Positions 1 through 64,000 of a DNA stretch of 64,000 bases are shown one piece after another. Within the stretch, counting starts at the first letter, position 1. The number at the start of each line of letters is the position of its first letter. This stretch comes from an uncultured Lentisphaerota bacterium (GTDB lineage: Bacteria > Verrucomicrobiota > Kiritimatiellia > CAIQIC01): positions 1-64,000 of the forward strand of contig CAISWQ010000044.1 in assembly GCA_903889245.1 (NCBI GenBank), written 5' to 3'. Made by a program: the position numbers and the translations under genes. The notes beneath the pieces were generated by a model. The model did no database searches, was not told where the DNA came from, and was given only the letters and a program-made list of their open reading frames with translations.

Positions 1-7
1 GCGCGCG

Positions 8-45
8 CCGCCCCCCTTGGGGGGCGGGAAGGTTCCGGTCCCGCC
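8..45. other. Two overlapping GC-rich hairpins
   Basis: CCGCCCCCC (8-16) pairs perfectly with GGGGGGCGG (19-27) across a TT loop, and GGCGGGA (23-29) pairs with TCCCGCC (39-45). The stems overlap at 23-27, so they exclude each other. No T run follows. They may end a transcript entering from the left of the window. The rest of 1-195 holds no gene I can support. Confidence 0.4.
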
Positions 46-137
46 ACCAATCCCACCACACCCACCCTGTGACATGACCACCCTCTTCCAACCATCCACC
101 CGACCCCCCAAGTGGTGCACTTGGTCCTTGCGCCCGC

Positions 138-180
138 GACCCTGGAAAAACACCGGCGGACTTTCCCCAAGCTTGGAAAC
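138..180. repeat. CCAAGG palindrome array, one clear and one decayed unit
   Basis: A clear unit of the TTTTCCAAGGCTTGGAAAA family lies at 161-180 (core CCAAGCTTGG, centre about 171). A half-decayed unit (CCCTGGAAAAA) ends at 150, about 32 bp upstream. The array ends 15 bp before the start codon of the epimerase-like gene. Confidence 0.7.
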
Positions 181-195
181 ATGCTAGAGGGCGGC

Positions 196-1509
196 ATGAA
201 ATGTTATCTGACAGGTCTTATGGCCGCGCTGCTGGGTGCCAGTGCGCAGGCCGCGCCGGGGGTGGCGGACTATGAGCGGCTCGCGGGCGAGTTGGAACAG
301 CACCTCCGCGAGCAGGTGCTGCAACGCTGGTTCCCGCGCTGCGTGGACCGCGAGCACGGCGGCTTTTATGCCGGGTTCCGCGAGGACTGGACACGCGTCG
401 CGGAGAACCCGAAGACCATTGTCTATCAGGCGCGCCAGACGTGGGTCTGCGCGCAGGTCGCGCAGCGCCAGCCGGAGCGCGCGGAGGCATTCCGCGGCTA
501 CGCGCAGCATGGTCTCACGTTCCTCGACGAAACGTTGTGGGACAAGGAAGGTGGCGGATTTTTCTGGGGCCTCGACGCGTGTGGGAAAGTTTCGCCGGGC
601 TTCGGCACGGAGAAGCACATCTACGGTATCAGCTTCGGCCTCTATGCGGCGGCGGGCTGCGCCGTGGCGCTGCGCGATGCGCGTGCGCTGGACCTGGCGC
701 AGCGCACCTTCCGCTGGATGGAGCGGCATGCGCATGATGCGAAGAACGGCGGCTACTTCGAGAGCTTCGACCGCGCGGGCCGGCCGCTGCTCGCGCCGGA
801 CGGCGCCCGCAAAACCGGCGCGGTCGGCGCGCGCCTCGGCTACAAGTCCATGAACAGCCACATCCACCTGCTGGAGTCGGTCACCGCGCTCCAGCAGGCG
901 TGGCCTGATCCGCTCGTCCGCGAGCGGCTGGAGGAACTGCTCGGCCTCGTGCGCGACCGGATCGCCGTCGAGCCCGGTTGCCTGAACCTGTTTTTCACGC
1001 CCGACTGGCGCGCGGTGCCCGACCACGACTCGTTCGGCCACGACGTGGAGACGGCGTTCCTGCTGATCGAGGCCGCCGAGGCGCTCGGCCGGCCGCGCGA
1101 CGAGAAGACGTTACGCGTCGCGCGCAGCCTGGTGGATCACGCGCTCGAACTCGGCTGGGACCGGAAACATGGCGGCTTCTATGACAAAGGCGCGGCCTTC
1201 GCCCCGGCCCACGGGCTCGAAAAAATCTGGTGGACACAGGCGGAAGGGTTGAACGCGCTGCTGCTGATGCACGAACTTTACGGCCGCGAGACCGAGCGGT
1301 ACTGGGGAGCCTTTCTCCAGCAGTGGGCTTTCATCCAAAAATTCCAGACCGACCACGTCCATGGCGAATGGTTCAACACCGTCAGCGAGGACGGCCGTGC
1401 CAAGCCCGGCCAGCACAAAGGCTCGGTCTGGAAGGCCGCCTATCACAACGGCCGCGCGCTGCTGCTGACCGCCGAACGCCTCCGTCGCCTCGCCCGCGAA
1501 GCGCGCTGA
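196..1509 (+). CDS. Secreted cellobiose 2-epimerase-like protein (AGE superfamily)
   Basis: The protein belongs to the N-acylglucosamine 2-epimerase superfamily, (alpha/alpha)6 barrels that epimerise C2 of a reducing-end sugar. Motifs NSHIHLLES, SFGHDVETAFL and WWTQAEGLNALL match the histidine-bearing motifs of cellobiose 2-epimerases better than those of renin-binding proteins. I chose ATG 196 because GAGGG lies 5 bp upstream and it begins a clear signal peptide (MKCYLTGLMAALLGASAQA). The 437-residue length fits the family. Export is odd because known cellobiose epimerases are cytoplasmic, so the substrate is probably a periplasmic oligosaccharide. It begins the first glycan block. The exact substrate is unknown. 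Confidence 0.8.
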   Translation: MKCYLTGLMAALLGASAQAAPGVADYERLAGELEQHLREQVLQRWFPRCVDREHGGFYAGFREDWTRVAENPKTIVYQARQTWVCAQVAQRQPERAEAFRGYAQHGLTFLDETLWDKEGGGFFWGLDACGKVSPGFGTEKHIYGISFGLYAAAGCAVALRDARALDLAQRTFRWMERHAHDAKNGGYFESFDRAGRPLLAPDGARKTGAVGARLGYKSMNSHIHLLESVTALQQAWPDPLVRERLEELLGLVRDRIAVEPGCLNLFFTPDWRAVPDHDSFGHDVETAFLLIEAAEALGRPRDEKTLRVARSLVDHALELGWDRKHGGFYDKGAAFAPAHGLEKIWWTQAEGLNALLLMHELYGRETERYWGAFLQQWAFIQKFQTDHVHGEWFNTVSEDGRAKPGQHKGSVWKAAYHNGRALLLTAERLRRLAREAR

Positions 1510-1554
1510 CAGGGCAACCGCAGCCTGCTTCGCGGCGGCCGCCACCGGGGAGGC

Positions 1555-1660
1555 GTTCCAAGCCTTGGGGAAAGAGCCGCCCTGCCCAAGGCCGGGAATT
1601 TCCCCCGTGAGATTTTCCAAATCCTGGAAAAACCCGCCGTGACTTTTCCAAGCTTTGGAC
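1555..1660. repeat. CCAAGG palindrome array, four units
   Basis: Core centres lie at about 1563, 1591, 1622 and 1653, giving spacings of 28, 31 and 31 bp. Cores are CCAAGCCTTGG, CCAAGGCCGGG, CCAAATCCTGG and CCAAGCTTTGG. The array fills most of the gap between the epimerase-like gene and the next start codon, and its last unit ends 15 bp before ATG 1676. Confidence 0.85.
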
Positions 1661-1675
1661 GTAAGACATGCGGCC

Positions 1676-3409
1676 ATGAAGCTATGTGCCCGTCTGTGGC
1701 TGGCGCTGTTGCTGGCGGCGCCGCTGGTGTGGGGCCAGAAGGGCGCCGGACAGAAGGGGGGCGGCGGCAAGAAGGCGGACGATTTGAGCATTTCGTCGCC
1801 GGTCGCCATCGATGCGCGGTGCGCGCTCGCCCACCTGCTGGTTGAGGGCGATGTGGCTTCGCCGGCGCTGCTCGCGCAGGTGGAAAGTTTCGCGGCGCGC
1901 AAGGGCATGTTCTGCCCGACAGCCCACCTCGTGACCTACTACGCCGATGTCCCCGCCACGGTCGCGGCGCTGGTGGAGCGTCCCGCGCCGGTCAGCAAGC
2001 AACTGGCGGCGGCCATCCTCGCCTACACCGCGCTCGGCAACTATCTCGAGGCCGATAAGCGTGCGACCTTGAGCCTCGTGACGCCGGAGGAGGATGGCAA
2101 CCTCGTCGATACGGGCATGAAAAAGAAGGGCGGGAAAAAGAAAAGGACGTCCAGCGGAAGCTTGAGCGTGCCGGTGGTGCTGCTGACCAACAAGGTGGTG
2201 GCCGTTTCGGAAATGGCGCTGCTCGCGGCGGCCTACGCGGCCGAGAGCGGCGTCAAGGAGGCTGTGGATTCCATTCCACTCACTTCGAGCAGCGGCGGGC
2301 TCGCCGGCGCGAAGCTGCTCTACTACGCGCGCACCGGCGCGCCGGTCACCGAGGGCATGGTCGCGGCGGCGTTTGGGCCGTCCGGGTTGAACGCGGTCTA
2401 TATCAAGACGGCCGGGCCCGAGCTGGCCTCCTTCGAGCTGCTGCTGCCGAAGGAGGCCTACGCGTGCGAGGCGCTGGGCCTGCTGAAGGACGCGAAGCAC
2501 CTGAAGAGCCTCCACACCATGCTGGCGCATCCCGATCTGCGCGTGCAGATGGAGGCGGTCCGCGCGCTGCGGAAAATCGCGGCGCGCGAGTCGCTCCCGC
2601 TGTTGCAGGCGAAGCTCGCCACCTGCGAGTGGCCGGTCCTGGTGGAAATCTGCCAGTCGCTGGCGGCGCTGCCCGCGAAGGAATCGATCCCGCCGCTGCT
2701 CGCGCGGCTGAAGAAGGAGACCGGCCGCTTCCGCCTCGATGTGACCTATGCGTTGAGCGCCATCGCCGGCGAGCAGATCGGGCAGGAGCTGAAGGAATGG
2801 GAGGCGTGGTGGAGCCAGAAGGGCGCGGAGTTCCAGGTGGACGAAACCGCCTCCGCGGCGTTCCGCGGCAAGCGCCGCGTGCAGGAGATGCGCGTGCCGG
2901 ACCTGGGCTACTTCTACAGCCTGCGCATCTATAGCGACCACTTCGCCTACGTCGTCGATTCCTCGAATTCGATGAAGGGCGACAAGATGGAAAATCTGCG
3001 GACCAACCTCGGCAGTTCCATCGACAGCCTGCGGCCTTGGGTCTTCTTCAACATCACCGACTTCGGCGGCATGGTCTCCACGCTGCACCACGACGGGCCG
3101 ACGAAGGACAAGTGGCGCGGCAAGACCTACACGCGCGAGATGACGCACAGCGGCGGCACGCGTCTCTACGATGCCATCGAGGCCGCCGGCAGCGTCAAGG
3201 GCATCGACACCGTGCTGTTGCTGACCGATGGCGCGCCGGTCAAGGGACAGATCAATCCGTGGCGCGATCTCTACCGTGCGATGACCATCATGAACCGCTA
3301 CCGCCCGCTGACGATCTCCACCGTCGCCTTCCAGCCCACGGAGCGGGCCGTGGACCTCCTCAAGCAGATGGCCGCGGAAAATATCGGCCAGAGCGTCATC
3401 ACGAATTGA
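1676..3409 (+). CDS. Secreted HEAT-repeat and von Willebrand A domain protein
   Basis: The 577-residue protein opens with a signal peptide (MKLCARLWLALLLAAPLVWG). A Gly/Lys-rich stretch follows, then a middle part with HEAT-like helical repeats (ALGLLKDAKHLKSLHTML, AVRALRKIAARESLPLL) and a C-terminal von Willebrand A domain. That domain has the metal-binding DxSxS at residues 428-432 (DSSNS) and a TDG motif. Such proteins usually mediate protein contacts at the cell surface. Two lysine-rich tracts (KKKGGKKKR and QKGGGGKK) are unusual. I preferred ATG 1676 over an upstream in-frame start because the signal peptide begins there. The next gene starts 2 bp after the stop, so the two are probably co-transcribed. 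Ligand unknown. Confidence 0.75.
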   Translation: MKLCARLWLALLLAAPLVWGQKGAGQKGGGGKKADDLSISSPVAIDARCALAHLLVEGDVASPALLAQVESFAARKGMFCPTAHLVTYYADVPATVAALVERPAPVSKQLAAAILAYTALGNYLEADKRATLSLVTPEEDGNLVDTGMKKKGGKKKRTSSGSLSVPVVLLTNKVVAVSEMALLAAAYAAESGVKEAVDSIPLTSSSGGLAGAKLLYYARTGAPVTEGMVAAAFGPSGLNAVYIKTAGPELASFELLLPKEAYACEALGLLKDAKHLKSLHTMLAHPDLRVQMEAVRALRKIAARESLPLLQAKLATCEWPVLVEICQSLAALPAKESIPPLLARLKKETGRFRLDVTYALSAIAGEQIGQELKEWEAWWSQKGAEFQVDETASAAFRGKRRVQEMRVPDLGYFYSLRIYSDHFAYVVDSSNSMKGDKMENLRTNLGSSIDSLRPWVFFNITDFGGMVSTLHHDGPTKDKWRGKTYTREMTHSGGTRLYDAIEAAGSVKGIDTVLLLTDGAPVKGQINPWRDLYRAMTIMNRYRPLTISTVAFQPTERAVDLLKQMAAENIGQSVITN

Positions 3410-3410
3410 T

Positions 3411-4523
3411 ATGAAAACAAAATTCCACCTGATCGTTGGGCTGGCGGCAACGCTGATGGCGGCGCGTGGTGCGGAGGCGCTGCCGTCGTTCAGTTGGGAG
3501 CACGTGCCGGTCTATGCGCATCTGGGAAAGACGGCGGGCGACTTCACGACGGAGGAGCTGGATTTTCTGGCGCGGCATTTCAACTTCATCGCGCTCGAAA
3601 AAGGGCAGGCGTTCCGCCAGCGCGGCTCGACCGAGGCCGGCTTTGCCGAGGCCGCGCGCCAGCTCAAGCAGCGCAATCCGCGCGCGCAACTGCTTTTCTA
3701 CTGGAACGCCTTCCTCGACTATCCGCTCTACGCGGCCAACAAAACTTTTCCCGCCGGCGGCCACCTGCAGGACGCGCACGGCAAGCCGGTCCTGGTCCGC
3801 AACACGGTCCCGTCCTATGACCTCGCCCGCGCCGACGTGCGCGCGTGGTGGAGCGATGTCGCCGCAGCCAATGTGCGCGCCGGCGCGGTGGAGGGCATCT
3901 TCGCCGACGCGCTGCAGCAGGTGATCGCGCCCGCCAAGCAGAAGCTGCTGGGCGCAGCGAAATACAAGGCGCTCAACGAGGGGCTCGTGACGCTGCTGCA
4001 GGACGCGCGCCGCAAACTCGGCCCCGAGAAACTGATCATCTATAACGGCCTGCGCAACGGCGAGGGCACACAGTTTCTGCCGCTGACCTCGGGCGCGATG
4101 ATCGAGCACTTCGGCGCGCTCTCCGGCACCGGCAAGGAGAAGATGGCCGCCGATATGGAGTCCATGCAGCAGGCGGCGCGCGCCGGAAAGATCATCTGCC
4201 TCAAGGCCTGGCCGGGCTTCACCTGGCTCGATGCCGACGTGATGAAGAAGCCGCACGCCGAGCTGGCGCGGCTCGCGCGCGAGCACATCACCTTCCCGCT
4301 GGCCTGCTTCCTCGCCGCCGCCGGCACGAACAGTTTCTTCTGTTACACGTGGGGCTACCGCGAGGGCGACGGCACGTTCGAGTGGTATCCCGAATTCGAC
4401 AAGCCGCTCGGTCCGCCGCAGGGCGAGGCCAGGCGCGACGGCTGGATATGGCGGCGCGAGTTCGCGCACGCCGCCGTTTCGGTCAATCTCGAAACCCAGG
4501 CGGCGAAGATCGACTGGCACTGA
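3411..4523 (+). CDS. Secreted TIM-barrel putative glycoside hydrolase
   Basis: The 370-residue protein has a signal peptide (MKTKFHLIVGLAATLMAARGAEA). Its body resembles the hypothetical glycosyl hydrolase 15 type barrels: an early HFNFIALEKGQ strand, RAQLLFYWNAFLDY, then VEGIFADALQQV and KLIIYNGLRN at successive strand ends. The acidic residues in IFADA and in MIEHF are candidate catalytic groups; this is inference from their place at strand ends. It starts 2 bp after the vWA gene stop, and its own stop opens the conserved leader motif before the next sulfatase gene. No substrate can be assigned, and no activity is known to me for this family. Confidence 0.55.
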   Translation: MKTKFHLIVGLAATLMAARGAEALPSFSWEHVPVYAHLGKTAGDFTTEELDFLARHFNFIALEKGQAFRQRGSTEAGFAEAARQLKQRNPRAQLLFYWNAFLDYPLYAANKTFPAGGHLQDAHGKPVLVRNTVPSYDLARADVRAWWSDVAAANVRAGAVEGIFADALQQVIAPAKQKLLGAAKYKALNEGLVTLLQDARRKLGPEKLIIYNGLRNGEGTQFLPLTSGAMIEHFGALSGTGKEKMAADMESMQQAARAGKIICLKAWPGFTWLDADVMKKPHAELARLAREHITFPLACFLAAAGTNSFFCYTWGYREGDGTFEWYPEFDKPLGPPQGEARRDGWIWRREFAHAAVSVNLETQAAKIDWH

Positions 4524-4555
4524 AATAAGCGCCCGGAGCGGGCGTTGTCCGGCCG
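4521..4555 (+). promoter_or_regulatory. Conserved leader motif, copy 1 (GGCGTTGTCYGGCCG)
   Basis: The block starts with TGAAATAA, where TGA is the stop of the upstream gene, and ends with GGCGTTGTCCGGCCG (4541-4555). A CGCCCG-gag-CGGGCG inverted repeat lies inside. The sulfatase ATG follows at 4586. Two more copies precede other genes in this block, so a shared regulatory role is likely, but its nature is unknown. Confidence 0.6.
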
Positions 4556-4585
4556 GCTGGCGTAACGCGGAAAAAAGGACTCCTC

Positions 4586-6016
4586 ATGAAACATCTTGCT
4601 CTGTTGATGGTGCTGCTCATGCGGCCGACCGTGTTCGCGTCACCTGCGACGCCCGCGCGGCCGAACATCCTGTTCATCATCGCCGACGATGCCTCGCACT
4701 TCGGCGCGACGGGCTGCACGTGGACCCAGACGCCGCATATTGACCGGCTCGCGCAACACGGCCTCGTCTTCGACAGCGCCTACACGCCGACCGCCAAGTG
4801 CGCGCCGTCACGCGCCGCGATCCTGACCGGGCGCAATCCGTGGCAGCTCGAGGAGGCGGGCAACCATCAGGCGTTTTTCCCGGCGAAGTTCAAGGTCTTC
4901 ACCGAGGCCATGAGCGCGGCCGGCATCAACGTGGGCGCGACCGGCAAGTTCTGGGGGCCGGGCGCAGCGCTGACCGCCGATGGCCAGAAGCGCACGTGGG
5001 GTTTGCAGTCGGCCGGCGGCAAGAAAGGCCAGGGCGACTTCGCCGCGTTCCTCAAGGCGCGCGTCAGGGGCCAGCCGTTCTTCTTCTGGTACGGCAGCCA
5101 CAATCCGCACCGGCCCTACAAGGACGGCGCGGGCCGCGCCGCCGGCAAGAAGACCAGCGACATCAACCGCGTCCCCGGCATGTGGCCAGACAACGACGTG
5201 GTGCGCAGCGATATGCTCGACTACGCCACCGAGGTCGAGGCGTTCGATGCCGAGGTCGGCGAGTGCCTCCGCGCACTGGAGTCGGCGGGCGAGGCCGCGA
5301 ACACGCTTGTCATCGTCACCTCCGATAACGGCATGCCCTTCCCGCGCTCGAAGGGCCACACCTACGACATCGCCAACCACATGCCGTTCGTCGCCTGCTG
5401 GCCGCGCGGTATCGCGCAGCCGGGCACGCGCTGCGCGGAGTTCATCAGCTTCGTGGACCTCGCGCCGACCTTCCTCGAGCTGCTCGGCGTCGCCGCGGAA
5501 AAGGCCGGCCTGGCGCCGCTCACCGGCCGCAGCTTCGCCGACCTGCTGCGCGGGAAGCCGGCGCAGGCGCGGGGGTTCGTCATCCTCGGCCGCGAGCGCA
5601 ACGACGTGCGCGCGCGGCCCGGCACCGAGGCCGGGCTCGGCTATCCCAGCCGCGCCATCCGCGCAGGCCAGCTCTACTACATCCACAACTTCGCGCCCGA
5701 CCGCTGGCCGTGCGGCAACCCCGAACTCGACCTGCTGGATACCGACAAGGGGCCGACGAAAAAGCTGATCGAGGACCGCAAGCCCGGCGACCGCTACTGG
5801 GAATTGAGCTTCGGCAAGCGCCCGGCGGAGGAGCTCTTTGACCTCGCCAGCGACCCCGACTGCCTGAAGAACCTGGCCACCGACGCCGCCTATCGCGACA
5901 AGCTGACGGCGCTGCGCGAAAAACTTTTCGCCGAACTCAAGCGGCAGAACGATCCGCGCATCCTCGGGCAGGGCGACGTCTTTGACCGCTACCCAACGGC
6001 GAAAGGGAAAAAATAA
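4586..6016 (+). CDS. Secreted sulfatase (S1 family)
   Basis: This is a 476-residue type I sulfatase that should cleave sulfate esters from a glycan in the periplasm or outside the cell. It has a signal peptide (MKHLALLMVLLMRPTVFAS), the metal-binding ADD at residues 33-35, and the signature CAPSRAAILTGR with Cys72 as the residue to become formylglycine. It also has the conserved TSDNGMPF metal site. The signature alone does not fix the substrate. AAGGA lies upstream of ATG 4586. The protein ends in a short basic tail (KGKK), a recurring trait here. The gene carries leader motif copy 1 and is followed 51 bp later by the acetylesterase-like gene. Confidence 0.9.
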   Translation: MKHLALLMVLLMRPTVFASPATPARPNILFIIADDASHFGATGCTWTQTPHIDRLAQHGLVFDSAYTPTAKCAPSRAAILTGRNPWQLEEAGNHQAFFPAKFKVFTEAMSAAGINVGATGKFWGPGAALTADGQKRTWGLQSAGGKKGQGDFAAFLKARVRGQPFFFWYGSHNPHRPYKDGAGRAAGKKTSDINRVPGMWPDNDVVRSDMLDYATEVEAFDAEVGECLRALESAGEAANTLVIVTSDNGMPFPRSKGHTYDIANHMPFVACWPRGIAQPGTRCAEFISFVDLAPTFLELLGVAAEKAGLAPLTGRSFADLLRGKPAQARGFVILGRERNDVRARPGTEAGLGYPSRAIRAGQLYYIHNFAPDRWPCGNPELDLLDTDKGPTKKLIEDRKPGDRYWELSFGKRPAEELFDLASDPDCLKNLATDAAYRDKLTALREKLFAELKRQNDPRILGQGDVFDRYPTAKGKK

Positions 6017-6043
6017 TCGGGCGGCGGCGGCGTTGTCTGGCCG
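6008..6043 (+). promoter_or_regulatory. Conserved leader motif, copy 2
   Basis: AAAAAATAATCGGGC is followed by GGCGTTGTCTGGCCG at 6029-6043, ending 24 bp before ATG 6068. The AATAA sits on the stop codon of the upstream sulfatase gene. The inner inverted repeat seen in copies 1 and 3 is not evident here. Confidence 0.6.
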
Positions 6044-6067
6044 GACCCCACAGGAAAGGGAAGCTCA

Positions 6068-7600
6068 ATGTCTAAGTTCATGCTCATGCTCGTTGGCGGG
6101 TTGCTGATTTCGCTGGGCGCGATGGCGGCGGAGTTGAAGGTGGCCGCGGTCTTCGCCGATCACATGGTGCTGCAGCGCGACAAGGCAGTGCCGGTCTGGG
6201 GCTGGGCCGATCCGGGCGCGAGCGTGACCGTGGAGTTTGCCGGCCAGAAGAAGACCGCGACCGCCGACGCGAGCGGCAAGTGGTTCGTGAAGCTCGATCC
6301 GCTGGATGCCTGCGCCGATCCGCGCGAAATGAAGATCGGCACCATCGTCATCCACGATGTGCTCGTCGGCGAGGTCTGGCTTGGCTCCGGCCAGTCGAAC
6401 ATGGCGATGACGGTCAACCGCGCGAAAGATTCTGAGCAGGAGAAGGCAGCCGCCGCGCTGCCGCTTGTCCGCATGTTCAAGGAGGAATCCAGCGCAGCCG
6501 CGACGGCGCAGGCCGACAGCCGCGGCAAGTGGGCGGTGTGTACGCCGGAGTCCGTCGGCGGTTTTTCCGCGACGCTCTTCTTCTTCGGCCGCGAGCTGCA
6601 ACGCGAATTGAAAATTCCGGTGGGCCTGATCAATTCCTCGGTCGGCGGCACGCCGATCGAGTCGTGGATCGCGCCCGAGGCGCAGGCGCAGTCGCCGGAG
6701 CTCAAGGATTTTTTCGCCACGCAGACCAAGGCGGCGGCGAGCGTGGACGAGGCCGCCCTGAAGGCGACCTACGAGAAACAGCTTGCCCGCTGGAAAACGC
6801 TGGCCGCGAAAGCCAAGCAGGAAGGCAAGGCCGCGCCGCGCAAGCCCAAGGACCCGGTGGATACGCGCAAACGCAAGGGCAACGTCGGCGGCCTGTTCAA
6901 CGGCAAGATTGCGCCGCTGATCCCCTACGGGCTGCGCGGCGCGATCTGGTATCAGGGCGAGGCCAACTCGCATCCGGGCAAGGGCCCGTTCTATCAATAC
7001 CAGCTCCCGCTGCTCGTCAGCGACTGGCGCGCGCGCTGGGGCGAGGAATTCCCGTTCGCGTGGGTGCAGCTCCCGAACTTCGCCCGCGGCAGCGGCGGCG
7101 GCTGGCCGCTCGTGCGCGAGGCGATGCTCAAGACGCTGCGCCTGCCCAAGACCGGCATGGCGATCACCATTGATATCGGCGAGGAGAACAACATCCACCC
7201 GGTGAACAAGCAGGAGGTCGGCCGCCGCCTCTCGCTGTGGGCGCTGGGCACCGTCTATGGCCAGAAGGTGCCCGCGATCTCCGGCCCGCTGCCCGCCGGC
7301 CACGACATCCGCGGCAACGAAGTCACCGTGACGTTCAAGCAGACCGCGGGCGGGCTCGTCGCCAAGGATGGCGCGCTGAAAGGCTTCGCCGTCGCGGGCG
7401 CGGACAAGCAGTGGAAGCCCGCGCAGGTGAAGATCGCCGGCGACAAGGTGATCGTCTCCTGTGCCGAGGTCGCCAAGCCCGTCGCTGTCCGTTATGCGTG
7501 GGCCGCCAATCCAGTGTGCAATCTTTTCAACGGCGCCGGCCTGCCCGCCTCGCCGTTCCGCACCGACGACTGGCCCGTGAACGACGCCGAAAAGAAATGA
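6068..7600 (+). CDS. Secreted sialate O-acetylesterase-like carbohydrate esterase
   Basis: This 510-residue SGNH-type esterase should remove acetyl groups from sugars. A signal peptide (MSKFMLMLVGGLLISLGAMA) is followed by a beta-rich N-terminal domain (DHMVLQRDKAVPVWGWADPG, typical of the sialate 9-O-acetylesterase family). The catalytic block GSGQSNM has Ser110 as nucleophile. Later blocks IWYQGEAN and NIHPVNKQEVGRRL provide the oxyanion region and the catalytic His of the family. No sialic acid pathway is present in the window, so deacetylation of plant or algal polysaccharide is as likely as action on sialic acid. A four-unit palindrome array starts 7 bp after its stop. Confidence 0.85.
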   Translation: MSKFMLMLVGGLLISLGAMAAELKVAAVFADHMVLQRDKAVPVWGWADPGASVTVEFAGQKKTATADASGKWFVKLDPLDACADPREMKIGTIVIHDVLVGEVWLGSGQSNMAMTVNRAKDSEQEKAAAALPLVRMFKEESSAAATAQADSRGKWAVCTPESVGGFSATLFFFGRELQRELKIPVGLINSSVGGTPIESWIAPEAQAQSPELKDFFATQTKAAASVDEAALKATYEKQLARWKTLAAKAKQEGKAAPRKPKDPVDTRKRKGNVGGLFNGKIAPLIPYGLRGAIWYQGEANSHPGKGPFYQYQLPLLVSDWRARWGEEFPFAWVQLPNFARGSGGGWPLVREAMLKTLRLPKTGMAITIDIGEENNIHPVNKQEVGRRLSLWALGTVYGQKVPAISGPLPAGHDIRGNEVTVTFKQTAGGLVAKDGALKGFAVAGADKQWKPAQVKIAGDKVIVSCAEVAKPVAVRYAWAANPVCNLFNGAGLPASPFRTDDWPVNDAEKK

Positions 7601-7606
7601 CCCAAG

Positions 7607-7720
7607 CTTTTCCAAGGATTGGAAAACCAAACGCCCATTTTCCCAGGCATTGGAAAATCTCACGGAATTTTTTCCAAGCCTTGGAAATTTTCCGCTGATT
7701 TTTTCCAAGGCTTGGAAAAC
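7607..7720. repeat. CCAAGG palindrome array, four units exactly 31 bp apart
   Basis: Core centres lie at 7617, 7648, 7679 and 7710, so all three intervals are exactly 31 bp. Cores are CCAAGGATTGG, CCAGGCATTGG, CCAAGCCTTGG and CCAAGGCTTGG, each flanked by T-rich left and A-rich right arms. The spacers between units are unrelated to one another. The array spans the whole gap from the esterase stop to the Shine-Dalgarno of the next sulfatase gene. Confidence 0.95.
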
Positions 7721-7734
7721 CAAGAAAGGTGACT

Positions 7735-9333
7735 ATGAAAAGAGTGCTGGTTCTGACGTGCGCGGCCCTGTGGGCGGCGCTGGCAACGGGGTCCGCGGCG
7801 GAGGCGCCGCGGCCGAACATCATCTATGTGATGGCCGACGACCTCGGCTGGGGCGACTTTTCGTGCTACTTCGCGCAGGGCAAGGTGCAGACGCCAAATA
7901 TCGACAAGCTGGCGCGCACGGGCATGCGCTTCACTGATGCGCACACGCCGGCCGCGCTCTGCGCGCCGACGCGCTACGCGGTGGCGACCGGTAACTATAC
8001 GTGGCGCGGGCCGCTGCCGGGCGGAACGTGGAGCTGGAATCAGGGGTCCGCTTTCCGGCCGGGGCAGAAAACCGTCGGGCATCTGTTGCAGGAGGCGGGC
8101 TACCGCACCGGCCTGTTCGGCAAGCTGCACTTCGGCGGCGAGTTCGAGAAGAACGCGGCGGGCAAGGCGGACTTCACCAAGCCGATGAAGGTTGGGCCGC
8201 GCGAGTGGGGCTTCACCTATTCCTATGTGCTGCTCGGCGGACACCAGGCGCCACCGTACTGCTTCATCGAAAACAACCGCGTGGATGGCGATGGCGCGAA
8301 GGTGACGCAGCTCGCCGCGGGGCCGCTCAATGGCGGCGCGATTCCCGTGGCCGGGCCGGGCCTGCCGGACTGGGACAGCCGCCAGGTGGGCCAGAAGCTG
8401 GTCGAGAAGGTGATCGCGTTCATGGACGCCGACAAGGACAAGCCGTTCTACGTCCATCTTTCCACCGATGGCGCGCACGGGCCCTACACGCCGCCGGATA
8501 CGCTGCTCGGCGAGCCGGTCAAGGGCGTCACCAAGATGTCGGCGAAGACCGACATGGATTACGAGGTGGATGTCGTCGTCGGCAAGCTCGTCGAGGCGCT
8601 GACCAAGCGCGGGCTGCTGGAGAAGACGCTGATCATTGTCACCAGCGATAACGGCGGCATCCCGGCCGACCGCGAGAAGTTCGGGCACGACGCCGTCGGC
8701 GGGCTGCGCGGCTCGAAGTCCTATATCTGGGAAGGCGGCCACCGCGTGCCGTTCCTCGCGATGTGGAAGGGACACGTGCCCGCGGGCGAGGTCCGCAACC
8801 AGGTCATCGGCACGCACGACATCGTGCCGACGTTCGTCGAGCTCGCCGGTGGCAAGTTCGCTGCCGACCAGATGCTCGATAGCGTCAGCCTCGCACCCGT
8901 GCTGCTCGGCCTGCGCGGCGACGACAAGCCCGTCCGCGCAACGCTGCTGATCCAGAGCAGCCCGGGCCGTGACGCGTTCACCGAGGGGATCGACAAGGAC
9001 GGGAAGTCCATGGCCGAGAAGCCGAAGGCTGGTGGCCAGAAGATGACCGCCGAGGGACGCAAGAAAGCCAAGAACAAGGCGTTCAACCAGCTGGCGCGCA
9101 AGGGCGAGAAATCCGGCAGCGATGGCATGGCGCACGCGCTGCGCGAGGGGCCGTGGAAGCTCGTCTTCGATATCGAGCACGACAAGGCCGTGGCGCTCTA
9201 TAACCTCGCCGACGACCTGCGCGAGCAGAAGAACCTCATCGCCGACGAGGCGCAGAAGGACCGCATCACGCGCATGGACAAAATCTATCGCGACATCCGC
9301 AGCTCCCAGCGCAGCACGCCCGTGCCACCATAA
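7735..9333 (+). CDS. Secreted sulfatase (S1 family)
   Basis: A type I sulfatase of 532 residues from ATG 7735; an in-frame GTG at 7729 is rejected because it lies in the AAAGG ribosome site. It has a signal peptide, ADD at about 35-37, and CAPTR with Cys76 as the formylglycine precursor. Thr replaces the usual Ser, which the CxPxR rule tolerates. FGKLHFGGEF stands where FGKWHLG is usual. TSDNGG and a KSYIWEGGHRVPF segment complete the active site. Near the C-terminus is a basic insert (KMTAEGRKKAKNKAF) not normal for the family. The gene follows directly after the 31-bp palindrome array. Substrate not assignable. Confidence 0.88.
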   Translation: MKRVLVLTCAALWAALATGSAAEAPRPNIIYVMADDLGWGDFSCYFAQGKVQTPNIDKLARTGMRFTDAHTPAALCAPTRYAVATGNYTWRGPLPGGTWSWNQGSAFRPGQKTVGHLLQEAGYRTGLFGKLHFGGEFEKNAAGKADFTKPMKVGPREWGFTYSYVLLGGHQAPPYCFIENNRVDGDGAKVTQLAAGPLNGGAIPVAGPGLPDWDSRQVGQKLVEKVIAFMDADKDKPFYVHLSTDGAHGPYTPPDTLLGEPVKGVTKMSAKTDMDYEVDVVVGKLVEALTKRGLLEKTLIIVTSDNGGIPADREKFGHDAVGGLRGSKSYIWEGGHRVPFLAMWKGHVPAGEVRNQVIGTHDIVPTFVELAGGKFAADQMLDSVSLAPVLLGLRGDDKPVRATLLIQSSPGRDAFTEGIDKDGKSMAEKPKAGGQKMTAEGRKKAKNKAFNQLARKGEKSGSDGMAHALREGPWKLVFDIEHDKAVALYNLADDLREQKNLIADEAQKDRITRMDKIYRDIRSSQRSTPVPP

Positions 9334-9359
9334 CCCCGGCGTGAAATTGAAACGGGTTC

Positions 9360-9390
9360 ACCACGGAGGGTCAAGGTGTGTATCCGTGGT
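9360..9390. repeat. Inverted repeat ACCACGGA/TCCGTGGT
   Basis: ACCACGGA (9360-9367) and TCCGTGGT (9383-9390) form a perfect 8-bp stem with a 15-nt loop. It lies 27 bp after the sulfatase stop and has no T run. It may be a dispersed repeat inserted between the stop codon and the leader motif that follows. Confidence 0.5.
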
Positions 9391-9446
9391 CAGCCGGGAG
9401 CGGGGCAAGCACTGGCAGATCAGAGGTGTTAGGTCGGTGCACATGA

Positions 9447-9482
9447 TGAAATAAAGCCGCAGGTGGCGGCGTTGTCTGGCCG
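9447..9482 (+). promoter_or_regulatory. Conserved leader motif, copy 3
   Basis: TGAAATAAA is followed by a GCCGC-aggtg-GCGGC inverted repeat and then GGCGTTGTCTGGCCG (9468-9482), ending 26 bp before ATG 9509. The TGAAATAA start matches copy 1 although no gene ends here, which shows that the whole block, and not just the stop codon context, is conserved. Confidence 0.6.
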
Positions 9483-9508
9483 TTGATCTGTCCTGTTAAG
9501 GGTACAAC

Positions 9509-12256
9509 ATGAAAAAGCATCTCGGTTGGTTGCTGGGATTGTTGTTGGCGTTGCCGGCGGCGCTGGCCGCGCCGCCTAATCTCATCATCCTGCTCACCGA
9601 TGACCAGGGCTACGGCGAGCTTTCGTGTCACGGCAATCCTGTGTTGCAGACGCCGCACCTGGATCGGCTTCACGCCGAGAGCGTCCGCTTCTCCGATTTC
9701 CACGTCGCGCCGATGTGTACACCGACGCGCGGGCAGTTGATGACGGGCGTGGACGCGCTCCGTAACGGCGCGATGAACGTCAGCAGCGGGCGCACGCTGC
9801 TGCGGCGCGAACTGCCGACGCTGCCGCAGCTTTTCGCCGGCGCGGGTTACCGGACGGGGCTGTTCGGCAAGTGGCACCTGGGCGACGCCTGCCCCTACCG
9901 GCCCGAGGACCGCGGCTTCCACGAGGCGGTCTGGTTCCCTTCGTCGCACATCGGGTCGGCGTCCGATGTCTGGAACAACGATTACTTCGACGACACCTAT
10001 GTTCACAACGGCCGCCGTCAGGCCTACACCGGCTACACGACGGACGTTTTTTTTCGCGAAGCCATCCGCTGGATGCAGGGCGAGGCCACCGCCGGCCGGC
10101 CGTTTCTTTGCTACCTCGCGACCGCCGCGCCGCACGGTCCGCACTATGTGCCCGCGCCGGCGCGCGAAGCCATGGCCGCGCGCGTCGCCCAGGCCGGCCT
10201 GACCAAGCTCGCGCCCGCGGTGCGCGAGCAGTTGACCCGTTACCTCGCGATGATCGCCAACGTGGACGAGAACTTCGGCCGGCTGGAAACGTTCCTGAGC
10301 GAGGCGCAGTTGCGCGATAACACCATCGTCGTGTTCCTCACCGATAACGGCAGCACGTTCGGCCCGCGCTATTTCAACGCCGGCATGAAGGGCGGCAAGG
10401 TCACGCTCTGGGAGGGCGGCCATCGCGTGCCGTGTTTTGTCCGCTGGCCGGCGGGCGGGCTGCGCGCGCCGGGCGATGTGGACGGGCTCGCCTGCGTGCA
10501 GGACCTGCTGCCGACGCTGCTCGAGCTGTGCGGCGTGGCCGCGCCGGCGGACGCGCGCTTCGATGGCATCAGTCTCGCGCCCGCGCTGCGCGGCACGGCG
10601 AAGCTGCCGGCGGAGCGGATGCTGGTGATCAACTACAGCCGGATGCCCATCGGCCTCAACCGGCCGGCGGCCGACGCTCCCTCTGTGCCGCGACGCGAGG
10701 GCGCGGCGGTGCTGTGGCAGCGCTGGCGGTTGCTGGAAGACCGCGAGCTCTATGATCTTGCGACCGATCCGCTGCAGGAGCGCAACGTCATTGCCGCGCA
10801 GCCCGCAATCGCCGCCAACATGCGCGCCCATCTCGACCGCTGGTGGGCCGGCGTCAAGGAGGCCTGCCAGGAATTTCAGCCGTCGGTCATCGGCAGCGCC
10901 GCGCAGAATCCCGTGCTGCTCACCGCGTGCGAGTGGGCCGATGTGTTCATTGACCAGCAGGCGCAGATACGGCGCGGCGAGCGCAAGCAGGGCTACTGGC
11001 ATCTCGAAGTGGCACAGCCCGGCCGCTACACCTTCGAACTGCGCCGTTTCCCGTCGGAGTCCGGGCTGCGCCTGGGTGACGCCGCTCCGGAGACCAAGGT
11101 GACCGATGGTACGCTGGCGGCCGGGCCCGCCTGGCCGGTGGCCAAGGCCCGACTGAAGATCGGCGCGCAACTGCTGGAGCAGGCCGTCGCGCCGGAGGCG
11201 GACGCGGCGCGGTTCACGGTCACGCTGCCCGCCGGCCGGACGCAACTGCAAACCTGGTTTCTCGACAAGGAAGGTGGCGAAATCTGCGGCGCCTACCACG
11301 TGCTCGCGCATCGCCTGCCCAGCGTCGCGCCGCCGGTGAAGTTGATCCTCGAGACCGACATGTCGGGCGACTGCGATGACGCCGGCGCGCTCGCGCTGCT
11401 GCATGCGCTGGCCGACCGCGGCGAATGCGAGCTGCTGGCCGTGCTGACCAATCGCAAGGACAAGAGCAACGCCTCGGCCGCCGCGGTGGATGCCATCAAC
11501 ACCTGGTACGGCCGGCCGGCGATCCCGCTGGGCACCGACAAGATCGGCCCGACCGCGCTGCAACGCACCAGCCTCTACACCACCGCGCTGCGCGACGCCT
11601 TTCCGAATGACATCGGACCCGACGACCGCGCGCCGGATGCGCTGGCGGTGTACCGGCGCGTGCTGGCAGCGCAGCCGGATGGCAGCGTGACGCTTTGCAG
11701 CGTCGGCGCGCTCTCGAACCTGGCGGTGCTGTGGCGGCACGCGCCGGAATTGGTGCGCGCCAAGGTGCGGCGGCTGGTGGTGATGGGCGGCGAATTTCCG
11801 CGCGGAACCAAACCGGAGGTGAACATCCTGACGCACAAGGAAGCCGCCCAGATCGTCGCCGCGGAGTGGCCCGGTGAAATCATCTGGCACGGTTTCGAGG
11901 TTGGCAACGTGCTCATCACCGGCGAGCGCCTGAAGCAGACGCCGCGCAACAATCCCGTCCGCCGCGCCTACGAACTGCGGCGTCACATGAACCGCCCGTC
12001 CATCGAGGGCGGCCAGCCGAGCTGGGATCAGGCCGCGGCGCTGTTCGCCGTGCGCGGCGCGGAAGCGGCCTGCTGGGAAGTCATCGCCGGCGGCCGGGTC
12101 GGCGTGGATACCGCCGGCGTCACCACGTGGCAGCCGGACAGCACCGCGCAGCACGCCTACGTGAAAATCGCCGGCGATCCGCGGCGGCTGGCCGCGGTGA
12201 TCGAGAACCTGATGATCACGCCGCCGGAGCGCCCAGCCGATAGAGACACACCATGA
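9509..12256 (+). CDS. Secreted sulfatase fused to a nucleoside hydrolase-like domain
   Basis: The 915-residue protein has a signal peptide, then a type I sulfatase with TDD at residues 30-32, CTPTRGQLMTG (formylglycine precursor Cys70), FGKWHLGD and LTDNGS. A beta-rich linker (about 440-600) follows. From about residue 610 it turns into an inosine-uridine nucleoside hydrolase fold: LILETDMSGDCDDAGALALL matches the N-terminal calcium-binding aspartate motif, VVMGGEF and NILTHKEAAQIV match later family blocks, and PSWDQAAAL carries the late Asp. The first Asp of the usual DTD is Glu here (Glu615). There is no stop or frameshift between the parts. Its stop overlaps the next start by 4 bp. The fused domain might act on a glycosidic bond of the desulfated product. 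Confidence 0.85.
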   Translation: MKKHLGWLLGLLLALPAALAAPPNLIILLTDDQGYGELSCHGNPVLQTPHLDRLHAESVRFSDFHVAPMCTPTRGQLMTGVDALRNGAMNVSSGRTLLRRELPTLPQLFAGAGYRTGLFGKWHLGDACPYRPEDRGFHEAVWFPSSHIGSASDVWNNDYFDDTYVHNGRRQAYTGYTTDVFFREAIRWMQGEATAGRPFLCYLATAAPHGPHYVPAPAREAMAARVAQAGLTKLAPAVREQLTRYLAMIANVDENFGRLETFLSEAQLRDNTIVVFLTDNGSTFGPRYFNAGMKGGKVTLWEGGHRVPCFVRWPAGGLRAPGDVDGLACVQDLLPTLLELCGVAAPADARFDGISLAPALRGTAKLPAERMLVINYSRMPIGLNRPAADAPSVPRREGAAVLWQRWRLLEDRELYDLATDPLQERNVIAAQPAIAANMRAHLDRWWAGVKEACQEFQPSVIGSAAQNPVLLTACEWADVFIDQQAQIRRGERKQGYWHLEVAQPGRYTFELRRFPSESGLRLGDAAPETKVTDGTLAAGPAWPVAKARLKIGAQLLEQAVAPEADAARFTVTLPAGRTQLQTWFLDKEGGEICGAYHVLAHRLPSVAPPVKLILETDMSGDCDDAGALALLHALADRGECELLAVLTNRKDKSNASAAAVDAINTWYGRPAIPLGTDKIGPTALQRTSLYTTALRDAFPNDIGPDDRAPDALAVYRRVLAAQPDGSVTLCSVGALSNLAVLWRHAPELVRAKVRRLVVMGGEFPRGTKPEVNILTHKEAAQIVAAEWPGEIIWHGFEVGNVLITGERLKQTPRNNPVRRAYELRRHMNRPSIEGGQPSWDQAAALFAVRGAEAACWEVIAGGRVGVDTAGVTTWQPDSTAQHAYVKIAGDPRRLAAVIENLMITPPERPADRDTP

Positions 12257-13599
12257 AAAAAATCCTCCTGCTCCTCGCCGCGCTCTGGTTCGCACCGTGC
12301 GGTTTGTGCGCAGCCGACGCCGCAAAGCCCAATATCCTGCTCTTCTATGCCGACGATCTCGGCTACGGTGAGCTGGGCTGCTACGGCTTCAAGGAAGTGC
12401 CGACGCCCAACATTGATTCCATCGCCGCCAACGGCCTGCGGTTCACCAGCGGCTACGTTACGGCGCCGCTGTGCTCGCCCTCGCGCGCGGGGTTGATGAC
12501 CGGCCGCTACCAGCAGCGCTTCGGCCACGAGAACAACAACATGACGCCCGCCGGCGGCCTGCCGCCGACGGAGACGATCTTCGCGCAGCGGATGAAGGCG
12601 CTCGGGTACGCGACGGGCATCGTCGGCAAGTGGCATCTGGGCAAGGAACCCGAATTGCTGCCGGTGAAGCGCGGGTTCGATGACTACTTTGGCGTCTTCG
12701 GCAATCCGGGTTCCTATTTCCAGCCCAAGGGCTTCATCAATTCGCGCGTCTCGCTCGCGTCGCAGGAGGCGCCGAAGGATTTCTACACCACCGACGCGTT
12801 CGCGGCGTTCGCCGCCGGCTGGATCGCGGAGCACAAGGCTGCGCCGTGGTTCCTCTATATGCCCTTCAACGCCGTCCATACGCCGCACGAGGCGTCGGAA
12901 AAATATCTCCAGCGCTTCACCCACATCGCCGAGCCGCGCCGCCGGCAGTTCGATGGGATGCTCTCGGCGCTGGATGACGCCGTCGGCGTCGTGCTCGCGA
13001 AACTGCGCGCGCTGAAACTGGAAGAGAACACGCTCATCTTTTTCATCAGCGACAACGGCGCGCCGGGCGGACGTGGCGGCAACGGCGTGCTGCGCGGCGG
13101 CAAGCATACATGCTGGGAGGGCGGCATGCGCTTGCCGTGGATGATGCAATGGAAAGGCCGGCTACCCGCGGGTAAGGTGGAGGACCGCGCGGTCGTCCAG
13201 CTCGATGTGCTGCCGACCTGCGTGGCGGCGGCGGTTGGCACGGTGGACCCGGCGTGGAAGCTCGACGGCCTGAACCTGCTGCCCTATCTGGCTGATGGGA
13301 ACAAGGAACGCCCGCACCCGACGCTCTGCTGGCGCATTGACGGCATGTGGGCGATCCGGCACGGCGATCTGAAACTCGTCGTCGGTGATCCGGGCCATGC
13401 GCCCGAGCTGTTCAATCTCGCCGCCGACCTCGGCGAGAAGAGCGACCTCGCCGCGAGCCAGCCCGACAAGGTGAAGGAACTCAAGGCGCTCTGGAATCAG
13501 TGGAACGCGCAGCTCGCCGCGCCCTCCGCGCCCAAGGACAAATCCGAAGCCAAGGCGAAGAAAAAACAGCGCCGCCAGACGCCGCGTCAGTCAACCTGA
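12253..13599 (+). CDS. Secreted sulfatase (S1 family) with basic C-terminal tail
   Basis: A 448-residue type I sulfatase with a signal peptide (MKKILLLLAALWFAPCGLCA), ADD at 33-35, CSPSRAGLMTGRYQQRFG with Cys74 as the formylglycine precursor, VGKWHLG and ISDNGAPGG. The TGRYQQRFG form is common in arylsulfatase A-like enzymes of this group. The last 24 residues are very rich in Lys, Arg and Ala (EAKAKKKQRRQ), which is not part of the fold. The start overlaps the fusion gene stop by ATGA, so the two are translationally coupled. The iduronate sulfatase-like gene follows 11 bp downstream. Confidence 0.92.
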   Translation: MKKILLLLAALWFAPCGLCAADAAKPNILLFYADDLGYGELGCYGFKEVPTPNIDSIAANGLRFTSGYVTAPLCSPSRAGLMTGRYQQRFGHENNNMTPAGGLPPTETIFAQRMKALGYATGIVGKWHLGKEPELLPVKRGFDDYFGVFGNPGSYFQPKGFINSRVSLASQEAPKDFYTTDAFAAFAAGWIAEHKAAPWFLYMPFNAVHTPHEASEKYLQRFTHIAEPRRRQFDGMLSALDDAVGVVLAKLRALKLEENTLIFFISDNGAPGGRGGNGVLRGGKHTCWEGGMRLPWMMQWKGRLPAGKVEDRAVVQLDVLPTCVAAAVGTVDPAWKLDGLNLLPYLADGNKERPHPTLCWRIDGMWAIRHGDLKLVVGDPGHAPELFNLAADLGEKSDLAASQPDKVKELKALWNQWNAQLAAPSAPKDKSEAKAKKKQRRQTPRQST

Positions 13600-13609
13600 A
13601 GGAGCCGCA

Positions 13610-15103
13610 ATGAAACCATCCACCCTTGTGTCCGGTCTGCTTGTTTTTCTCTGTGGCCTCGTGGCCGCGCCCGCGGCGGAAACCCCCGCGCCCAAGAAGC
13701 CCAACGTCCTCTTTATCGCGATTGATGACCTGCGCGACTGGGTGGGCTTTCTCGGCAACCAGCAGGTGAAGACGCCGAACCTCGACAAGCTGGCCGCGCG
13801 CGGCGTCTCCTTTACGCGCAGCTTCTGCGCCTCGCCGTGCTGCAATCCCTCCCGGTCGGCGCTGCTGACCGGCCTGCGGCCGGGGACAAGTGGCGTCTAT
13901 AACAACAACGACGACTGGCGCAAGATCGTGCCGGAGGGCACGGTGACGATCCCGCAGCACTTCAAGAACAACGGCTACTATGTGGCGGGCGCGGGAAAAA
14001 TTTTCCACGGCGGCCTGCTCCGGCTTACCGACTGGGACGCCTACCTGACCGGCGGCGGCGAGGGCGCCGAGGACGATGCCGAGACCGCCACCAAGCCCCG
14101 CGGCAAAAAGCTCAAGGGTGCGGGCCAGGTCAAGGAGGGCTGGGACGGCGTCGGGGGCATCCGCTTTGGCCCGCTCGACTGCGAGGACGCGGACATGGCG
14201 GACTACCGCTCGGTCAGCTACATCCTCAAGAAGCTCGCCCAGCCGCAGGAGAAGCCGTTCTTCTTCGCGTGCGGGATGCACAAGCCGCACATGCCCTGGT
14301 CGGTGCCGAAGAAATATTACGCGCTCTATCCGCTCGACAAGATCGAGCTGCCGAAAATTCAGGAGAACGATCTTGCCGATATCCCGCCCGCCGGTGTCGC
14401 GATGGCCAAGCCCGATGGCGACCACGCCGCCATGCTCAAGTCCGGCCGCTGGAAGGAGGCCGTGCAGGAATATCTCGCGACCATCACCTTCTGCGACGCA
14501 ATGATCGGCCGCCTGATCGAGGGCTTCGACAAGAGCGCCTACACGAGCAACACCATCATCTGCCTCTGGAGCGACCACGGTTGGCACCTCGGCGAGAAGC
14601 AGCACTGGCGCAAGTTCGCGCTCTGGGAGGAGGCGACGCGCGCGCCCTACCTGTGGATCGTCCCCGGCCTGACCAAGCCTCGCGGCGTCTGCCAGCGGCC
14701 GGTGGACTACATGCAGATCTATCCCACGCTCTGCGACCTCACCGGCCTGCCGCGCCCGAAGCACATCGAGGGCGAAAGTATCCGCGCCTTGCTGGAAAAT
14801 CCCGCCGCGAAGTGGGACAAGCCCGCGGTCACCACGTGGCTGTTCAGCAACCACGCCGTGCGCAACGAGGAGTGGCGCTACATCCGCTACGCCAACGGCG
14901 AGGAAGAGCTCTATCACAACCTGATGGACCCGCGCGAATGGACCAACCTTGCCAAGCACCCCGAATATGCCGGGCAGAAAGCCGCGCTCGCCAAGTGGCT
15001 GCCGCAGACCAACCTCGCCCCGCCCGATGGCGGCAAGAAGAACAAGGACCCCGAGCAGAAAGCCCGCAAGCAGCAAAAGCGCGAGAAGCAGAAGACGACG
15101 TGA
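13610..15103 (+). CDS. Secreted iduronate-2-sulfatase-like sulfatase
   Basis: A 497-residue sulfatase of the iduronate-2-sulfatase type: IAIDDLRDWVGFLG, then CCNPSRSALLTGLRPGTSG with Cys78 as the formylglycine precursor, PFFFACGMHKPHMPW, and WSDHGWHLGEKQHW. These blocks separate this branch from the arylsulfatase A-like enzymes around it. A signal peptide covers about residues 1-22. The C-terminus is a long basic tail (EQKARKQQKREKQKTT). The true substrate may be any 2-sulfated uronic acid or another sugar. GGAG precedes ATG 13610. It is the last gene of the first glycan block. Confidence 0.9.
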   Translation: MKPSTLVSGLLVFLCGLVAAPAAETPAPKKPNVLFIAIDDLRDWVGFLGNQQVKTPNLDKLAARGVSFTRSFCASPCCNPSRSALLTGLRPGTSGVYNNNDDWRKIVPEGTVTIPQHFKNNGYYVAGAGKIFHGGLLRLTDWDAYLTGGGEGAEDDAETATKPRGKKLKGAGQVKEGWDGVGGIRFGPLDCEDADMADYRSVSYILKKLAQPQEKPFFFACGMHKPHMPWSVPKKYYALYPLDKIELPKIQENDLADIPPAGVAMAKPDGDHAAMLKSGRWKEAVQEYLATITFCDAMIGRLIEGFDKSAYTSNTIICLWSDHGWHLGEKQHWRKFALWEEATRAPYLWIVPGLTKPRGVCQRPVDYMQIYPTLCDLTGLPRPKHIEGESIRALLENPAAKWDKPAVTTWLFSNHAVRNEEWRYIRYANGEEELYHNLMDPREWTNLAKHPEYAGQKAALAKWLPQTNLAPPDGGKKNKDPEQKARKQQKREKQKTT

Positions 15104-15421
15104 ATGGGGTAAGCAGGAACGGAAATTCTTCCTGCCATCAGAATTGTGTTAGGTGAACTTGGAGGGCCGTGCTCCGTCACGGCCGTAGCCGCGCCCTCCA
15201 TGTGAAACCTGCTCCGAACTTCCATGTTGAATGTTCGGAGTTCAATGTTCACCACAGTGGCCGGCTCGCCTGACCCGGTGAACGCGGCTACGGGGACAAA
15301 AATCTGTTCCCGCCTTCCGGTTTTCCAGCTTCAAAACGTCGCAACAAAGGCATGAACTGCGCTGATTGCCAAGGCCCGGCAAAGCCGTTAGACTCCCGCC
15401 GCTTTTTGGGAAGGAACCGAC
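15104..15421. repeat. 318-bp non-coding gap with two hairpin repeats
   Basis: This gap separates the sulfatase block from pheT. TGGAGGGC (15160-15167) pairs with GCCCTCCA (15193-15200), with GGCCGTG/CACGGCC nested inside. CTCCGAAC (15212-15219) pairs with GTTCGGAG (15233-15240). The second hairpin is made of short repeated words (GTTGAATGTTC, GTTCAATGTTC). A pheT promoter lies near the right end. I see no gene here. Confidence 0.65.
15366..15393 (+). promoter_or_regulatory. Probable sigma-70 promoter of pheT
   Basis: TTGCCA (15366-15371) and TTAGAC (15388-15393) are separated by 16 bp. The start codon follows 28 bp downstream, after a GGGAAGGA ribosome site. The -10 box is imperfect. Confidence 0.45.
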
Positions 15422-17824
15422 ATGCGCGTACCGATTAGCTGGCTGAAGGACTATGTGGAGTTCGCGGATTCGCCGCAGGGGCTGGCGGCGAAGCTGACGT
15501 TCTCGGGCCTCGAAGTCGAGGGTATTGAGACGATCGGCTGCCACGCGCCCGGTGTGGTCGTCGGCGAAATTCTCGCCATCGAGCGCCACCCGAACGCGGA
15601 CAAGCTGACGCTTTGCACCGTCAACCATGGTGCGGGCCAGCTCGTAGTGGTCTGCGGCGCGCCGAATGTGAAGGTGGGCTTGAAGGCGCCGTTTGCGCCC
15701 TCCGGCGTGACGCTGCCGAACGGGCTGACGCTGAAGAAGGCCAAAATCCGCGGCGTCTTCTCCGAAGGCATGCTCTGCGCGCCCGACGAGCTTAGCCTCT
15801 CGAAGGACCACGCGGGCCTGCTCGAACTCGACGCCAAGTGGGCGCCCGGCACGCCCATCGCCGAGGTGCTCGGCGCGCCGGAGACCGTGCTCGAACTGGA
15901 AGTGACGCCGAACCGCCCGGACTGCTTGAGCCTGATCGGCATCGCGCGCGAAGTCGCCGCGCTCTACGGCACCAAGCTCCGCAAGCCGGAGCTCAAACTC
16001 GCCGAGGCGGGCGCGCCCGTCACCGATCTGACGCGCGTCGCGATCGAGGACGCCGAGGGCTGTCCGCGCTACACGGCGCGCATCCTGACTGGCGTGAAGA
16101 TCGGCCCCTCGCCCGCGTGGATGCAGAAGCGCCTTGAGCTCGCCGGCGTCCGCGCGATCAACAACATCGTGGACATCACCAACTACGTCATGCTCGAGTG
16201 CGGCCATCCGCTGCACGCCTTCGACCAGACCCTGCTCGCAGAGGGCCGCATCGTCGTCCGCCGCGCGAGCGCCGGCGAAAAAATGAAAACGCTCGATGGC
16301 ATCGAGCGCGAGCTGACGCCGGCCACGTTGGTCATTGCCGATGCCGCGCAGTCCGTCGCCCTCGCGGGCGTCATGGGCGGCGGCAACAGCGAGATCCGCG
16401 CCACTACCGCGACCGTGCTGCTGGAGAGCGCCACGTTCAAGCCGGCCGATATCCGCACGACCGCGCGCCGCCTCGGAATTTCCACGGAATCTTCCTACCG
16501 CTTCGAGCGCGGCGTGGATGCCGCCACGGTCGAGTGGGCGAGCCGCCGGGCCGCGATGCTAATGGGCGAACTCGCCGGCGCAACCTGCACGCCGGGCGTG
16601 ATTGACGTGGCCGCGCCCGCCGCCGCGCCGCGCAAGCTGCAGTGCCGCTATGATTATGTCCGCGAGCGCACCGGCGTGGATATTTCCAATGAGAAGATCA
16701 CCGCGATTTTCCAGGGTTTGGAAATTTCCACCCGCGATCTGGGCGCGGCGTGTGAAGTGGAAATCCCGACGTTCCGGGGCGATTTGGAGCGCGAGATTGA
16801 TCTCGTGGAGGAGATCGCACGCATCCACGGGCTCGACCAGATTTCCGCACCGAGTCCTCGTGCGATCGTCGTCGCCGGCGTGGATGACCGCCCGGCGCAG
16901 GCGATGGCCGCGTGCCGCCGCGCGCTGGTGGGCCTCGGCCTGCGCGAGACGATGAACTACAGCTTCCTCTCCGAGAAATTGCTCAATCTGTTCGACCCGG
17001 CCGCCGCGCCGCGCCGCGTCGTGATTCCGAACCCGGTCAGCGCCGACCACGCGATCTTGCGCGACTCGCTCGTGCCGCAGCTCGTCGAGACGCTCGGCCG
17101 CAACCACGCGCGGCAGGTTGCCGAGGCGACGCTCTTTGAGATCGGCCGCGTGTTCGCGCTCGACGCCAGTGGCGCGATGATCGAGGAGGATCGTCTTGCC
17201 ATCGGGCTGATGGGCCCGGTCGGCCGCACCGGCCTCGACAAACATCTGCCGGTGAAGGGCGATGAAATTTTCCTCTGGCTCAAGGGCCTCTGGGAGGCGC
17301 TCGCCGCCGCGCTCGGCTTGAGGAAGGCTGGCTGCCGTGCGGCAGAGCGCGCGTGGGGTGAACCGGGCTGCACGGTCGGCCTGTTCGTCGCCGGCATGGA
17401 AATCGGCGCGCTGGGTATCATCAAGCACAGCCTCGCGCGCGAGTGGCGCCTGACCGCGCCGGTCGCCGTGCTGGAGGCGCAGCTCGCTCCGCTGCTGGTG
17501 GATGTTTTTGCCGTGCCGCGCGCCGCGCCGATCGCGCCGTTCCCCGCCGTGCGACGCGACATGGCGCTTGTCGCCAGCGATGCGCTCAAGCACGAGGACG
17601 TCGTCCGCGTCGTGCGCCGCGCCGCGCCGCCGGAACTGGAAAACGTGGAATTGTTCGATATCTTCCACGGCGGCAACCTCGGCGCCGGGCGCAAGAGCAT
17701 GGCCTACGCATGCACCTATCGCGCGGCAGATCGAACCTTGACAGACGAGGATGCGAACCGGTACCATGCTGGCGTCAAAGAAGCCGTGCGGCGTGAGCTG
17801 AACGTGGAGATTCGCGAAGGCTGA
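15422..17824 (+). CDS. pheT: Phenylalanine-tRNA ligase beta subunit
   Basis: This 800-residue protein is the beta chain of cytoplasmic phenylalanyl-tRNA synthetase, which charges tRNA-Phe as an alpha2beta2 tetramer. The N-terminus (MRVPISWLKDYVEF) leads into the tRNA-binding domain (GEILAIERHPNADKLTLCTV), then the B3/B4 editing region, a B5 domain (VEIPTFRGDLEREIDLVEEI), the class II-like core, and a C-terminal anticodon-binding domain (PFPAVRRDMALV). The length matches the family. pheS, often directly upstream, is absent from the window, so the alpha subunit gene has been separated. A ribosome site lies just upstream of ATG 15422. The downstream neighbourhood (6S RNA, folate cyclo-ligase) is a familiar bacterial context. 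Confidence 0.97.
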   Translation: MRVPISWLKDYVEFADSPQGLAAKLTFSGLEVEGIETIGCHAPGVVVGEILAIERHPNADKLTLCTVNHGAGQLVVVCGAPNVKVGLKAPFAPSGVTLPNGLTLKKAKIRGVFSEGMLCAPDELSLSKDHAGLLELDAKWAPGTPIAEVLGAPETVLELEVTPNRPDCLSLIGIAREVAALYGTKLRKPELKLAEAGAPVTDLTRVAIEDAEGCPRYTARILTGVKIGPSPAWMQKRLELAGVRAINNIVDITNYVMLECGHPLHAFDQTLLAEGRIVVRRASAGEKMKTLDGIERELTPATLVIADAAQSVALAGVMGGGNSEIRATTATVLLESATFKPADIRTTARRLGISTESSYRFERGVDAATVEWASRRAAMLMGELAGATCTPGVIDVAAPAAAPRKLQCRYDYVRERTGVDISNEKITAIFQGLEISTRDLGAACEVEIPTFRGDLEREIDLVEEIARIHGLDQISAPSPRAIVVAGVDDRPAQAMAACRRALVGLGLRETMNYSFLSEKLLNLFDPAAAPRRVVIPNPVSADHAILRDSLVPQLVETLGRNHARQVAEATLFEIGRVFALDASGAMIEEDRLAIGLMGPVGRTGLDKHLPVKGDEIFLWLKGLWEALAAALGLRKAGCRAAERAWGEPGCTVGLFVAGMEIGALGIIKHSLAREWRLTAPVAVLEAQLAPLLVDVFAVPRAAPIAPFPAVRRDMALVASDALKHEDVVRVVRRAAPPELENVELFDIFHGGNLGAGRKSMAYACTYRAADRTLTDEDANRYHAGVKEAVRRELNVEIREG

Positions 17825-17902
17825 CGCAGGCGGCGTAGCTCGAAGAAAATGACGAGCATGATTACGAGTGAAGATTAGGATTTTACAAGGCAGACGAGTC
17901 CC

Positions 17903-18100
17903 ATGCTGATGACATGGATTGAAATTGTGGTGCTGATCGCCGTGCTGGGCGGCGTGGCCATCTTCTGGCCGCGCCCGCAGCCCGTGCGGATCGGGACCTT
18001 TGACCGGCCCATCACCGGTCGCCGCGCGTCCCGGCTTGTGCGTGCCAGCGAGGTGCGCTATGGTGCGCGTGGTCACTGTTCTTTCCCATACGGGATTTGA
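17903..18100 (+). CDS. Small putative single-pass membrane protein
   Basis: A 65-codon frame between pheT and the 6S RNA. It encodes one hydrophobic helix (about residues 7-22, IEIVVLIAVLGGVAIFW) followed by a basic tail. No family is recognised and the ribosome site is weak. In many bacteria zapA lies between pheT and the 6S RNA, but this product does not resemble ZapA. It could be a chance open frame in GC-rich DNA. Confidence 0.3.
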   Translation: MLMTWIEIVVLIAVLGGVAIFWPRPQPVRIGTFDRPITGRRASRLVRASEVRYGARGHCSFPYGI

Positions 18101-18104
18101 TTTT

Positions 18105-18126
18105 CCCTGAAGCTGTGGCTTCAGGG
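18105..18126 (+). terminator. Hairpin between the small ORF and the 6S RNA
   Basis: CCCTGAAGC (18105-18113) pairs perfectly with GCTTCAGGG (18118-18126) across a TGTG loop. There is no T run, so it is at best a weak or Rho-assisted terminator. It lies just upstream of the 6S RNA and might also affect its transcription. Confidence 0.4.
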
Positions 18127-18133
18127 CGAAGAT

Positions 18134-18308
18134 ACCCTGCCTTGTGCGTGACGGGGCCGATTCTTCTGACCCTACATGGTTAATTCCATTGGGAGTTCAG
18201 GTCCGGTGGCGGCTGCAAGCTTCATTGCTTCGCAAAACCCATCGGCAGAACACCCACCTTGTGAAAACAAGGTTCAGAAGACCAATGCCCTAGACGGCAA
18301 GGCGGGGT
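18134..18308 (+). ncRNA. ssrS: 6S RNA
   Basis: 6S RNA binds the sigma-70 RNA polymerase by imitating an open promoter. The fold can be read directly. The closing stem pairs ACCC (18134-18137) with GGGT (18305-18308), GCCTTG (18139-18144) with CAAGGC (18298-18303), and GGGC with GCCC (18287-18290). TCTTCTGA (18162-18169) pairs with TCAGAAGA (18274-18281). A large central bubble follows, with a small hairpin on its 3' side (ACCTTG 18256-18261 with CAAGGT 18268-18273). The apical arm begins CCGGTGG/CCATCGG. The 3' end runs into a T tract. About 175 nt and a place near pheT and the folate cyclo-ligase gene both fit. The ends are approximate. Confidence 0.8.
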
Positions 18309-18318
18309 TTTTTCTTTC
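18298..18318 (+). terminator. 3' end and intrinsic terminator of the 6S RNA
   Basis: The 3' strand of the closing stem (CAAGGC and GGGG) is followed at once by a T-rich run (GTTTTTTCTTTC), as expected where the 6S transcript ends. Confidence 0.6.
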
Positions 18319-18321
18319 GGA

Positions 18322-18444
18322 AGGGAGTATTGGAGTGGTGGAGTAATGGAGTGTTGGGCAGCATAGAAAGGCGGAAGCGGTTGTAGACCGCCTGACAGTT
18401 TCTGCCGCCCATCACTCCAGTGCTCCAGTACTCCATCACTCCAG
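18322..18444. repeat. GGAGTNNT 8-bp-period inverted repeat element, copy 1
   Basis: The left arm has four tandem 8-mers GGAGTATT, GGAGTGGT, GGAGTAAT and GGAGTGTT (from 18325). The right arm (about 18408-18444) has four 8-mers of the complementary type (ATCACTCC, AGTGCTCC, AGTACTCC, ATCACTCC). Between them is a nested AGGCGG/CCGCCT hairpin. The right arm ends about 9 bp before the rarA start codon. A second copy lies at 42660. Confidence 0.85.
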
Positions 18445-18452
18445 TTCTTCTT

Positions 18453-19862
18453 ATGGATCTCTTCGGTAAAGAAGCAGGCGTCAGGGAGCGCGGCTCCGCG
18501 CAGCCGCTGGCGGCGCGGATGCGCCCGCGCACCCTGGAGGACGTGGTCGGGCAGGAACATATCCTCGGCCCCGGCAAGCTGCTCCGGCGCGCGATCGAGG
18601 CCGACCGGCTCGGCAGCCTCATCCTCTATGGCCCGCCGGGCTGCGGCAAAACCTCGCTCGCCGAGGTCATCGCGAACGTCACGCACCGGATTTTCGAGCG
18701 GACCAGCGGCGTACTCGCAGGCGTCGAGTTGCTGCGCGACCTGCTGAAAAAGGCGCAGGCCGAGAAGGCGCATCGCGGCCGCGAGACGATCCTCTTCATT
18801 GACGAAATCCACCGCTTCAACAAGTCGCAGCAGGACGTGCTGCTGCCCTACCTCGAAGAAGGCGCATGCACCTTGATCGGCGCGACGACGCACAATCCGT
18901 TCTTCTTCATCAACAGCCCGCTGACCTCGCGCTCGCAGATTTTCCAGCTCGAGCCGCTGCACGAGGCCGCGGTGGTCACGCTGCTCGGACGCGCCGTGCA
19001 AAGCCCCGCGGGGCTCGGCGCGCAAAAAGTGCAGGCCGAGCCCGACGCGCTCGCGCACCTCGCCCGCGTGTGCGAGGGCGACGCGCGCCGCGCGCTCAAC
19101 GCACTGGAAATCGCCGCGCTGACCACGCCGCCGGGCGCGGATGGCCTCATCCATCTCACGCGCGCCGTCGCCGAGGAATCCATCCAGAAGAAGGCCGTCG
19201 TCTATGACCACGACGAGGACGGTCACTACGACACGATCTCCGCGTTCATCAAAAGCGTCCGCGGCAGCGACCCGCACGCGGCCATCTACTGGCTGGCGAA
19301 GATGCTCTACGCGGGCGAGGACCCGCGCTTCGTCGCGCGCCGCCTGATCATCCTGGCGAGCGAGGACATCGGCAACGCCGACCCGCGCGCGCTGGCCGTG
19401 GCGACGAGCGCGCTGGAGGGCGTCGAGTTCGTCGGCATGCCGGAGGCGCGCATCATCCTCGCGCAGGCGACGACCTACCTGGCGACCGCGCCGAAGAGCA
19501 ACGCTTCCTATCTCGCGATTGATGCCGCCATGGCCGATGTGAAGGACGGCCGCGTGCTGCCCGTGCCGCGCCCGCTGCGCAGCACCGGCTCGAAGCAGGC
19601 GGCCAAGGCGTTCGGTCACACCGGCTACAAGTATGCGCACAACGGCGCGGGGCATTTCGTGGACCAGGAGTATGTGCCGACGAGCAAGGTCTATTACACG
19701 CCGACCGACCAGGGCTACGAGGACACCATTGCGAAGCGGATGGCCTTCTGGGAGGCGCAGCGCGCCCAACCGCGAGCGGAAACCAAATCCGAAAAGAAAA
19801 ATCCGGAATCCGAAACAAAGCCAAAGCCGGGAAAAGCGGAGAAAACTACCAAGCCAACTTGA
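18453..19862 (+). CDS. rarA: Replication-associated recombination protein A (AAA+ ATPase)
   Basis: RarA (MgsA) is an AAA+ ATPase related to clamp-loader subunits that acts at stalled replication forks. The 469-residue protein has the N-terminal block RMRPRTLEDVVGQEHILGPG, Walker A GPPGCGKTS at residues 60-68, Walker B FIDEIHRFNKSQQD, sensor 1 IGATTHNPFF and the C-terminal tetramerisation part (RRLIILASEDIGNADP). ATG 18453 is chosen because the upstream GTG at 18420 would be coded by the GGAGT repeat. The ribosome site is poor, perhaps because the repeat displaced the leader. A Lys/Glu/Pro-rich tail of about 25 residues is not in typical RarA. Confidence 0.95.
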   Translation: MDLFGKEAGVRERGSAQPLAARMRPRTLEDVVGQEHILGPGKLLRRAIEADRLGSLILYGPPGCGKTSLAEVIANVTHRIFERTSGVLAGVELLRDLLKKAQAEKAHRGRETILFIDEIHRFNKSQQDVLLPYLEEGACTLIGATTHNPFFFINSPLTSRSQIFQLEPLHEAAVVTLLGRAVQSPAGLGAQKVQAEPDALAHLARVCEGDARRALNALEIAALTTPPGADGLIHLTRAVAEESIQKKAVVYDHDEDGHYDTISAFIKSVRGSDPHAAIYWLAKMLYAGEDPRFVARRLIILASEDIGNADPRALAVATSALEGVEFVGMPEARIILAQATTYLATAPKSNASYLAIDAAMADVKDGRVLPVPRPLRSTGSKQAAKAFGHTGYKYAHNGAGHFVDQEYVPTSKVYYTPTDQGYEDTIAKRMAFWEAQRAQPRAETKSEKKNPESETKPKPGKAEKTTKPT

Positions 19863-19875
19863 AAAACGATGGCGT

Positions 19876-20511
19876 ATGAAGCTGAAGCGGCAAAAAAATA
19901 TGTTACGGAAAAAAGCGTACGCGGCCCGCGCGCGGCTGTCGCCGGCGGCGGTGGCGGCGAAGAGCGCGCGGATCGCGGAGCGCGTGCTGGGGCTGGCGGC
20001 ATTCCGCCGCGCGCAAGTTGTCGCCACCTATCTTGCGCTGGCCGACGAGGTGCAGACCGCGCCACTCATCGCCGCGTGCCATGCGGCGCGCAAGCGCGTC
20101 TGCACGCCGGTGTTCGACGCGGTGACAAAGAGCTATCGCTTTGCCTGGCTGACGCCGCGGACGAAGCTGCGGGCCGCGCACTTCGGCGTGCTGGAGCCGG
20201 TGCGGCCGCGTCGCGTGGCGGCGCCGGCCAGGATTGAGCTGGCGCTGGTGCCGGGCGTGGCGTTCGACCGCGCGGGTCACCGGCTCGGCCACGGCCGCGG
20301 CTACTTCGACCAGTTGCTGGCCGGCCTCGCCGCCTGCAAGGTCGGGCTGGCCTTCGCGGCGCAGGTGGTGGCGCGCGTACCGCACGCGGCGCACGATGTC
20401 AGGATGGATGCGGTGGTGACCGAAGGAAAAGTTTTCCAGGGCTTGGAAAAAATCCGTCCGGATTTTCCAAGCCTTGGACAACCCGCGCGATGCTGGCGTG
20501 GGACTACATAA
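19876..20511 (+). CDS. 5-formyltetrahydrofolate cyclo-ligase with repeat-derived tail
   Basis: This enzyme converts 5-formyltetrahydrofolate to 5,10-methenyltetrahydrofolate using ATP, in the cytoplasm. The N-terminal basic helix (MLRKKAYAARARLSP), ADEVQTAPLI, VLEPVRP, ALVPGVAFDRAGHRLGHGRGYFD and MDAVVTEG are family blocks. I chose ATG 19876; ATG 19900 is possible. The conserved part ends near MDAVVTEGK. The remaining residues (VFQGLEK, DFPSLGQ and a short end) are coded by two palindrome units at 20431-20480, so the tail came from a repeat. It lies 13 bp after rarA and is part of the block around the 6S RNA, as in many bacteria. Confidence 0.88.
   Translation: MKLKRQKNMLRKKAYAARARLSPAAVAAKSARIAERVLGLAAFRRAQVVATYLALADEVQTAPLIAACHAARKRVCTPVFDAVTKSYRFAWLTPRTKLRAAHFGVLEPVRPRRVAAPARIELALVPGVAFDRAGHRLGHGRGYFDQLLAGLAACKVGLAFAAQVVARVPHAAHDVRMDAVVTEGKVFQGLEKIRPDFPSLGQPARCWRGTT
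20431..20480. repeat. CCAAGG palindrome array, two units, inside a coding 3' end
   Basis: Cores CCAGGGCTTGG (centre 20441) and CCAAGCCTTGG (centre 20472) are exactly 31 bp apart. Both lie within the 3' end of the folate cyclo-ligase gene and are translated as FQGLEK and FPSLGQ. Confidence 0.9.
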
Positions 20512-20529
20512 AAACCGGACGACTTAAAC

Positions 20530-20549
20530 CCGGCGCGGGGCGCCGGAGG
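20530..20549 (+). promoter_or_regulatory. Leader hairpin touching the rny ribosome site
   Basis: CCGGCGC (20530-20536) pairs with GCGCCGG (20540-20546) across GGG. The last two G of the stem are also the first bases of the GGAGG Shine-Dalgarno (20545-20549), 6 bp before ATG 20556. The stem could hide the ribosome site. This is a structural inference only. Confidence 0.5.
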
Positions 20550-20555
20550 TGAAAC

Positions 20556-22130
20556 ATGCAAAATACATTAGTGGTGGACGTGATCTGGTGGGTGCCCGCC
20601 GGCATCGCCTTCGTCGGCATCCTGTTCGGCGTGCTGGTGCATATGATCTATGACCGGATCCGCGGCAGCGCGGCGTTGCATCAGGCCAGCAACATCAAGG
20701 CCGAGGCGCGGCGCAGCGCCGAAAACACCGCGCGCGAGGCGGAAATCCTGGCGCGCAGCGAGGTGGTCAAGGCGCGCGAGAACTTCGAGCAGGAGGTGAC
20801 CACGCGGCGCACAGAATTACTGGCGATGGAAGACCGGCTGATGCAGCGCGAGGTCAACCTGGACCGGCGCGTGACGCTGGTGGACAAGAAGGAGCAGACG
20901 CTGGAGGACAAGCTGGCCGAGGCGGACCAGCAACGCGGCGCGCTCAAGGAGGCCGAGGCCACGCTGCATAAGTTGCACGAGAACCTGCGCGCCAAACTAC
21001 AGGAGACCGCGGCCCTGCCGCGCGACGAGGCGCGCCGGCAGTTGCTCGCGCAGGTCGAGGAGGAGGTTCGTAACGAGACCGCCCAGTTGATCCGCCGCAG
21101 CCAACAACAGGCGCGGGCCACCGCCGAGGTCGAGGCCCGCGCGGTCATTCTCCAGGCCATCGAGCGCTATGCCGCGCCGGTCGTCAACGAGGCCGCCGTC
21201 TGCGCCGTCACGCTGCCGAACGAGGAGATGAAGGGCCGCATCATCGGGCGCGAGGGCCGCAACATCCGCGCCATCGAACAGGCCTGCGGGGTGCAGATTG
21301 TGATTGATGACACGCCGGGCGTGGTCCAGATCTCCAGCTTCGATCCCATCCGGCGCGAGGTGGCGCGGCTGACAATGGAACAGTTGGTGGCCGATGGCCG
21401 CATCCAGCCGGCGCGCATCGAGGAGGTCGTCGCGAAAATCCAGCACGACCTCGATGAGGTCATGCTCAAGGCCGCCGAGCAGGCGGTCGGCGAGCTGGGT
21501 CTGCAGGGGTTCGCGCCGGAGGTGCTGCGCCTGCTTGGCCGGCTCAAGTTCCGCCAGAGCTACGCACAAAACGTCCTCGCCCACTCGGTGGAAACCGCGC
21601 GGTTGATGGGCCTGATGGCCGCCGACCTCGGCCTTAATCCGCAGCTCGCCAAGCGCGTCGGCCTGCTGCACGACATCGGCAAGGCGCTCGGCCACGAGGT
21701 GGAGGGCAGCCACGCCGTGCTCGGCGCGGAGTTCCTCAAGCGCCAGGGCGAGGTCGAGCAGGTCTATACCGCCGTCGGCTCGCATCATCACGAAATGGAG
21801 GGCGATAACATCTATTCCGCGCTCGCCGGCGCGGCCGATGCCATCACCGCGGCACGGCCTGGCGCGCGCGTGGAGAACACCGAGCTGTTCATCAAACGGC
21901 TCGCCGAGCTGGAGGCGCTTGCGACCCACTTACCGGGTGTCGAAAAGGCGTATGCGTTTCAGGCTGGCCGCGAACTGCGCGTCTTCGTTGAGCCGCGCAA
22001 GGTGGATGATGCCGGCGCGCTCAAGCTGGCGCGCGAGCTCGGCAGGCGCATCGAACAGGAATTGAAATATCCAGGGCAAATCCGCATCGTCGTCGTCCGC
22101 GAAACGCGGTTCGTCGAGTTTGCGCGCTGA
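20556..22130 (+). CDS. rny: Ribonuclease Y
   Basis: RNase Y is a membrane-anchored endoribonuclease that starts mRNA decay. The 524-residue protein has an N-terminal transmembrane helix (VIWWVPAGIAFVGILFGVLV), a long coiled coil rich in Glu, Ala and Arg (about 35-210), a KH domain (KGRIIGREGRNIRAIEQACG) and an HD domain (GLLHDIGKALGHEVEGSHA) whose His-Asp pair binds the catalytic metals. Length and order match the family. A strong GGAGG precedes ATG 20556. ymdB follows 10 bp downstream, the same order as in Bacillus and many other bacteria. Confidence 0.97.
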   Translation: MQNTLVVDVIWWVPAGIAFVGILFGVLVHMIYDRIRGSAALHQASNIKAEARRSAENTAREAEILARSEVVKARENFEQEVTTRRTELLAMEDRLMQREVNLDRRVTLVDKKEQTLEDKLAEADQQRGALKEAEATLHKLHENLRAKLQETAALPRDEARRQLLAQVEEEVRNETAQLIRRSQQQARATAEVEARAVILQAIERYAAPVVNEAAVCAVTLPNEEMKGRIIGREGRNIRAIEQACGVQIVIDDTPGVVQISSFDPIRREVARLTMEQLVADGRIQPARIEEVVAKIQHDLDEVMLKAAEQAVGELGLQGFAPEVLRLLGRLKFRQSYAQNVLAHSVETARLMGLMAADLGLNPQLAKRVGLLHDIGKALGHEVEGSHAVLGAEFLKRQGEVEQVYTAVGSHHHEMEGDNIYSALAGAADAITAARPGARVENTELFIKRLAELEALATHLPGVEKAYAFQAGRELRVFVEPRKVDDAGALKLARELGRRIEQELKYPGQIRIVVVRETRFVEFAR

Positions 22131-22140
22131 AAGGGGCACC

Positions 22141-22932
22141 ATGAACATCTTGATTGCAGGCGATGTCGTCGGCGGGCCGGGCCGGCTGGCCTTCGCCGCC
22201 ATCGCCGGCCGGATGAAGCAGGCCGGGCAGGCCGACTTCGTCATCGCCAACGCCGAGAACGCCGCCGGCGGGCGCGGCATCACGCAGCCGCTCGCGGAGG
22301 CGCTCTTCGCCGCCGGCGCCGATGCGCTGACGCTCGGCGACCACGTCTGGGACCAGAAGGAACTGGTCAAGACGATTGACCGCGAGCCGCGCCTCATCCG
22401 CCCGGCCAACTACGCGCCCGGCTGCCCCGGCCGCGGCTGGAACACGTTCCCGACGCCGCTGGGCAAGGTCACGGTGATCTCGTTGCAAGGGCGCACGTTC
22501 ATGCCACCGAGCGACTGCCCGTTCCGCGCCGCCGATGCGATCCTCGCACGCGGCAGCGCCGACCTCGGCAAGATCATCATCGTGGATTTCCACGCCGAGG
22601 CGACCTCGGAGAAGATCGCGATGGGTCGCTACCTCGATGGCCGCGTCAGCGCCGTCGTCGGCACGCACACCCACGTGCAGACCGCCGACGACGCGATCCT
22701 GCCCAAAGGTGCCGCCTACCTCTCCGATCTTGGCATGACTGGCCCGAAGGATTCCGTGCTCGGCCGCGACGTGGCCGCCGTGCTGAAAAAATTCGTGACC
22801 GGCATGCCGCAGCAGTTCGAGATCGCCACCGGCGACGTGCGCTTCGAGGGCCTGCTCGTCACCGTGGATGAGCAGACCGGCCGCGCCACCAAGGTCAAAC
22901 GCCTCCAGGAAAAAATTGACGCGCCGAAATGA
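22141..22932 (+). CDS. ymdB: YmdB-family metallophosphoesterase
   Basis: The 263-residue cytoplasmic protein belongs to the YmdB/TIGR00282 metallophosphoesterases; the Bacillus member hydrolyses 2',3'-cyclic nucleotides. Metal-binding blocks are visible in order: IAGDVVGGPGR, NAENAAGG, LGDHVWD, VDFHAEATSEK and VGTHTHVQTADD. The start MNILIAGDV matches the family, so ATG 22141 is preferred over one seven codons upstream that would overlap rny. The position after rny is widely conserved, suggesting joint work in RNA turnover or signalling. The stop overlaps the xseA start by 4 bp. Confidence 0.93.
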   Translation: MNILIAGDVVGGPGRLAFAAIAGRMKQAGQADFVIANAENAAGGRGITQPLAEALFAAGADALTLGDHVWDQKELVKTIDREPRLIRPANYAPGCPGRGWNTFPTPLGKVTVISLQGRTFMPPSDCPFRAADAILARGSADLGKIIIVDFHAEATSEKIAMGRYLDGRVSAVVGTHTHVQTADDAILPKGAAYLSDLGMTGPKDSVLGRDVAAVLKKFVTGMPQQFEIATGDVRFEGLLVTVDEQTGRATKVKRLQEKIDAPK

Positions 22933-24365
22933 GCCTGCCCCAGCCAGTCCCTGTCGCGGCGACGGACCACCGGAAAATTTTCCAGGTTGCCGAGCTAGCG
23001 CGGCTGATCAAGGCCGCGCTCGAGAGTGAGTTCGGCAACGTCTGGCTCGAAGGCGAATTGTCGAACGTCCTGTATCACGGCTCCGGCCATATTTATTTCA
23101 CCATCAAGGACGCCGAGGCGCAGATTCAGGGTGCGATGTTTCGTGGCAGCCAGCGCAATCTGCAGGTGCGCCTCAAGGATGGGCTGAAGGTCCGCATCTT
23201 CGGCAAGATCACGAGCTATGCCCCCCGCAGCCAGTACCAGATCATTGCCAGCCAGATCGAGGAGGCGGGCAAAGGCAGCTTGCAGGAGCAGTTCGAGGCG
23301 CTGAAGAAGAAGCTCGCGGCCGAGGGCCTGTTCGCGCCGGAGCGGAAGAAGAAGCTGCCGCTGCTGCCGCAGCATATCGGCATCGTCACCAGCCCGAGCG
23401 GCGCGGCGATCCGCGACATCCTCAACATCCTCGGCCGCCGCTTCCCAAACCTGCACGTACTGCTCGCGCCGGTGCGCGTGCAAGGCGAGGGCGCGGCGCT
23501 GGAGATCGCCGCCGCGGTGGACCTGCTCAACGCGCGCGGCGGGCTCGATGTGCTGATCGTCGGCCGCGGCGGCGGCAGCCTCGAAGACCTGTGGTGCTTC
23601 AACGAGGAGGTCGTCGCGCGTGCCCTCGCTCGCTCGCGCCTCCCGATCATCTCGGCGGTCGGCCACGAGATTGATTTCACCATCAGTGACTTCGTCGCCG
23701 ATCTGCGCGCGCCGACGCCGAGCGCGGCGGCGGAACTGCTTATCGGCAACAAGGAAGACTTCGTGATGCAACTGCGCCGGCAGGGCGCGCGGCTGGCCGG
23801 CGCGCTCAAGACGCAGATGCTGGAGTTGCGCAACCGCCTGACCGCCGCCGCCGGCAGCTATGTGTTCCGCGAGCCGCAGAACCTGGTCCGCCGCTCGCGC
23901 GACCGGATCGAGGCGCTGCGTGCCGCGATGGCGGGCGAGCTGCGTAACGCCGCGCAGCAGCGCAGCCAGCAGGTGGATGAACTCGGCCTGCGGATGCAGC
24001 ACCAGATCGAGCTGCGGCGCGCCGCGTGCCGGCAGTCCTTGCAGGATGCCAACCCGCGCATGGCGCGCGCGCTGCGTACCGCAACACAGCGGACCGCACT
24101 GCATACCCAGGAGCTGCAACTGCGCCTCGGTCACGGCATGTCCACGGCGCGCGCCGCCGCCGCGCAGGACCTGCGGCGCGTCGCCGCCCAGCTCAACGCT
24201 TTGAGCCCGCTCGCCGTGCTGGAGCGCGGCTTCAGCCTGACGCGCCTCGCAGGCGGCGCGATCATCCGTGACGCGGCGGACGCGCTGGTCGGGACCAGGA
24301 TCGAGACGCGGCTGGCCCAAGGCACATTGGAATCAAAAGTAACCGATGTAAGGAAGGAGACGTGA
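22929..24365 (+). CDS. xseA: Exodeoxyribonuclease VII large subunit
   Basis: XseA is the catalytic subunit of exonuclease VII, which degrades single-stranded DNA from both ends. The 478-residue protein has the N-terminal OB fold (VWLEGELSNVLYHGSGHIYFTIKD), the catalytic block (IGIVTSPSGAAIRDILNIL, VLIVGRGGGSLEDLWCFNEE, ISAVGHEIDFTISDFVADLRAPTPSAAAE) and a long C-terminal coiled coil. The start overlaps the ymdB stop (ATGA), so the genes are coupled. xseB follows directly. Confidence 0.96.
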   Translation: MSLPQPVPVAATDHRKIFQVAELARLIKAALESEFGNVWLEGELSNVLYHGSGHIYFTIKDAEAQIQGAMFRGSQRNLQVRLKDGLKVRIFGKITSYAPRSQYQIIASQIEEAGKGSLQEQFEALKKKLAAEGLFAPERKKKLPLLPQHIGIVTSPSGAAIRDILNILGRRFPNLHVLLAPVRVQGEGAALEIAAAVDLLNARGGLDVLIVGRGGGSLEDLWCFNEEVVARALARSRLPIISAVGHEIDFTISDFVADLRAPTPSAAAELLIGNKEDFVMQLRRQGARLAGALKTQMLELRNRLTAAAGSYVFREPQNLVRRSRDRIEALRAAMAGELRNAAQQRSQQVDELGLRMQHQIELRRAACRQSLQDANPRMARALRTATQRTALHTQELQLRLGHGMSTARAAAAQDLRRVAAQLNALSPLAVLERGFSLTRLAGGAIIRDAADALVGTRIETRLAQGTLESKVTDVRKET

Positions 24366-24367
24366 CC

Positions 24368-24604
24368 ATGCCGGAGAACAACCAGAGTTTTGAGAAGGCG
24401 CTGGAGCGCCTGGAGCAGATTGTGGCCGAGATGGAGGGTGGCAAGCTGACGTTGGAAAAGATGATCAGCCACTTCGAGGAAGGCTCGAAGCTCGTCAAGT
24501 TCTGCTCGGCCAAGCTCAACGAGGTGGAGAAAAAGATCGAGCTGCTCCTGACCAAGGACGGCCAAGTATCTACCGTCCCCTTTGATCCAGAACGCGAAAC
24601 CTGA
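24368..24604 (+). CDS. xseB: Exodeoxyribonuclease VII small subunit
   Basis: XseB is the small helical partner that wraps the XseA coiled coil. The 78-residue product has the family block SFEKALERLEQIVAEMEGGK followed by LTLEKMISHFEEGSKLVKFC. I prefer ATG 24368 over GTG 24362 because AAGGAGA lies about 7 bp upstream of the ATG but touches the GTG. It is the last gene of the run and ends 2 bp from a convergent gene, leaving no room for a hairpin terminator. Confidence 0.93.
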   Translation: MPENNQSFEKALERLEQIVAEMEGGKLTLEKMISHFEEGSKLVKFCSAKLNEVEKKIELLLTKDGQVSTVPFDPERET

Positions 24605-24606
24605 TT

Positions 24607-26046
24607 TCACCGTCGCAACAGGGCGGGCAGGGGGCAGGTGGCGCAGCGGGAGCGGTCGTTGAGGCAGTAGTCGTGGAAAATTTGCAGCAAACCCTGGCGA
24701 CGAAGGCCGTCGCGTAACAGCGAGTTCGGGGCGTCGCGGCCGAAGAGCGCGAACGCCGTCTCCCGTAACACGGCGTTGTCCTGCTCCACCGGCAATTGCG
24801 CGAGCAGAGCCCTCTCGAACGGCGCGCCGCAGCCGCGCGCGGCGAGGAACGGCACGAAGTCGTTGATCAAAATCGCGTCGGCGCGCGCCGCGCCAATCAG
24901 CGCCGCGGGCTTGGCGGCGCGCTTGCCGGTCAACGTCAGCCGGTAATCCCAGAACGGATGCTGCGCCGCGAGCAGATGCTGCCGCGCCTGCGCCAGACAA
25001 GCGGCGGGCTGTTTTTCAGCCAGGCTCGTCCATTCTTCAGCAAGCGAACGTGGCGCGGTGAAGAGCGCCGCGGCCGCGGCGAGCCGGCGCAGCGGTTGAT
25101 TCAGCGGGCGGATTCCGGCGAGCCGCCAGTGCGCCGCCGTCAGCGCGTTCTCTCCGAACTTCTCGCGCCGTTTCCACCACGCGTCCCACCAGCGTCGCGC
25201 TGCGGCGCGCGCCTCGTCATCGAGCTTCGCCGGCAGTTGCTGTGGCAGCAGACCGGCCGCGCCCGCGAGCAGCGCGAAGGCGAGGTCGGCCTCGCCGCCG
25301 GCTTCGGCGCGCAGCGTCGCCAGCGGCAGGACCTCGGCCAGCTTGCGGCACGCGGCCTGGTTGTGCTTATAGCCGAGCGCGGCCAGCACTTCCTCGTACA
25401 CCACCTGCTCCGCGCCGCGCTCGGCGCTGGCGCGGGCGAGGCGCTCGGCGCGGCGGCGCAACCGCTCCTCGCCGGCGGCGGCGAGCAAGGCCTCGCGGTC
25501 GTCGGGCGACCAGCCTTGCAAGGCCGCGCCGCAGGGCGGGCTGGGCGAGCGCGCGCCGTGCGGATACGCGGAAAGATCAAGCCCCTCGAACGCAAAGCGC
25601 GGATTGGCGGCGAGCGCATCGCGCAGCGGAAGCTCGGTGACGCCGGCGGGCAGCGCGGCCGCCACCGTGCCGGGGAAGAACGTGACGTGGAAGCGGACGC
25701 GTTCGTAACGCGGATCATCGCCGTGCCCGTGCGCCTGCCAGTCGGTGGGATGGATGTGAATCTCGACATCACCGGTGACCCGCCGCCGTTCGGGGCCGAG
25801 GTAGAGCACCGCGCCGAGAAAATCCGGACCGGCTTCGAGGTTCCAGACGCCGGGGCTTTCGACCTCGACGCGCTCGCCGCGCGCGGTCAGCAGCGCAGTC
25901 GGGCGCAGCTCGTCATCGCTCCAGACGCATTGGAGGTGGCGCTCGGAGAAATGCTGCTCCGGCCGCAGCGGCGGGCGTTCGCGGACGTGGCCGGGCGCGG
26001 GCAGGCCGGGATAGGCCGCGGCGCGTGGGAAGAAGAGATGGAGCAT
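24607..26046 (-). CDS. DUF2851 family protein
   Basis: The 479-residue protein matches the DUF2851 family: an early GxLLTxxGExVEVxxPGxWNxxAGPDFxxA segment (LLTARGERVEVESPGVWN, AGPDFLGAV), GDVEIHIHPTDWQAHGH, and a C-terminal CATCPLPALL cysteine pair. The HIHxxDW block suggests a metal-dependent function, possibly an early step of DNA processing, but the biochemical role is unknown to me. ATG 26046 gives MLHLFFPRAAAYPG, a good family start. Upstream in-frame codons to 26103 are made of a TGATGGC-type word repeat and are doubtful. It converges with xseB and diverges from the HtrA gene. Confidence 0.8.
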   Translation of the reverse strand: MLHLFFPRAAAYPGLPAPGHVRERPPLRPEQHFSERHLQCVWSDDELRPTALLTARGERVEVESPGVWNLEAGPDFLGAVLYLGPERRRVTGDVEIHIHPTDWQAHGHGDDPRYERVRFHVTFFPGTVAAALPAGVTELPLRDALAANPRFAFEGLDLSAYPHGARSPSPPCGAALQGWSPDDREALLAAAGEERLRRRAERLARASAERGAEQVVYEEVLAALGYKHNQAACRKLAEVLPLATLRAEAGGEADLAFALLAGAAGLLPQQLPAKLDDEARAAARRWWDAWWKRREKFGENALTAAHWRLAGIRPLNQPLRRLAAAAALFTAPRSLAEEWTSLAEKQPAACLAQARQHLLAAQHPFWDYRLTLTGKRAAKPAALIGAARADAILINDFVPFLAARGCGAPFERALLAQLPVEQDNAVLRETAFALFGRDAPNSLLRDGLRRQGLLQIFHDYCLNDRSRCATCPLPALLRR

Positions 26047-26053
26047 GGAAGAC

Positions 26054-26095
26054 GAGGAATGGTTGATGGCTGATGGCTGATGGTTGGGGGTGGAG
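26054..26095. repeat. Short-word repeat (TGATGG type) before the DUF2851 gene
   Basis: GGTTGATGGCTGATGGC is followed by TGATGGTTGGGGG, a tandem of near-identical 6 to 7-bp words. It lies just upstream of the DUF2851 start and could extend that frame on the minus strand, giving Pro/Ser/His/Asn-rich residues. Confidence 0.5.
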
Positions 26096-26134
26096 GTTTT
26101 CATGGTTCATCTTTCAGGGAAATTGGTTGGCTGC

Positions 26135-26219
26135 TTTCTTGTGGGCGGGAGCTCCAGCTCCCGCGTCGGTTTGTTGAGGGCTTGGGTTCGCGGGAGCTGG
26201 AGCTCCCGCCCACAAGAAA
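26135..26219. repeat. Perfect 31-bp inverted repeat in a divergent intergenic region
   Basis: The left arm 26135-26165 (starts TTTCTTGTGGGCGGGAGC) and right arm 26189-26219 (ends CCCGCCCACAAGAAA) are perfect reverse complements over 31 bp. They flank a 23-nt loop. Each arm contains its own near-palindrome GGGAGCTCCAGCTCCC. It lies between the start codons of two divergent genes, so it is not a normal terminator. Confidence 0.92.
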
Positions 26220-26233
26220 AGCGACTGGCGCGG

Positions 26234-26348
26234 GTTTTCCAGGGATTGGAAAAGGAGGGCCCCGGTTTTTCCAAGGATTGGAAGATTTCGCGGAAATTTT
26301 TCCGAGGCTTGGAAAATTGCGCGCGTTTTTTTCCAAGGCTGGGAAAGC
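26234..26348. repeat. CCAAGG palindrome array, four units
   Basis: Core centres lie at 26244, 26276, 26307 and 26338, giving spacings of 32, 31 and 31 bp. Cores are CCAGGGATTGG, CCAAGGATTGG, CCGAGGCTTGG and CCAAGGCTGGG. The array lies upstream of the HtrA promoter in a 410-bp divergent gap that holds no gene. Confidence 0.92.
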
Positions 26349-26385
26349 CGCGGGCGGGGCGTTGTTTTCGGGCCTGCATCGTTCC

Positions 26386-26413
26386 TTGACTCCGCAAAGT
26401 TCATTCGCATAAT
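26386..26413 (+). promoter_or_regulatory. Sigma-70 promoter of the HtrA-type gene
   Basis: TTGACT (26386-26391) and CATAAT (26408-26413) are separated by 16 bp, a near-consensus promoter. The start codon is 43 bp further on. It begins just after the palindrome array. Confidence 0.7.
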
Positions 26414-26456
26414 ACCAGCCCTTCGCGATAAAAAACGCGAAATTTTTGAACGGAAA

Positions 26457-27842
26457 ATGATCAGGTTTGTCCAATCAGCCAATGGGTGGAGCCGGGGGCT
26501 CCGGGTTCTTTGGCTTGTGATGGTGTGCGCGGCGCTGACGGCGCCGGCGGCCAGCCGGCGGACGCCGGTGGTCGCCGCGGTCGAGAAGGCGCTGCCGACG
26601 GTCGTCAACATCAGCACGGAAAAACTGGTGCAGGTGCAGCACGCCGACCCGCTGCAGCAGTTCCGCGGGCAGGCGTTCGACGAGTTCTTCCGCCAGTTCT
26701 TCCAGCAGCAGACGCAGCCGGAATATCAGCTCAAGCACTCGCTGGGTTCCGGCGTCGTCATTGACCCGCTCGGCTACATCCTGACGAACTTCCACGTCAT
26801 CGAGCGCGCGTCGAAAATTCAGGTAACGCTGGCCGATGGCCGCGCGTTTCAGGCGACGTTCCTCGCGGGCGACCCGGTCAACGACCTGGCGCTGATCAAG
26901 ATCGAGGCGCCGGCGCCGCTGGCGGCGGTGGAGTTCGCGGCCGATGACGATACGCTGCTCGCGGAGACCGTGATTGCGCTGGGCAATCCGTTCGGGCTGG
27001 GCAACTCGGTCACGGTCGGCGTGCTCTCGGCGAAGGACCGCGAGGCGCGTTACGGCGGCAAGGTGCTTTATAAGGACATCCTGCAGACCGATGCCGCGGT
27101 CAACCCCGGCAGTTCTGGCGGGCCGCTGCTGAATCTCGACGGGCAGCTCATCGGGCTGAACGTGGCGATCTATCAGGAGGCGCAGAACATCGGCTTTGCG
27201 GTGCCGGTCAAGCGGGTGCGCGAGCTGCTGGCCTACTGGCTCGCGCCGCGGCTGCTCAAGAAGGCGACGCTGGGCTTCGAGGTTGTGGCGCAGAGCAACC
27301 GGCTGGTCGTGGCGCAGGTTGCGGCGGATCGCAAGCTGCCGCAGGGCGCGCTGGCGGTCGGTGATGAAATCGTCGCGGTCAACCGGCAGCCGGTGCGGAC
27401 GCTGCTCGACTATGAGCGCGCGCTGCTGCCGCTGCTGCCGACGCATTATGCGCGCCTCGGCGCGGTGCAAGGCGGTCGGACGAATGAGCTGGTGGCGCAG
27501 ATGCTCGCGCTGCCCAAGCCCGACGGCGTGAAGCTGGCGAGCGCGCGGCTGGGGTTGGAGCTGAAACTGTTTTCGGAAATCAAAGGCTCGGCAACGTTCG
27601 CGCGACAGGGTATAGCCATCGCCGCCGTGCGCGCCGGCAGTGCCGCGGAACTGGCCGGACTGGTGCCGGGTCTGATCGTGGCGAGTCTGAACGGCCAAGA
27701 AGTGGCCACACTCGACGACGTGGGCGCGGCGCTGGCCGAGGTGCGCGCCGGCGAGCCGGTGAAGCTGTTGGTGGTCAAGCTGCGTGAGCAGCAGGGGTTC
27801 CTCCTGGCGCAGCGCGCGCAGGCCACCGTGAAGGCGGAATGA
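26457..27842 (+). CDS. HtrA/DegP-like serine protease with PDZ domains
   Basis: The 461-residue protein is a trypsin-like periplasmic protease of the HtrA type, which degrades or guards misfolded envelope proteins. An N-terminal membrane or signal segment (LRVLWLVMVCAALTAPAAS) precedes the catalytic domain. The triad is His113 (TNFHV), Asp143 (NDLALIKI) and Ser220 (NPGSSGGPL). Two PDZ-like regions follow (about 270-345 and 370-455, the second with GIAIAAVRAGSAAELAGLVPG). It has its own near-consensus promoter and may be co-transcribed with the ABC cluster 26 bp downstream. Confidence 0.93.
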   Translation: MIRFVQSANGWSRGLRVLWLVMVCAALTAPAASRRTPVVAAVEKALPTVVNISTEKLVQVQHADPLQQFRGQAFDEFFRQFFQQQTQPEYQLKHSLGSGVVIDPLGYILTNFHVIERASKIQVTLADGRAFQATFLAGDPVNDLALIKIEAPAPLAAVEFAADDDTLLAETVIALGNPFGLGNSVTVGVLSAKDREARYGGKVLYKDILQTDAAVNPGSSGGPLLNLDGQLIGLNVAIYQEAQNIGFAVPVKRVRELLAYWLAPRLLKKATLGFEVVAQSNRLVVAQVAADRKLPQGALAVGDEIVAVNRQPVRTLLDYERALLPLLPTHYARLGAVQGGRTNELVAQMLALPKPDGVKLASARLGLELKLFSEIKGSATFARQGIAIAAVRAGSAAELAGLVPGLIVASLNGQEVATLDDVGAALAEVRAGEPVKLLVVKLREQQGFLLAQRAQATVKAE

Positions 27843-27867
27843 CTTGGAACTGTAGAAGGAGCGTGAC

Positions 27868-28815
27868 ATGGAAAATATGATCGAGGTGAAAAACCTCACC
27901 AAACGTTTTGCCGGCTGCACAGCCGTGGACGACGTCTCGTTCACGGTCGGCAAGGGCGAGATCGTCGGCTTCCTCGGGCCGAATGGCGCGGGCAAGTCCA
28001 CGACGATGCGCATTCTCTCGTGCTATCTACCGGCCTCGGGTGGCGAGGCGAAGGTCGCCGGCTTCGATGTGTTCCGGCATTCGCTGGAGGTGCGGCGGCG
28101 CATCGGCTATCTGCCGGAAAGCACGCCGCTCTATCCCGAGATGCGCGTGGATGAATACCTCGGCTACCGCGCGGCGCTCAAGGGCGTCGGCGGCCGCCGG
28201 CGGCGCCAGCGCGTGAACGAGGTCAAGGAACTGTGCGGCCTGACGGACGTCGGCCGCCGGATCGTCGGCCAGCTCTCCAAGGGCTACCGCCAGCGCGTGG
28301 GCATGGCCGACGCGCTCGTTCACGACCCGGAGCTGGTGATCCTCGACGAGCCGACGATCGGCCTCGACCCGAACCAGATCCGGCAGGTGCGCGACGTGAT
28401 CCGCAATCTCTCGCCGAAGCACACCGTGTTGCTCTCCACCCACATCCTGCCGGAGGTCGAGGTCACCTGCCAGCGCGTGCTGATCATCAACCGCGGCAAG
28501 ATCGTCGCCTCCGATTCGCCCGACAAACTGCGCGCGCGGCTGCAGGGCGGGCGTGAGATCATCGCCGAGCTGCGCGGCGCGAAGGACGCGGTGACGCCGC
28601 AGCTCTACAAGCTGCCGGGTGTGACCAAGATCACCACCGAGCCCGACGGCGAGTGGACACGCTTCAACATCGAGTGCGGCGTGGAGGATATCCGCCCGCA
28701 GGTGTTCGAGGCCGCCGCCAAGGGCGGCTGGGGCCTGCGCGAACTGCGGCAGGAGAAGCAGAGTCTCGAGGACATCTTTGTGGCGCTGACCCGCGCGGAA
28801 CAGGAGGGCAAATGA
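27868..28815 (+). CDS. ABC transporter ATP-binding protein (GldA-like)
   Basis: This 315-residue cytoplasmic ATPase powers the membrane partner encoded next. Walker A is GPNGAGKST, the ABC signature region reads LSKGYRQRVGMADAL and Walker B is LVILDEPTIGLDPNQ. The H-loop is STHILPEVE. The C-terminal extension is of the kind seen in GldA of Bacteroidota gliding systems. GGAG precedes ATG 27868, and the stop overlaps the permease start by 4 bp. In this phylogenetic setting the cluster is known only by homology. A role in envelope assembly or export is inferred. Confidence 0.92.
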   Translation: MENMIEVKNLTKRFAGCTAVDDVSFTVGKGEIVGFLGPNGAGKSTTMRILSCYLPASGGEAKVAGFDVFRHSLEVRRRIGYLPESTPLYPEMRVDEYLGYRAALKGVGGRRRRQRVNEVKELCGLTDVGRRIVGQLSKGYRQRVGMADALVHDPELVILDEPTIGLDPNQIRQVRDVIRNLSPKHTVLLSTHILPEVEVTCQRVLIINRGKIVASDSPDKLRARLQGGREIIAELRGAKDAVTPQLYKLPGVTKITTEPDGEWTRFNIECGVEDIRPQVFEAAAKGGWGLRELRQEKQSLEDIFVALTRAEQEGK

Positions 28816-29555
28816 GCGCATTCTTCACCTTGTGGCGGCGCGAGATCGCGGCCTACTTCCTCTCACCCATCGCCTACGTGATGATGATGTTTTTTCTCGT
28901 CATCATGGGCTTCAGCTTCTGGCTGCTGGCCAACGTGCTGGCGCAGGGCGTCGAGGGCGTGCCGCTGATGCGCGAGCTGTTCGACAGCTTCTTCTTCTGG
29001 ATCACCACCCTCACGCTCGTGCCGGTGCTGACCATGCGGCTGTTCGCCGAGGAGAAACGCAGCGGCACCATCGAGATGCTGATGACCGCGCCCGTGAGCG
29101 ATACCGCCGTCGTGCTGGCCAAGTACCTCGGCGCCGTCTCGTTCTACATCGCCATCTGGGCGCCGACCGCGCTCTACGTGGTCATCCTGCGCTCGTTCAG
29201 CGCCGGGACGCCGCTGGACCTCGGCCCGATCGCCTCGAGCTACCTCGGCGCGCTGCTGGTCGGCGCGTTCTACCTCGCGATCGGCCTGTTCTGCTCGGCG
29301 ATGACGCGCAACCAGATCGTCGCGGCGATCGTCTGCTTCGCGCTGCTGTGCGTGCTGTTCTTCGGCGGCTTCATCGCCTTCATCTCGCGCGTCGAGGGCG
29401 TGCGCGAGACGGCCAACTACTTCTGCTCGCTGGCGCACATGCGCGAGTTCGCGCGCGGCGCGGTGGACTCCCGGCCGGTGGTGTTCTATTTGAGCGGCGC
29501 GGCACTGATGCTGTTCGCCACGGTCAAACTCGTCGAGTCCCGCAAGTGGAAATGA
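28812..29555 (+). CDS. ABC-2 type permease (GldF-like)
   Basis: The 248-residue protein is a six-helix permease. The N-terminal WRREIAAYFLSPIAYVMMMFF is characteristic of GldF and similar ABC-2 permeases, and RLFAEEKRSGTIEMLMTAPVSD is the conserved cytoplasmic block between the second and third helices. It starts at ATG 28812, overlapping the ATPase stop by 4 bp; an upstream frame extension would lie inside the ATPase gene. It ends 10 bp before the GldG-like gene. The substrate is unknown. Confidence 0.92.
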   Translation: MSAFFTLWRREIAAYFLSPIAYVMMMFFLVIMGFSFWLLANVLAQGVEGVPLMRELFDSFFFWITTLTLVPVLTMRLFAEEKRSGTIEMLMTAPVSDTAVVLAKYLGAVSFYIAIWAPTALYVVILRSFSAGTPLDLGPIASSYLGALLVGAFYLAIGLFCSAMTRNQIVAAIVCFALLCVLFFGGFIAFISRVEGVRETANYFCSLAHMREFARGAVDSRPVVFYLSGAALMLFATVKLVESRKWK

Positions 29556-29565
29556 GGAGCCAAAC

Positions 29566-31143
29566 ATGACAGACCAGAAAACTCCCCAGTCATCTGACAA
29601 AAATTTCCAAGGCTTGGAAAACGGCAGCGATGCGGCTTCCAAGGCTTGGAAAACCGAGGCGCCCGCCGGCGAGAAATCCACGGCGCAAGGCCGCAAGCTC
29701 AAGTTCGCCATCACGCTCAACACCGGTATCGCACTGGTGCTGGCGGCGGCGCTCTTCGGCATGGTCAACTACGCGAGCTTCCGCCACTACAAGCGGCTCG
29801 ACGTCAGCAAGAACAAGCTCTACCAGCTCTCCGACAAATCGCTCGGGCTGCTCAAGAGCCTGACGAACGCGATTGACGTGGTGGTATTCTTCCAGCCCGG
29901 CCAGGAGGTCTTTGAGGACGTGGACAACCTGCTGAAGGAATATCAGGACGCCTCGAAGCACATCCGCGTGCAGAAGATTGATCCCGACCGCGACCTGGCG
30001 AAGACGGAATTGCTGGCCAAGAAATACCAGGTCAGCCGCGCCAACACGGTCGTCTTCGACAACAACGGCCGGACGAAGTTCGTCTCGGCCGAGGACATCG
30101 TGGACATGGATTATTCCGGGATGCAGATGGGCATGCCGCCGCGCAAGACCGGTTTCAAGGGCGAGCAGGCGTTCTCCTCGGCCATCATGACGATCACGCA
30201 GGCGAAGTCGCCGACGATCTACTTCCTGCAAGGCCACGGCGAGCACGATCCCGACAGCTTTGACCGAACGAAGGGCTACTCCGGCCTCGCCCGCGAGGTC
30301 AAACGCGACAACGTCACGATCAAGAAGCTGACGCTCGGCGACCAGCAGAAGGCGGTCCCGGCCGACTGCGATGCTCTGATCGTCGCCGGCCCGCAGAAGA
30401 AGTTCGCGCCGGCCGAGGTCGAGCAGGTGCGCCAGTTCCTTTCCAAGAACGGCCGCGCGCTGTTCCTGCTGGACGCGCTGACCGACACCGGCCTCTCGCC
30501 GCTGCTCAAGGAGTGGGGCGTGGCCGTGGGCGATGACGTGGTCGTGGACCCCTCGCGCACGATGAGCGGCAACGAGCTATTCGTGACGCAATACGAGCGC
30601 CATCCGATTACCGAGAAACTCGAAGGCGTGAACTCGATCCTCTATCTGCCGCGCTCGATCACCGCGGTCGAGGAAGCCGCGCCCGGCCCGGAGGCCGCGC
30701 CAGACAAGCCGCGCGTCACCACGCTGATCAAATGTACCGCCGAGGGCTGGGGCGAAACCACGCCCGACCAGAACCCGGTGCGCTTCGATGCCAACCTGGA
30801 CCACAAGGGCCCGCTCGGCGTCGCCGCGGCGGTTGAGAAGGGCAGCGCGCCCGGCGCGCTCGATACGCAGATCAAGCCGGTGCGCCTCGTCGTATTCGGC
30901 GACTCCGGCTTCCTTGCCAACAGCGCGGTGGGCGCGGGCGGCGGGCTGGACCTGTTCCAGAGTTCGCTGAATTGGTTGCTCGACCGCAAAGAGTTGATGG
31001 CGATTGCGCCGAAGACGATCGCCGAGTACCGGCTGGTGCTCGACGCCCGGCAGTTGAATGCGCTGGGTTGGGCCGTGATCGGCGGGCTGCCGGCGCTGAT
31101 CGCGATTTTGGGTATTGCCGTCTGGCTGCGGAGGAGGGCGTGA
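29566..31143 (+). CDS. GldG-like ABC system auxiliary protein with repeat-encoded N-terminus
   Basis: This 525-residue protein pairs with the permease. It has one N-terminal transmembrane helix (about 49-68, LNTGIALVLAAALFGMVNYA), a large periplasmic part of the Gldg/ABC_transp_aux type (YFLQGHGEHDPDS, FLSKNGRALFLLDALTD) and a C-terminal helix (LGWAVIGGLPALIAILGIAV). Residues about 10-31 before the first helix are coded by two palindrome units (NFQGLEN and SKAWKT). The rest of the cytoplasmic tail is low in complexity, so the repeat appears to have entered a tolerant region. The DUF4340 gene starts 1 bp after the stop. Confidence 0.88.
   Translation: MTDQKTPQSSDKNFQGLENGSDAASKAWKTEAPAGEKSTAQGRKLKFAITLNTGIALVLAAALFGMVNYASFRHYKRLDVSKNKLYQLSDKSLGLLKSLTNAIDVVVFFQPGQEVFEDVDNLLKEYQDASKHIRVQKIDPDRDLAKTELLAKKYQVSRANTVVFDNNGRTKFVSAEDIVDMDYSGMQMGMPPRKTGFKGEQAFSSAIMTITQAKSPTIYFLQGHGEHDPDSFDRTKGYSGLAREVKRDNVTIKKLTLGDQQKAVPADCDALIVAGPQKKFAPAEVEQVRQFLSKNGRALFLLDALTDTGLSPLLKEWGVAVGDDVVVDPSRTMSGNELFVTQYERHPITEKLEGVNSILYLPRSITAVEEAAPGPEAAPDKPRVTTLIKCTAEGWGETTPDQNPVRFDANLDHKGPLGVAAAVEKGSAPGALDTQIKPVRLVVFGDSGFLANSAVGAGGGLDLFQSSLNWLLDRKELMAIAPKTIAEYRLVLDARQLNALGWAVIGGLPALIAILGIAVWLRRRA
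29602..29655. repeat. CCAAGG palindrome array, two units, inside a coding 5' end
   Basis: Cores CCAAGGCTTGG at centres 29612 and 29644 are 32 bp apart and identical. They are read in two different frames, giving FQGLE and SKAWK. Both lie between the start codon and the first membrane helix of the GldG-like protein. Confidence 0.92.
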
Positions 31144-31144
31144 A

Positions 31145-33043
31145 ATGAATCCACGGACTACCATCATCCTGTTGCTCGTGGCGCTGGGCTTCGGCGCGTG
31201 GCTGTACTTCGTTGACCGCAAGGGCGAGACGACGCAACAGCGCGAGGAAGCCGCGCGCAAGGCGCTGAAGATTGACCAGAAAAAGGTGACGGGCTTCACC
31301 TATGCGGCGGGCTCGAACCTGACCGTGACCTGCGCCAAACAGAACGACAAGTGGCGCCTGACCGCGCCGGTCAACGCGCGCGCCGACGCGAGCGCGGTGG
31401 ACCGCCTGCTCGCCGGCGTCGCCGAGATGAAGCGCGGCGAGGTCATCACCGAGCAGGAGCGGACGCAGCGCAACACGAAGCTGGGCGATTACGGGCTGGA
31501 GCCGCCGCGGTGCAGCGTGGCGCTCGACCTCGGCGGACGCAAGCAGACCGTGCTCTTCGGCCGCAACGCGCCGGTCGGCGACGCGCTCTACGTCAAGGAC
31601 GCCGACCGCGGCGACGTGGTCTCCACCGAGTCCTCCGTGACCAACAACTTCCCGACCAACGTGGTCGCGCTGCGCGACCGCGCGCTGCTGGGCGGGTCGG
31701 CGTTCGACGTCAAGCGGCTCGACCTGCGCGGTGGCGGCCGGCTGGTTCAGCTCACGAAGACCGACAAGGGCGAGTGGCAGATGCAGCAGCCGCTCGTCGC
31801 GCGCGCCGACCGCGCCGCGGTGCAGGGCGTGCTCGACGCCGCGTTCGACTGGAAGGTGGCCGAGTTCACCGCCGATGGCGTCGCCGATTTCACGCCCTAC
31901 GGCCTCGACGAGAACGCGGTCAAGGTGACGGTCAACGCCGGCGACAAGGCCAACGAGCAGGTGCTGCTCGTCGGCAAGCAGGCCGGCACGAACGCGGCGC
32001 AGGTCTTCGCCAGCACCCCGCCGGAGAAAGCCGTCTATGCCGTCAGCACCGACGCGCTCGCCAAGGTCAGCATCAAGATCAATGACCTGCGCGACCGGCG
32101 GCTGTTCACGCTTTCGACCTATGACATCGCCGGGATCAAGGTGCAGCAGGGCGAGAAGAAGCTGGAGTTGAAGAAGGACGCCAATGGCGAGTGGAGCTTG
32201 GCGCAGCCACGCGCCGAGAAGGCCGATGGCCAGCGCGTCCAGGATTTCCTGACGCAACTGACCGGCGTGAAGATCGAGGACTTCCTCGACCAGAACGCGG
32301 CCAACCCCGGCGCGCTCGGCCTCGCCGCGCCGGCGTGGCGCGTGACGCTGCTCAAGACCAGCGCGACCGCCGCCACCAACGCGCCGGCCAAGGTCATCCC
32401 GGGCGAGGATACCCAGACGCTGCTCGTCAGCGGCCAGGCGCGCCCGAACGCGCGCACCGCCGTCCGCCTGGAACACGAGGCGACGCCCTACGAGATCGCC
32501 GCCGCGGCCTTCACCAACCTGACGGCCGATCCACTCGCGTTCCGCACGCGCGACATCCTCGCGGTCAATCCCAGCGACGTGCTCAAGCTGACCGTGGCGC
32601 GCGGCACCGTGACGCAGTCGGTCGAGCGCGCGTCCGCCACCAACGACTTCGCCATGATCACGCCGGTCAAGGGCCCGGCCGATAGGGAGCAGATCAGCAA
32701 CGTGCTCAACGCCTACTGCTATCTGCGCGCCGTGCGGTTCGTGACCGGCGACGAGAAGGACCTCGGCAGGTTCGGCCTCGCGCAGCCGGAGCTGGCGCTG
32801 ACGCTCGCGCCCAAGGGCGATGCCAGCCAGGCCAAGACCGTGCTGCTCGGCGCGGCCACGGAGGGCGGCCGCTTCGCGATGATCCGCGGGCAGGACCTCG
32901 TTTTTGTTCTCGACGCCGGCACCGCCATGGTGCTTGCTAACGACTGGCTCAAGCCGGCGGTGCCGCCGCCGGCGGCCACGAACGAGGCCGCGCGTGCCGC
33001 CACAACCACCAACGCCGCCGCCGGAACCGGAGCAAAGCCCTAG
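31145..33043 (+). CDS. DUF4340 domain protein of the Gld-like ABC cluster
   Basis: The 632-residue protein has an N-terminal membrane helix (TTIILLLVALGFGAWLYFV) and then repeated DUF4340-type beta modules (KQNDKWRLTAPVNARADASA, GEWQMQQPLVARADRAAVQG, GEWSLAQPRAEKADGQRVQD). The three copies of the W-x-L/M-x-x-P-x-x-A-x-A pattern are clear internal repeats. Such proteins often sit beside GldG-like proteins; the function is unknown. ATG 31145 gives the helix near the N-terminus. Its C-terminal codons overlap an upstream frame extension of the next gene, which I do not accept. Confidence 0.85.
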   Translation: MNPRTTIILLLVALGFGAWLYFVDRKGETTQQREEAARKALKIDQKKVTGFTYAAGSNLTVTCAKQNDKWRLTAPVNARADASAVDRLLAGVAEMKRGEVITEQERTQRNTKLGDYGLEPPRCSVALDLGGRKQTVLFGRNAPVGDALYVKDADRGDVVSTESSVTNNFPTNVVALRDRALLGGSAFDVKRLDLRGGGRLVQLTKTDKGEWQMQQPLVARADRAAVQGVLDAAFDWKVAEFTADGVADFTPYGLDENAVKVTVNAGDKANEQVLLVGKQAGTNAAQVFASTPPEKAVYAVSTDALAKVSIKINDLRDRRLFTLSTYDIAGIKVQQGEKKLELKKDANGEWSLAQPRAEKADGQRVQDFLTQLTGVKIEDFLDQNAANPGALGLAAPAWRVTLLKTSATAATNAPAKVIPGEDTQTLLVSGQARPNARTAVRLEHEATPYEIAAAAFTNLTADPLAFRTRDILAVNPSDVLKLTVARGTVTQSVERASATNDFAMITPVKGPADREQISNVLNAYCYLRAVRFVTGDEKDLGRFGLAQPELALTLAPKGDASQAKTVLLGAATEGGRFAMIRGQDLVFVLDAGTAMVLANDWLKPAVPPPAATNEAARAATTTNAAAGTGAKP

Positions 33044-33068
33044 GCCTTCGCTCGCGGGCCGGCTGTTC

Positions 33069-35531
33069 ATGCTGCGGTGGCGCTGGCAGCGCTTCTGCAG
33101 CCATTGCGGCTGTCTCTTCCACGTGCTCTGGTTCGCGGGCAAATGGGTGCTGATCCTCCTGATCCTCGCCGTCGTCTGGCTGTGCGTCTGGGGCCTGCCG
33201 CGCCCGTGGCTCGATCGCGGCTTGGCCGAGCTTGCCAGGCACGGCATCTATTTGCAGGTCGGCCAGGCGCGGCTCGATATCTTCAACGGCGTCGCCTTCG
33301 AGGACGTGGCGCTGCTGGAGAAACCCGACGCCAGGGCGCCGCTGCTCTCCGCGCAAAAAGTCCGCCTCTTCCTCAACCCCGCCGAGTGGCGCGAGGGCCG
33401 GCACGGCATCCGCTCGGTCAACATCATCAACGGCCGCGCCGTGCTGGAGCTGGGCTATCCCAACCTGCCGCACGTCGGCGTGAGCAACATCTACGCGCGG
33501 CTCCTGTTGAACGACCGCGACCTGCGGCTGACCGAGTGGGCGTGCAACGCCTTCGGCGTCCACTGGCACGGGCGCGGGCTGGTGCGCGAGGCCTTCACCG
33601 GCGCGGTGGCCACGCCGCAGAAAGTGGACGCGCCCTCGCTGCTGACCACGCTGCGCGCCGCCGAGCCGGCGTGGCTCAAGCCGGTGCTGGATTTCCGCAA
33701 CGCGGTGCAACTGGCCGATCTGCCCGCGCTGGACTTCGACTTCGATGTCCATCGCGCCGCGCCCTCCAACAACCTGTTCCGCGCCGAGCTCCGCGGCGGC
33801 AGCGCGGTCTATCGCGGCGTGCAGTTCGCGCCGTGGCAGCTCTCGCTCCAGACCACCGGCGCGCTGCTCCACGCCTCGGTCAACCTGACACAGCACAAGC
33901 AGCGGCTCGCCGCGCAGGGCCGGCTGGACTGCCGCCCGCCCTACGACGCCTTCGCCCGCGTGGTGTGCGATCTGCCGCCGGACCAGACGCTGGCGCTGTT
34001 GCCCGCCGCGTGGCAGCAGGCCTATGCCAAGAGCCGCATCCGCGTCAACGGCAGCGCCAGCGGCGAGGTCGCCTTCGGCCCCGGCCCCGCGAGCAACCTG
34101 CTGGCGCAGATCGAGGGCCAGTGCCGCCTGCGTACCGTGGATGCCGCCGGCGTCGCGGTGAACAGCCTGCGGATGCAGTTCCAGCGCAACGACGATGACT
34201 GGCGGCTGACGCGCATCGCCGCCGATGTCGGGACGGGCCGGCAGCGCGGGCAGGTGGAGGGCAGCCTCACCACCTCGGCCAAAACACTGGCGTTCGTCGC
34301 GCAGGCGCACACCACGTTCGATCCCGGCGCCTGCTGCCCGGCGATCCGGACCGGCGTCACCAACCTGCTCTCGTTCATGAAATTCAACGAGAAGCCGCCG
34401 GAGGCCGATGTCGTCGTCACCGGCGTGTTGACCAACGCCGCCGATCTCGTCGTCACCGGCCGCGTCACCGCCACGCGCTTCATCTTCCGCGATGAACCCG
34501 TCACGCTCGCCTCCTCGGCCTTCCACTTCACCCGCGGCGTGCTCATCCTGCCCGATGCCGTCGTTGTCCGCGAGGACGGCCAGGCGCACGGCCATGTGAA
34601 GTACAACCTGGATCAGGAGTGGATCGAACTCGACGTCACCGGCAACGCGCCGCCGCATCCGGTCGCGCACATGATTGCGCCCGGCTTCGAGCGCGTCATG
34701 CGCAAGTTCGCATTCGAGGGCCCGGTGCATCTGGTGATCCGCGGCCGGGTCTCCACCGGCGGGCGGCTCCGCGGCACCGACCTGCACGTCCGGGCCGAAG
34801 GCGAGAAGCTGGGCTGGCAGAAAATCCTGGCCGACCGCGCCAGCTTCGACCTCTATGCCCGCGACGCGCAGTTCACCTTCACCAACGTCCACGGCGTCTT
34901 TTGCGGCGGCCCGTTCGCGGGCGCGGTGATGTTGAGCGATGTCGAGTCGCCGACCAACTGCCGCTACACGGTCACCGCCGCGCTGACCAACGCCAACGCC
35001 GCGCTGCTCTCCCAGACGTTGCGCGCGCAGTTCGCCCCCGGCGCGGCCGCCACCAACGCCACCTTGACCGGCGACGTGACCGCGCAGGCGCACATCAGCG
35101 GCTGGGTCGAGCCGTGGAAATCGCTGGAGGGCCACGGCCACGTCCGCATTCACAACGGCTCCATCCTGCAGGTGCGCCTGTTCGGCGGCCTCTCGAAAAT
35201 CTTGAGCAAGCTCTACCCCGGCCTCGGTTACCTCTCGCAGACCGAGTTCCTCATGCCCTTCACCGTCGAGAAAGGCACCTTGAAATCCGAAGAAATTGAC
35301 ATCAAGGGCACGGTCATCAGCCTCAAGAGTCACGGCGAATACCAGCTCGGCGGCGAGCTGAATTTCAACACCCAGGTCAAGTTGCTCCGCAGCGGCATCG
35401 CCGCCGACATCCTCCGCATCCTGACCTTCCCGGTGACCAAGCTGCTCGAGTTCAAACTCATCGGCACCCTCGATGATCCCCGCTGGCGCCCCGTCAACCT
35501 GCCCAAAGAACTGTTTTTGCAGTTCGATTGA
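33069..35531 (+). CDS. Large AsmA-like envelope protein
   Basis: The 820-residue protein has one N-terminal transmembrane helix (about 20-42, LFHVLWFAGKWVLILLILAVVW) and a long beta-rich periplasmic part. The C-terminal 300 residues have the AsmA-like pattern: GHVKYNLDQEWIELDVTG, then TVEKGTLKSEEIDIKGTVIS and HGEYQLGGELNF, ending with KLLEFKLIGTLDDPRWRP. AsmA-like proteins are thought to form bridges for lipid movement to the outer membrane. I chose ATG 33069; GTG 32994 would add a proline-rich lead overlapping the DUF4340 gene. It ends 11 bp from the convergent hsdR gene. Confidence 0.78.
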   Translation: MLRWRWQRFCSHCGCLFHVLWFAGKWVLILLILAVVWLCVWGLPRPWLDRGLAELARHGIYLQVGQARLDIFNGVAFEDVALLEKPDARAPLLSAQKVRLFLNPAEWREGRHGIRSVNIINGRAVLELGYPNLPHVGVSNIYARLLLNDRDLRLTEWACNAFGVHWHGRGLVREAFTGAVATPQKVDAPSLLTTLRAAEPAWLKPVLDFRNAVQLADLPALDFDFDVHRAAPSNNLFRAELRGGSAVYRGVQFAPWQLSLQTTGALLHASVNLTQHKQRLAAQGRLDCRPPYDAFARVVCDLPPDQTLALLPAAWQQAYAKSRIRVNGSASGEVAFGPGPASNLLAQIEGQCRLRTVDAAGVAVNSLRMQFQRNDDDWRLTRIAADVGTGRQRGQVEGSLTTSAKTLAFVAQAHTTFDPGACCPAIRTGVTNLLSFMKFNEKPPEADVVVTGVLTNAADLVVTGRVTATRFIFRDEPVTLASSAFHFTRGVLILPDAVVVREDGQAHGHVKYNLDQEWIELDVTGNAPPHPVAHMIAPGFERVMRKFAFEGPVHLVIRGRVSTGGRLRGTDLHVRAEGEKLGWQKILADRASFDLYARDAQFTFTNVHGVFCGGPFAGAVMLSDVESPTNCRYTVTAALTNANAALLSQTLRAQFAPGAAATNATLTGDVTAQAHISGWVEPWKSLEGHGHVRIHNGSILQVRLFGGLSKILSKLYPGLGYLSQTEFLMPFTVEKGTLKSEEIDIKGTVISLKSHGEYQLGGELNFNTQVKLLRSGIAADILRILTFPVTKLLEFKLIGTLDDPRWRPVNLPKELFLQFD

Positions 35532-35542
35532 CAGCGGCTGGA

Positions 35543-38098
35543 TCAGGCAACTTGCTTGTAGTCCGAAAGCGGAATGTTGTCGCGGAGGTAGGTCAGCAAG
35601 TTGGCGCGCTCGGCGGGTGGTAACCGCGCCAGGGATTGATAGAGGCCGGCATCGCGCGCCCGCAATTCCGCGAAGCGCCCATCTTCCAACAGTTGCCGGC
35701 AGCCGGCATCCAGCAGGAAGGACGTGAATAACGCCCGCACCTCGCGGCCATGCACCGGGTTGATGGGCTGCGTGGCACTGAAACGCTCGAAGGCTTCGTC
35801 GGCCAGTTGCGCCCGGCTGCGAATCGCCGGCGTCAGACCAAACACGAACTGTAGAATTTCCCGCAGACTGGGCGTGCGATCGGAACGGAAAAGCTCCTGC
35901 AACTTGGGAAGATTCCAGTACTCCTCCGGCTTGCCCAGCAACAGGCTCCGCACGCGCTCCTCGGCAGCAGCCCAATCCTCCGCATCCACCGCCGTTTTCA
36001 AAAGGTCATCAGCCTTGGCGGCGGCTGTCGCTTGGTGTGTAAAGCGCTCCCGATACATTTCCCGGTCTATCCGCAACCCCCAGGCGCCCACTTCCTCATG
36101 GATGATTTTGGCGAGCGGGTCCGGCGAGGTGTTGGTGAAGCTCTCCGGCTTGGCGCCACCGCCGCTGCCACCCCCGCCGCCATCCGTTCCGCCACCTTCC
36201 TTGGGCAGGGTCAGTTTCTCGTCGTAGTTGAAATCCTTCTCGAAATATTCGCAGTTGGCAAAGAAGTCAAAGAGCGCAAAACCGGCCTTCCGCGCCACGT
36301 GTTTCTTCCCGCCGCTGACGTGCTCAAAGTTGAACAGGCGCGTGCCGCGCCCCTTGATCTGGATGAAATCGGTCGGCGAAAAAATCGGCCGGGCCAGCAC
36401 AACGTTGAGGACGTCCTCGCAGTCATAACCCGTGGTCATCATCCCGACCGTCACGCAGACCCGGGTGCGGCTGGTGTCATAATCGCGGAACCGCTCGGCC
36501 TGCCACTTCGATTTCCCATTCAGGTTGTTGTTGGCGAAAGCAATTGTCAGTTGCTGGGCGCCCGCCACATTGGACGTCACTTGCGCCGCGAACGTCGAGC
36601 CGGCGGCATACTCCTGCGGCCACCGCCGCGTCGCTTCCTCGTTAAGCAGTGTGACCAGCTTGGTCGCGTGCTTGCGGCTGACGGCAAAGCAGATGGTCTT
36701 GCCCACTTCGCCGCTGATCGGGTCGCGCAGAGCGTGATCAAGGAAGCAACGCACAAAACTCAAATTGGTCTCATCAGAAAAGAAGGTCCGCTCATAATGC
36801 TGCCGCGCGAAGACCAATTCCGTTTCCTCGCCGCCCTCGCCGGCCGGCACCGTGACGGTGTATCCGGCGTCGGACAACATCTGTGTGGTGATTTCCGTCC
36901 GGGCATCGAGCGTGCGCATCCCCACCAGATAGGGCGGCTGGTGGCTGATGGCGGCGCGCAGGTCATACCGGAACGTGGGGGCGCCTTCGGGACACCCGAA
37001 GGTGTGATAGGTGTCGCGCAAGAGCCGCCGCTCGAAAGCACGCGGATCGTTTTCGCGCTCCTGCGCGTCCACGCCTTTGAGATAATCCTTGGGCGTTGCC
37101 GTCAGGCCCAGCTTCGCGCCGATGAAATACTCGAAGATCGCCCGGTTGTTGCCGTTGATCGTGCGGTGTGCTTCGTCGCTGATGATGAGTTGAAAATCGG
37201 TCGGCGCAAACTCGGTCAAAAACCGGTTCTGCGCGGCGAGGCTCTGGATCGTGGTCACGATCACCTGCGCCTCGGTCCAGTCCCGCCGGCGCTGCTTATA
37301 GATCACCGTCTGGATGCCGTCGTTGGCCAGAAACAAGGTGAACCTGTCCAACGCCTGCCGTTCCAGTTCGAGCCGGTCCACGAGGAAGAGAATCCGGGTC
37401 GCGTTCTCCGTGCGCAAATAGAGCTTGGCGATGGCGGCGCTCAACAGCGTCTTGCCGGTGCCCGTCGCCATCTCGAACAGAAACCGGTGCCCGCGACCGG
37501 CCGCTGTTTGCAGCGCGCGCAGGGCGTCCAGTTGGTAGTCGCGCAGCAGCCGGATTTTCTTGTTCACCATCAGCTCGCGGCGCTCGACCTCGCCGTAGGA
37601 GAGCCAGGCGGCGTCCTGCGAGACGGCAATATAGTTCTCGTCCACCTGCACGGCCGCGAGCCGCGCGGCATCCGGCCGCCACTCCGCCGCCTTGCCGAGT
37701 TCCTCCAGCGGCAGAAAGCGCGACACCTTGACCGGATTTCCGAGCCGCAGATTCCAGTAATAGTGCACCAGCCCATTGCTCAAGAAGATGTGGGCCACGC
37801 CCAGCCCTTCCGCATAGGCCCGCGCCTGCTCCTTGGCAGAGAGCGGGTCGAGACTTTCGCGCTTGGCCTCGACCACGGCCACCGCCCGGCCGTCGGTATT
37901 CAGCAGCACGTAATCCACGAAGCCATCCGACGCGGCTTGGAAATCCGCACCCAGTTCCGACTGTGAGGCCAGCCGCTTCTTGGTCACCCGGTGTTCGCAT
38001 ACGATACTTGCGGGGCACCCGACCTCTGTGATGAACCGCCAGCCCGCCGCTTCGAGCAGCTTGTTGATTGTGATCCGGGCCTGGGCTTCGGTGGGCAT
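35543..38098 (-). CDS. hsdR: Type I restriction enzyme R subunit
   Basis: HsdR translocates and cuts DNA for the type I restriction complex. The 851-residue protein starts with a PD-(D/E)xK nuclease domain (Asp62, then Glu77-x-Lys79 in VVEAKR). A superfamily 2 motor follows: Walker A ATGTGKT (211-217), ISDEAHRT with DEAH at 308-311, and GMMTTGYDCEDVLNVV and QIKGRGTRLF as late helicase motifs. A glycine-rich linker (GGGTDGGGGGSGGG) leads to the C-terminal helical domain. It is short for an HsdR, which is often near 1000 residues. It is the last gene of the operon, 24 bp after the PIN gene. By eye this locus is less GC-rich than its flanks, suggesting acquisition. Confidence 0.95.
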   Translation of the reverse strand: MPTEAQARITINKLLEAAGWRFITEVGCPASIVCEHRVTKKRLASQSELGADFQAASDGFVDYVLLNTDGRAVAVVEAKRESLDPLSAKEQARAYAEGLGVAHIFLSNGLVHYYWNLRLGNPVKVSRFLPLEELGKAAEWRPDAARLAAVQVDENYIAVSQDAAWLSYGEVERRELMVNKKIRLLRDYQLDALRALQTAAGRGHRFLFEMATGTGKTLLSAAIAKLYLRTENATRILFLVDRLELERQALDRFTLFLANDGIQTVIYKQRRRDWTEAQVIVTTIQSLAAQNRFLTEFAPTDFQLIISDEAHRTINGNNRAIFEYFIGAKLGLTATPKDYLKGVDAQERENDPRAFERRLLRDTYHTFGCPEGAPTFRYDLRAAISHQPPYLVGMRTLDARTEITTQMLSDAGYTVTVPAGEGGEETELVFARQHYERTFFSDETNLSFVRCFLDHALRDPISGEVGKTICFAVSRKHATKLVTLLNEEATRRWPQEYAAGSTFAAQVTSNVAGAQQLTIAFANNNLNGKSKWQAERFRDYDTSRTRVCVTVGMMTTGYDCEDVLNVVLARPIFSPTDFIQIKGRGTRLFNFEHVSGGKKHVARKAGFALFDFFANCEYFEKDFNYDEKLTLPKEGGGTDGGGGGSGGGAKPESFTNTSPDPLAKIIHEEVGAWGLRIDREMYRERFTHQATAAAKADDLLKTAVDAEDWAAAEERVRSLLLGKPEEYWNLPKLQELFRSDRTPSLREILQFVFGLTPAIRSRAQLADEAFERFSATQPINPVHGREVRALFTSFLLDAGCRQLLEDGRFAELRARDAGLYQSLARLPPAERANLLTYLRDNIPLSDYKQVA

Positions 38099-38122
38099 CG
38101 GGTGGATTCAAAAGCAGCGCCT

Positions 38123-38632
38123 TTACGGCTGGGCATCCTCTTCTTCTGGCGGCGTCTCTTCAAATTCGCGCTGGCCGCCATTGAAAAAAGCGCAGTCAAA
38201 GCCGTCATCCAGCTTGAGCGCCTTGAACCCAACCTCGCCTGCTTCCTTGAAGGTCTGACAGAACCGGTAGAAGGACGCCGTATCACCGGTGATGACAAAT
38301 TCCGCGTCCGCTCGCGCGGCTTGGGCGATGATCTTGATATCGTCCTTCAGTGCATCCCGTTCGATACCCTCGGGGCGCACCCGCTTCCAATCCAGCTTGG
38401 CCGCCCGTAACGCATCATCCCAGTTGAACGGCAGGACCACGCAGGCGCGCAGGATGTCCGGCGGCAATTCCTGCTTCACATAGAACTCCGCGACGACAAT
38501 CGCCGAAAGGAAGATGGGGATGTCGTTTTCCTGAAAATGTCGCCAATAGCGGCGCGCAACTTGATGATGCTCGCGCGCTGGTCCGGCGAGCGTGATCAGG
38601 AAACTGGTGTCGAGCAACACACCCGCCGCCAT
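38123..38632 (-). CDS. PIN-domain nuclease inside the restriction operon
   Basis: The 169-residue protein is a PIN-fold ribonuclease, the fold of VapC toxins. All four acidic active-site residues are visible: Asp8 (LLDTSF), Glu49 (VVAEFYV), Asp98 (KDDIKIIAQA) and Asp117 (ITGDTASF). The C-terminus ends in an acidic stretch (EETPPEEEDAQP). The gene starts only 3 bp after the stop of the unknown partner gene and 24 bp before hsdR. PIN toxins normally pair with a small antitoxin; here the neighbour is a 259-residue protein of no known family. The place recalls PrrC, an anticodon nuclease between hsd genes in Escherichia coli, although PrrC is not a PIN protein. Confidence 0.85.
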   Translation of the reverse strand: MAAGVLLDTSFLITLAGPAREHHQVARRYWRHFQENDIPIFLSAIVVAEFYVKQELPPDILRACVVLPFNWDDALRAAKLDWKRVRPEGIERDALKDDIKIIAQAARADAEFVITGDTASFYRFCQTFKEAGEVGFKALKLDDGFDCAFFNGGQREFEETPPEEEDAQP

Positions 38633-38635
38633 ACG

Positions 38636-39415
38636 TCAGCCCCCCCTCGTTTCCCGGACCCAGCGGGCGGCATCCGGCACATCGGCCCACGCCTTCGCCC
38701 CCTGGGCCGCGAAGCGTTCCAACGCCTCCTCGTTATAGACCGGTTGATAATCCATGAACGCAATCAACTGAATATTGCGCAACTCGCCCGTCCGGTAGTG
38801 TTGTTCGGCACGCACATGCAGGAGCGCCTTGTGATAAAGCCGGTTCTCCACCTGGTCGCGCAAATAGCCTTGGGCTGCGCCCACCACCAGCGTCTTCCCT
38901 TCGCGTTGCAGCCTGATGTGGATGTTCGCCTTCTGCGCGCCACCCATGTCGAGAACTTCCCCCAACAGATACTTCTCAACCATCACCCACGGCACGATCG
39001 CGCCCACCCGATAATCGGTCTCGCGGCTGATGCGTACCTGCGGCAGCGCGCTGCCCTCCTGGCTGCGCAGTTCATAGCTCAAGTCCGGATTGTTTTTGGT
39101 CCGGGACTGCCATTTCTGGACAATCTCGGCCCGCTTCAGGTCCAGCTCCCCCAGCACATCCTGCCGGGCCAGCAACTTCAGGTCCGGCTCCATACCCGCC
39201 AGCACCGCCGCTGGCAGCAGCGCGCGTAAAATGTAGGAGCCTTCGGCAATCTCGACGTGCGTCTCGTCCAGCTTTAGCTTCTGGCTGCCGGCGATGAACG
39301 CCTCCACCTGCTGGTTGAACTCGTTGAATTGCGACAGGCCGATGGTACGCGGGGAGATTTCCTGCCCCGCCACCTTGCCCCGCATGACAAATTCTATGGA
39401 GGTATTCTCACTCAT
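38636..39415 (-). CDS. Unknown protein paired with the PIN nuclease
   Basis: The 259-residue product is not recognised. It is probably soluble, with no signal peptide or membrane helix. The N-terminal part has an alpha/beta look (FVMRGKVAGQEISPRTIGL, then SQFNEFNQQVEAFIAGS), a middle segment rich in charged residues (DLKRAEIVQKWQSRTKNNPD) and a conserved-looking block (DMGGAQKANIHIRLQREGKT, GYLRDQVENRLYHKALLHVR). ATG 39415 is chosen because the upstream codons are basic shadow sequence of hsdMS. The 3-bp spacing to the PIN gene suggests a tight pair, so a partner or inhibitor role is likely but unproven. Confidence 0.7.
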   Translation of the reverse strand: MSENTSIEFVMRGKVAGQEISPRTIGLSQFNEFNQQVEAFIAGSQKLKLDETHVEIAEGSYILRALLPAAVLAGMEPDLKLLARQDVLGELDLKRAEIVQKWQSRTKNNPDLSYELRSQEGSALPQVRISRETDYRVGAIVPWVMVEKYLLGEVLDMGGAQKANIHIRLQREGKTLVVGAAQGYLRDQVENRLYHKALLHVRAEQHYRTGELRNIQLIAFMDYQPVYNEEALERFAAQGAKAWADVPDAARWVRETRGG

Positions 39416-39497
39416 GGCTCGCGCACGCCAAACCATACTGCATTCCCACCGCTGGGGGCAAGTCCGCCGCAACCACCGCCGTGGCGACCCGGCGCGA

Positions 39498-41978
39498 TCA
39501 CTTCGACGATGGTTGGTCCGTTCCCCACACCCGGTCGAGGACCCGCTGAATCTTGGCCGCGAAGCGCGGCAGCAGCCCCCGCACCGCCTCCACCGCCTCC
39601 TCCTCCGCGTCCAACTCCGCCACAATCCGCCGCTGCTCGGACAGCGGGGGCAAGGGGATTTCAAAACCGGAGACAAAATCCTCGGGCACGCGTTGTTGAC
39701 CTCCCGTGCCCGTCATGACTTCTGTACCCTGCGCCCGAAACTCATCCGAAGAAACAAACACCCAGACAATCTCAGGTAAAATTTTCTCGGATGCACGCAA
39801 CACATGAAGCTCGGTTGTGCCGAATGCGACTGGATGAGGCATTCCCCGAGCTATGGCAGCTTTTCCATTTTCAAAGCATGGTGTAATTTTTGCCACCACC
39901 ACGTCGTGTTCGCGGAAGTAGGTGTAGCCTTTGTAGACTTTCCCAAGTGGCCGGGAGTCCACATTAACGAGGTCGCGCTTGTTTTCTTGGACAGACGCCA
40001 TCGGCACGAAGCTGACCAAGGTGCTTTCGCCACTGTTGCGAATTGTCGATTTTTTCGGGTTCACTTCGCAGACTTCTCCCAGCGTGACTTTCGGCCACTC
40101 TGGGTCTGCCTCAATGTGTGGGCGGTAGCCCGCGAGAATCTGGTGGGCGCCGTCGAGGACCTTCTCGTAGCCCTCGATCTCCGCCACGATCCGCCGCTGT
40201 TCCTCCAGCGGCGGCAGCGGGATTGGGATTTCGCGGAGGTTCGCCTGATTGAGCTTCGGCACGGTCACCCCCGTGACAAATTTCATCAGGTCGAGCCGGT
40301 TGAGGATGGCGATGAGAAAGGTGTCGAGGATTCGAGTTCGGTCGGGGCGAAGGACGTGGGCGTGATTGTTCACCCAAGTCTTGCCGCTGATAGAGAAAGC
40401 GGACGGCTCGTTCGCTCCCCATTTCGCGCCATCTTCACCAACGAGCACCAGCGGTTCGTCGAACAAGAAACCTTCGACGTAATCAACAACGCCCGTTGCG
40501 CCGTAGTAGGGAATCGGGCCGGGCTTGCGGTCGCTCTTGGTGATTGGTCGCCGTTGCGAATCGAGGATTTCGCAGAGTTCACCGAGCGGCACTTCCTCGT
40601 GGTCGGAAGCCTCGGCAGCTTTGTCCCCGAAAAGACCTTCGCTTTGCAGGCTCACGCTGCGATGCGCGAGCAGTTCCGTTTTCTCCACCGCCTTCCACGC
40701 CAGCGGCGTTTCGATGTTCTCGTTCAGCTTGCCCGCGAGCCAGAGTTTCACCACACGTTCCGCTTCCGGCAGGTCGTTGGCCTCGATCGGCGTACGTTTG
40801 TCGCCGAGGTCAAAGCCGTCGGCGGAGATCTTGAGAAACAGGATTTCCTTGCGCTGCCGCGCGAGCTTCTTATCGAGGAAGAGGATGCTGGTCTTGACGC
40901 CGGAGTAGGGCTTGAAGACGCCCGCCGGGAGCGAGACGCCCGCGACGAGCGAGTCCTCCACCAGGAACCGGCGCAGTTTCACATAGGCGTTTTGCGTGGT
41001 GGCCACGATGCCGTTGGGCACGATGACGCCGCCGCGGCCGTCGGGCGTCAGGTGCTCGGCGATGTAGTCGGTGAAGAGCACCTCGGCCTTTTTCGCCGGG
41101 ACGCGGAACTTGGCGTGCGGAGTGACGCCGCCCTTGGGCGTCATGAAGGGCGGGTTGGCCAGAATCAGGTCGGCCTTCTCGTGCCAGCGGGCGTCGTTGC
41201 TCAAGGTGTCATAGATGTGGATCGCCGGGTCCGGGAAGCCGTGCAGGAACAGGTTCACCTTGGAGAGCTTCACCATCAGGTCGGTGATGTCGTAGCCGTG
41301 CAGATGGCGATAGACGCGCTGCCGCTGTTCGTGCGTGAGTTTGTCGCCCGGCAGCGTCGAGCCACGCGAGGTGTGCGCCGCAAGGATGTGCTTGAAGGCG
41401 GAGACGAGGAAGCCGCCGGTGCCGCAGGCGGGGTCGAGGATTTTGTCGTCCGGCTGCGGGTCGAGGCAGGCGACGATGAAGTCAATGATGTGGCGCGGCG
41501 TGCGGAACTGGCCGTTTTCGCCCTGCGTGCCCATGCACTGGAGCAGGTATTCAAAGGCGTTGCCGAGTTCCTCGCTGTGCGAGTAGGCGAAGCCGTTCAC
41601 CTCGCCCAGGAACATCGTCAGGATGCGCCCATCGCGGAACTTGAGGAAGGCGTTGCGGAAGATGTCGCGGAACAGGCCGGGCAGGTGCGCCGCCTTTTTC
41701 GCATCGCCGAGCGCCTCGATGCCCTCGGAGAAAAGCTTTACGCGCTCTTCGGCGGAGACCGTCTGCGGCAGCAGCGCGCGCCAGCGAAAGGGCGCCAGCG
41801 CGCCCACAAAGAACGACCGCTGGCCGCCGAGCCGCACCGCCTCCTCGTCGAGGTCATCCATGAACTTATAGATCAGCGCTAGCGTGATCAGCTCCACCTG
41901 GTCGGTGGGTAGCGGGAGTTTGCCGACGAGCACATCGCGGCAGGCATCCAGGCGGCGTTTGGTTTCGGCGGTCAACAT
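39498..41978 (-). CDS. hsdM: Type I modification and specificity subunits fused (HsdM-HsdS)
   Basis: The 826-residue protein joins an N6-adenine methyltransferase to a specificity subunit. The M part has the SAM site LDPACGTGGF (181-190) and the catalytic NPPF (275-278). From about residue 463 it becomes HsdS: a first target-recognition domain (EVPLGELCEIL to IPIPLPPLEEQRRIVAEIE), a helical spacer, then a second (VTLGEVCEVN to FEIPLPPLSEQRRIVAELD) and a final helix. The two domains suggest a bipartite DNA site. In most type I systems M and S are separate genes. ATG 41978 is preceded by GGGAGCC. It heads the four-gene operon. Confidence 0.95.
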   Translation of the reverse strand: MLTAETKRRLDACRDVLVGKLPLPTDQVELITLALIYKFMDDLDEEAVRLGGQRSFFVGALAPFRWRALLPQTVSAEERVKLFSEGIEALGDAKKAAHLPGLFRDIFRNAFLKFRDGRILTMFLGEVNGFAYSHSEELGNAFEYLLQCMGTQGENGQFRTPRHIIDFIVACLDPQPDDKILDPACGTGGFLVSAFKHILAAHTSRGSTLPGDKLTHEQRQRVYRHLHGYDITDLMVKLSKVNLFLHGFPDPAIHIYDTLSNDARWHEKADLILANPPFMTPKGGVTPHAKFRVPAKKAEVLFTDYIAEHLTPDGRGGVIVPNGIVATTQNAYVKLRRFLVEDSLVAGVSLPAGVFKPYSGVKTSILFLDKKLARQRKEILFLKISADGFDLGDKRTPIEANDLPEAERVVKLWLAGKLNENIETPLAWKAVEKTELLAHRSVSLQSEGLFGDKAAEASDHEEVPLGELCEILDSQRRPITKSDRKPGPIPYYGATGVVDYVEGFLFDEPLVLVGEDGAKWGANEPSAFSISGKTWVNNHAHVLRPDRTRILDTFLIAILNRLDLMKFVTGVTVPKLNQANLREIPIPLPPLEEQRRIVAEIEGYEKVLDGAHQILAGYRPHIEADPEWPKVTLGEVCEVNPKKSTIRNSGESTLVSFVPMASVQENKRDLVNVDSRPLGKVYKGYTYFREHDVVVAKITPCFENGKAAIARGMPHPVAFGTTELHVLRASEKILPEIVWVFVSSDEFRAQGTEVMTGTGGQQRVPEDFVSGFEIPLPPLSEQRRIVAELDAEEEAVEAVRGLLPRFAAKIQRVLDRVWGTDQPSSK

Positions 41979-42103
41979 GTGTGGCTCCCTAAAAGCGGCC
42001 GGCAGTCTAGGGCAGGCTCGCGGGCGGGTCAACGGCGGGGTCGCCTTTCGGCGTGACTTTTGGGGCTGAATCCGCAGAATGGCGCGCCGTTCGGGGCCAC
42101 ACG

Positions 42104-42655
42104 ATGGAAAACCTTTCGCTAAGTTGCATTGCCTACGGTCTGGGCGCGTTCTTCGTGCTCGTCAATCTGCCGTTCATCCTCTCGCCGGAGGGGACCCGGC
42201 GCGCGCTGCAATGGTTCCCGCGCAGCACTTTCCCGGCGTGGCTCCTGACGCTGCTCGATCTCTCCTGGTTCGGCTGGCTGCTCTACCACGAGCCGCTGTG
42301 GCAGTTCTTCGACTACGTCCGGCCGTGGCTGTGGCTGCTCATGCCGGTGCTGACCATCCTCGTCTGCGTCTTCATGGATGAACTGCTCGCCGCGCGCGCG
42401 CTCGGCGGCCTGCTGCTGCTCGTCGCCGGCCCGATCCTCGACGCCGCGCGCTTCCACCCCTCGCTCTGGCGCTATCTCCCGATCGTCATGGCCTACGTCT
42501 GGCTCATTGCCGGCATGATCTTCGTCCTTGCGCCCTATCGCGTGCGCCGCTTCTTCGAGTTCATCACGCGCACCGACCGGCGCTGCCGCGTCGGTGGCGG
42601 CGTCCGCCTCGCCCTCGGCCTGCTCTACCTCTGGCTCGCGTGGAAGATCTTCTGA
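42104..42655 (+). CDS. Small polytopic membrane protein
   Basis: The 183-residue protein has about five hydrophobic helices (IAYGLGAFFVLVNLPFIL, WLLTLLDLSWFGWLLY, LWLLMPVLTILVCVFM, LGGLLLLVAGPILDA, MAYVWLIAGMIFVLA) and a last one near the C-terminus. I do not recognise a characterised family. ATG 42104 lies 125 bp from the divergent hsdMS start. It is followed after 34 bp by the glycosyltransferase gene, with a GGAGTNNT element between, so both may serve envelope assembly; that is only a guess from context. Confidence 0.65.
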   Translation: MENLSLSCIAYGLGAFFVLVNLPFILSPEGTRRALQWFPRSTFPAWLLTLLDLSWFGWLLYHEPLWQFFDYVRPWLWLLMPVLTILVCVFMDELLAARALGGLLLLVAGPILDAARFHPSLWRYLPIVMAYVWLIAGMIFVLAPYRVRRFFEFITRTDRRCRVGGGVRLALGLLYLWLAWKIF

Positions 42656-42659
42656 AGAT

Positions 42660-42746
42660 GGAGTGGTGGAGTACTGGAGTGATGGAGTAATGAGCGGCAA
42701 ACCTTCCGATCCCCAGCTCTCCAGCACTCCCATACTCCAGCACTCC
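42660..42746. repeat. GGAGTNNT 8-bp-period inverted repeat element, copy 2
   Basis: The left arm is GGAGTGGT, GGAGTACT, GGAGTGAT and GGAGTAAT (42660-42691). The right arm is AGCTCTCC, AGCACTCC, CATACTCC and AGCACTCC (42715-42746). The start codon of the glycosyltransferase gene (42690) uses the last two bases of the left arm, and the right arm is translated as SSTPILQHSS. Confidence 0.88.
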
Positions 42747-43688
42747 AGTCCCCCCATCCGCATCCTCGTGCTGCGCGGCGGCGCGATCGGCGACTTCATC
42801 GTCACACTGCCCGCGCTGCGCAAATTGCGCGACCGCTGGCCGCAGGCGCACATCGAGTTGATCGGCTACCCGCACGTCGCCATGCTCGCGCGCGCCGCCG
42901 GGCTCGTGAACCACGTTGAGTCGCTCGACAAGGCGGAGATCGCGCGCTTCTTTTCCGCCAGCCCGAAATTCACCGAGGCGCAGTGCGACTATCTCCGCTC
43001 GTTCCACTTCGTCGTCACCTATCTGCACGACCCCGATGGCCTCGTCCGCGAAAATCTCACCTCCGCCGGCGCGCGGCAGGTGCTCTACGGCTCGCCGCTG
43101 ATCACCGCCGGCCACGCCGTGGAGGCGCTGCTCAAACCACTGGAGACCTTCGCGCTCTATGCCGAGGGCGTGGAGCAACCGCGCCTCGCGCTCGCGGCGG
43201 AGCAGCTCGCGTGGGGCCGCGACTGGCTCGCCGCGCGCGGCTTGGGCGGGAAGAAAATGCTCGCGCTCCATCCCGGCAGCGGCAGCCCGCGCAAGAACTG
43301 GCCGGTGGAAAACTTCATCGCGCTCGCGCGCCGGTTGCCGCGCGGCGTTGCGCCGCTGCTCGTGCTCGGCGAGGCCGATGCCGAACTCATCGCGCCGCTT
43401 GCGCGCGAGCTGCCCAAGGTGCCGCGCCTCGCGGGTTGTTCGCTTCTGGAAGTGGCGTCGGTGCTCGCGCATGGCGCCGCTTATCTCGGCAACGACTCCG
43501 GCATCACGCACCTGGCCGCCGCGCTCGGCCGGCCGGTGGTCGCGCTGTTCGGGCCGAGCAACCCGGAGCACTGGGCGCCGCGCGGCCCGCGCGTGACGCT
43601 GCTCCAGGCGCCCGACGGCAAGACCGCCGAACTCAAACTGGCTGACGTCGCCGCCGCCGTTTTCCAAGCCTTGGAAATTTCCGGCTGA
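42690..43688 (+). CDS. Glycosyltransferase family 9 (heptosyltransferase-like)
   Basis: The 332-residue protein resembles ADP-heptose:LPS heptosyltransferases (GT9, GT-B fold) that build the lipopolysaccharide core on the inner side of the inner membrane. Family blocks are IRILVLRGGAIGDFIVTLPA, LHPGSGSPRKNWP and ANDSGITHLAAA-like GNDSGITHLAAALGRP, followed by ALFGPSNPEHWAP. The family-like part begins at IRILVLRGG; the first 22 residues come from a GGAGTNNT repeat that also supplies the start codon. The C-terminus (VFQALEISG) is coded by a palindrome unit. Both termini are therefore repeat-derived, an unusual case. The donor sugar is not assignable. Confidence 0.88.
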   Translation: MSGKPSDPQLSSTPILQHSSPPIRILVLRGGAIGDFIVTLPALRKLRDRWPQAHIELIGYPHVAMLARAAGLVNHVESLDKAEIARFFSASPKFTEAQCDYLRSFHFVVTYLHDPDGLVRENLTSAGARQVLYGSPLITAGHAVEALLKPLETFALYAEGVEQPRLALAAEQLAWGRDWLAARGLGGKKMLALHPGSGSPRKNWPVENFIALARRLPRGVAPLLVLGEADAELIAPLARELPKVPRLAGCSLLEVASVLAHGAAYLGNDSGITHLAAALGRPVVALFGPSNPEHWAPRGPRVTLLQAPDGKTAELKLADVAAAVFQALEISG

Positions 43689-43711
43689 TTTTTTCCAAGG
43701 CTTGGAAAAAC
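43659..43711. repeat. CCAAGG palindrome array, two units, between convergent genes
   Basis: Cores CCAAGCCTTGG (centre 43669) and CCAAGGCTTGG (centre 43700) are 31 bp apart. The first unit is coding and gives FQALEI at the end of the glycosyltransferase; the second lies between the stops of two convergent genes, with T and A runs on either side that could serve as a two-way terminator. Confidence 0.92.
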
Positions 43712-43713
43712 AC

Positions 43714-45411
43714 TCACTGGCGCGCGCGCTGGAGAAAATCAAAGCCGCCGCGGTTGTAGCTGCGCACGTAGAGGTAGGCGCCGAGGTGCGCCGCCAGCGC
43801 GAAGGCCGGCAGGAGCAGCGCGCTCCACACCACCGGCGCAAAGAGCGCGGACAGGCCCAGGCCCACAAGCAGGAGCGCAAAAAAGATGATCAGCCCCACC
43901 GCGCGCAAGCCGCGCAGGCCCGGCGTCTGGCTGTCGTTGGTGACCGCGGAGAGCGCCATCGCGCACAGGAACGGCGCGGCGGCGGCGCTGATGAGCGAGA
44001 GCTTCAGGCCCAGCAGGACCAGAGCGGCCGGCGGTTTGTGCAGCAGGAGCGCCACCAACCCGCCGACGAGCAGCAGCGCGGGCAGCATGACCAGCGCGCG
44101 CAGCGCGGCGGCCTTGCGCGTCAGGCGCACGAACTCCCACGGATTCAGGGGATAGACGGCCGGCCGCGCGAGGCTCATGCCGTAGAGGACGACGCGGCTG
44201 GCGAGTTCGTCGAAGCCGGAGGCCAGCGGCAGGCCGAAGCAGAGGCCCAGGACAGCGAGCACCACGGCCGCGATGATGAACAGCATGTGCAGCCCGGCGG
44301 GCAGGAGCGGCAGGAGGAGCATGATGAGCAGCGCCACGGTCAACAACTGCAGGCTGCGCCACGTCCAGCGCGTCCAGGGCGGCAGGCGGTTGGCGATACA
44401 TTCCAGCACGAGGCGCTCGCGCGGCTGCAAGCGGCGGAAGAAAAACTGTTCCATCCACCCGCTCTCGTTGTCGTCGAGGCGCGCCGCCGCCCACGCGTCC
44501 CTCCACTCTGCGGCGGAGGGTTCCGGCGCGGCTGCCTCTGGCGCTTCGGGCGGCGCTTCCGCGTCCGTCGGTTCAAAGGCTTCCGCGCCCAGCCACTCTT
44601 CGAGCAAATGCCGTTCGGGCGCGATCTGCCGCATCATGGTGCGCAAAAATTGCGGCGCGCACGCCGCCAGCGCGAGCAGCGGGACCAGCGCCAGCCACCA
44701 CCACGCGGAGAGCGGGCCAAGCCCCGCGAGAAACAGGGCGGTGGTCCAGCCGCCGGGCGAGAGCAAGGTCAGCCACGTCGCCTGTGTCGTCAGCGTCTCG
44801 CGCAGCCAGTGCATCAGCCAGCCTGTCTTGTGGAAGATGAGCACGGCGAAGGGCAGCAGATACATGAACAGGGTCAGGGCCTGGGGCACCGGACAGCGCG
44901 TCAGCAATAGAACCGCGCCCCAGACGGCAGCCGCGTTGAGCGCCGCCAGCAGCGGCACGGCCAGCCAGCCGGCCGGTCCGGCTTGATGCGTCGCCGCCAG
45001 CACCACGAGGATGGCCAGGCCATCCCAGAACGGCCGCCACAACAGCGAGAGCACACGCGCGCGCGCCAGGCGCGCGAACGCATCTGGCGCGAAGGGCAGC
45101 GTCAGCAAGGCCGGCGGCAAGTCGAGCGCGTGGTTCACCACCACGCCGCGGCCGAGGATGATGACTTCCAGAAACCACCACGCGGCCAGGACCGGCGCCG
45201 TCGCCACCGCCCAGCCGCTGTCCTGGGTGATCCCGATCAGGGCCGCCGGCAGCAAACCCCAGAGCCAGCGGATGGACCAGACCGAGAACGCGCGCGTCCT
45301 CCAGCTTGTGCGGTTGCGGCGGACCGCGCGGCGCAGCGCGGGCTGGGCGCGGCACTCCGCTTTCACGAGGCGCTGCGTGGCGCGCACAAAAGCTGGATCA
45401 TGCAACTTCAT
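43714..45411 (-). CDS. ABC transporter permease-like membrane protein
   Basis: The 565-residue protein has many hydrophobic helices in two groups (about 45-260 and 330-550) separated by an acidic cytoplasmic segment (DAEAPPEAPEAAAPEPSAAE). No family name can be given with confidence, but the gene starts 4 bp inside the end of an ABC ATPase gene, so it is almost certainly its membrane partner. The N-terminal 40 residues are basic and cytoplasmic. No binding protein is encoded near, so export is more likely than import. The gene ends 3 bp from a palindrome unit. Confidence 0.75.
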   Translation of the reverse strand: MKLHDPAFVRATQRLVKAECRAQPALRRAVRRNRTSWRTRAFSVWSIRWLWGLLPAALIGITQDSGWAVATAPVLAAWWFLEVIILGRGVVVNHALDLPPALLTLPFAPDAFARLARARVLSLLWRPFWDGLAILVVLAATHQAGPAGWLAVPLLAALNAAAVWGAVLLLTRCPVPQALTLFMYLLPFAVLIFHKTGWLMHWLRETLTTQATWLTLLSPGGWTTALFLAGLGPLSAWWWLALVPLLALAACAPQFLRTMMRQIAPERHLLEEWLGAEAFEPTDAEAPPEAPEAAAPEPSAAEWRDAWAAARLDDNESGWMEQFFFRRLQPRERLVLECIANRLPPWTRWTWRSLQLLTVALLIMLLLPLLPAGLHMLFIIAAVVLAVLGLCFGLPLASGFDELASRVVLYGMSLARPAVYPLNPWEFVRLTRKAAALRALVMLPALLLVGGLVALLLHKPPAALVLLGLKLSLISAAAAPFLCAMALSAVTNDSQTPGLRGLRAVGLIIFFALLLVGLGLSALFAPVVWSALLLPAFALAAHLGAYLYVRSYNRGGFDFLQRARQ

Positions 45412-46142
45412 GCGGAGGTGCCGCGCAGCTTGCGGAATAATTCCTCCAGCGGATTCGCCGGGTCGCCGGCCTCGGCGCGCAGCGCGTCGAGGCGGTCATC
45501 GGCGCGCACCCGGCCCTCGTGCAGCACGATGATCCGGTCGGCGAAGCGCTCGGCGACATCGAGCAGTTGCGTGGAATAGAGCACCGTCCGCCCGCGCGCG
45601 ACGGCCGCGCGCACGACTTGCTTGAAGAAGCTGACGGCCAGCGGATCAATGCCCGAGGCCAGCGGTTCATCCAGCAACCACAGCTCCGGGTCCACGAGGC
45701 ACAGGGCGGCCAGGGCCGTCTTATAAAGCTGGCCGCGCGAGAGCGAGCCGACCGGCCGGTTGGCCAGCGGCAGCAGGTCCAGTTCCCGCAGCAACGCCAG
45801 CGCGCGCTGTGGCGCGTCGGCGGTTTCCTGCTCGTGGAGCCGCAGCACGATCGAGAGGTTGTGGATGATCGAGCGGTCCCAGAACAGCAGCGGAAAATCC
45901 GGCAGGAAGAACAACTGCCGCCGCAACGCCAGATCATCGCGGCGGAATTCCTTGCCGTTCAGCAGCACCGCGCCGCGGTCGGGCGCCAGCACGCCAGCCA
46001 GGCAGCGCAGCAGCGTGGTTTTGCCCGCGCCGTTCAGGCCGAGCACGGCGACCAGTTCGCCGGCGCCGAGTTTCAGCGAGACGGCATCCAGCGCCCGGAT
46101 ACGACCGTAGCGACGGCTGACCTCGCGCAGTTCCACTTCCAT
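45408..46142 (-). CDS. ABC transporter ATP-binding protein
   Basis: The 244-residue ATPase has Walker A GLNGAGKTT, the signature-region variant LSRGQLYKTALAALCL and Walker B LWLLDEPLASGIDP, with STQLLDVAERF around the H-loop region; the usual His after ST is Gln here, which is odd and may affect hydrolysis. ATG 46142 (MEVELREVSRRYGRIRALD) is a typical start; an upstream in-frame codon at 46211 is not needed. The stop overlaps the permease start by 4 bp. Substrate unknown. Confidence 0.9.
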   Translation of the reverse strand: MEVELREVSRRYGRIRALDAVSLKLGAGELVAVLGLNGAGKTTLLRCLAGVLAPDRGAVLLNGKEFRRDDLALRRQLFFLPDFPLLFWDRSIIHNLSIVLRLHEQETADAPQRALALLRELDLLPLANRPVGSLSRGQLYKTALAALCLVDPELWLLDEPLASGIDPLAVSFFKQVVRAAVARGRTVLYSTQLLDVAERFADRIIVLHEGRVRADDRLDALRAEAGDPANPLEELFRKLRGTSA

Positions 46143-46250
46143 GACAGGTTCTCCTTGCGTCCGCCCGTGGCGACGCGCGGGGAGTGTGAAGCCTCCCCCC
46201 AGCCAGCGCAACAGCGAAAGCCCTGTTCACCGGGTAAAGAACTTGCGAAA

Positions 46251-46284
46251 CCCAGTTGCACACCTCAAGAGGTGTGCAACTGGG
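46251..46284. repeat. TTGCACAC hairpin, copy 1
   Basis: CCCAGTTGCACACCTC (46251-46266) and GAGGTGTGCAACTGGG (46269-46284) form a perfect 16-bp stem with an AA loop. It lies between the start of the ABC ATPase gene and the end of the next sulfatase gene, both on the minus strand. Confidence 0.95.
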
Positions 46285-46319
46285 TTGGGATGAGCAGGCA
46301 CAGGAAAGCCCGCATGCCA

Positions 46320-46347
46320 AATTGCACACTTGAACAAGTGTGCAATT
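46320..46347. repeat. TTGCACAC hairpin, copy 2
   Basis: AATTGCACACTTG (46320-46332) and CAAGTGTGCAATT (46335-46347) form a perfect 13-bp stem with the same AA loop. Compared with copy 1, each changed base on the left arm is matched by a complementary change on the right. Confidence 0.95.
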
Positions 46348-46421
46348 CCCTGGCTTGGACGAAAATGAGTTACAACTATTCTGGGCCGGGGGAGCGTTTT
46401 TCAGCGGCCGTGGAAAGACCG

Positions 46422-47777
46422 TCAGGATTTCTTTTTGGCTTTGGCCTTGGCTTTCTCCACCCAGGGCCAGTTGGGGTCGTCCACGCGCGCCTGCTTCAGC
46501 AGCGCGGCGGCCTTGGCGACCAGTGCGGGCTGGCTGGCGGCAAGGTCGGTCTTCTCGGCGCCATCCTTGGCGAGGTCAAAAAGTTCGACCGCCGCGTGCG
46601 GTCCGTTGCGCACGGCCTTCCACTGGCCGAAACGCACCGCCTGAATCGGCCGGCCTTCGTGCAGCTCCCAGTAGAAATAATCACGCTGCGGGGCCGGGCC
46701 ACCCTTGAGGTAGGCGACGAGCGAGAGGCCGTCGGTCTTGCACGTCGCGGGAATGTGCGCGCCGGCCAGCTCGGCGGCGGTCGGCAGGAAATCCCAGAAG
46801 GCCCACGGCTCGTCGCTGACGCGGCCGGCGGGGACCACGCCGGGCCAGCGGGCGAGCGCGGCCTGGCGCAAGCCGCCCTCATAAAGCCCGCGCTTGAAGC
46901 CGCGCAGCTTGCCGCCCATGGACTGGTCGAAGAAACTGCCCAGTTCCGATTTCTCGCTCAACGAGGAACCGTTGTCGCCGGAGAACATCACAAGTGTCTT
47001 CTCGTCGAGCTTCAACTCCTTGAGCAGGTTCAGCAAGCGGCCGACGTCGGAATCGAGCCGGCTGACCATCGCGGCGTAGGTCTTCTGCTGCTGCGTCCAC
47101 GGCTTGTCCTTGTAGGGGCCGAGGTCATCAATCTCGTATTTCCCGTGCGGCAGCGTGATCGCGTAGAACAGGAAAAACGGCCCGTCCTGGTGCTGGCGCA
47201 CCCAACCGAGCACGTCCTTCTCGATCAGATCCTGCGCGTAGGTTTTGCCGTCGAGGTCGAGCTGCTGGTCGTCGTTGAACAGGTGGGTCGGGAAATAGCT
47301 GTGCGCGTGGCGCTGGCAGTTGTAGCCGAAGAAATGGTCGAAGCCTTTCTTCAGCGGGCTGCCGGTGGTGTTGAACATGCCCATCCCCCACTTACCCATG
47401 CAGGCGGTCGCGTAGCCGGCCGACTTGAGGATTTGCGCGACGGTGACGGTCTCCGCCGGCAGCGGCATCTGGCCCGCGCCGCGCGCGATCTCGCGGTTGG
47501 CGCGCACCGGCGAATGGCCCATGTGCTGCCCGATCATCAGCGACGTGCGCGAGGGCGCGCAGACCGTGGTGCCGCAATACGCCTGGTTATAGCGCGTGCC
47601 CTCGGCGGCCATCCGGTCGAGGTGGGGCGTCTGGATCAGCTTCTGCCCGTAGCAGCCGAGGTCGCCCTGCGCGAGATCGTCGGCCAGGATGAAGATGATA
47701 TTCGGCTTTCCGGCAGCGCAGAGCGGACCGGACGAGCAGAGCAGCACCGCGGCGATCAGCAGCCTGATTTTTTTCAT
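46422..47777 (-). CDS. Secreted sulfatase (S1 family)
   Basis: A 451-residue type I sulfatase with a signal peptide ([21 protein letters not shown]), ADD at residues 32-34, and [20 protein letters not shown] with Cys73 as the formylglycine precursor. MGKWGMG stands where GKWHLG is usual, so the His of that motif is replaced by Gly. [10 protein letters not shown] is the later metal site. The QHMGH segment with SPVRAN is found in a subset of sulfatases in this group. It ends in a basic tail ([10 protein letters not shown]). The next gene upstream in the operon ends 33 bp before its start codon. Confidence 0.88.
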
Positions 47778-47809
47778 TGTGAGCCTCTGGTTGGTGAGTG
47801 TCCCCGTCT

Positions 47810-49771
47810 TCAGAAATTCCAGCGCCGCGGCTGGCCGACGCCCTTAAGCTCGATCCAGTCCACCTCCACCGGCTGCTGGTGCGCCGGCAGATAAAGCCGC
47901 AGGATGCCGAGCGGGCCTTGCGCCGGCAGGTCCACGGTGATGGTCTGCCAGTCGCCGGGCGCGAGCGTGAACGGCACCGGCGTCGCCTCGGTCTGCTTCT
48001 GGGCCGGCGCGAGCCACGTCACCTTGCCCTTGCCGCCGCCGCGCACGCGCAACGTGAGTACCGCCGGGCCGGCGGTCCCCGCGCTGACGCCGAGGAACGG
48101 CGCATCGCCGCTGCCCCGCAGGGTGACGATGCCATCCTTCACCGTGGCCTGGCAGTTACGCGCCTTCCAGCCTTGCAGCTTCGGATCGCTTTCGTCCTTG
48201 GCCGGCGCCTTGGCTTTCGCCTTGGCCTTGGGCCTCTGCTTGCCCTCGTCCTCCGGCCGGTACTTGGCGGGATCGAACGCCGGGTTCGGGACGGGCACGA
48301 CGGCCTTGGTCTCGGCGAGGAACTTCTCGATGAGTGCATCGAGTTCCTTCACGCGCTCCGGTTCCTGGGCGGCGAGGTTGTTCTTTTCGCCCATGTCGTC
48401 GCGCAGGTTGAAGAGCAGATAACGGTGCGCGCCTTTTTCGCCGACGTGGAAAATGCGGATGAGCTTCCAATCGTCGCGTTCGATGGCGACGCCGGGCGGC
48501 AGCCAGTCGGGCACGCCGGGATCGTGCGGGAAGAACTGGCAGATGGCCTTGCCGGCGAGCGCCTCGCCCTTCAGCGCGGGCAGGATGCTGTGACCATCGA
48601 AGCGCTGGCCGGGCACGGGCTGCAGCCCGAGTACGTCGAGCAGCGTGGGATAATAGTCCTCGCTCTGGATCAGCGCGTCGCTGCGCGAGCCGGGCGGCGT
48701 GACGCCCGGCAGGACGACGACGCCCGGCACGCGCGTGCCGCCCTCGAACAGCGTGGCCTTGCCGCCGCGCAGCGGCCGGTTGCTGGTGGGCGGGACGCCG
48801 TCCACCTCGTTATACATGTTGCCGCCGTTATCGGCGGTGAAGACGATGAGCGTGCGGTCGGCGAGCTTCAGCCGGTCGAGCGTGTCGAGCAGCGTGCCGA
48901 CGGCGTCATCCATGCTCTCGACCATCGCGGCATAGGTGGGGCAGCGCTGCGCGTCGGCGGGATTGACGCGCGCGCGATGCTTCTCGATCAGCGCCCGCTT
49001 CGCATCGAACGGCGCGTGGACGCTGAACATCCAGTAGTTCAGATAGAACGGGCGGTCCTTGTGCTGCTCCATCCATTTGACCGCTTCCTGCGCCATGCGA
49101 TCCTCGATGTGCTGGTTCGGCTCGCCGGGATCGGCATCGAAGTCCGGGAACTTCCACGGCGCCACGTAGCTGCCCGCCGGGCCGGGGCCGGGCCAGTGCG
49201 GTAGATCCACATCGAAGCCCTGCTGCAGCGGCGAGTAGGGCTCCGCGCCCAGATGCCATTTGCCGAAGTGCGCCGTCGCATAGCCCGCGTCCTTAAGCGT
49301 CTCCGCCAGCGTGCGGTACTCGGTTTTCAGCCGCGTCACCGAGACCGGCATGATCGTCTTCTTGTCCGCCGGCGCGCCCTTGGCCAGCTCCGCCGCGAGG
49401 ATCACCTTCGCCTCGTGGCAGCCGGGCACGGTGATGCCCGTGCGCGCCGGACTCAAGCCCGTCATGATGGCCGAGCGCGTCGGCGAGCAGAGCGGGCTGG
49501 CCGAATGGGCGCGCGTAAAGACCATGCCGCGTCGGGCGAGCCGGTCGAGGTTCGGCGTCCGGTAGAACTGCGTGTGGCCATAGAGCGTCGTATCCGCCCA
49601 GCCAAGATCGTCGGCGAGGATGAAGACGACGTTGAGCTTCTTGTTTTCCAAGGGTTGGAAACTGGAGGGTGCGGTTTTTCCAGCCGAGCCTTGCGAGACG
49701 GGCAGCCCTTGGCTGCCAACCATTGGAAAAAGTCCCAGCGACAGGCAGACGGCGAGAAGAGCTTTGTTCAT
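47810..49771 (-). CDS. Secreted sulfatase with C-terminal beta-sandwich-like domain
   Basis: The 653-residue protein has a signal peptide ([20 protein letters not shown]), then a repeat-derived linker ([10 protein letters not shown]) before [19 protein letters not shown]. The signature [11 protein letters not shown] holds Cys95, the formylglycine precursor. HFGKWHLG and [12 protein letters not shown] complete the active site. After a Lys/Ala-rich linker ([15 protein letters not shown]) comes an extra domain (about 550-653) of beta strands ([38 protein letters not shown]), perhaps a carbohydrate-binding module. ATG 49771 overlaps the stop of the rhamnosidase gene by 4 bp. The pair is coupled, implying action on the same glycan. 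Confidence 0.88.
49643..49732. repeat. CCAAGG palindrome units inside a sulfatase signal-peptide region
   Basis: A good core CCAAGGGTTGG is centred at 49653, a decayed one near 49685 and CCAACCATTGG at 49721. Between them GGCAGCC-CTT-GGCTGCC (49701-49717) forms a hairpin. All are within the first 45 codons of the sulfatase, between the signal peptide and the catalytic domain. Confidence 0.7.
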
Positions 49772-52698
49772 GGGTTCACCTCGAAGCGGTAGGTGCCGGC
49801 CTCGACGGCGAGCACGGCGCAGCCTTTTTCCATGCGCAGGAATTTCACGCCTTCCGCTTTCACGAGCGGCCGGCCGCCCTCGGTGACCTGCCCGGCGTCG
49901 GCGGCGGGGACAAAAACCGTCGCGGTCGTGTTCGCGGGCACGGTCGCGCGTAGCGCGAAGCGGCCGCCCTTCAGGCTCCACTCGCTGACGATGCGGCCGT
50001 GGATGCAGTCGTAGTGCGCCTTGACCCAGTGAATCGGCGCGCGTTCGGGATTGCTGCCGGGCGCGGGCGGACGCGGGGCGATGATGATTTTGTCGTAGCC
50101 GGGGCCGTCGCTCTGGATGCCGGCGAGCGTGCCGAGCATCCATTCGCAGACCGCGCCGAACGAATAGTGTGCGAACGAATTCATCTCCGCGTTCTGCTTG
50201 CCGTTCTGGCCCTGGAAGCCGTGCTCCTTCGTGTAGCTGTCCCAGCGTTCCCAGATGGTCGTCGCGCCCTGCTCAACCTCATAGCCCCACGACGGGAATT
50301 TGCGGCTCTGGAAATGTTTCACCGCCAGGTCGTGTTCGCCGACGCTCGTCAGCACCGGCAGCAGCGGGCGCGTGCCGAGGAAGCCGGTGGTCATGCCGGA
50401 TTTTTCCGCGGTCTCGCCGGCGCGCAACTGGTTGGCGAGCATCTTCCCGGACTGCGCGCGCAGCGCGGCGGGGATCAGGTCCATAAACAGCGCCAGCGCG
50501 TAGGCCGTCTGCGTGTCCACCGTCAGCGAGCCATCGGGCTTCACATACTTGGTGTTGAACGCGCGCTTGATGTTGCCGAGCAGCTCGCGATAGGCCGCGG
50601 CCTCGGCGTCCTTGTGTACGGCGCCGGCCATCTCCGCCATGAGCTGCGCCGAGTAGGCGAAATAGACGGTGTCCACAAATTCCAGCGGCGTCTTCGTGCC
50701 GAACGACAGCCAGTCGCCCCAGTCGTTGCCGTGATTGATGCCGAGGAAATTCCGGCTCGTGGCCTTGCGCCACTCCATGAACTTCACCATCGTGGGCCAG
50801 CAGCGCTCGATGACGCGCGTGTCGCCGTAGGCCTGCCACACGGTCCACGGGCAGATCACGCCGGCATCGCACCACGCGGTGCCGAAATCCCAGCCGTGCT
50901 GGAACGGGTACGGCGCGTAGCCGGGGAACACTCCGCTGGGCTGCTGGCTCTCCATCAGCTCGCGCAGCCACTTGGTGTAGAACGCCGCGACGTCGGCGTT
51001 ATAGGTGGCACAGCGGACGTAGATCTGCGCATCGCCGGTCCAGCCGAAACGCTCGTCGCGCTGCGGACAGTCCGTCGGCAGGTCAATGAAGTTCGCGCGC
51101 TGCGTCCAGACGACGTTCTTGAACAGCCGGTTCGCCACCGGATCGGAGCACTCGAAGCCGCTGGTGAAAGGCGTATCGCTGTGCAGCACGAGCCCGGTGA
51201 TCGCGTCCCTGCCGGGCGTGCCGGGGAAGCCGGTGACCTCGACATATTGGAAGCCGTGGAACGTGAAGCGCGCCACGAATTCCTCGGTGCCGCCGCCGCG
51301 GCAGATATAGTGATCGGTCGCGCGCGCCTTGCGGTAGTTCTCGTTCATCAGCCGGCCGTCGGGATAGACCATCTCGCCGTAGCGCAGTTGAATCGTCGTG
51401 CCCGCCGGCGCTTTCACTTTCAGCCGCACGACGCCGGCGAAATTCTGGCCGAGGTTGAAGACAAAAACGCCGTTCGTCGGCGAGGTGATCGCCACCGGCT
51501 TGATTTCCTCGATGACGCGGACCGGCACGCCGGGGAACGCCTCTAGCTTCGGCGGCCGCTGGAAGCCGAGGTCCACGGGCCGGCCCTTGATTTCGATTTT
51601 CTCGCCCGGCTGCGGCGCGTTCGCCCACTCATAGAACGTCGCCGGCACGCGCCCGTTTTCGGCGGCGAGGATGGCCGGTTCCCAGGCCGCATCGTCGAAG
51701 CCCGGCTTCGACCAGTTCTTCATCTCCTTCCGCGCGTCATAGCATTCGCCCATCAGGAAATCGCCCTCGCGCACGGGGCCCTCGCCGGTGACCTTCCACG
51801 ACTTGTCGGTCGCCACGCTCTCGCGCGAGCCATCCGTGTATTCGATTTCCAGTTGCGCCATCAGCGCCGGCGTCCTGCCGTAGGTCGCGCGCCCGATCTT
51901 TTCCGTGCCGATGCCGGTCAGCAGGCCGAAGCCGATGTAGCCCGCATACCAGCCATCCGCCACCCACGCGCCGAGCGCATTGGCGCCGGACTGCACCAGC
52001 GGCGTGACGTCATAGGTCCGGTAGTAGGCGCGCTGGCGGTAGTCCGTCCAGCCCGGCGCGAACCATTCCGCGCCGACGCGCCGGCCGTTGAGCTGCAGCT
52101 CATAGATGCCGAGCGCGGTCGCGTAGAGCGTCGCGCGCTTGACCGGCTTGGCGGCGGCAAACTCCTTGCGGTACTGCCGCGCCGGCGGCAGATGGAGTTG
52201 CTTGGTGTCCTTCCACACCGGCGACGTGTCGCGGAAGCTGATGTAGCCGGCCTGCCAGTCGTTCTCCTGGAGCAGTCCCATCGTCCACGCGGCCGGTTGG
52301 CTCCACACCGCCGCGCCCGCCGCGTCCCACGCGCAGACTTTCCAGTGGCAAGGCTGGCGCGAGGCGAGCGGCCGGCCCGCGTAGGCGATGTTGATCGTCG
52401 CGCCACCTGCCACTTTCCCGCTATCCCAGAGATCGCCCGTGTTGCGCGCGAGCAGTGCGGCGCTCGAAGCGACCAGAATCTGATAGGCGGACTGCCGCGC
52501 ACCGCGCGCCGCCGACTGGATTTGCCAGCTCAACCGCGGCCGGGGCTCATCCAAGCCCAGCGGATTGACCAGATACTCGCAGCGCAACTCCACCGGCGCG
52601 CAACCCGCCGAGGAGGAGAACGTGGCGCACCCCAGCGGCCACGCGCCGCAGAGCGCGAGGAGGGGAACGGCGGACCAGAGAACGTTGCTCTTTTTCAT
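49768..52698 (-). CDS. Secreted alpha-L-rhamnosidase (GH78-like)
   Basis: The 976-residue protein is a glycoside hydrolase 78-type enzyme that releases terminal alpha-L-rhamnose. It has an N-terminal signal with a possible lipid-attached Cys24 (WPLGC), then beta domains ([40 protein letters not shown]), and the (alpha/alpha)6 barrel with the family block [18 protein letters not shown]. The conserved acidic residues of that block are the catalytic candidates. The C-terminal part holds [20 protein letters not shown]. The gene is coupled to the sulfatase by a 4-bp overlap, pointing to sulfated, rhamnose-containing polysaccharide such as ulvan-type chains; this is inference. Confidence 0.93.
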
Positions 52699-52899
52699 GC
52701 TGCTTCCTTTGTCAGGGCCAGACCCGCGAACGCGCAGAGAACGGCGCGCCGCGCAGGATAGTGCAAGGGAAAATCCCGCGGCTCAAGCCCCGTCTGTGCC
52801 CGGAGCGGTTGATTGCGAAGGCGCGAGACGGGCAGGTGGACAGAAAAACAGGCGACAGAAAAAGTCTTGCGGCGCGCACGTCCTACTGGCGGTTCAATT
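52699..52899. other. 201-bp intergenic gap
   Basis: No gene is seen here. On the minus strand, TTGAGC and CACTAT 17 bp apart might form a weak promoter for the rhamnosidase gene, but the match is poor. Two T-rich runs occur near the 3' end of the upstream gene. Confidence 0.35.
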
Positions 52900-55482
52900 T
52901 CAGTCGGTGCGCAGGAGGAACAAGCCTTCCAGCGGGGCGAGCGTAATGCTGGCGCTGACGGGCGCGCCGTTGTTGGCCTGCGTGTCCTGCTGCGGCGTCG
53001 CCTGCAGCCGGCGATGGCTGCGGCCGGGTGCCAGTTTGGCGAGGTCGAACGTGAACGGCGCGGGCGCGGGATTCGCCAGCACAAGACCGCGCTCGAAGAC
53101 GCGCGCCATCGCATCGGGCTGCGCGTGCGCGGTAATCTTCTCGATCGTCACCGGCTCACGGCCCTCGATGCGGAAGGTCAGGTCCACCGTCTTGGAACGG
53201 ATGTTACGGAAGTAGAAGGTCGAGGTGAACGGCTGCTCGTTCGCCCACGTCATGCGCTCCTGCGGCGGAGTGAGCTGGTCTTCGGTCGCGCCGACGGGCG
53301 CGAGTTTCACATCGCCCCAGTAGCCGTGGTCGGTGACGGCGTGGTCGCGCGGGCCGCAGTCGGCGACGAACTTGAGGCGGAGGCGCTGGCCCGCAAACTG
53401 GGCGAGCGGGACGGAGCGCGGCAGCCATTGATGGGCCTTGGTGGATTCCTCGAAGAGCTTGGTGAACGCGCCGGGCGTTGCACCGGTGAGCGGCGCGGCA
53501 TGGACGCTGAACCAGACGCCGTCGGATTTCTCCGGGCTCTTCACGCCCATGCCGAGTTGGAAGCGCAGTTCGCTGTTCGCCGGCACCTCGACATCGGCGT
53601 ACCAGAAGACGTAACCTTTCTCCGCTTGGAACGGCGGATGGACGGCGTAGGCGGGCAACAGCTTGTCGCCGATCTGCGTGGCCGCGCCATAATTGACCCG
53701 CGCGCCGGAACTCGCGGTGATCGGCTGTTCACCCTTGCCGCGCAGGGCCATGCCAATCAGCTCCAGCCTGCGCTTCATCAGCGACTGCACACCGCCGCCC
53801 ACACCGATCTCGGCGAAGCGCGCCATCTCGCGCGGATAGCCTTCGCTCGCGGCGGCCTTCATCGTCAGCACCACCACGAGGTTGCCGCCCCTCACCGGTA
53901 CGCCGGGAATGGTGAAGGCCGTGTCAGCCGCGTCTTTCGCGGTCGCGGTGATGATGACGGCGGCGTCGGTCGCGCGCACGGTCACCGGGCCCTTGATGCG
54001 GTTGGCCAGCGCCGCGCCGGACGCAGCCAGGCAGTCGGGCGCGGCCGCCGCCAGATGCAACGCCGGGCCTTCCGGCTTGCCGAGCCAGCCGAGTTTGTTG
54101 GCCGTGCCGCCGATGAACTCGTCCCAAATGCCAAGCCGGCCGCGGGTACTGCCCGGCGGCGCAAAGGAGTAGCAGAGCATCGCATCGGTGAACTGGCCGG
54201 CGGCGAAGACCAGCCGGTGACGCGCGAAGGGCACATCCGGGAACTGCTGCTCGCCCGGCTTGTCCGCGACGTGCTCGACCCACTTGTGGTTGATGTAGCT
54301 GAAGGCCGGCGCGCAGGCGTTGGCCTGCCAGAAGGCGTGACGGTTCAGGCCACCGGACCAGTCATTGAACTGCCAGTCGTTCAGGTTCGGCCAGCCTTCG
54401 CTCTCGATGCCGTTGAGGAGGCCGAACGCGCGCTGCGAGTAGCGGCCGCCGGGACCGAGCGCGCCATCGCCCTGGATGATGCGGTCCGGTCCGAGCCGCT
54501 GGCGCAACTGGCGCGCGAACTCCACCATGCCGAGGCCATAGCGGTTCACGCCCGCGCTCACGCCATCATCAGGCGCGCCATCGCCATCGGTGTCGCCATG
54601 CGTTTCGTTGAACATCACATCGAACTCGAGCCCATCGAACGCGGCGAGCTTGCCGCCCGGCCCGAACCACGCCGCGAGATCATCCACCAGCCGGTCGGCG
54701 CACGTCTGGCCCGCTGCGTCCCGCGGGCAGTGCGTGGCGAAGTTATAGAACCACAGCAGGTGATTGGTTTTGCCCCACGGCCCCTCGACCGCGTGCGCCG
54801 CCGCGCGCGCCGCGCCCGCCTTGAAGGCCAGCGGCTGCGTGCCGTAGCAGCCACGCTTCACGCGGATCGTGTTCGCCTTCGCATCCACCGCGAGCAGTTG
54901 CACCTGCTCGCAGTGCGCCCAGTCATGACGGCCGTCGGCCGTGAGGCTAAAGAGCGCGACATCGTCGTTGGCCGTGCGGTAGCGGCCGGTGTTGACCTTG
55001 AAGTCGGCCGTGTCCTCCACCTTGATCTCCGTCTCGCCCGCCGCCGCGGGGACAGCGGCGGTGATGCGCGCCGCCTTGCGGTAGATCCAGTGGCCGGGGA
55101 AATATTTTTCCGTCCCATGCAGTGGATCGCGCGCGTTGCCGTTGAAGTGCAGCAGGACGGCCTGCCGCGGATGCTCGCGCTTGAACCGCGAGAACCATTC
55201 GGGATTGCGTGCCTCGCGACCGAGCACCTCCTCGTCGAGGCACTTGCCCATGAGGCCCGAGAGCCGGCTGAAGTCGGCCGACCACTGCTCAAAGGTCAGC
55301 CCCTTGCGCGAGGGTCCCGACTCGCAACCGCGGAAGAAGAACACGCGCGGATACTCCGCGCCGAGCAGGTCCAGCCGGGCGGCGGCCTCCGCGGCGCGCA
55401 GCGCGGGCGGCGGCAACAACCACGCGGCCAGGACGACCGGCAACAGCAGGCGGATAAACGTATTTTTCGGAGCGGTGGACAT
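52900..55482 (-). CDS. Large secreted protein of unknown function, possibly a glycosidase
   Basis: The 860-residue protein has a signal peptide (about 1-30, FIRLLLPVVLAAWLLPPPALRA). The N-terminal half resembles a TIM barrel: YPRVFFFRGCESG, AVLLHFNGNARDPLHGTEKY, AFDGLEFDVMFNETHG and RIIQGDGALGPGGRYSQRAF look like successive strand ends with acidic residues. A short DTDGDGAPDDG loop follows, like a calcium site. The C-terminal part is beta-rich (LRFQLGMGVKSPEKSDGVWF). I cannot assign a family or activity. It sits in the glycan block ahead of the rhamnosidase gene. AAAGGA lies before ATG 55482. Confidence 0.65.
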   Translation of the reverse strand: MSTAPKNTFIRLLLPVVLAAWLLPPPALRAAEAAARLDLLGAEYPRVFFFRGCESGPSRKGLTFEQWSADFSRLSGLMGKCLDEEVLGREARNPEWFSRFKREHPRQAVLLHFNGNARDPLHGTEKYFPGHWIYRKAARITAAVPAAAGETEIKVEDTADFKVNTGRYRTANDDVALFSLTADGRHDWAHCEQVQLLAVDAKANTIRVKRGCYGTQPLAFKAGAARAAAHAVEGPWGKTNHLLWFYNFATHCPRDAAGQTCADRLVDDLAAWFGPGGKLAAFDGLEFDVMFNETHGDTDGDGAPDDGVSAGVNRYGLGMVEFARQLRQRLGPDRIIQGDGALGPGGRYSQRAFGLLNGIESEGWPNLNDWQFNDWSGGLNRHAFWQANACAPAFSYINHKWVEHVADKPGEQQFPDVPFARHRLVFAAGQFTDAMLCYSFAPPGSTRGRLGIWDEFIGGTANKLGWLGKPEGPALHLAAAAPDCLAASGAALANRIKGPVTVRATDAAVIITATAKDAADTAFTIPGVPVRGGNLVVVLTMKAAASEGYPREMARFAEIGVGGGVQSLMKRRLELIGMALRGKGEQPITASSGARVNYGAATQIGDKLLPAYAVHPPFQAEKGYVFWYADVEVPANSELRFQLGMGVKSPEKSDGVWFSVHAAPLTGATPGAFTKLFEESTKAHQWLPRSVPLAQFAGQRLRLKFVADCGPRDHAVTDHGYWGDVKLAPVGATEDQLTPPQERMTWANEQPFTSTFYFRNIRSKTVDLTFRIEGREPVTIEKITAHAQPDAMARVFERGLVLANPAPAPFTFDLAKLAPGRSHRRLQATPQQDTQANNGAPVSASITLAPLEGLFLLRTD

Positions 55483-55550
55483 GGCAGTCCTTTCGGCTTA
55501 CGACGGAGATAACGCCGCGCCGCGCCCGATGTTGTCGGAAAAAATCGGCC

Positions 55551-55578
55551 TTGACGGGGCGGACAGGGCTGCTACAAG
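55551..55578 (+). promoter_or_regulatory. Sigma-70 promoter of the lipoprotein gene
   Basis: TTGACG (55551-55556) and TACAAG (55573-55578) are 16 bp apart. The lipoprotein gene starts 33 bp downstream. The region is divergent from the unknown secreted protein gene. Confidence 0.6.
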
Positions 55579-55611
55579 GCAACCGTGCTCCAAACCACGG
55601 GAGAAAAAACA

Positions 55612-56238
55612 ATGAAGAGAAACCTGATCCTGATGCTGATGTTCCTGACGACGACCACCGTGTACCTCACCGGCTGCGAGGGCGGCTCATCCGATGACAA
55701 CCTCCGCACCGATGACGAGGTCCTTGTGAGTGTGCCGGTCACCAACCAGACCGCGAACGGCCTCGCCATCACCGCCACCTCGCACGACAACCTGGTGATG
55801 TTCAACCGCTACGCCACGATCAACAACATCTCCTACGCCTTCGATGGCCAGTATTGCATCACCGGCGGACAGCCGTGGGGCGGCATCAGCGCCAGCGAGG
55901 ATGACGGCAATTGCACGCTGGACGTCAAGGCCGGCCGCAAGAAGACCGATGGCCCGGCGCAGTGGTTCAAGAACCGCGCGACGATGGCCATGTGCGTCAG
56001 CGGCTCGTGGCTCGGCTGGCCCAGCAGCCTGAACTTCGCCTTCAACGGTACGCTCACCATTGATGGCAACAGCTATCAGCTCGTCGTTGGCCAGGGCAAC
56101 GATGGCGTGCACAACAACTGGTGGATCGGCGGCGTCAACTGGGGCTCCGACTCGGTGAGCCTGATCACGCCCGACAAGAAGTACTGCATCACCCAGTGGG
56201 ACGTGAGCTTCAACGAGTTCTACGTCCAGCCCCGCTGA
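55612..56238 (+). CDS. Lipoprotein of unknown function
   Basis: The 208-residue product has a lipoprotein signal with lipobox LTGC (Cys22) after a hydrophobic run. The mature part is beta-rich and Asn/Gly-rich (FAFNGTLTIDGNSYQLVVGQ, NNWWIGGVNWGSDSVSLITP) with four Cys that could pair. No family is recognised. ATG 55612 is preceded by GGGAG and by its own promoter. It is the only + strand gene in the second glycan block and is followed by a four-unit palindrome array. Confidence 0.75.
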   Translation: MKRNLILMLMFLTTTTVYLTGCEGGSSDDNLRTDDEVLVSVPVTNQTANGLAITATSHDNLVMFNRYATINNISYAFDGQYCITGGQPWGGISASEDDGNCTLDVKAGRKKTDGPAQWFKNRATMAMCVSGSWLGWPSSLNFAFNGTLTIDGNSYQLVVGQGNDGVHNNWWIGGVNWGSDSVSLITPDKKYCITQWDVSFNEFYVQPR

Positions 56239-56327
56239 TAAACGGCGGCGCGGCCCGGACGGGCGCACGATCCACAACACTGGAAGGAGCTTGGGCCGTT
56301 CGTAGCCCCGCCGCAAGGCGGGTCCGC

Positions 56328-56441
56328 GTTTCCAAGGATTGGAAACCGGGAGGAGCGTTTTTCCCAAGGCTTGGACAATTTCGGCCCACACTTTTCCAAG
56401 CCTTGGAAAATTTCACCCCGTTTTTTCCAAGGCTTGGAAAT
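56328..56441. repeat. CCAAGG palindrome array, four units, between convergent genes
   Basis: Core centres lie at 56337, 56369, 56401 and 56432, giving spacings of 32, 32 and 31 bp. Cores are CCAAGGATTGG, CCAAGGCTTGG, CCAAGCCTTGG and CCAAGGCTTGG. The last unit reaches the stop codon of the sialidase-fold gene on the minus strand. Confidence 0.95.
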
Positions 56442-57613
56442 CAGGGCGCGAGCTGGGCGAGCGGGATGATCGCCAGCTCGGCGCTGTTGTTGTTCCAGAG
56501 TTCGCGGCCGGTGCCCTGGCGGCCAACGCCGCCGCCGGAATTGGAATAGCCGACGTAGAGGTGGCCCGCGTGCTCCACGGCGCAGGGATAGGCGAGCGAG
56601 GCCTTGGGCTGCGACTCGCCGGGGCCGCCTGGAAAATTCGCGTGACGGATGACGAAGATTTTGGAGAACAAACGTTCGCCCGGCTGGCTGATGGCGAGGG
56701 TCAGTGGCGAGCGCCGCCCGCCGCCATCGGCGCTGGTGGAGCAGACCAGAAAACGCTGGCCGTTGCTCAAGAGGCCGGCGCAGGGTTTGCTCGTCGCCAT
56801 CGGCAGGTTCGCGGGCTGCGCGGTGGTCCACGTCCGGCCGTAATCCTCGCTGACGGCCACCAGCGCCAGCGGCTTTTCGCCATAACGGGCGATGTTCGTG
56901 ATGCGCCGGCCCGCGACGATGGCGGCCGACTCGCCCCAGACTTTGCCGAGTCCTTCCGCGACGGGGATGACGACGAGGTCCCATTTCAGCAGGTCGTCGC
57001 CGTGGCTGATGGCGACCGCCGGGGGATTGCCTTGGCCAACGCTGATGCCGGCGATGAGCCAGTTACCGTCGTCCATTTTCCGCGGCTCGCCGAGCGGCCA
57101 GAAGCCGCCCCGGATGACGACGCCTTGGCGTTCCCATGTGCCGCGCGCGTCATCGAGCACGTAGGCGCGCGTATGCACGTCCTTCATGGTGCCGGTGTAG
57201 GCGCCGTGAAAGGCCCAGAGCCGGCCCTGGTGTGGGAGGAAGACGCCGTGGCTGACGCCGAGGCCCGGCGCGTCGCCCGCGTCCATGGTCGTGAGCGCGC
57301 TCCACGTTCGGCCGCCATCGGGGCTGGAGCAGACGCGCGCCTCCTCGGTGTCGGTGTTCTCGCCACCCTTGTTGTGGCCGAACGAGGCGTAGAGTTTGTC
57401 CTTGTGCCACGCGAGCGCGACGCCGTGCAGGAAGCGATAGCCGTCCTTCTCGAACTCATAGCGCTTGATGACGCGGAACGCGACGTTCGAGAGCACCGGC
57501 AGCGCGGCGCTCTTCGGCAGCGGCTGCTGCGCATCCCACAGTGGCGGCGGCTCGGCGGCGCGCGCCGCCGCCGTCAGCAGCACGGCGATCAGACAAGCGC
57601 GGATGAATTTCAT
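56441..57613 (-). CDS. Secreted sialidase-fold (BNR repeat) protein
   Basis: The 390-residue protein has a signal peptide (MKFIRACLIAVLLTAAARA) and a six-bladed propeller of the exo-sialidase type. Two Asp-boxes are clear: SSPDGGRTW and VSEDYGRTW. Blocks such as FLHGVALAWHKDKLYASFGH and HLYVGYSNSGG fit blade strands. The catalytic Arg triad of true sialidases could not be confirmed by eye, so the activity may be another glycosidase or lyase. ATG 57613 starts the signal peptide. It lies 10 bp downstream of the alpha/beta hydrolase gene in a run of minus-strand genes. Confidence 0.75.
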   Translation of the reverse strand: MKFIRACLIAVLLTAAARAAEPPPLWDAQQPLPKSAALPVLSNVAFRVIKRYEFEKDGYRFLHGVALAWHKDKLYASFGHNKGGENTDTEEARVCSSPDGGRTWSALTTMDAGDAPGLGVSHGVFLPHQGRLWAFHGAYTGTMKDVHTRAYVLDDARGTWERQGVVIRGGFWPLGEPRKMDDGNWLIAGISVGQGNPPAVAISHGDDLLKWDLVVIPVAEGLGKVWGESAAIVAGRRITNIARYGEKPLALVAVSEDYGRTWTTAQPANLPMATSKPCAGLLSNGQRFLVCSTSADGGGRRSPLTLAISQPGERLFSKIFVIRHANFPGGPGESQPKASLAYPCAVEHAGHLYVGYSNSGGGVGRQGTGRELWNNNSAELAIIPLAQLAP

Positions 57614-57623
57614 AGCACTCCCT

Positions 57624-58751
57624 TCAACGAGATTTTTTGATTTCGCCGTCGCGCTGAAAGGCCTGCCAGTCGGCGGCATAGGCGGCGTTGATGAGCCACG
57701 AGGCCGTGGCCTTGTCGCCGGCGAAATCCGCGAACGGCGCGACCGCCAACACTTGATAACCGCCCTTGGTCGCGTCCCAGTTCTGGCCGAGAAGACCTTT
57801 TTCCATCACCAGCGCCTTCAACGGCACCGGCCCCCGGCGAGCAGCGGCCTCCGCCGGCACACGCGCGACGAAGGTGTGGCGCAGGAACGAGAGCACCAGC
57901 GGCCAGCTTTTCTCGCCGGGGCCGTGTCCGGTCTTCGGCTCAACCGCGTAGTTCCAGACGGCGCAGTGTTTTTTCCGTAGCGCGGGCACGACGGCCAGGT
58001 TCTCCGCCTTGGAAGGCCGCGCGAGAAAGGGATCGTCCTCGCCAAAGATGACGAGGCCGGGCACCTGCGCCGCGCCGGGCTGGTAGACCTGGAAGGTGGT
58101 GCCGGGCCGCATCGAGACCCACGCCCAGACACGCGCGCCCTCGGTGGCGGGGAAAAGCGCCGAGAAGCCGGTGCCATTGGAGTGGCCATAGAGGAAGAGC
58201 GGCGCGTGTTCCAATTCCGGATGACCGGATTTCTGGCCGAAGATTTTCAGTTGTTCATAGAGCAGGCTCTTGGGCCAGAAGCCGCGCTGCATCGGGTTGC
58301 CGGTGAACTTGAACAACGCAAGGTGCAGCTCACGGGCCAGCGCGCGCAGATCCGCCCGGCGGAACAACGCCTCGCCGCTGCCATGGCCCGACATGACGAC
58401 GAGGCCCCGCACCTGCGGGCAGTCACCGGGCAGCCAGAGCTCGCATTTGACTTCCTCGCGTTTACCCTCGCCCTTCTGTTTGACCGCCGCCCGCCATTGC
58501 TCGTCGGTGAAGGCCCAGTCCCAGTTGCGCGCGACCATCTGCTGCGGCGAGGGTGTGCCCCACTTGACCTCGTCGAGTATGCCATCCCAGCCCTGCCCCC
58601 GCGCCTGCGGCTCGGCCTTCACCCAGGCGCTGACCCAGCCGATGCTGTGGCATTCGGGCAGCAGATTCGTCGCGCCCAGCTCGATATCCGCGGCGTGCAC
58701 GCCCGCCCCCGCCAACAGCAGGAGCAGCCCCCATCGGCTCTGATTTTGCAT
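57624..58751 (-). CDS. Secreted alpha/beta hydrolase
   Basis: The 375-residue protein has a signal peptide (MQNQSRWGLLLLLAGAGVHA) and an alpha/beta hydrolase core with nucleophile elbow YGHSNGTG (Ser191) and an earlier VVMSGHGSGEA turn. GLVIFGEDDPF carries the likely acid, and KTGHGPGEKSW the likely catalytic His. It may be a carbohydrate or feruloyl-type esterase; this is inference from the context. ATG 58751 is preferred over GTG 58757, which overlaps the sulfatase stop. It lies directly after the sulfatase gene, so the two are likely co-translated. Confidence 0.72.
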   Translation of the reverse strand: MQNQSRWGLLLLLAGAGVHAADIELGATNLLPECHSIGWVSAWVKAEPQARGQGWDGILDEVKWGTPSPQQMVARNWDWAFTDEQWRAAVKQKGEGKREEVKCELWLPGDCPQVRGLVVMSGHGSGEALFRRADLRALARELHLALFKFTGNPMQRGFWPKSLLYEQLKIFGQKSGHPELEHAPLFLYGHSNGTGFSALFPATEGARVWAWVSMRPGTTFQVYQPGAAQVPGLVIFGEDDPFLARPSKAENLAVVPALRKKHCAVWNYAVEPKTGHGPGEKSWPLVLSFLRHTFVARVPAEAAARRGPVPLKALVMEKGLLGQNWDATKGGYQVLAVAPFADFAGDKATASWLINAAYAADWQAFQRDGEIKKSR

Positions 58752-58753
58752 GG

Positions 58754-60163
58754 TCACTTCTTCGTGGTCGCTTCGAGTTGGTTTGGGACGGGCGTGAGCG
58801 TGGCGCGATGGCGCGCGACGGCCGCCGTAATCTGCGCGATGACGTCGGGATGATCGGCGGCGACGTTGAAGGATTCACCGGGGTCGGCTTCGAGGTCGAA
58901 CAGCAGCGGCGGCTCGTGGGTCTCCGGCTTGGGCGCGCCATAGGCGGCCTGCGTGATGAAGTGCGCCTTCCACTGGCCGCGCCGCGCCGCAAACAGCCGT
59001 GTGCCGCGGTAATAGCAGAACACGTCGCGCTCGACGCTGCCCGCGGCGGTCAACAGCGGCGTGATGTCGCGGCCATCCAGCGGCCGGTCGCTGGGCGGCT
59101 GCGCGCCGGCCCACGTGGCGCAGGTGGTGAACAGGTCCATCGTCACGGCCAGCTCGCGGCAGGTGCCGCCGGCAGGAATTTTACCGGGCATCCACGCGAT
59201 GCCGGGCACGCGCATCCCGCCTTCCCACGTCGAGCCTTTGCCATCGCGCAACAGGCCCGCCGAGCCGCCCGCCAGCCCCCGGATCAGCCACGGCCCGTTG
59301 TCGCTCGTGAAGAAGACGAACGTGTTCCGGTCGCGGCCCGTCTCGCGCAACGTTTCGAGCACGCGGCCGACGCTCCAGTCAATTTCCTCGACCACGTCGC
59401 CGTAACGGCCGCGCGGACTTTTGCCACGGAACTGTTCCGAGGCGAAGATGGGCGTGTGCGGGAACGTGTGCGGGAAGTAGAGGAAAAACGGGCCGTCCTT
59501 TTGCTCGCGGATGAACCGCACGGCCTGCTCGGTATAGCGGCGCGTGAGCATGGTCTGGTCGGCGGGCTGCTCGATCAACTTCTCGCCCTCAAAGAGCGGC
59601 GCGTTGAACCACTTCGCTTCAGGATTGGTGCTGCTGTGGACCTCGCGCGGGATGCCGGGCACGGGGTCCATGTCGTTGGAGTGCGGCAGGCCGAAGCAGA
59701 AGTCGAAACCGTGATGGCGCGGATGGCCGGCGGGGTTGTTCGCCCAGACGCCGAGGTGCCACTTGCCGATGCAGCCGGTCGCGTAGCCGCGCTGCTTGAG
59801 CAGCTCCGCGAGAGTGATCTCGCCCTCGGGCAGGTGGCCGGTGGAGACGTTGCGGAGTACGCGGAACTGGTCGTGCGCCATGCCGCTACGGACCGGATAG
59901 CGCCCCGTCAGCAGCGCCGCGCGGCTCGGCGTGCAGACCTCCGCCGCCGAGTAGAAGCTGGTGAAGCGCAGCCCCTCCCGCGCCATGCGGTCGAGGTGCG
60001 GCGTGCGGATGGTCGGATGACCATAGCAGCCGAGGTCGCCGTAGCCGAGGTCGTCGGCGAGGATGATGATGATGTTCGGTTTCTGCGGCGGCGCGCCCGC
60101 GGCCGGCCACGCGGCCAGCGGCGCAAGCAGCAACGCGGTGAGGATGGCGCAGGTGCGTTTCAT
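58754..60163 (-). CDS. Secreted sulfatase (S1 family)
   Basis: A 469-residue type I sulfatase: signal peptide ([23 protein letters not shown]), ADD at residues 36-38, [19 protein letters not shown] with Cys77 as the formylglycine precursor, IGKWHLG, and TSDNGPWLI. The [10 protein letters not shown] motif is that of arylsulfatase A-like enzymes. The upstream in-frame residues (from 60241) are palindrome-coded shadow and are rejected. Its stop is followed without a gap by the alpha/beta hydrolase gene. A palindrome array of two units separates it from the next sulfatase gene upstream. Confidence 0.92.
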
Positions 60164-60188
60164 GTGGTGGCTTTCCTTTCCTGATTCA

Positions 60189-60238
60189 GTTCCAAGGCTT
60201 GGAAAAACTGGTGGGGCCGTCTTCCAATCCTTGGACTT
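60189..60238. repeat. CCAAGG palindrome array, two units
   Basis: Cores CCAAGGCTTGG (centre 60197) and CCAATCCTTGG (centre 60229) are 32 bp apart. They lie in the 74-bp gap between two minus-strand sulfatase genes and reach the stop codon of the upstream one. Confidence 0.9.
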
Positions 60239-61806
60239 CATTTTGTCGGCGCTCCGTTGGCCAGAAATTCTTCCTTGGTGATGCGGCCGTCGCCGTTGGC
60301 GTCGAGCTTCTTGAAGCGGGCCTCGCCGGCGGCCTGATCGCTGCCCGCGAGGGTACTCATAAATTCGCCCTGGTCAATCACGCCGTCCTGGTTCTTGTCG
60401 CGCTGGCGGAAACGCGCCATGCGGTCTTCGGAGGGTTTTGGGGCTGAAGCGCCGTCCTCTTTTTGCTTCTTCTTCTTTTGTGAGTTCGGCGTCAGGCCCT
60501 CGCGCGGCTGCGGCGCGGGCAGCGTGGCGAGGATGGCGGCGAAACGGGCGCGGGCGGCTTTGACTTCAGGATCGGCGGATGCGGTCACATCCTTGTAGCC
60601 GCTGCCGTCGTGGCTTTCGCCGCAGTCGAAAAACTTCTCACCCTTGCCGCCCTTCGCGATTTCCAGCAGCCAGCGCGCGTCGCGCAGGACACGGCCATCG
60701 TCGAGATGGCTATAAATCCAGTCGCGATGCTGCGCCTTCTCGCCGCGCAACACGGGGCCGAGGCTGTGGCCGTCGAAGGGGCGGTCCTGCGGCAGCGTCG
60801 CGCCGGAGAACTCGGCGAGCGTCGGCATGATGTCGGTGAGATCGGCCACGGCGCGCGAGACGACGCCGCGCTGGACGCCGGGGCCGCGGATAAGGCACGG
60901 CACGCGCGCGCCGAGCTCGGTGGTCTGGCCTTTGCCGGAGCCGCCGGTGCCGTTGTCGCCGATGAAGATGACGAGCGTGTGCTCGTCGAGGCCCTCGGCC
61001 TTTAGCGCGGCGAAAAGTTTGCCCATGAGATGGTCGAGATATTCCAAGTTCGACTTGAACGACGCCGGCCAGCGTGCGCCGGGCTTGGCCGGGTCGGGCG
61101 TTTCCAAGTGCGGGTTGTGGGTGAGCACGGAGGTGTAATAGACGAAGAACGGCGCGGCCTTGTGGCGGCGCGCGAACTCGATGACGAAGTCGTTGAACAG
61201 GTCGGGCCCATAGTCGCCGGGCTTCGTCGGCAGATACTTGCCGTTCTCGACGAGACTCGGATGCCAGTAGCGGCAGGCGTTGCCCTTATCGCCGCCGCCC
61301 TCGTGCGCGGGATGCTTGACGCCGGGTGGCAGGTTGTGGTCATAGGCCCACATCCGGTATTCATCGAAACCCGCGTCGTGGACGAGCGTGGGCAGTTCGC
61401 CAGAGAGCTGCCACTTGCCGGCGAGCGCGGTGGCGTAACCGCGCGACTTGAGCAGATCGGCGTGGGTGAAGTGGTGGCCGATCTGCGCTTGCGGCGAATG
61501 CGGCGCGGGCCGGAAGGCCGGATCCTGCATGCCGAGGAAGCCATTGTGGAAACCGTATTGTCCGGTCATCAGCGCGACGCGCGTCGGCGTACAGAGCGGG
61601 TTGGCGAAGAACGTCTCGAACCGCATGCCTTCAGCGGCCATGCGATCGAGATGCGGCGTCTTGTGCTCTTTGTGGCCGTAGCACGCGAGTTCCTTCGCGC
61701 CCAGATCATCGGCGAGGATGAGGATGATGTTGGGTTTGGGCTCTGCCGCCTCGGCGGGCGGGAGGAACCAGAGGCCGGCGAGGAGGGCCGCAAAGATTGT
61801 TTTCAT
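60238..61806 (-). CDS. Secreted sulfatase with C-terminal EF-hand pair
   Basis: The 522-residue protein has a signal peptide, ADD at residues 32-34, and [14 protein letters not shown] with Cys72 as the formylglycine precursor. AGKWQLSG replaces GKWHLG, and IGDNGTGG is the late metal site. After a Lys-rich linker ([12 protein letters not shown]) come two EF-hand loops: [12 protein letters not shown] (470-481) and [12 protein letters not shown] (502-513). Each keeps Asp, Asp/Asn, Asp, Gly, Ile and Glu at calcium positions. A calcium-binding pair on a sulfatase is uncommon and may anchor or stabilise it. ATG 61806 is preferred over GTG 61812. Confidence 0.9.
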
Positions 61807-61837
61807 GGTCACTCTGTCGCGCAGGGATTGCGGCGGT

Positions 61838-63286
61838 TTATTTCTTTCTCTGCTTGCGGGGCGGCGGAATCGGATTCACGGGCTGCGCGCCATAGTCCGC
61901 GCCCGCGAGGCTCTTCTCCACGGACGCTTTCCACGTTTCAAGAGCCGCCTTCATCTGCGCCACGCGCTCCGGCTGCTGCGCGGCGAGGTCGGTGGTTTCT
62001 TTCGGGTCCTTGGAAACGTCGTAGAGCAACACCGGCGCTACCTGGCCGCCCTTGCCGCCTTTGCGGCCTTGCTTGTCGCGGCTATCGGCGGCGTGGGTGT
62101 GCAGCTTGTAGGGCCAGTCGAGCCACGTGGCGTGAGCGTCGGGGCGGCCCGCGTGCGCCCAGAAGCCAAGCGCTTTGCCGCGCTCCGTCATCTGCCGGTC
62201 GAAGAGCGGCAGCAGGTTGATGCCGTCGAGCGGCTGAACTTGGTTTTTCGCCGCCGCGCCGGTCGCGGCGAGGACGGTCGGGTAGATGTCGAGCGTCGAG
62301 CACGGCATCGCGCTCACGCACGGCTTGGGGATGCGCGCGGGCCACTCGACGAGGCCGGGCACGCGCACGCCGCCTTCCCAGAGCGTGCCTTTGTGGCCGC
62401 GCAGGTCGCCGGTGGATTTCGGCCCCGCCGCGCCGCCGTTGTCGCTGCAATACCAGAGCAGCGTGTTCTCCGCGGCCTTCAACTCGCGCAACGCCCCGCG
62501 CAGCTTGCCGACGTTGCGGTCAATGCCGGTGATCTCACCGTAGTAGTTCTGATCCTTCTCCGGCAGCGCGGCGTAGAGCGCCTTGTCGGCGGGCAGCGCC
62601 TCGTGCGGGACGTGCGGGTTCCCGAACCAGACGACGGCGTGGAACGGCTTGGACGCGGCGGCCTGTTTGCGAATGAACTTCAGGGCTTCATCCGTGACGA
62701 CGTCGGAGCCGTCACCGTGGAATTTTTCCGGCACGCCGTTGCGGCCCAGCACCGGGTCGAGGTCAAAGAAGTTGTCGGCGGAGACCCATTCGTCGAACCC
62801 CATCCGGCCGGGCGAGAGCGGGTCGCTGGCGAGGATCGCGCGGCCGGGCATCGCCTTCGTGTTCCTGTCGCCATTCTTGCCGTTGAGGTGCCATTTGCCA
62901 AAATGGCCCGTCGCGTAACCCGCCGCCTGCAAGACCTTCGCCACCGTGAGCTCCTGCGCGCGGATGGGCGCGCCGGGGCCGAACGTACCCATGCGGTGCG
63001 GATGGCGTCCGGTCATGACGCTGGCGCGCGTGGGCGAGCAGTTGAAGTGCGCGGTGTAGAACCGATCCAGGCGCAGCCCGCTGGCGGCGAGTTGGTCGAG
63101 GTTTGGCGTCTTGAGTTCGGGATGGCCGTTGTAGCCGGTGTCGCCCCAGCCCTGGTCGTCGGCCATGACGAGGACGATGTTGGGACGCGCGGGTGTCTCC
63201 GCCGCGCTCGCGGCAACCGGACCGAGGAGGGCCAGAATCATGGCCGGCAGAATCATGATTATTCCCAACTGTGGTGTCTGGATCAT
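61838..63286 (-). CDS. Secreted sulfatase (S1 family)
   Basis: A 482-residue type I sulfatase with an N-terminal signal (MIQTPQLGIIMILPAMILAL, cleaved perhaps after ASA), ADD at residues 42-44, CSPTRASVMTGRHPHRMG with Cys83 as the formylglycine precursor, FGKWHLNG, and CSDNGGAAG. It ends with a basic tail (PPPRKQRKK). ATG 63286 overlaps the stop of the preceding sulfatase gene by 4 bp, so two sulfatases are coupled. Substrate not assignable. Confidence 0.9.
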   Translation of the reverse strand: MIQTPQLGIIMILPAMILALLGPVAASAAETPARPNIVLVMADDQGWGDTGYNGHPELKTPNLDQLAASGLRLDRFYTAHFNCSPTRASVMTGRHPHRMGTFGPGAPIRAQELTVAKVLQAAGYATGHFGKWHLNGKNGDRNTKAMPGRAILASDPLSPGRMGFDEWVSADNFFDLDPVLGRNGVPEKFHGDGSDVVTDEALKFIRKQAAASKPFHAVVWFGNPHVPHEALPADKALYAALPEKDQNYYGEITGIDRNVGKLRGALRELKAAENTLLWYCSDNGGAAGPKSTGDLRGHKGTLWEGGVRVPGLVEWPARIPKPCVSAMPCSTLDIYPTVLAATGAAAKNQVQPLDGINLLPLFDRQMTERGKALGFWAHAGRPDAHATWLDWPYKLHTHAADSRDKQGRKGGKGGQVAPVLLYDVSKDPKETTDLAAQQPERVAQMKAALETWKASVEKSLAGADYGAQPVNPIPPPRKQRKK

Positions 63287-64000
63287 TTCGCTTCTCCCTG
63301 TGCTTTCTTGGCTTTCTTCTGTTTTCTCTGCTTCTTCTCGCCGTCGCCCTGCTTGGGCACCTTGGTCGCGCCGCCGGCGGGGTTGAGCTTGTCGAGCACG
63401 CCCTGCAACTGCGCGCGCGCGGCTTTGGCCTCCGCGCTCTGCGTGTCGGCGGGAACCGGCTTCTGCGCGAACGGCGTGTCGCTCATGTCGAAAAGTTCGC
63501 CGCTCTCGGTCAGCTTCCAACCTTCGTTGCGGACATACCACTTCGCGCCGAGTTGGACGTAAATCCACTCGCGCGGCGTGCCTTTCTCCCCGCGCAACTG
63601 CGGCGCGAAGCTCTGGCTGTCGAACGTCAGGTTCTCCGGCAGCTTCACGCCGGCGAGTTCGGTGAACGTCGCGTAGAAATCGCTAAGGCCCACGAGGTCC
63701 TTGAGCACGCGCCCGGCGGGCGTGGTGCCTTTCCAGTTCGCGATGAGCGGCACGCGGCTGCCGCCTTCGTTGACCTGGCTCTTGCGGCCGTCCACCGGGC
63801 GGCCGTTGATGGTGCCGATCGGCACGCTGCCATTGTCGCCGGTGAACACGATGAGCGTCTGCTCGCGCAGGTTCAGCTCGTCGAGCGCGGCGACGAGCTT
63901 GCCGACGGTCTTGTCGAGGTAGGCGACGTTGTCGGCGTAGATCGTGTTGTCGCCCCTGTCTTTGCCTTTCACCTTCCGCTCGCCGCCCTCCTTGGTGTCG
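63283..64000 (-). CDS. Sulfatase, C-terminal part (cut by the window edge)
   Basis: The open frame runs in from beyond position 64000, so only the C-terminal 238 residues are seen. FTGDNGSVPIG is the metal site, and GGSRVPLIANWKG, FYATFTELAGV and GELFDMSDTPF are usual late sulfatase blocks. The formylglycine signature lies outside the window. The tail is very basic (KKQRKQKKAKKAQ). The stop overlaps the next sulfatase start by 4 bp. Confidence 0.85.
   Translation of the reverse strand, partial: DTKEGGERKVKGKDRGDNTIYADNVAYLDKTVGKLVAALDELNLREQTLIVFTGDNGSVPIGTINGRPVDGRKSQVNEGGSRVPLIANWKGTTPAGRVLKDLVGLSDFYATFTELAGVKLPENLTFDSQSFAPQLRGEKGTPREWIYVQLGAKWYVRNEGWKLTESGELFDMSDTPFAQKPVPADTQSAEAKAARAQLQGVLDKLNPAGGATKVPKQGDGEKKQRKQKKAKKAQGEAK

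Follow-up and report, generated by a model that had tools for sequence, protein, structure and literature searches.

Between a SASA esterase gene and a sulfatase gene lies an array of four copies of a short palindrome. Arrays of the same unit occur at nine other places in the window, by which we mean the whole 64,000-nucleotide stretch of DNA analysed, and all ten arrays of the original prediction were found at their positions (Table 1). The invariant part of the unit is TTCCA-N5-TGGAA, the core of a 7-1-7 inverted repeat. In the genome from which the window derives (5.26 Mb in 125 contigs, hereafter the window genome) this core is lengthened to TTTTCCAAGGCTTGGAAAA, with A/T in the flanks and G/C in the middle of the spacer. 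Searching the window for TTCCAAGGCTTGGAA with up to three mismatches yielded 54 matches, compared with 1.1 expected. Recounting the eight countable arrays gave the same 16 centre-to-centre distances as before, 15 of 31 or 32 bp and one of 28 bp.

Table 1 Palindrome arrays and a 6S RNA gene in the window, with the distances between unit centres and the neighbouring genes.
Feature	Position	Distances (bp)	Remarks
Weak two-unit array	133..178	31	Units with 6/10 and 8/10 matches; near the 5' end of a GlcNAc 2-epimerase-like gene
Four-unit array	1556..1660	28, 31, 31	GlcNAc-epimerase-like gene on one side, HEAT/VWA gene on the other
Four-unit array	7610..7717	31, 31, 31	9 bp past the stop codon of the SASA esterase gene, 17 bp short of the ATG of the sulfatase gene
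6S RNA gene	18131..18312		Rfam RF00013, 88.9 bits
Two-unit array	20434..20479	31	Upstream of an RNase Y-like gene
Four-unit array	26237..26345	32, 31, 31	Flanked by divergent DUF2851 and trypsin/PDZ protease genes
Two-unit array	29605..29651	32	Directly past an ABC-2 membrane gene; true start of the gene predicted across the array probably farther downstream, as its first match to Pfam comes at residue 82
Two-unit array	43662..43707	31	At the 3' ends of a convergent gene pair
Two recognisable units	49646..49728	68	Units at 49646 and 49714, out of phase (exception); sulfatase gene downstream
Four-unit array	56330..56439	32, 32, 31	Convergent genes on either side; stop codon 1 bp beyond the end
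Two-unit array	60190..60236	32	Flanked by two sulfatase genes on the - strand; stop codon 1 bp away

Phased arrays across the window genome

The window genome contains 1,553 forward matches to TTCCANNNNTTGGAA and none to the reversed pattern. Pairs of matches in phase (30-33 bp) number 746, while anti-phase pairs (25-28 bp) are absent and the reversed-pattern control yields no pairs. The genome-wide distance plot that the original prediction had put forward as its own test thus contains the peak. With one mismatch allowed, neighbour distances in 338 kb are 31 bp (58 times) and 32 bp (27 times), then 62-64 and 93-96 bp, with little else, and degenerate neighbours of good sites are likewise in register.

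Arrays of the window genome are almost exclusively intergenic and recur at a mean interval of 5.2 kb. They are spaced more evenly than a random choice of intergenic gaps would give (CV 0.54 versus 0.88 ± 0.09; 0 of 5,000 trials). Using genes predicted with a home-made caller, for which start codons are approximate, we found arrays in 11 of 23 convergent, 8 of 28 divergent and 26 of 94 tandem gaps. Sulfatase genes are among those that the arrays flank. Even spacing and the use of gaps of all three orientations are consistent with chromosome-organising or membrane-anchoring sites, at which a sequence-specific nucleoid protein would bridge, wrap or tether DNA, with anchors about every 5 kb and the phase turning bound dimers towards the scaffold. 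That arrays flank many genes also fits a global regulator of the Lrp or AbrB kind, with arrays of dimer sites as its cooperatively bound operators, but the convergent gaps that carry arrays are promoterless.

A CRISPR-like array was considered and rejected. It would mean few loci, uniform repeats, long unique spacers and adjoining cas genes; here the arrays come about every 5 kb and hold 2-5 units of 15 bp, separated by 16-17 bp spacers whose edges are rich in A/T.

The arrays are hardly explained as hairpins in RNA or as transcription terminators. They often start 1-12 bp past a stop codon, and some sites in Pontiella are found at the tips of terminator-like hairpins (single sites at about 480 of L078 and about 2803 of L077 form the tips of longer ones, AAAAGGCGTTTCCAATGGTTGGAAACGCCTTTT, much like pairs of DUS and USS in their hosts). 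The arrays also fold better than shuffled sequences, trivially so given their repeated palindromes. However, no T-runs follow the arrays of the window, a terminator scan of 42001-62000 did not return them, divergent gaps carry arrays too, and a helical period is meaningless for RNA. Selection for an RNA shape, which had been offered as an option, is likewise unsupported, as the intergenic arrays of the window genome occur in every gene orientation and, within the genes of the relative G079 described below, phase spans all reading frames with distances that bear no relation to codons.

An origin of the arrays as mobile palindromic repeats, REP-like or otherwise, that spread through the genome by copying has several features in its favour, as known REP and BIME elements are palindromic, intergenic, abundant and patchy among relatives. 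Unlike those elements, the sites described here have no conserved unit beyond 15-19 bp, are helically phased and also occur in coding sequence. Moreover, spacers in the window genome are unrelated, in agreement with the original prediction: among 58 spacers (10 bp), one identical and two near-identical comparisons were found, with about 0.8 expected, so that the arrays do not derive from one parent by recent copying. At two loci the array is retained in the orthologous gap of same-genus genomes, with differing cores and spacers; at one of them the spacing is 31 bp in one genome and 32 bp in the other. Several arrays in G426 and G429, both of the same order, do share near-identical spacers, so some arrays there were copied as units, unlike those of the window genome.

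Helical register within genes

In other genera the sites also lie within genes. We analysed strict sites in 820 kb of G079, a genome assembled as a single 3.88-Mb contig that we take to be, probably, Tichowtungia aerotolerans. About 62% of these sites (124 of 201) are in genes, in all frames and at all positions within genes. In both G079 and G226, intragenic sites in all frames are accompanied by intergenic enrichment, whereas the sites of the window genome are nearly all intergenic.

Mutual distances between the sites of G079 are 22, 30-32, 41-43, 51-53, 62-64, 71-73, 83-85, 94, 103-106, 114-116, 125 bp and so on, corresponding to every whole number of helix turns, a register that extends to about 400 bp. 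The coherence R of the phase is 0.88 at 16-110 bp (104 pairs) and 0.58 at 110-400 bp (77 pairs), with the same values for pairs sharing one gene, and fades at 400-600 bp. None of 2,000 trials in which sites were randomly jittered by 5 bp matched the observed coherence. Distances within the same gene are not multiples of three, so the pattern is not a protein repeat. Fitted with zero phase, the period is 10.43-10.46 bp (95% intervals for G079, 10.41-10.47). Pontiella displays a weaker but significant phase at short range (R=0.62, 22 pairs); a long-range phase was looked for there and not seen.

Of the 31-bp phasing first described in the window, the phase is thus conserved but the 31-bp unit is not, as relatives also use 22, 42, 52, 63, 73, 83 bp and further distances. 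Binding of a dimeric protein to one face of the helix, as originally proposed, is strongly supported by the phase statistics. Since all integer turns are allowed, and not just those of adjacent contacts, the dimers are more likely to sit on a common surface or to be looped than to be stacked. Integer-turn distances and the coding sites of G079 speak strongly against copies of a 31-bp unit, against hairpins in RNA and against conventional promoter operators. In the case of mobile repeats, duplication of a unit cannot produce spacings that take any integer number of turns in coding DNA. Phase coherence to about 400 bp and the toleration of coding sites anywhere in genes are in turn what chromosome-organising sites would show.

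The evolution of sites was followed in a 14-kb syntenic block of Pontiella. Four site-rich species have 12-17 sites each in this block, often at shared codons. Two congeners lack sites there altogether, and the conserved positions differ by substitution. Genic sites of Pontiella therefore arose by substitution and not by insertion, which makes copied repeats a very improbable source. Perfect copies outnumber single-mismatch copies in all three genomes studied (201/149, 72/46 and 116/49), a surplus that speaks against a scaffold function.

Of ten genes of G079 that are especially rich in sites, most are housekeeping genes (CysS, MiaA, PrmC, PdxA and CoaBC-type). In the same genome, a stretch of 52 kb (C1:168048-220540, loci L118-L121) has no strict site; judged by eye from the protein starts, it encodes sulfatases, adhesin-like proteins, transporters, efflux systems and regulators, and looks like an accessory island. 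A comparison of core and accessory genes based on sulfatases alone was neutral, and an enrichment of sites in core genes is suggestive only.

Distribution of the sites and candidate reader proteins

The class-wide extent of the sites, their dialects and their mostly coding location in other genera had been missed in the original prediction. We surveyed 346 genomes of Kiritimatiellia (Verrucomicrobiota), including Pontiella and Pontiellaceae, and 388 genomes across the phylum, among which the sites are confined to Kiritimatiellia and patchily distributed. Pairs at 30-33 bp total 7,484 and occur in 95 of the 346 class genomes; 46 pairs at 25-28 bp occur in 11 of the 346, mostly Pontiella. Many genera possess intergenic arrays only. 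Some species of Pontiella hold more than 1,000 sites, whereas congeners with the same gene order hold almost none, which would be odd for an essential scaffold. Among the genomes of this genus, G157, G226, G246 and G032 are site-rich, G047 and G084 are site-free, and G441 and G436 are intermediate.

Two dialects, TTCCAA-N3-TTGGAA and TTCCAY-N3-RTGGAA, were distinguished. The latter is used in several lineages, at 22- and 31-bp spacing, and is carried by some genomes, of family f3; counting these as sited leaves the conclusions on protein presence and absence unchanged. Two genomes, G240 and G044, seem to have changed dialect independently of each other.

Four Pontiella genomes (G157, G226, G246 and G032) have fairly common pairs at 25-28 bp, near-absent elsewhere, and in them 29-bp pairs recur at orthologous positions. 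Pontiella may therefore permit a second spacing. In the site-poor G432, of the same family as the window genome, the sole phased pair (L024, 1501-1547) is located in a phosphoribosylanthranilate isomerase-like (TrpF) reading frame, in an apparent inserted loop. Phased TTCCAA pairs were present in only 3 of 2.9 million viral contigs of IMG/VR (L211-L214), a count that is uninformative about phages of Kiritimatiellia. No other enriched palindromes were found in the site-free loci scanned, Rfam gave no relevant family, and no description of phased palindromes turned up in the open-access papers searched for the sequence of the site and for the taxon.

The site sequence and its spacing led us to examine known DNA-binding families. 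TTCCA-N5-TGGAA resembles the bipartite motif of AbrB from Bacillus subtilis, TNCCA-N4/5-TGGNA, but AbrB-domain proteins (PF04014) are missing from several site-rich genomes, among them G062, G079 and G246. Fur, which has a 7-1-7 box, was rejected too, as PF01475 is absent from G000, G062, G115, G437 and G160. ParB is universal, with one copy nearly everywhere and no second HTH_ParB protein in site-rich genomes; it does not track the sites, a further point against a scaffold. ComEC is encoded in 45 of 48 genomes tested, sited and site-free equally, and competence genes do not discriminate between the two.

Lrp-type dimers bind along one face of DNA with their centres two or three turns apart, for example at the Ss-LrpB boxes (PMC2995911), and 22 and 31 bp are common spacings here. 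In contrast to such Lrp/AsnC arrays, the sites number in the thousands, occupy any integer number of turns to about 400 bp and extend to coding and convergent regions. A spacing of two or three turns is thus shared in part with Lrp operators, and location in a control region is not. Each of the 47 genomes tested has one Lrp/AsnC protein, disregarding some short additional copies of the domain. Site-rich and site-free Pontiella have near-identical versions of it, HTH included, and its presence does not follow that of the sites. Arrays in convergent gaps and sites throughout genes make a classical regulator less likely, and we consider operators of a global regulator an unlikely explanation overall.

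This Lrp/AsnC protein of about 160-165 aa is conserved class-wide, and relatives with 53-84% identity are found across Verrucomicrobiota, site-free lineages included. In the clade using TTCCAY-N3-RTGGAA (Lrp genes L232, L233, L243, L249 and L251) it carries arginine immediately ahead of the recognition helix (MIRSTP, for instance), a place taken elsewhere by G, N, D or K. The arginine possibly reflects a single event or co-evolution with the site.

An autoregulated binder might be encoded next to its own sites, but no recurrent regulator was seen among the genes read beside the few arrays of site-poor genomes, or beside triple arrays in g8/g13 (five of 21 loci). Among Lrp, AbrB, Fur, ParB and ComEC, none was identified as the binding protein or receptor.

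Possible readers of the phased sites

The sequences themselves show the site, its phase and the range of that phase, its occurrence in coding DNA, its dialects and its patchy spread through the class. From these patterns we infer a protein reader and its multivalency. TTCCA-N5-TGGAA would be the site of a sequence-specific protein, most simply a dimer, and several copies of the protein may engage one stretch of DNA from one side. Loci with several sites would then be under selection to turn every dyad to the same face of B-DNA that is straight and torsionally relaxed. The palindrome is probably kept in chromosome-wide helical register, genes included, by a multivalent surface, such as an array of uptake receptors or a scaffold anchoring the DNA, to which one face of straight DNA is presented across hundreds of bp.

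As to the nature of this surface, our tentative preference is for a genome-wide tag of self-DNA read by a multivalent receptor. Such a tag would work like the uptake sequences of Neisseria and Haemophilus, with many copies of the receptor on a surface. Through avidity, such a surface would capture fragments bearing several sites in phase, and the genome would acquire further sites by recombination. This reading rests on copy number, perfection, use of all frames, dialects and evenness, which match DUS best. Like the DUS of Neisseriaceae and the USS of Pasteurellaceae, the sites come in hundreds to thousands of near-perfect copies, occur, in G079 and G226, in coding sequence in all frames with enrichment between genes, are conserved at orthologous positions, are fairly evenly spaced, exist in dialects, lie in some cases in terminator hairpins and are patchy among relatives. 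Neisserial DUS are enriched in core genes, absent from recently acquired genes, conserved and dialectal (PMC2397512, PMC3630211).

There are also differences. Each site here is a 15-bp palindrome in helically phased clusters, whereas a single DUS or USS is not palindromic, and many genera here have intergenic arrays alone. According to the relevant passages of PMC7811141, uptake in Haemophilus is no higher when two uptake sequences lie close together, and one Neisseria study cited there agrees; the same passages make no mention of helical phase for these sequences. The almost exclusively intergenic arrays of the window genome, which also flank sulfatases, count against an uptake tag.

Folding or anchoring of the chromosome is possible and nearly as likely as the self-DNA tag, which we favour over it and, next, over a global regulator. 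The period equals that of relaxed B-DNA, which suits DNA that is linear or free of torsion; for loops in supercoiled chromosomes, longer apparent periods have generally been reported, which weighs against a scaffold. Sites of the ParB/Noc type are likewise dispersed palindromes, recognised by proteins that act at the nucleoid or membrane. Those systems have far fewer sites and, to our knowledge, no helical phasing. Genome-wide, helix-locked sites that include genes are covered by no known family tested, and we know of no other chromosome with thousands of dispersed, often coding sites phased over hundreds of bp.

Overall, evolution has in effect measured the helical repeat of DNA through this pattern, which implies that the reader approaches straight, relaxed DNA from a single side. 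Were this reader an uptake receptor, Kiritimatiellia would become a third lineage to possess uptake tags, and one in which multivalency can be seen to shape a genome. If it is instead a chromosome scaffold, the sites would provide a directly readable map of the points at which a bacterial chromosome is held.

Follow-up and report, generated by a model that had tools for sequence, protein, structure and literature searches.

In the window, by which is meant the whole stretch of 64,000 nucleotides analyzed here, a single gene encodes one exported protein that bears both a sulfatase and a nucleoside-hydrolase (NH) domain. The fusion was found in seven genomes of two phyla, Verrucomicrobiota and Planctomycetota: the window genome and six further ones. 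The best explanation, which is regarded here as somewhat probable, is an exported enzyme with two activities that obtains ribose from sulfated ribosides.

Domains and active sites of the fusion protein

The fusion gene at 9509-12256 (+) is a single open frame of 915 aa, in whose translation a clear N-terminal signal sequence can be read. The domain order is S1 sulfatase, unannotated middle domain and NH domain. The gene, its parts and its neighbors are listed below, with the basis of each assignment in brackets.

4586..6016, +, sulfatase gene with a relative in the ribose operon L063 (Pfam)
6068..7600, +, carbohydrate acetylesterase-like gene, SASA (PF03629)
7729..9333, +, upstream sulfatase gene (ORF, Pfam)
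9509..12256, +, sulfatase - middle domain - nucleoside hydrolase fusion gene, 915 aa (single frame; Pfam; fusion homologues)
9509..9568, +, signal sequence MKKHLGWLLGLLLALPAALA, residues 1-20 (translation)
9575..10537, +, S1 sulfatase domain, residues 23-343 (PF00884; fold match 9hh3)
9716..9730, +, formylglycine motif CTPTR, residues 70-74 (motif scan; kept by every relative checked)
10859..11323, +, unannotated middle domain, residues about 451-605 (Pfam-blank; common to unfused sulfatases; model)
11342..12118, +, nucleoside hydrolase domain, residues 612-870 by Pfam (PF01156; model; 2mas match)
11351..11392, +, calcium motif ETDMSGDCDDAGAL, residues 615-628, with D617, D621, D623 and D624 (alignment of 65 rows)
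11816..11824, +, ribose-binding EVN, with E770 and N772 (alignment of 65 rows)
12023..12028, +, W839-D840, in the place of His241-Asp242 of Crithidia NH (D840 invariant, W839 variable)
12253..13599, +, next sulfatase gene, whose start overlaps the stop of the fusion gene (ATGA) (ORF, Pfam)
13610..15103, +, sulfatase gene with relatives in the ribose operons L091, L092 and L094 (Pfam)

In the Pfam search, PF00884 (Sulfatase) matched residues 23-343 (E 2.8e-53, 181.6 bits) and PF01156 (IU_nuc_hydro) matched residues 612-870 (E 8.1e-20, 72.1 bits against a curated cut-off of 34.2). The sequence-only reading had described an N-terminal sulfatase and a C-terminal NH domain with a calcium motif, and this description holds, with ETDMSGDCDDAGAL at residues 615-628. 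It is refined here by the Glu that stands as first motif residue in the window and by a further domain at residues about 451-605, a region where no Pfam model matched in the search of the fusion protein. This middle domain is also present on unfused relatives of the fusion's sulfatase, and it is mostly beta in the AlphaFold2 model, where model confidence is uneven. Across the phylum, the same domain (window 10859-11323) marks a sulfatase group present in 35 of 387 genomes.

The sulfatase domain keeps the TDDQG, CTPTR, GKWH, TDNG and GGK..WEGGHR motifs. The profile match, the CxPxR motif and the DD and DN metal residues of S1 sulfatases are all found in the fusion. A phosphodiesterase-like member of the sulfatase fold is not favored because TDD and TDNG are motifs of the sulfatase type. 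Whether the window genome can mature such an enzyme was settled by TIGR03942, which detected a sulfatase-maturating enzyme at 490 bits against a cut-off of 349; a generic radical SAM search was uninformative on this point. Fold searches against PDB libraries matched the sulfatase to the S1_19 sulfatase 9hh3 (Z 36.1). Compared with the S1 sulfatases of carrageenan and host glycans (S1_19 9hh3, S1_16 9fo1), the fold and the catalytic motifs are shared, whereas the fusion adds the middle and NH domains, is about 26% identical in structural alignment and has relatives linked to ribose genes.

Because the sulfatase part filled the match list in full-length fold searches, the NH domain was modeled separately, with a mean pLDDT of 93.9. 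Its best structural match was 2mas, the Crithidia NH with a transition-state inhibitor (Z 30.0, rmsd 2.9, 281 residues), and all top matches were nucleoside or riboside hydrolases. Conservation was assessed over 65 aligned rows, in all of which D617, D621, D623, D624 and D840 are invariant; the calcium ligands, whose loss the sequence-only reading had named as a counter-indication, are kept. D617, D623 and D624 are the equivalents of the Asp cluster of Crithidia NH in the 1mas alignment, and D840, which lies beyond the end of that alignment, was set at Asp242 by motif and fold. The equivalents of Asn168 (N772) and Glu166 (E770) are kept in 63 and 57 of the 65 rows. D621 is an extra invariant Asp that accompanies a two-residue insertion in the NH motif. 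At the leaving-group histidine position W, H, Y, A or F occurs across the NH family, and the window has W839. Residue 615 is Asp in 64 rows and Glu in the window only, which, as read from the alignment, is a caveat for the window copy of the NH domain. Judged from their motifs and alignments, the catalytic residues of both fusion domains are intact.

Likeness to the nucleoside hydrolase family (PF01156; Crithidia IU-NH 1mas/2mas, E. coli RihA/B/C) extends to the whole-domain fold, the Asp cluster and the Asn168 and Asp242 equivalents. The fusion NH differs from this family in the two-residue insertion with its extra Asp, in the Trp at His241, in an identity of only about 20%, and in being exported and fused.

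Recurrence of the fusion

A collection with one genome per species was scanned with a nine-row NH alignment as query, which gave 80 NH loci, and the sulfatase, middle domain, NH and transporter were mapped on these loci. G048, from another family of the same class, has a near full-length homologue with 63% identity, and a third fusion is located on contig VGWF01000070 of G135, a MAG labeled Lentisphaerae. Further fusions of sulfatase, middle domain and NH were found at L071 (Pirellulaceae), L072 (Planctomycetaceae), L079 (Verrucomicrobia; with an incomplete beginning) and L085 (Verrucomicrobiia). The search for the same domain pair elsewhere, which had been proposed as a check, thus shows that the fusion is not unique to this assembly. 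An assembly artefact is excluded by the near full-length homologue in G048 and by the six further genomes with the fusion.

Six of the fusion sulfatases form one clade (98/97 support), and that of L079 falls outside, at an unresolved fork. Apart from that of L085, the fused NH domains group with stand-alone NH genes in a 13-row clade (SH-aLRT 100). In L085, the sulfatase is joined to a more distant NH paralogue, and a close relative of the window NH is the gene just upstream. The join was therefore either made repeatedly or lost in places.

Inside the 13-row clade, NH is fused to BNR_2 sialidase-like modules at L073:6183-8921 and L080:6354-8963. In the wider NH subfamily, the fusion partners are GH2, GH36-like, GH28+GH43, GH106 and RGL11 modules, as well as GH43, apiosidase-like, sialidase-like and lectin-like ones. 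Loci L052, L053, L055, L058, L060, L133 and L137 carry NH on GH2, GH36-like, GH28+GH43, GH106, RGL11, apiosidase-like and GH43 modules.

Ribose genes at the loci of relatives and in the window genome

Within the stretch examined around each, a ribose gene was found in 29 of the 80 NH loci and in none of 20 control loci, which are other S1 sulfatases of the same class (Fisher p 0.0006), and the fusion-type sulfatase group was found at 8 of 29 close NH loci versus 0 of 51 distant ones (p 0.00015); both p values are rough, as related loci are counted as independent and flanks vary with contig ends. Ribokinase occurs in 20 of the 80 loci. The fusion genes of G048 and G135 come immediately after RbsB-RbsA-RbsC type genes and share their strand. 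The same sulfatase clade and NH also occur as neighboring separate genes (L063, L064, L092, L094, L095 and L160). Among these, L092, L094 and L095 (the last from Alienimonas chondri LzC2) combine transporter genes with NH and the sulfatase; L064 has the order LacI, permease, ribokinase, sulfatase, NH-NH; L063 contains ribokinase, a second sulfatase, the fusion-type sulfatase, an NH-like gene and NH-NH; and L160 contains RbsB-A-C, ribokinase, sulfatase and NH. Some ribose operons, L084 and L098 for example, contain NH but no sulfatase. Against the ribokinase model TIGR02152 (cut-off 299.65), L084 scored 351 bits, and L091 and L098 scored 285 and 273, both just below. The permease at NH loci matches PF07168 (Ureide_permease) and weakly, just under the cut-off, the sugar transport family PF06800.

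When 20 loci were chosen by the middle domain alone, ribose genes were seen at L160 only, so the tie to ribose is one of a sulfatase subclade rather than of the group as a whole. At L071 and L072, whose NH domains are closest among the fusions, no ribose genes were found in the stretch examined.

Two other arrangements were observed. A possible transporter-NH fusion is seen at L059:7218-9374 (-), where an uninterrupted frame of 719 aa spans permease and NH beside ribokinase. In the congener G002, an unfused sulfatase homologue (L015:14051-15553, -) lies beside a gene of DUF2961, a family that presumably includes furanosidases.

In the window, the neighbors of the fusion gene are four more sulfatases and one acetylesterase, and no ribose genes lie beside it. 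The ATGA overlap at 12253 suggests translational coupling of the fusion gene and the next sulfatase gene. The sulfatases at 4586 and 13610 have relatives in some ribose operons; such sulfatases are common and the tie is weak. Additional sulfatase gene clusters are located at 46425-50272 and 58757-63999 (-). No RbsC match was found in the window genome, an absence that by itself is no proof. Its ribokinase (373 bits, contig C117) lies beside a permease of the type seen at NH loci, and this pair is on another contig than the fusion. Downstream of this ribokinase, an FAD-linked oxidase and a GDSL lipase-like protein are encoded (L155:7230-8849 and 5535-7178, -).

Proposed function and alternative explanations

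In the mechanism proposed here, the N-terminal formylglycine sulfatase would take a sulfate ester off a ribose-containing compound, and the C-terminal NH domain would use a calcium-bound water to hydrolyze the ribofuranosyl bond and free ribose, which would then be imported and phosphorylated by ribokinase. The linked ribose transporter and ribokinase genes of relatives suggest ribose as the product. Fusion and adjacency suggest that one molecule is the substrate of both domains; desulfation would presumably precede ribosidic cleavage.

The sequence-only reading had considered purine salvage a poor fit. With the signal sequence and the relatives' tie to ribose uptake, cytoplasmic purine salvage is indeed unlikely. 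The same reading had proposed that a sulfated molecule is cleaved at an N- or O-glycosidic bond; this is probably correct and is narrowed to a riboside by the ribose operons of relatives, with a base and a glycan hydroxyl both kept as leaving groups. What it had missed was this operon context, which makes ribose the likely sugar set free. Several observations count against ribose scavenging from sulfated ribosides: the window has no adjoining ribose genes and its genome no RbsC match, L071 and L072 showed no ribose genes in the stretch examined, only 1 of the 20 middle-domain loci has them, and residue 615 is Glu in the window only. Nor did a natural sulfated riboside that fits this habitat range emerge from the analysis, and the literature search on sulfated nucleosides found nothing useful.

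The fusions of NH to glycan-degrading modules keep an O-riboside reading alive. The NH domain may be an O-ribofuranosidase, or another furanosidase, that trims furanose from a sulfated polysaccharide after the sulfatase exposes the linkage, which would make the protein a glycan degrader and not a nucleosidase. This is a possibility held tentatively. The modules joined to the NH subfamily (GH2, GH36-like, GH28+GH43, GH106, RGL11, GH43, apiosidase-like and sialidase-like) are consistent with it, as are the setting among four more sulfatases and an acetylesterase and the leaving-group His position, occupied by W in the window and by differing residues across the family. The furanose pocket residues, however, match those of ribonucleoside hydrolases, the top structural matches consist entirely of nucleoside or riboside hydrolases, and the literature searched shows no O-glycoside activity of such enzymes. 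A broader and equally doubtful proposal is that the NH domain founds an unrecognized glycoside hydrolase family whose targets would be the O-ribofuranosyl or related furanosyl linkages of sulfated or pectin-like glycans, the same module having been joined for that purpose to sulfatase, GH2, GH28/43, GH36-like, GH106, RGL11 and sialidase-like enzymes.

The NH domain could also be an ordinary exported NH for ribose scavenging, with the sulfatase acting on an unrelated glycan and the fusion serving only co-expression or co-secretion. NH in ribose operons without sulfatase (L084, L098) and a sulfatase group that is mostly without ribose genes would agree with this, but the same sulfatase clade adjoins a separate NH gene in several genomes, the sulfatase is joined to two different NH paralogues, and its group occurs at 8 of 29 close against 0 of 51 distant NH loci, which makes such independence unlikely. 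That the domain is a catalytically dead carbohydrate-binding module anchoring the sulfatase appears very improbable: the Glu at 615, seen in the window only, and the loss of the usual His before D840 would suit it, but D617, D621, D623, D624 and D840 are invariant in 65/65 rows, N772 is kept in 63/65, and the model keeps the NH fold.

If ribose scavenging from sulfated ribosides is correct, the fusion predicts a route for using these compounds, for which no described catabolic pathway was found. Two enzyme families are tied together by gene fusion and operon linkage, and the NH module is reused across glycan-degrading enzymes of Verrucomicrobiota and Planctomycetota, where annotation would otherwise say nucleoside salvage. 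No paper joining sulfatase and nucleoside hydrolase as in the fusion was found in the literature search, which also gave nothing useful for nucleoside hydrolase with rhamnogalacturonan or for ribosidases of glycans. Export of an NH has a parallel in Pseudomonas aeruginosa Nuh, which cleaves adenosine in the periplasm, so that ribose is released from a nucleoside outside the cytoplasm; neither a sulfatase nor a fusion is described for it there (PMC5522865).

In Bacteroidales, loci were found that contain NH of the window's subfamily together with ribokinase and permease. The rus system of Bacteroides thetaiotaomicron, associated with Glowacki 2020, reportedly scavenges ribose, with ribose as the kept product, and the Bacteroidales triad appears to resemble it. 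In contrast to rus, the sulfatase and the RbsBAC-type transporter belong to loci of Verrucomicrobiota and Planctomycetota. NH, ribokinase and ribose transporter are united in one operon in relatives, and the ribokinase and permease of the window genome are on another contig.

Follow-up and report, generated by a model that had tools for sequence, protein, structure and literature searches.

Uptake sequences (DUS in Neisseriaceae, USS in Pasteurellaceae) occur in hundreds to thousands of copies per genome, are relatively evenly distributed, are under-represented in coding sequence, form lineage dialects, and are spread by drive (PMC3630211, PMC7811141). HIP1 of cyanobacteria is an abundant short palindrome with lineage variants that are gained and lost (PMC4390886). 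REP and BIME sequences are small high-copy palindromes found between genes and sometimes inside them (PMC3733652), while Rickettsia palindromic elements are inserted sequences of about 150 bp (PMC10969869). The palindromic boxes of NrdR lie 15–16 bp apart, which is three DNA turns from centre to centre, and are bound cooperatively by two dimers (PMC12051234).

The window analysed here (64,000 nucleotides from an uncultured Kiritimatiellota bacterium) contains a 17 bp palindrome (TTTCCAAGSCTTGGAAA, here termed the unit), which usually is flanked by one extra T and A. Like uptake sequences, units are very abundant, evenly distributed, and depleted in coding sequence, and they have lineage dialects with a constant core (TTTCCA/TGGAAA). 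However, uptake sequences are not known to form palindromic arrays with a three-turn period, and mean spacing is about 5 kb here compared to 1 kb for uptake sequences. As for NrdR boxes, unit centres are three turns apart (30–32 bp), but NrdR boxes are found at a few RNR promoters while the arrays described here are genome-wide, have up to five units, and mostly lie near stop codons; the NrdR boxes also differ in sequence from the unit. HIP1 is an 8-mer tied to methyltransferases and is not arrayed, in contrast to the units. Compared to REP/BIME, the units have no tag, no clear link to RAYTs, a fixed helical spacing, non-repeating spacers, and an in-place origin. They resemble Rickettsia palindromic elements in being found in frame inside genes, where they are predicted to be translated, but are only 17–21 bp long, have unrelated spacers, are mostly intergenic, and often are present without insertion. 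TTTCC/GGAAA halves as in the unit also form the palindromic binding site of Noc from Bacillus, which we regard as a lead only: Noc sites have two bases between the halves (seven here), number about 70, and are not arrayed. A literature search for the unit sequence and for the class yielded nothing relevant, and within the library searched the class name was not linked to palindromes.

The genome which contains the window (G000) is a MAG with 125 contigs (5.26 Mb); array statistics rest on 823 kb. It was compared with three congeneric species (G001, G002, and G003), with a representative of the sister genus (G004), and with further MAGs labelled Lentisphaerae, Verrucomicrobia, or Kiritimatiellaeota. 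Genes were called with a custom hexamer script, and some N-terminal units are probably located 5' of the real start codon. The window contains 25 units with up to three mismatches, while 0.09 are expected from dinucleotide shuffles (Table 1). In the complete G000 sequence, 1518 units have at most one mismatch, and none was obtained with a reversed-pattern control. The half-sites TTCC/GGAA are 95–100% constant (823 kb), and the flank profile shows T/A beside the core, followed by a GC-rich spacer; 17–21 bp are constrained per unit. Overall, small arrays of the unit number about a thousand in the genome, one per ~5,000 bases.

Table 1. Units and arrays of units in the window, with gene context and orthologous state where available
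Feature	Position	Strand	Remarks
Degenerate intergenic array	1555..1661		Units at 1555, 1614, and 1645, with 3 mismatches each
Intergenic array, 4 units	7609..7718		Spacing 31/31/31; flanked by two sulfatase-type genes; orthologous array: 5 units (G002), 1 unit (G003)
Unit inside pheT (B5 domain)	16708..16724	+	Reads IFQGLE
2 units, 31 bp apart	20433–20449, 20464–20480	+	Tail of 5-FTHF cyclo-ligase (gene 19876–20511); read FQGLE/FPSLG
Intergenic array, 4 units	26236..26346		Spacing 32/31/31; upstream of gldA/F/G-like operon; missing from G002 and G003
2 units, 32 bp apart	29604–29620, 29636–29652	+	N-terminus of GldG-like protein (ABC_transp_aux; gene 29566–31143); read FQGLE/ASKAWK
2 units, 31 bp apart	43661..43708	+	First unit (43661–43677) in tail of GT9 glycosyltransferase (42690–43688), reads FQALE; second unit 3' of stop
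Unit in linker behind sulfatase signal peptide	49645..49661	–	Gene 47810–49771, minus strand; reads FQPLE; a degenerate unit at about 49714–49730 also overlaps the signal peptide
Intergenic array, 4 units	56329..56440		Spacing 32/32/31; convergent gap
Lone unit	60189..60205		Probably 5' of sulfatase gene; called N-terminal extension of 58754–60241 is doubtful

Three further features of the window were noted. A second repeat family is represented at 26141–26213 (length about 75 bp; a variable loop is enclosed by inverted arms GGGAGCTGGAGCTCCCGCCCAC); arm matches number 38 in 823 kb of G000 and 2 in 961 kb of G002, and many matching copies exist on both strands in G001 and G003. A third repeat (TCTCGCAAGGCTCGGCTGGAAA plus flank) is found at 49677–49707 in the coding linker of the sulfatase, adjoining the palindrome unit, with one copy in the G000 sequence read and 10 matches in G002. 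A 6S RNA (RF00013, 88.9 bits) is encoded at 18131–18312 between pheT and the gene preceding the 5-FTHF cyclo-ligase, an arrangement reminiscent of the ssrS-ygfA neighbourhood of Escherichia coli.

Units are arranged in helical phase. In the 823 kb of G000, 217 of the 232 neighbours within 260 bp are at a unit-to-unit distance of 31 bp (138 cases) or 32 bp (79 cases), with only 15 at any other distance; a centre spacing of 30–32 bp corresponds to three turns of DNA. Arrays consist of 2–5 units, and 57 units are single. The spacing has a lineage preference, being almost always 32 bp in G001, 31 bp in G007, and mixed in G000. A strict 31.5 bp alternation is not claimed, as this is weak in G000 (p 0.017) and lineages differ. 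Along the array, the central base is unevenly distributed (823 kb of G000): G is favoured in the left unit and C in the right one, and the order G-then-C is found 83 times compared to 41 times for C-then-G.

In contrast to the units, the spacers are unrelated. All 230 spacers of G000 differ from each other, and the likeness of adjacent spacers (0.298) equals that of random ones (0.301). Tandem duplication as the main route of array growth was therefore rejected, yet genome G043 has true tandem copies (locus L204, 1501–1734; eight units at exact 31 bp steps, with at least the first three spacers identical). In direct orientation, adjacent units of G000 resemble each other slightly more than shuffled pairs do (14.37 vs. 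14.17 of 17 positions, reached in 0 of 2000 shuffles), which hints at some duplication. Substitutions within units are almost always one-sided (437, compared to 14 both-sided compensatory ones), and the palindrome is thus not preserved for the sake of base pairing; RNA pairing is unlikely. Nor is there excess complementarity between adjacent units of G000 relative to shuffled pairs.

Arrays are spaced more evenly along the chromosome than at random. Units are 25-fold denser between genes (2.31 per kb) than in predicted genes (0.092 per kb; 703 kb of G000). Arrays are present in 52% of the convergent, 31% of the tandem, and 28% of the divergent gaps of G000, and within tandem gaps they are close to the stop codon (median distance 27 bp vs. 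69.5 bp expected). Their mean spacing is 5.1 kb, with a coefficient of variation (CV) of 0.53 compared to 0.90 for random placement (823 kb of G000). Only 10.5% of the neighbouring arrays are less than 2 kb apart (31% under random placement), and not one of the 102 distances separating multi-unit arrays falls below 1 kb (13% expected). Even array spacing is also seen in G002, and it persists against a null model which retains the real gaps and their lengths (below 2 kb: 6.3% vs. 19% in G000, 1.6% vs. 13% in G002). Arrays inside genes are at 2.9 kb from the nearest other array, whereas this distance is 1.5 kb when coding positions are picked at random (p 0.0006; the same comparison in G002 has n = 5 and p 0.09). 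Genic units thus occur where the grid would have a hole, which we propose as the reason for their presence in genes.

A first-pass annotation had described the units as coding at four loci (GldG-like protein, cyclo-ligase, glycosyltransferase, and sulfatase). At all four, 17 bp units were confirmed in frame inside predicted genes, and the exact unit indeed lacks a stop codon in any of the six frames; genic units are predicted, from the sequence, to be translated with the gene. The 31/32 bp phasing and a fifth coding unit, that in pheT, were absent from this annotation; the pheT unit is common to all four congeneric species. In-frame units at protein ends are exceptional, given the density of units between genes. 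Several apparent N-terminal units (60189; NuoE of locus L031) probably reflect start codons that were called too far upstream.

The proposal that units land in genes like Rickettsia palindromic elements survives only in part when proteins are aligned with their orthologues. Net gains are found in the photolyase, where a linker has grown by 87 nt and 5 units compared to G002, and in ThiL, where a loop with units is longer than in G004, G005, G007, and G014. In contrast, the glycosyltransferase, PheT, and NuoE retain their length without insertion. The glycosyltransferase tail reads VGQTLM in the unit-poor G003 where the window has VFQALE. The PheT unit is in place in G001–G003, and a second degenerate unit follows 21 bp downstream in G001 and G002. 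In NuoE, the unit is exact in G001, where it covers xxALEKKLG, has one mismatch in G000, and is poorer in G002 and G003, all proteins being of equal length. An amidohydrolase has two units exactly 31 bp apart with a one-residue gap relative to PDB 4dlf. The units in PheT, NuoE, and amidohydrolase sit on native helices, with no insertion or that one-residue gap.

At the cyclo-ligase, the unit was captured rather than inserted: the array is intergenic in G001–G003, and the gene reads into this old intergenic array because a deletion of ~43 bp in the window removed the native stop codon. The GldG-like units are common to G001 and G002 and are eroded in G003, which has an N-terminus of the same length. 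Among G000, G002, and G003 this N-terminus shows substitutions only, and G001 has 7 fewer residues in front of the units. Compared with the sister genus (G004), the unit-bearing end has about 15 additional residues, so that it may have begun as an insertion; residues 1–40 are predicted to be disordered, with low confidence, from a five-sequence alignment. Judged from these alignments, the unit is written over existing codons without insertion at two of the four loci (glycosyltransferase and GldG-like protein) and in PheT, NuoE, and amidohydrolase. Membership among Rickettsia palindromic elements was thus rejected, since most of the genic units examined are without insertion and only photolyase and ThiL fit.

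Array positions are conserved between species: of 20 array loci, about 13 are common to G000 and G002. Paired units are 88% identical and spacers 50%, the value for units being biased upward because units are recognised by their consensus. G003 has 20 near-exact units per Mb compared to 294 in G000 (15-fold fewer), while degenerate units are nearly as frequent (162 vs. 219 per Mb). To judge from these counts, the pattern in G003 looks like the loss of whatever maintains the sites.

Arrays of 2–5 units of the form TTTCCA-N5-TGGAAA with unrelated spacers occur class-wide, in many families of Kiritimatiellota. The exact form is found 75–1363 times per genome in families f1–f4, f10, f15, f19, f20, f25, and part of f8, but only 0–8 times in f12, f21, f26, f28, and the other classes of the phylum (control patterns: 0–3 per genome). 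Outside the class, unit counts in the rest of the phylum are near chance. The TTTCCA/TGGAAA core is constant while the inner five bases depend on the lineage (AGSCT in G000, ATSAT in G009 and G013, and, for example, TTTCCATAGCGTGGAAA as one of the forms in G008). When a paired pattern was allowed to have a distance of 18–48 bp, every pair was 30–32 bp apart among the genomes listed; family f4 also uses a spacing of 22 bp besides 30–31 bp. Copy numbers may swing within a single genus: in genus g41, G094 and G126 have 5 copies while G190 and G251 have about 620, and in another case G016 has 19 and G011 252. A phage origin was discarded, the phased pair being present in only three IMG/VR contigs.

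With the sequence form, phasing, even spacing, positional conservation, erosion, and in-place origin at several genes as observations, we consider it probable that the palindromes are DNA recognition sites and neither protein modules nor ordinary mobile elements. The photolyase and ThiL insertions, the direct-orientation likeness of adjacent units, and the exact tandem copies in G043 argue against this. A miniature mobile element of the REP/BIME or another type, with a transposase copying the palindrome to new places including genes, would account for the high copy number, the intergenic preference, the intragenic copies, and the gain or loss between congeners (photolyase, array at 26236). It is nevertheless improbable: spacers never repeat, arrays are evenly spaced, and units are found on native codons without insertion, sometimes two of them exactly 31 bp apart. 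Furthermore, the flank profile has no GTAG or CGTC tag beside the palindrome, and RAYT counts (Pfam Y1_Tnp matches) are only weakly correlated with the number of units (rho 0.30, p 0.012, 71 genomes; when restricted to the 60 genomes that contain Y1_Tnp, rho 0.16, p 0.22). G000 itself has two weak Y1_Tnp matches, and Y1_Tnp is missing from G181 despite its 112 units. Another conceivable origin is as HIP-type palindromes made via a DNA methyltransferase and mismatch repair, the outer part of the unit containing CCAN5TGG. The units are lineage-specific palindromes that supplant one another, a behaviour shared with HIP1 and alternate HIPs (PMC4390886), but phased arrays with 17–21 constrained bp and kilobase spacing are unlike HIP1, and the A/T of CCA/TGG varies more than the outer TT/AA; we consider this origin highly improbable. 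The same low likelihood is assigned to RNA or cruciform hairpins which act as terminators or mRNA stabilisers. A long hairpin (z –4.0 to –5.2) can form from two adjacent units, but simply because both are palindromes. Arrays hug stop codons and somewhat prefer convergent gaps, and the higher occupancy of the latter leaves room for a terminator-like part, yet divergent gaps, which need no terminator, are occupied about as often as tandem ones. Compensatory changes are absent within or between units, an RNA hairpin does not require strict helical spacing, and no Rfam families were found at arrays.

Among functions of a DNA recognition site, even spacing, avoidance of coding sequence, dialects, and lineage-specific gain and loss characterise uptake sequences under molecular drive (PMC3630211, PMC7811141). 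We tentatively suggest that the units may serve as an uptake-sequence-like label of self DNA which is spread by such drive. Sites which organise the chromosome (nucleoid, domains, or segregation) and are kept by selection rather than by uptake-type drive account for most of the facts that uptake explains; the even spacing of ~5 kb, the arrays of 2–5 units, the indifference to gene content, and the fill-in inside genes agree with them. Loss or near-loss within single genera (G094 and G126; G016) is fast for a structural role, however, and we regard chromosome organisation as somewhat unlikely, with uptake-type drive slightly ahead of it.

The one-sided constraint on two half-sites, the same-face spacing, and the multi-site arrays lead us to propose dimers that bind side by side, in the manner of NrdR tetramers on paired boxes with three-turn spacing (PMC12051234); a binder protein, its cooperativity, and its function are what we infer from the DNA. 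A putative dimeric DNA-binding protein would bind each TTTCCA-N5-TGGAAA unit, and neighbouring dimers, on the same helix face and three turns apart, would bind together, which in this proposal is why sites occur as arrays of 2–5. The arrays recur along the chromosome about every 5 kb with near-regular spacing, for the most part in intergenic sequence next to stop codons, and are present within genes where intergenic arrays are distant. New units would arise from point changes over similar sequence and from in-phase gains, be kept by selection or drive, and erode when upkeep is lost, as may have happened in G003; translation within genes would be a tolerated side effect. It is possible, although less likely than not, that this amounts to a class-wide chromosome system of Kiritimatiellota, with a protein that assembles on three-turn-phased arrays every ~5 kb, with site and protein co-evolving by lineage, and with sites being written into genes which lack nearby intergenic ones.

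If true, a bacterial class would have a genome-wide grid of phased binding arrays that is apparently undescribed and that would serve, as a novel system, either the recognition of self DNA or the structure of the chromosome. Given the natural losses in G003, in G016, and, within genus g41, in G094 and G126, the binder should be findable through genome comparison. Sites acting at the DNA level would shape protein sequence through point changes, with no element having landed in the gene.
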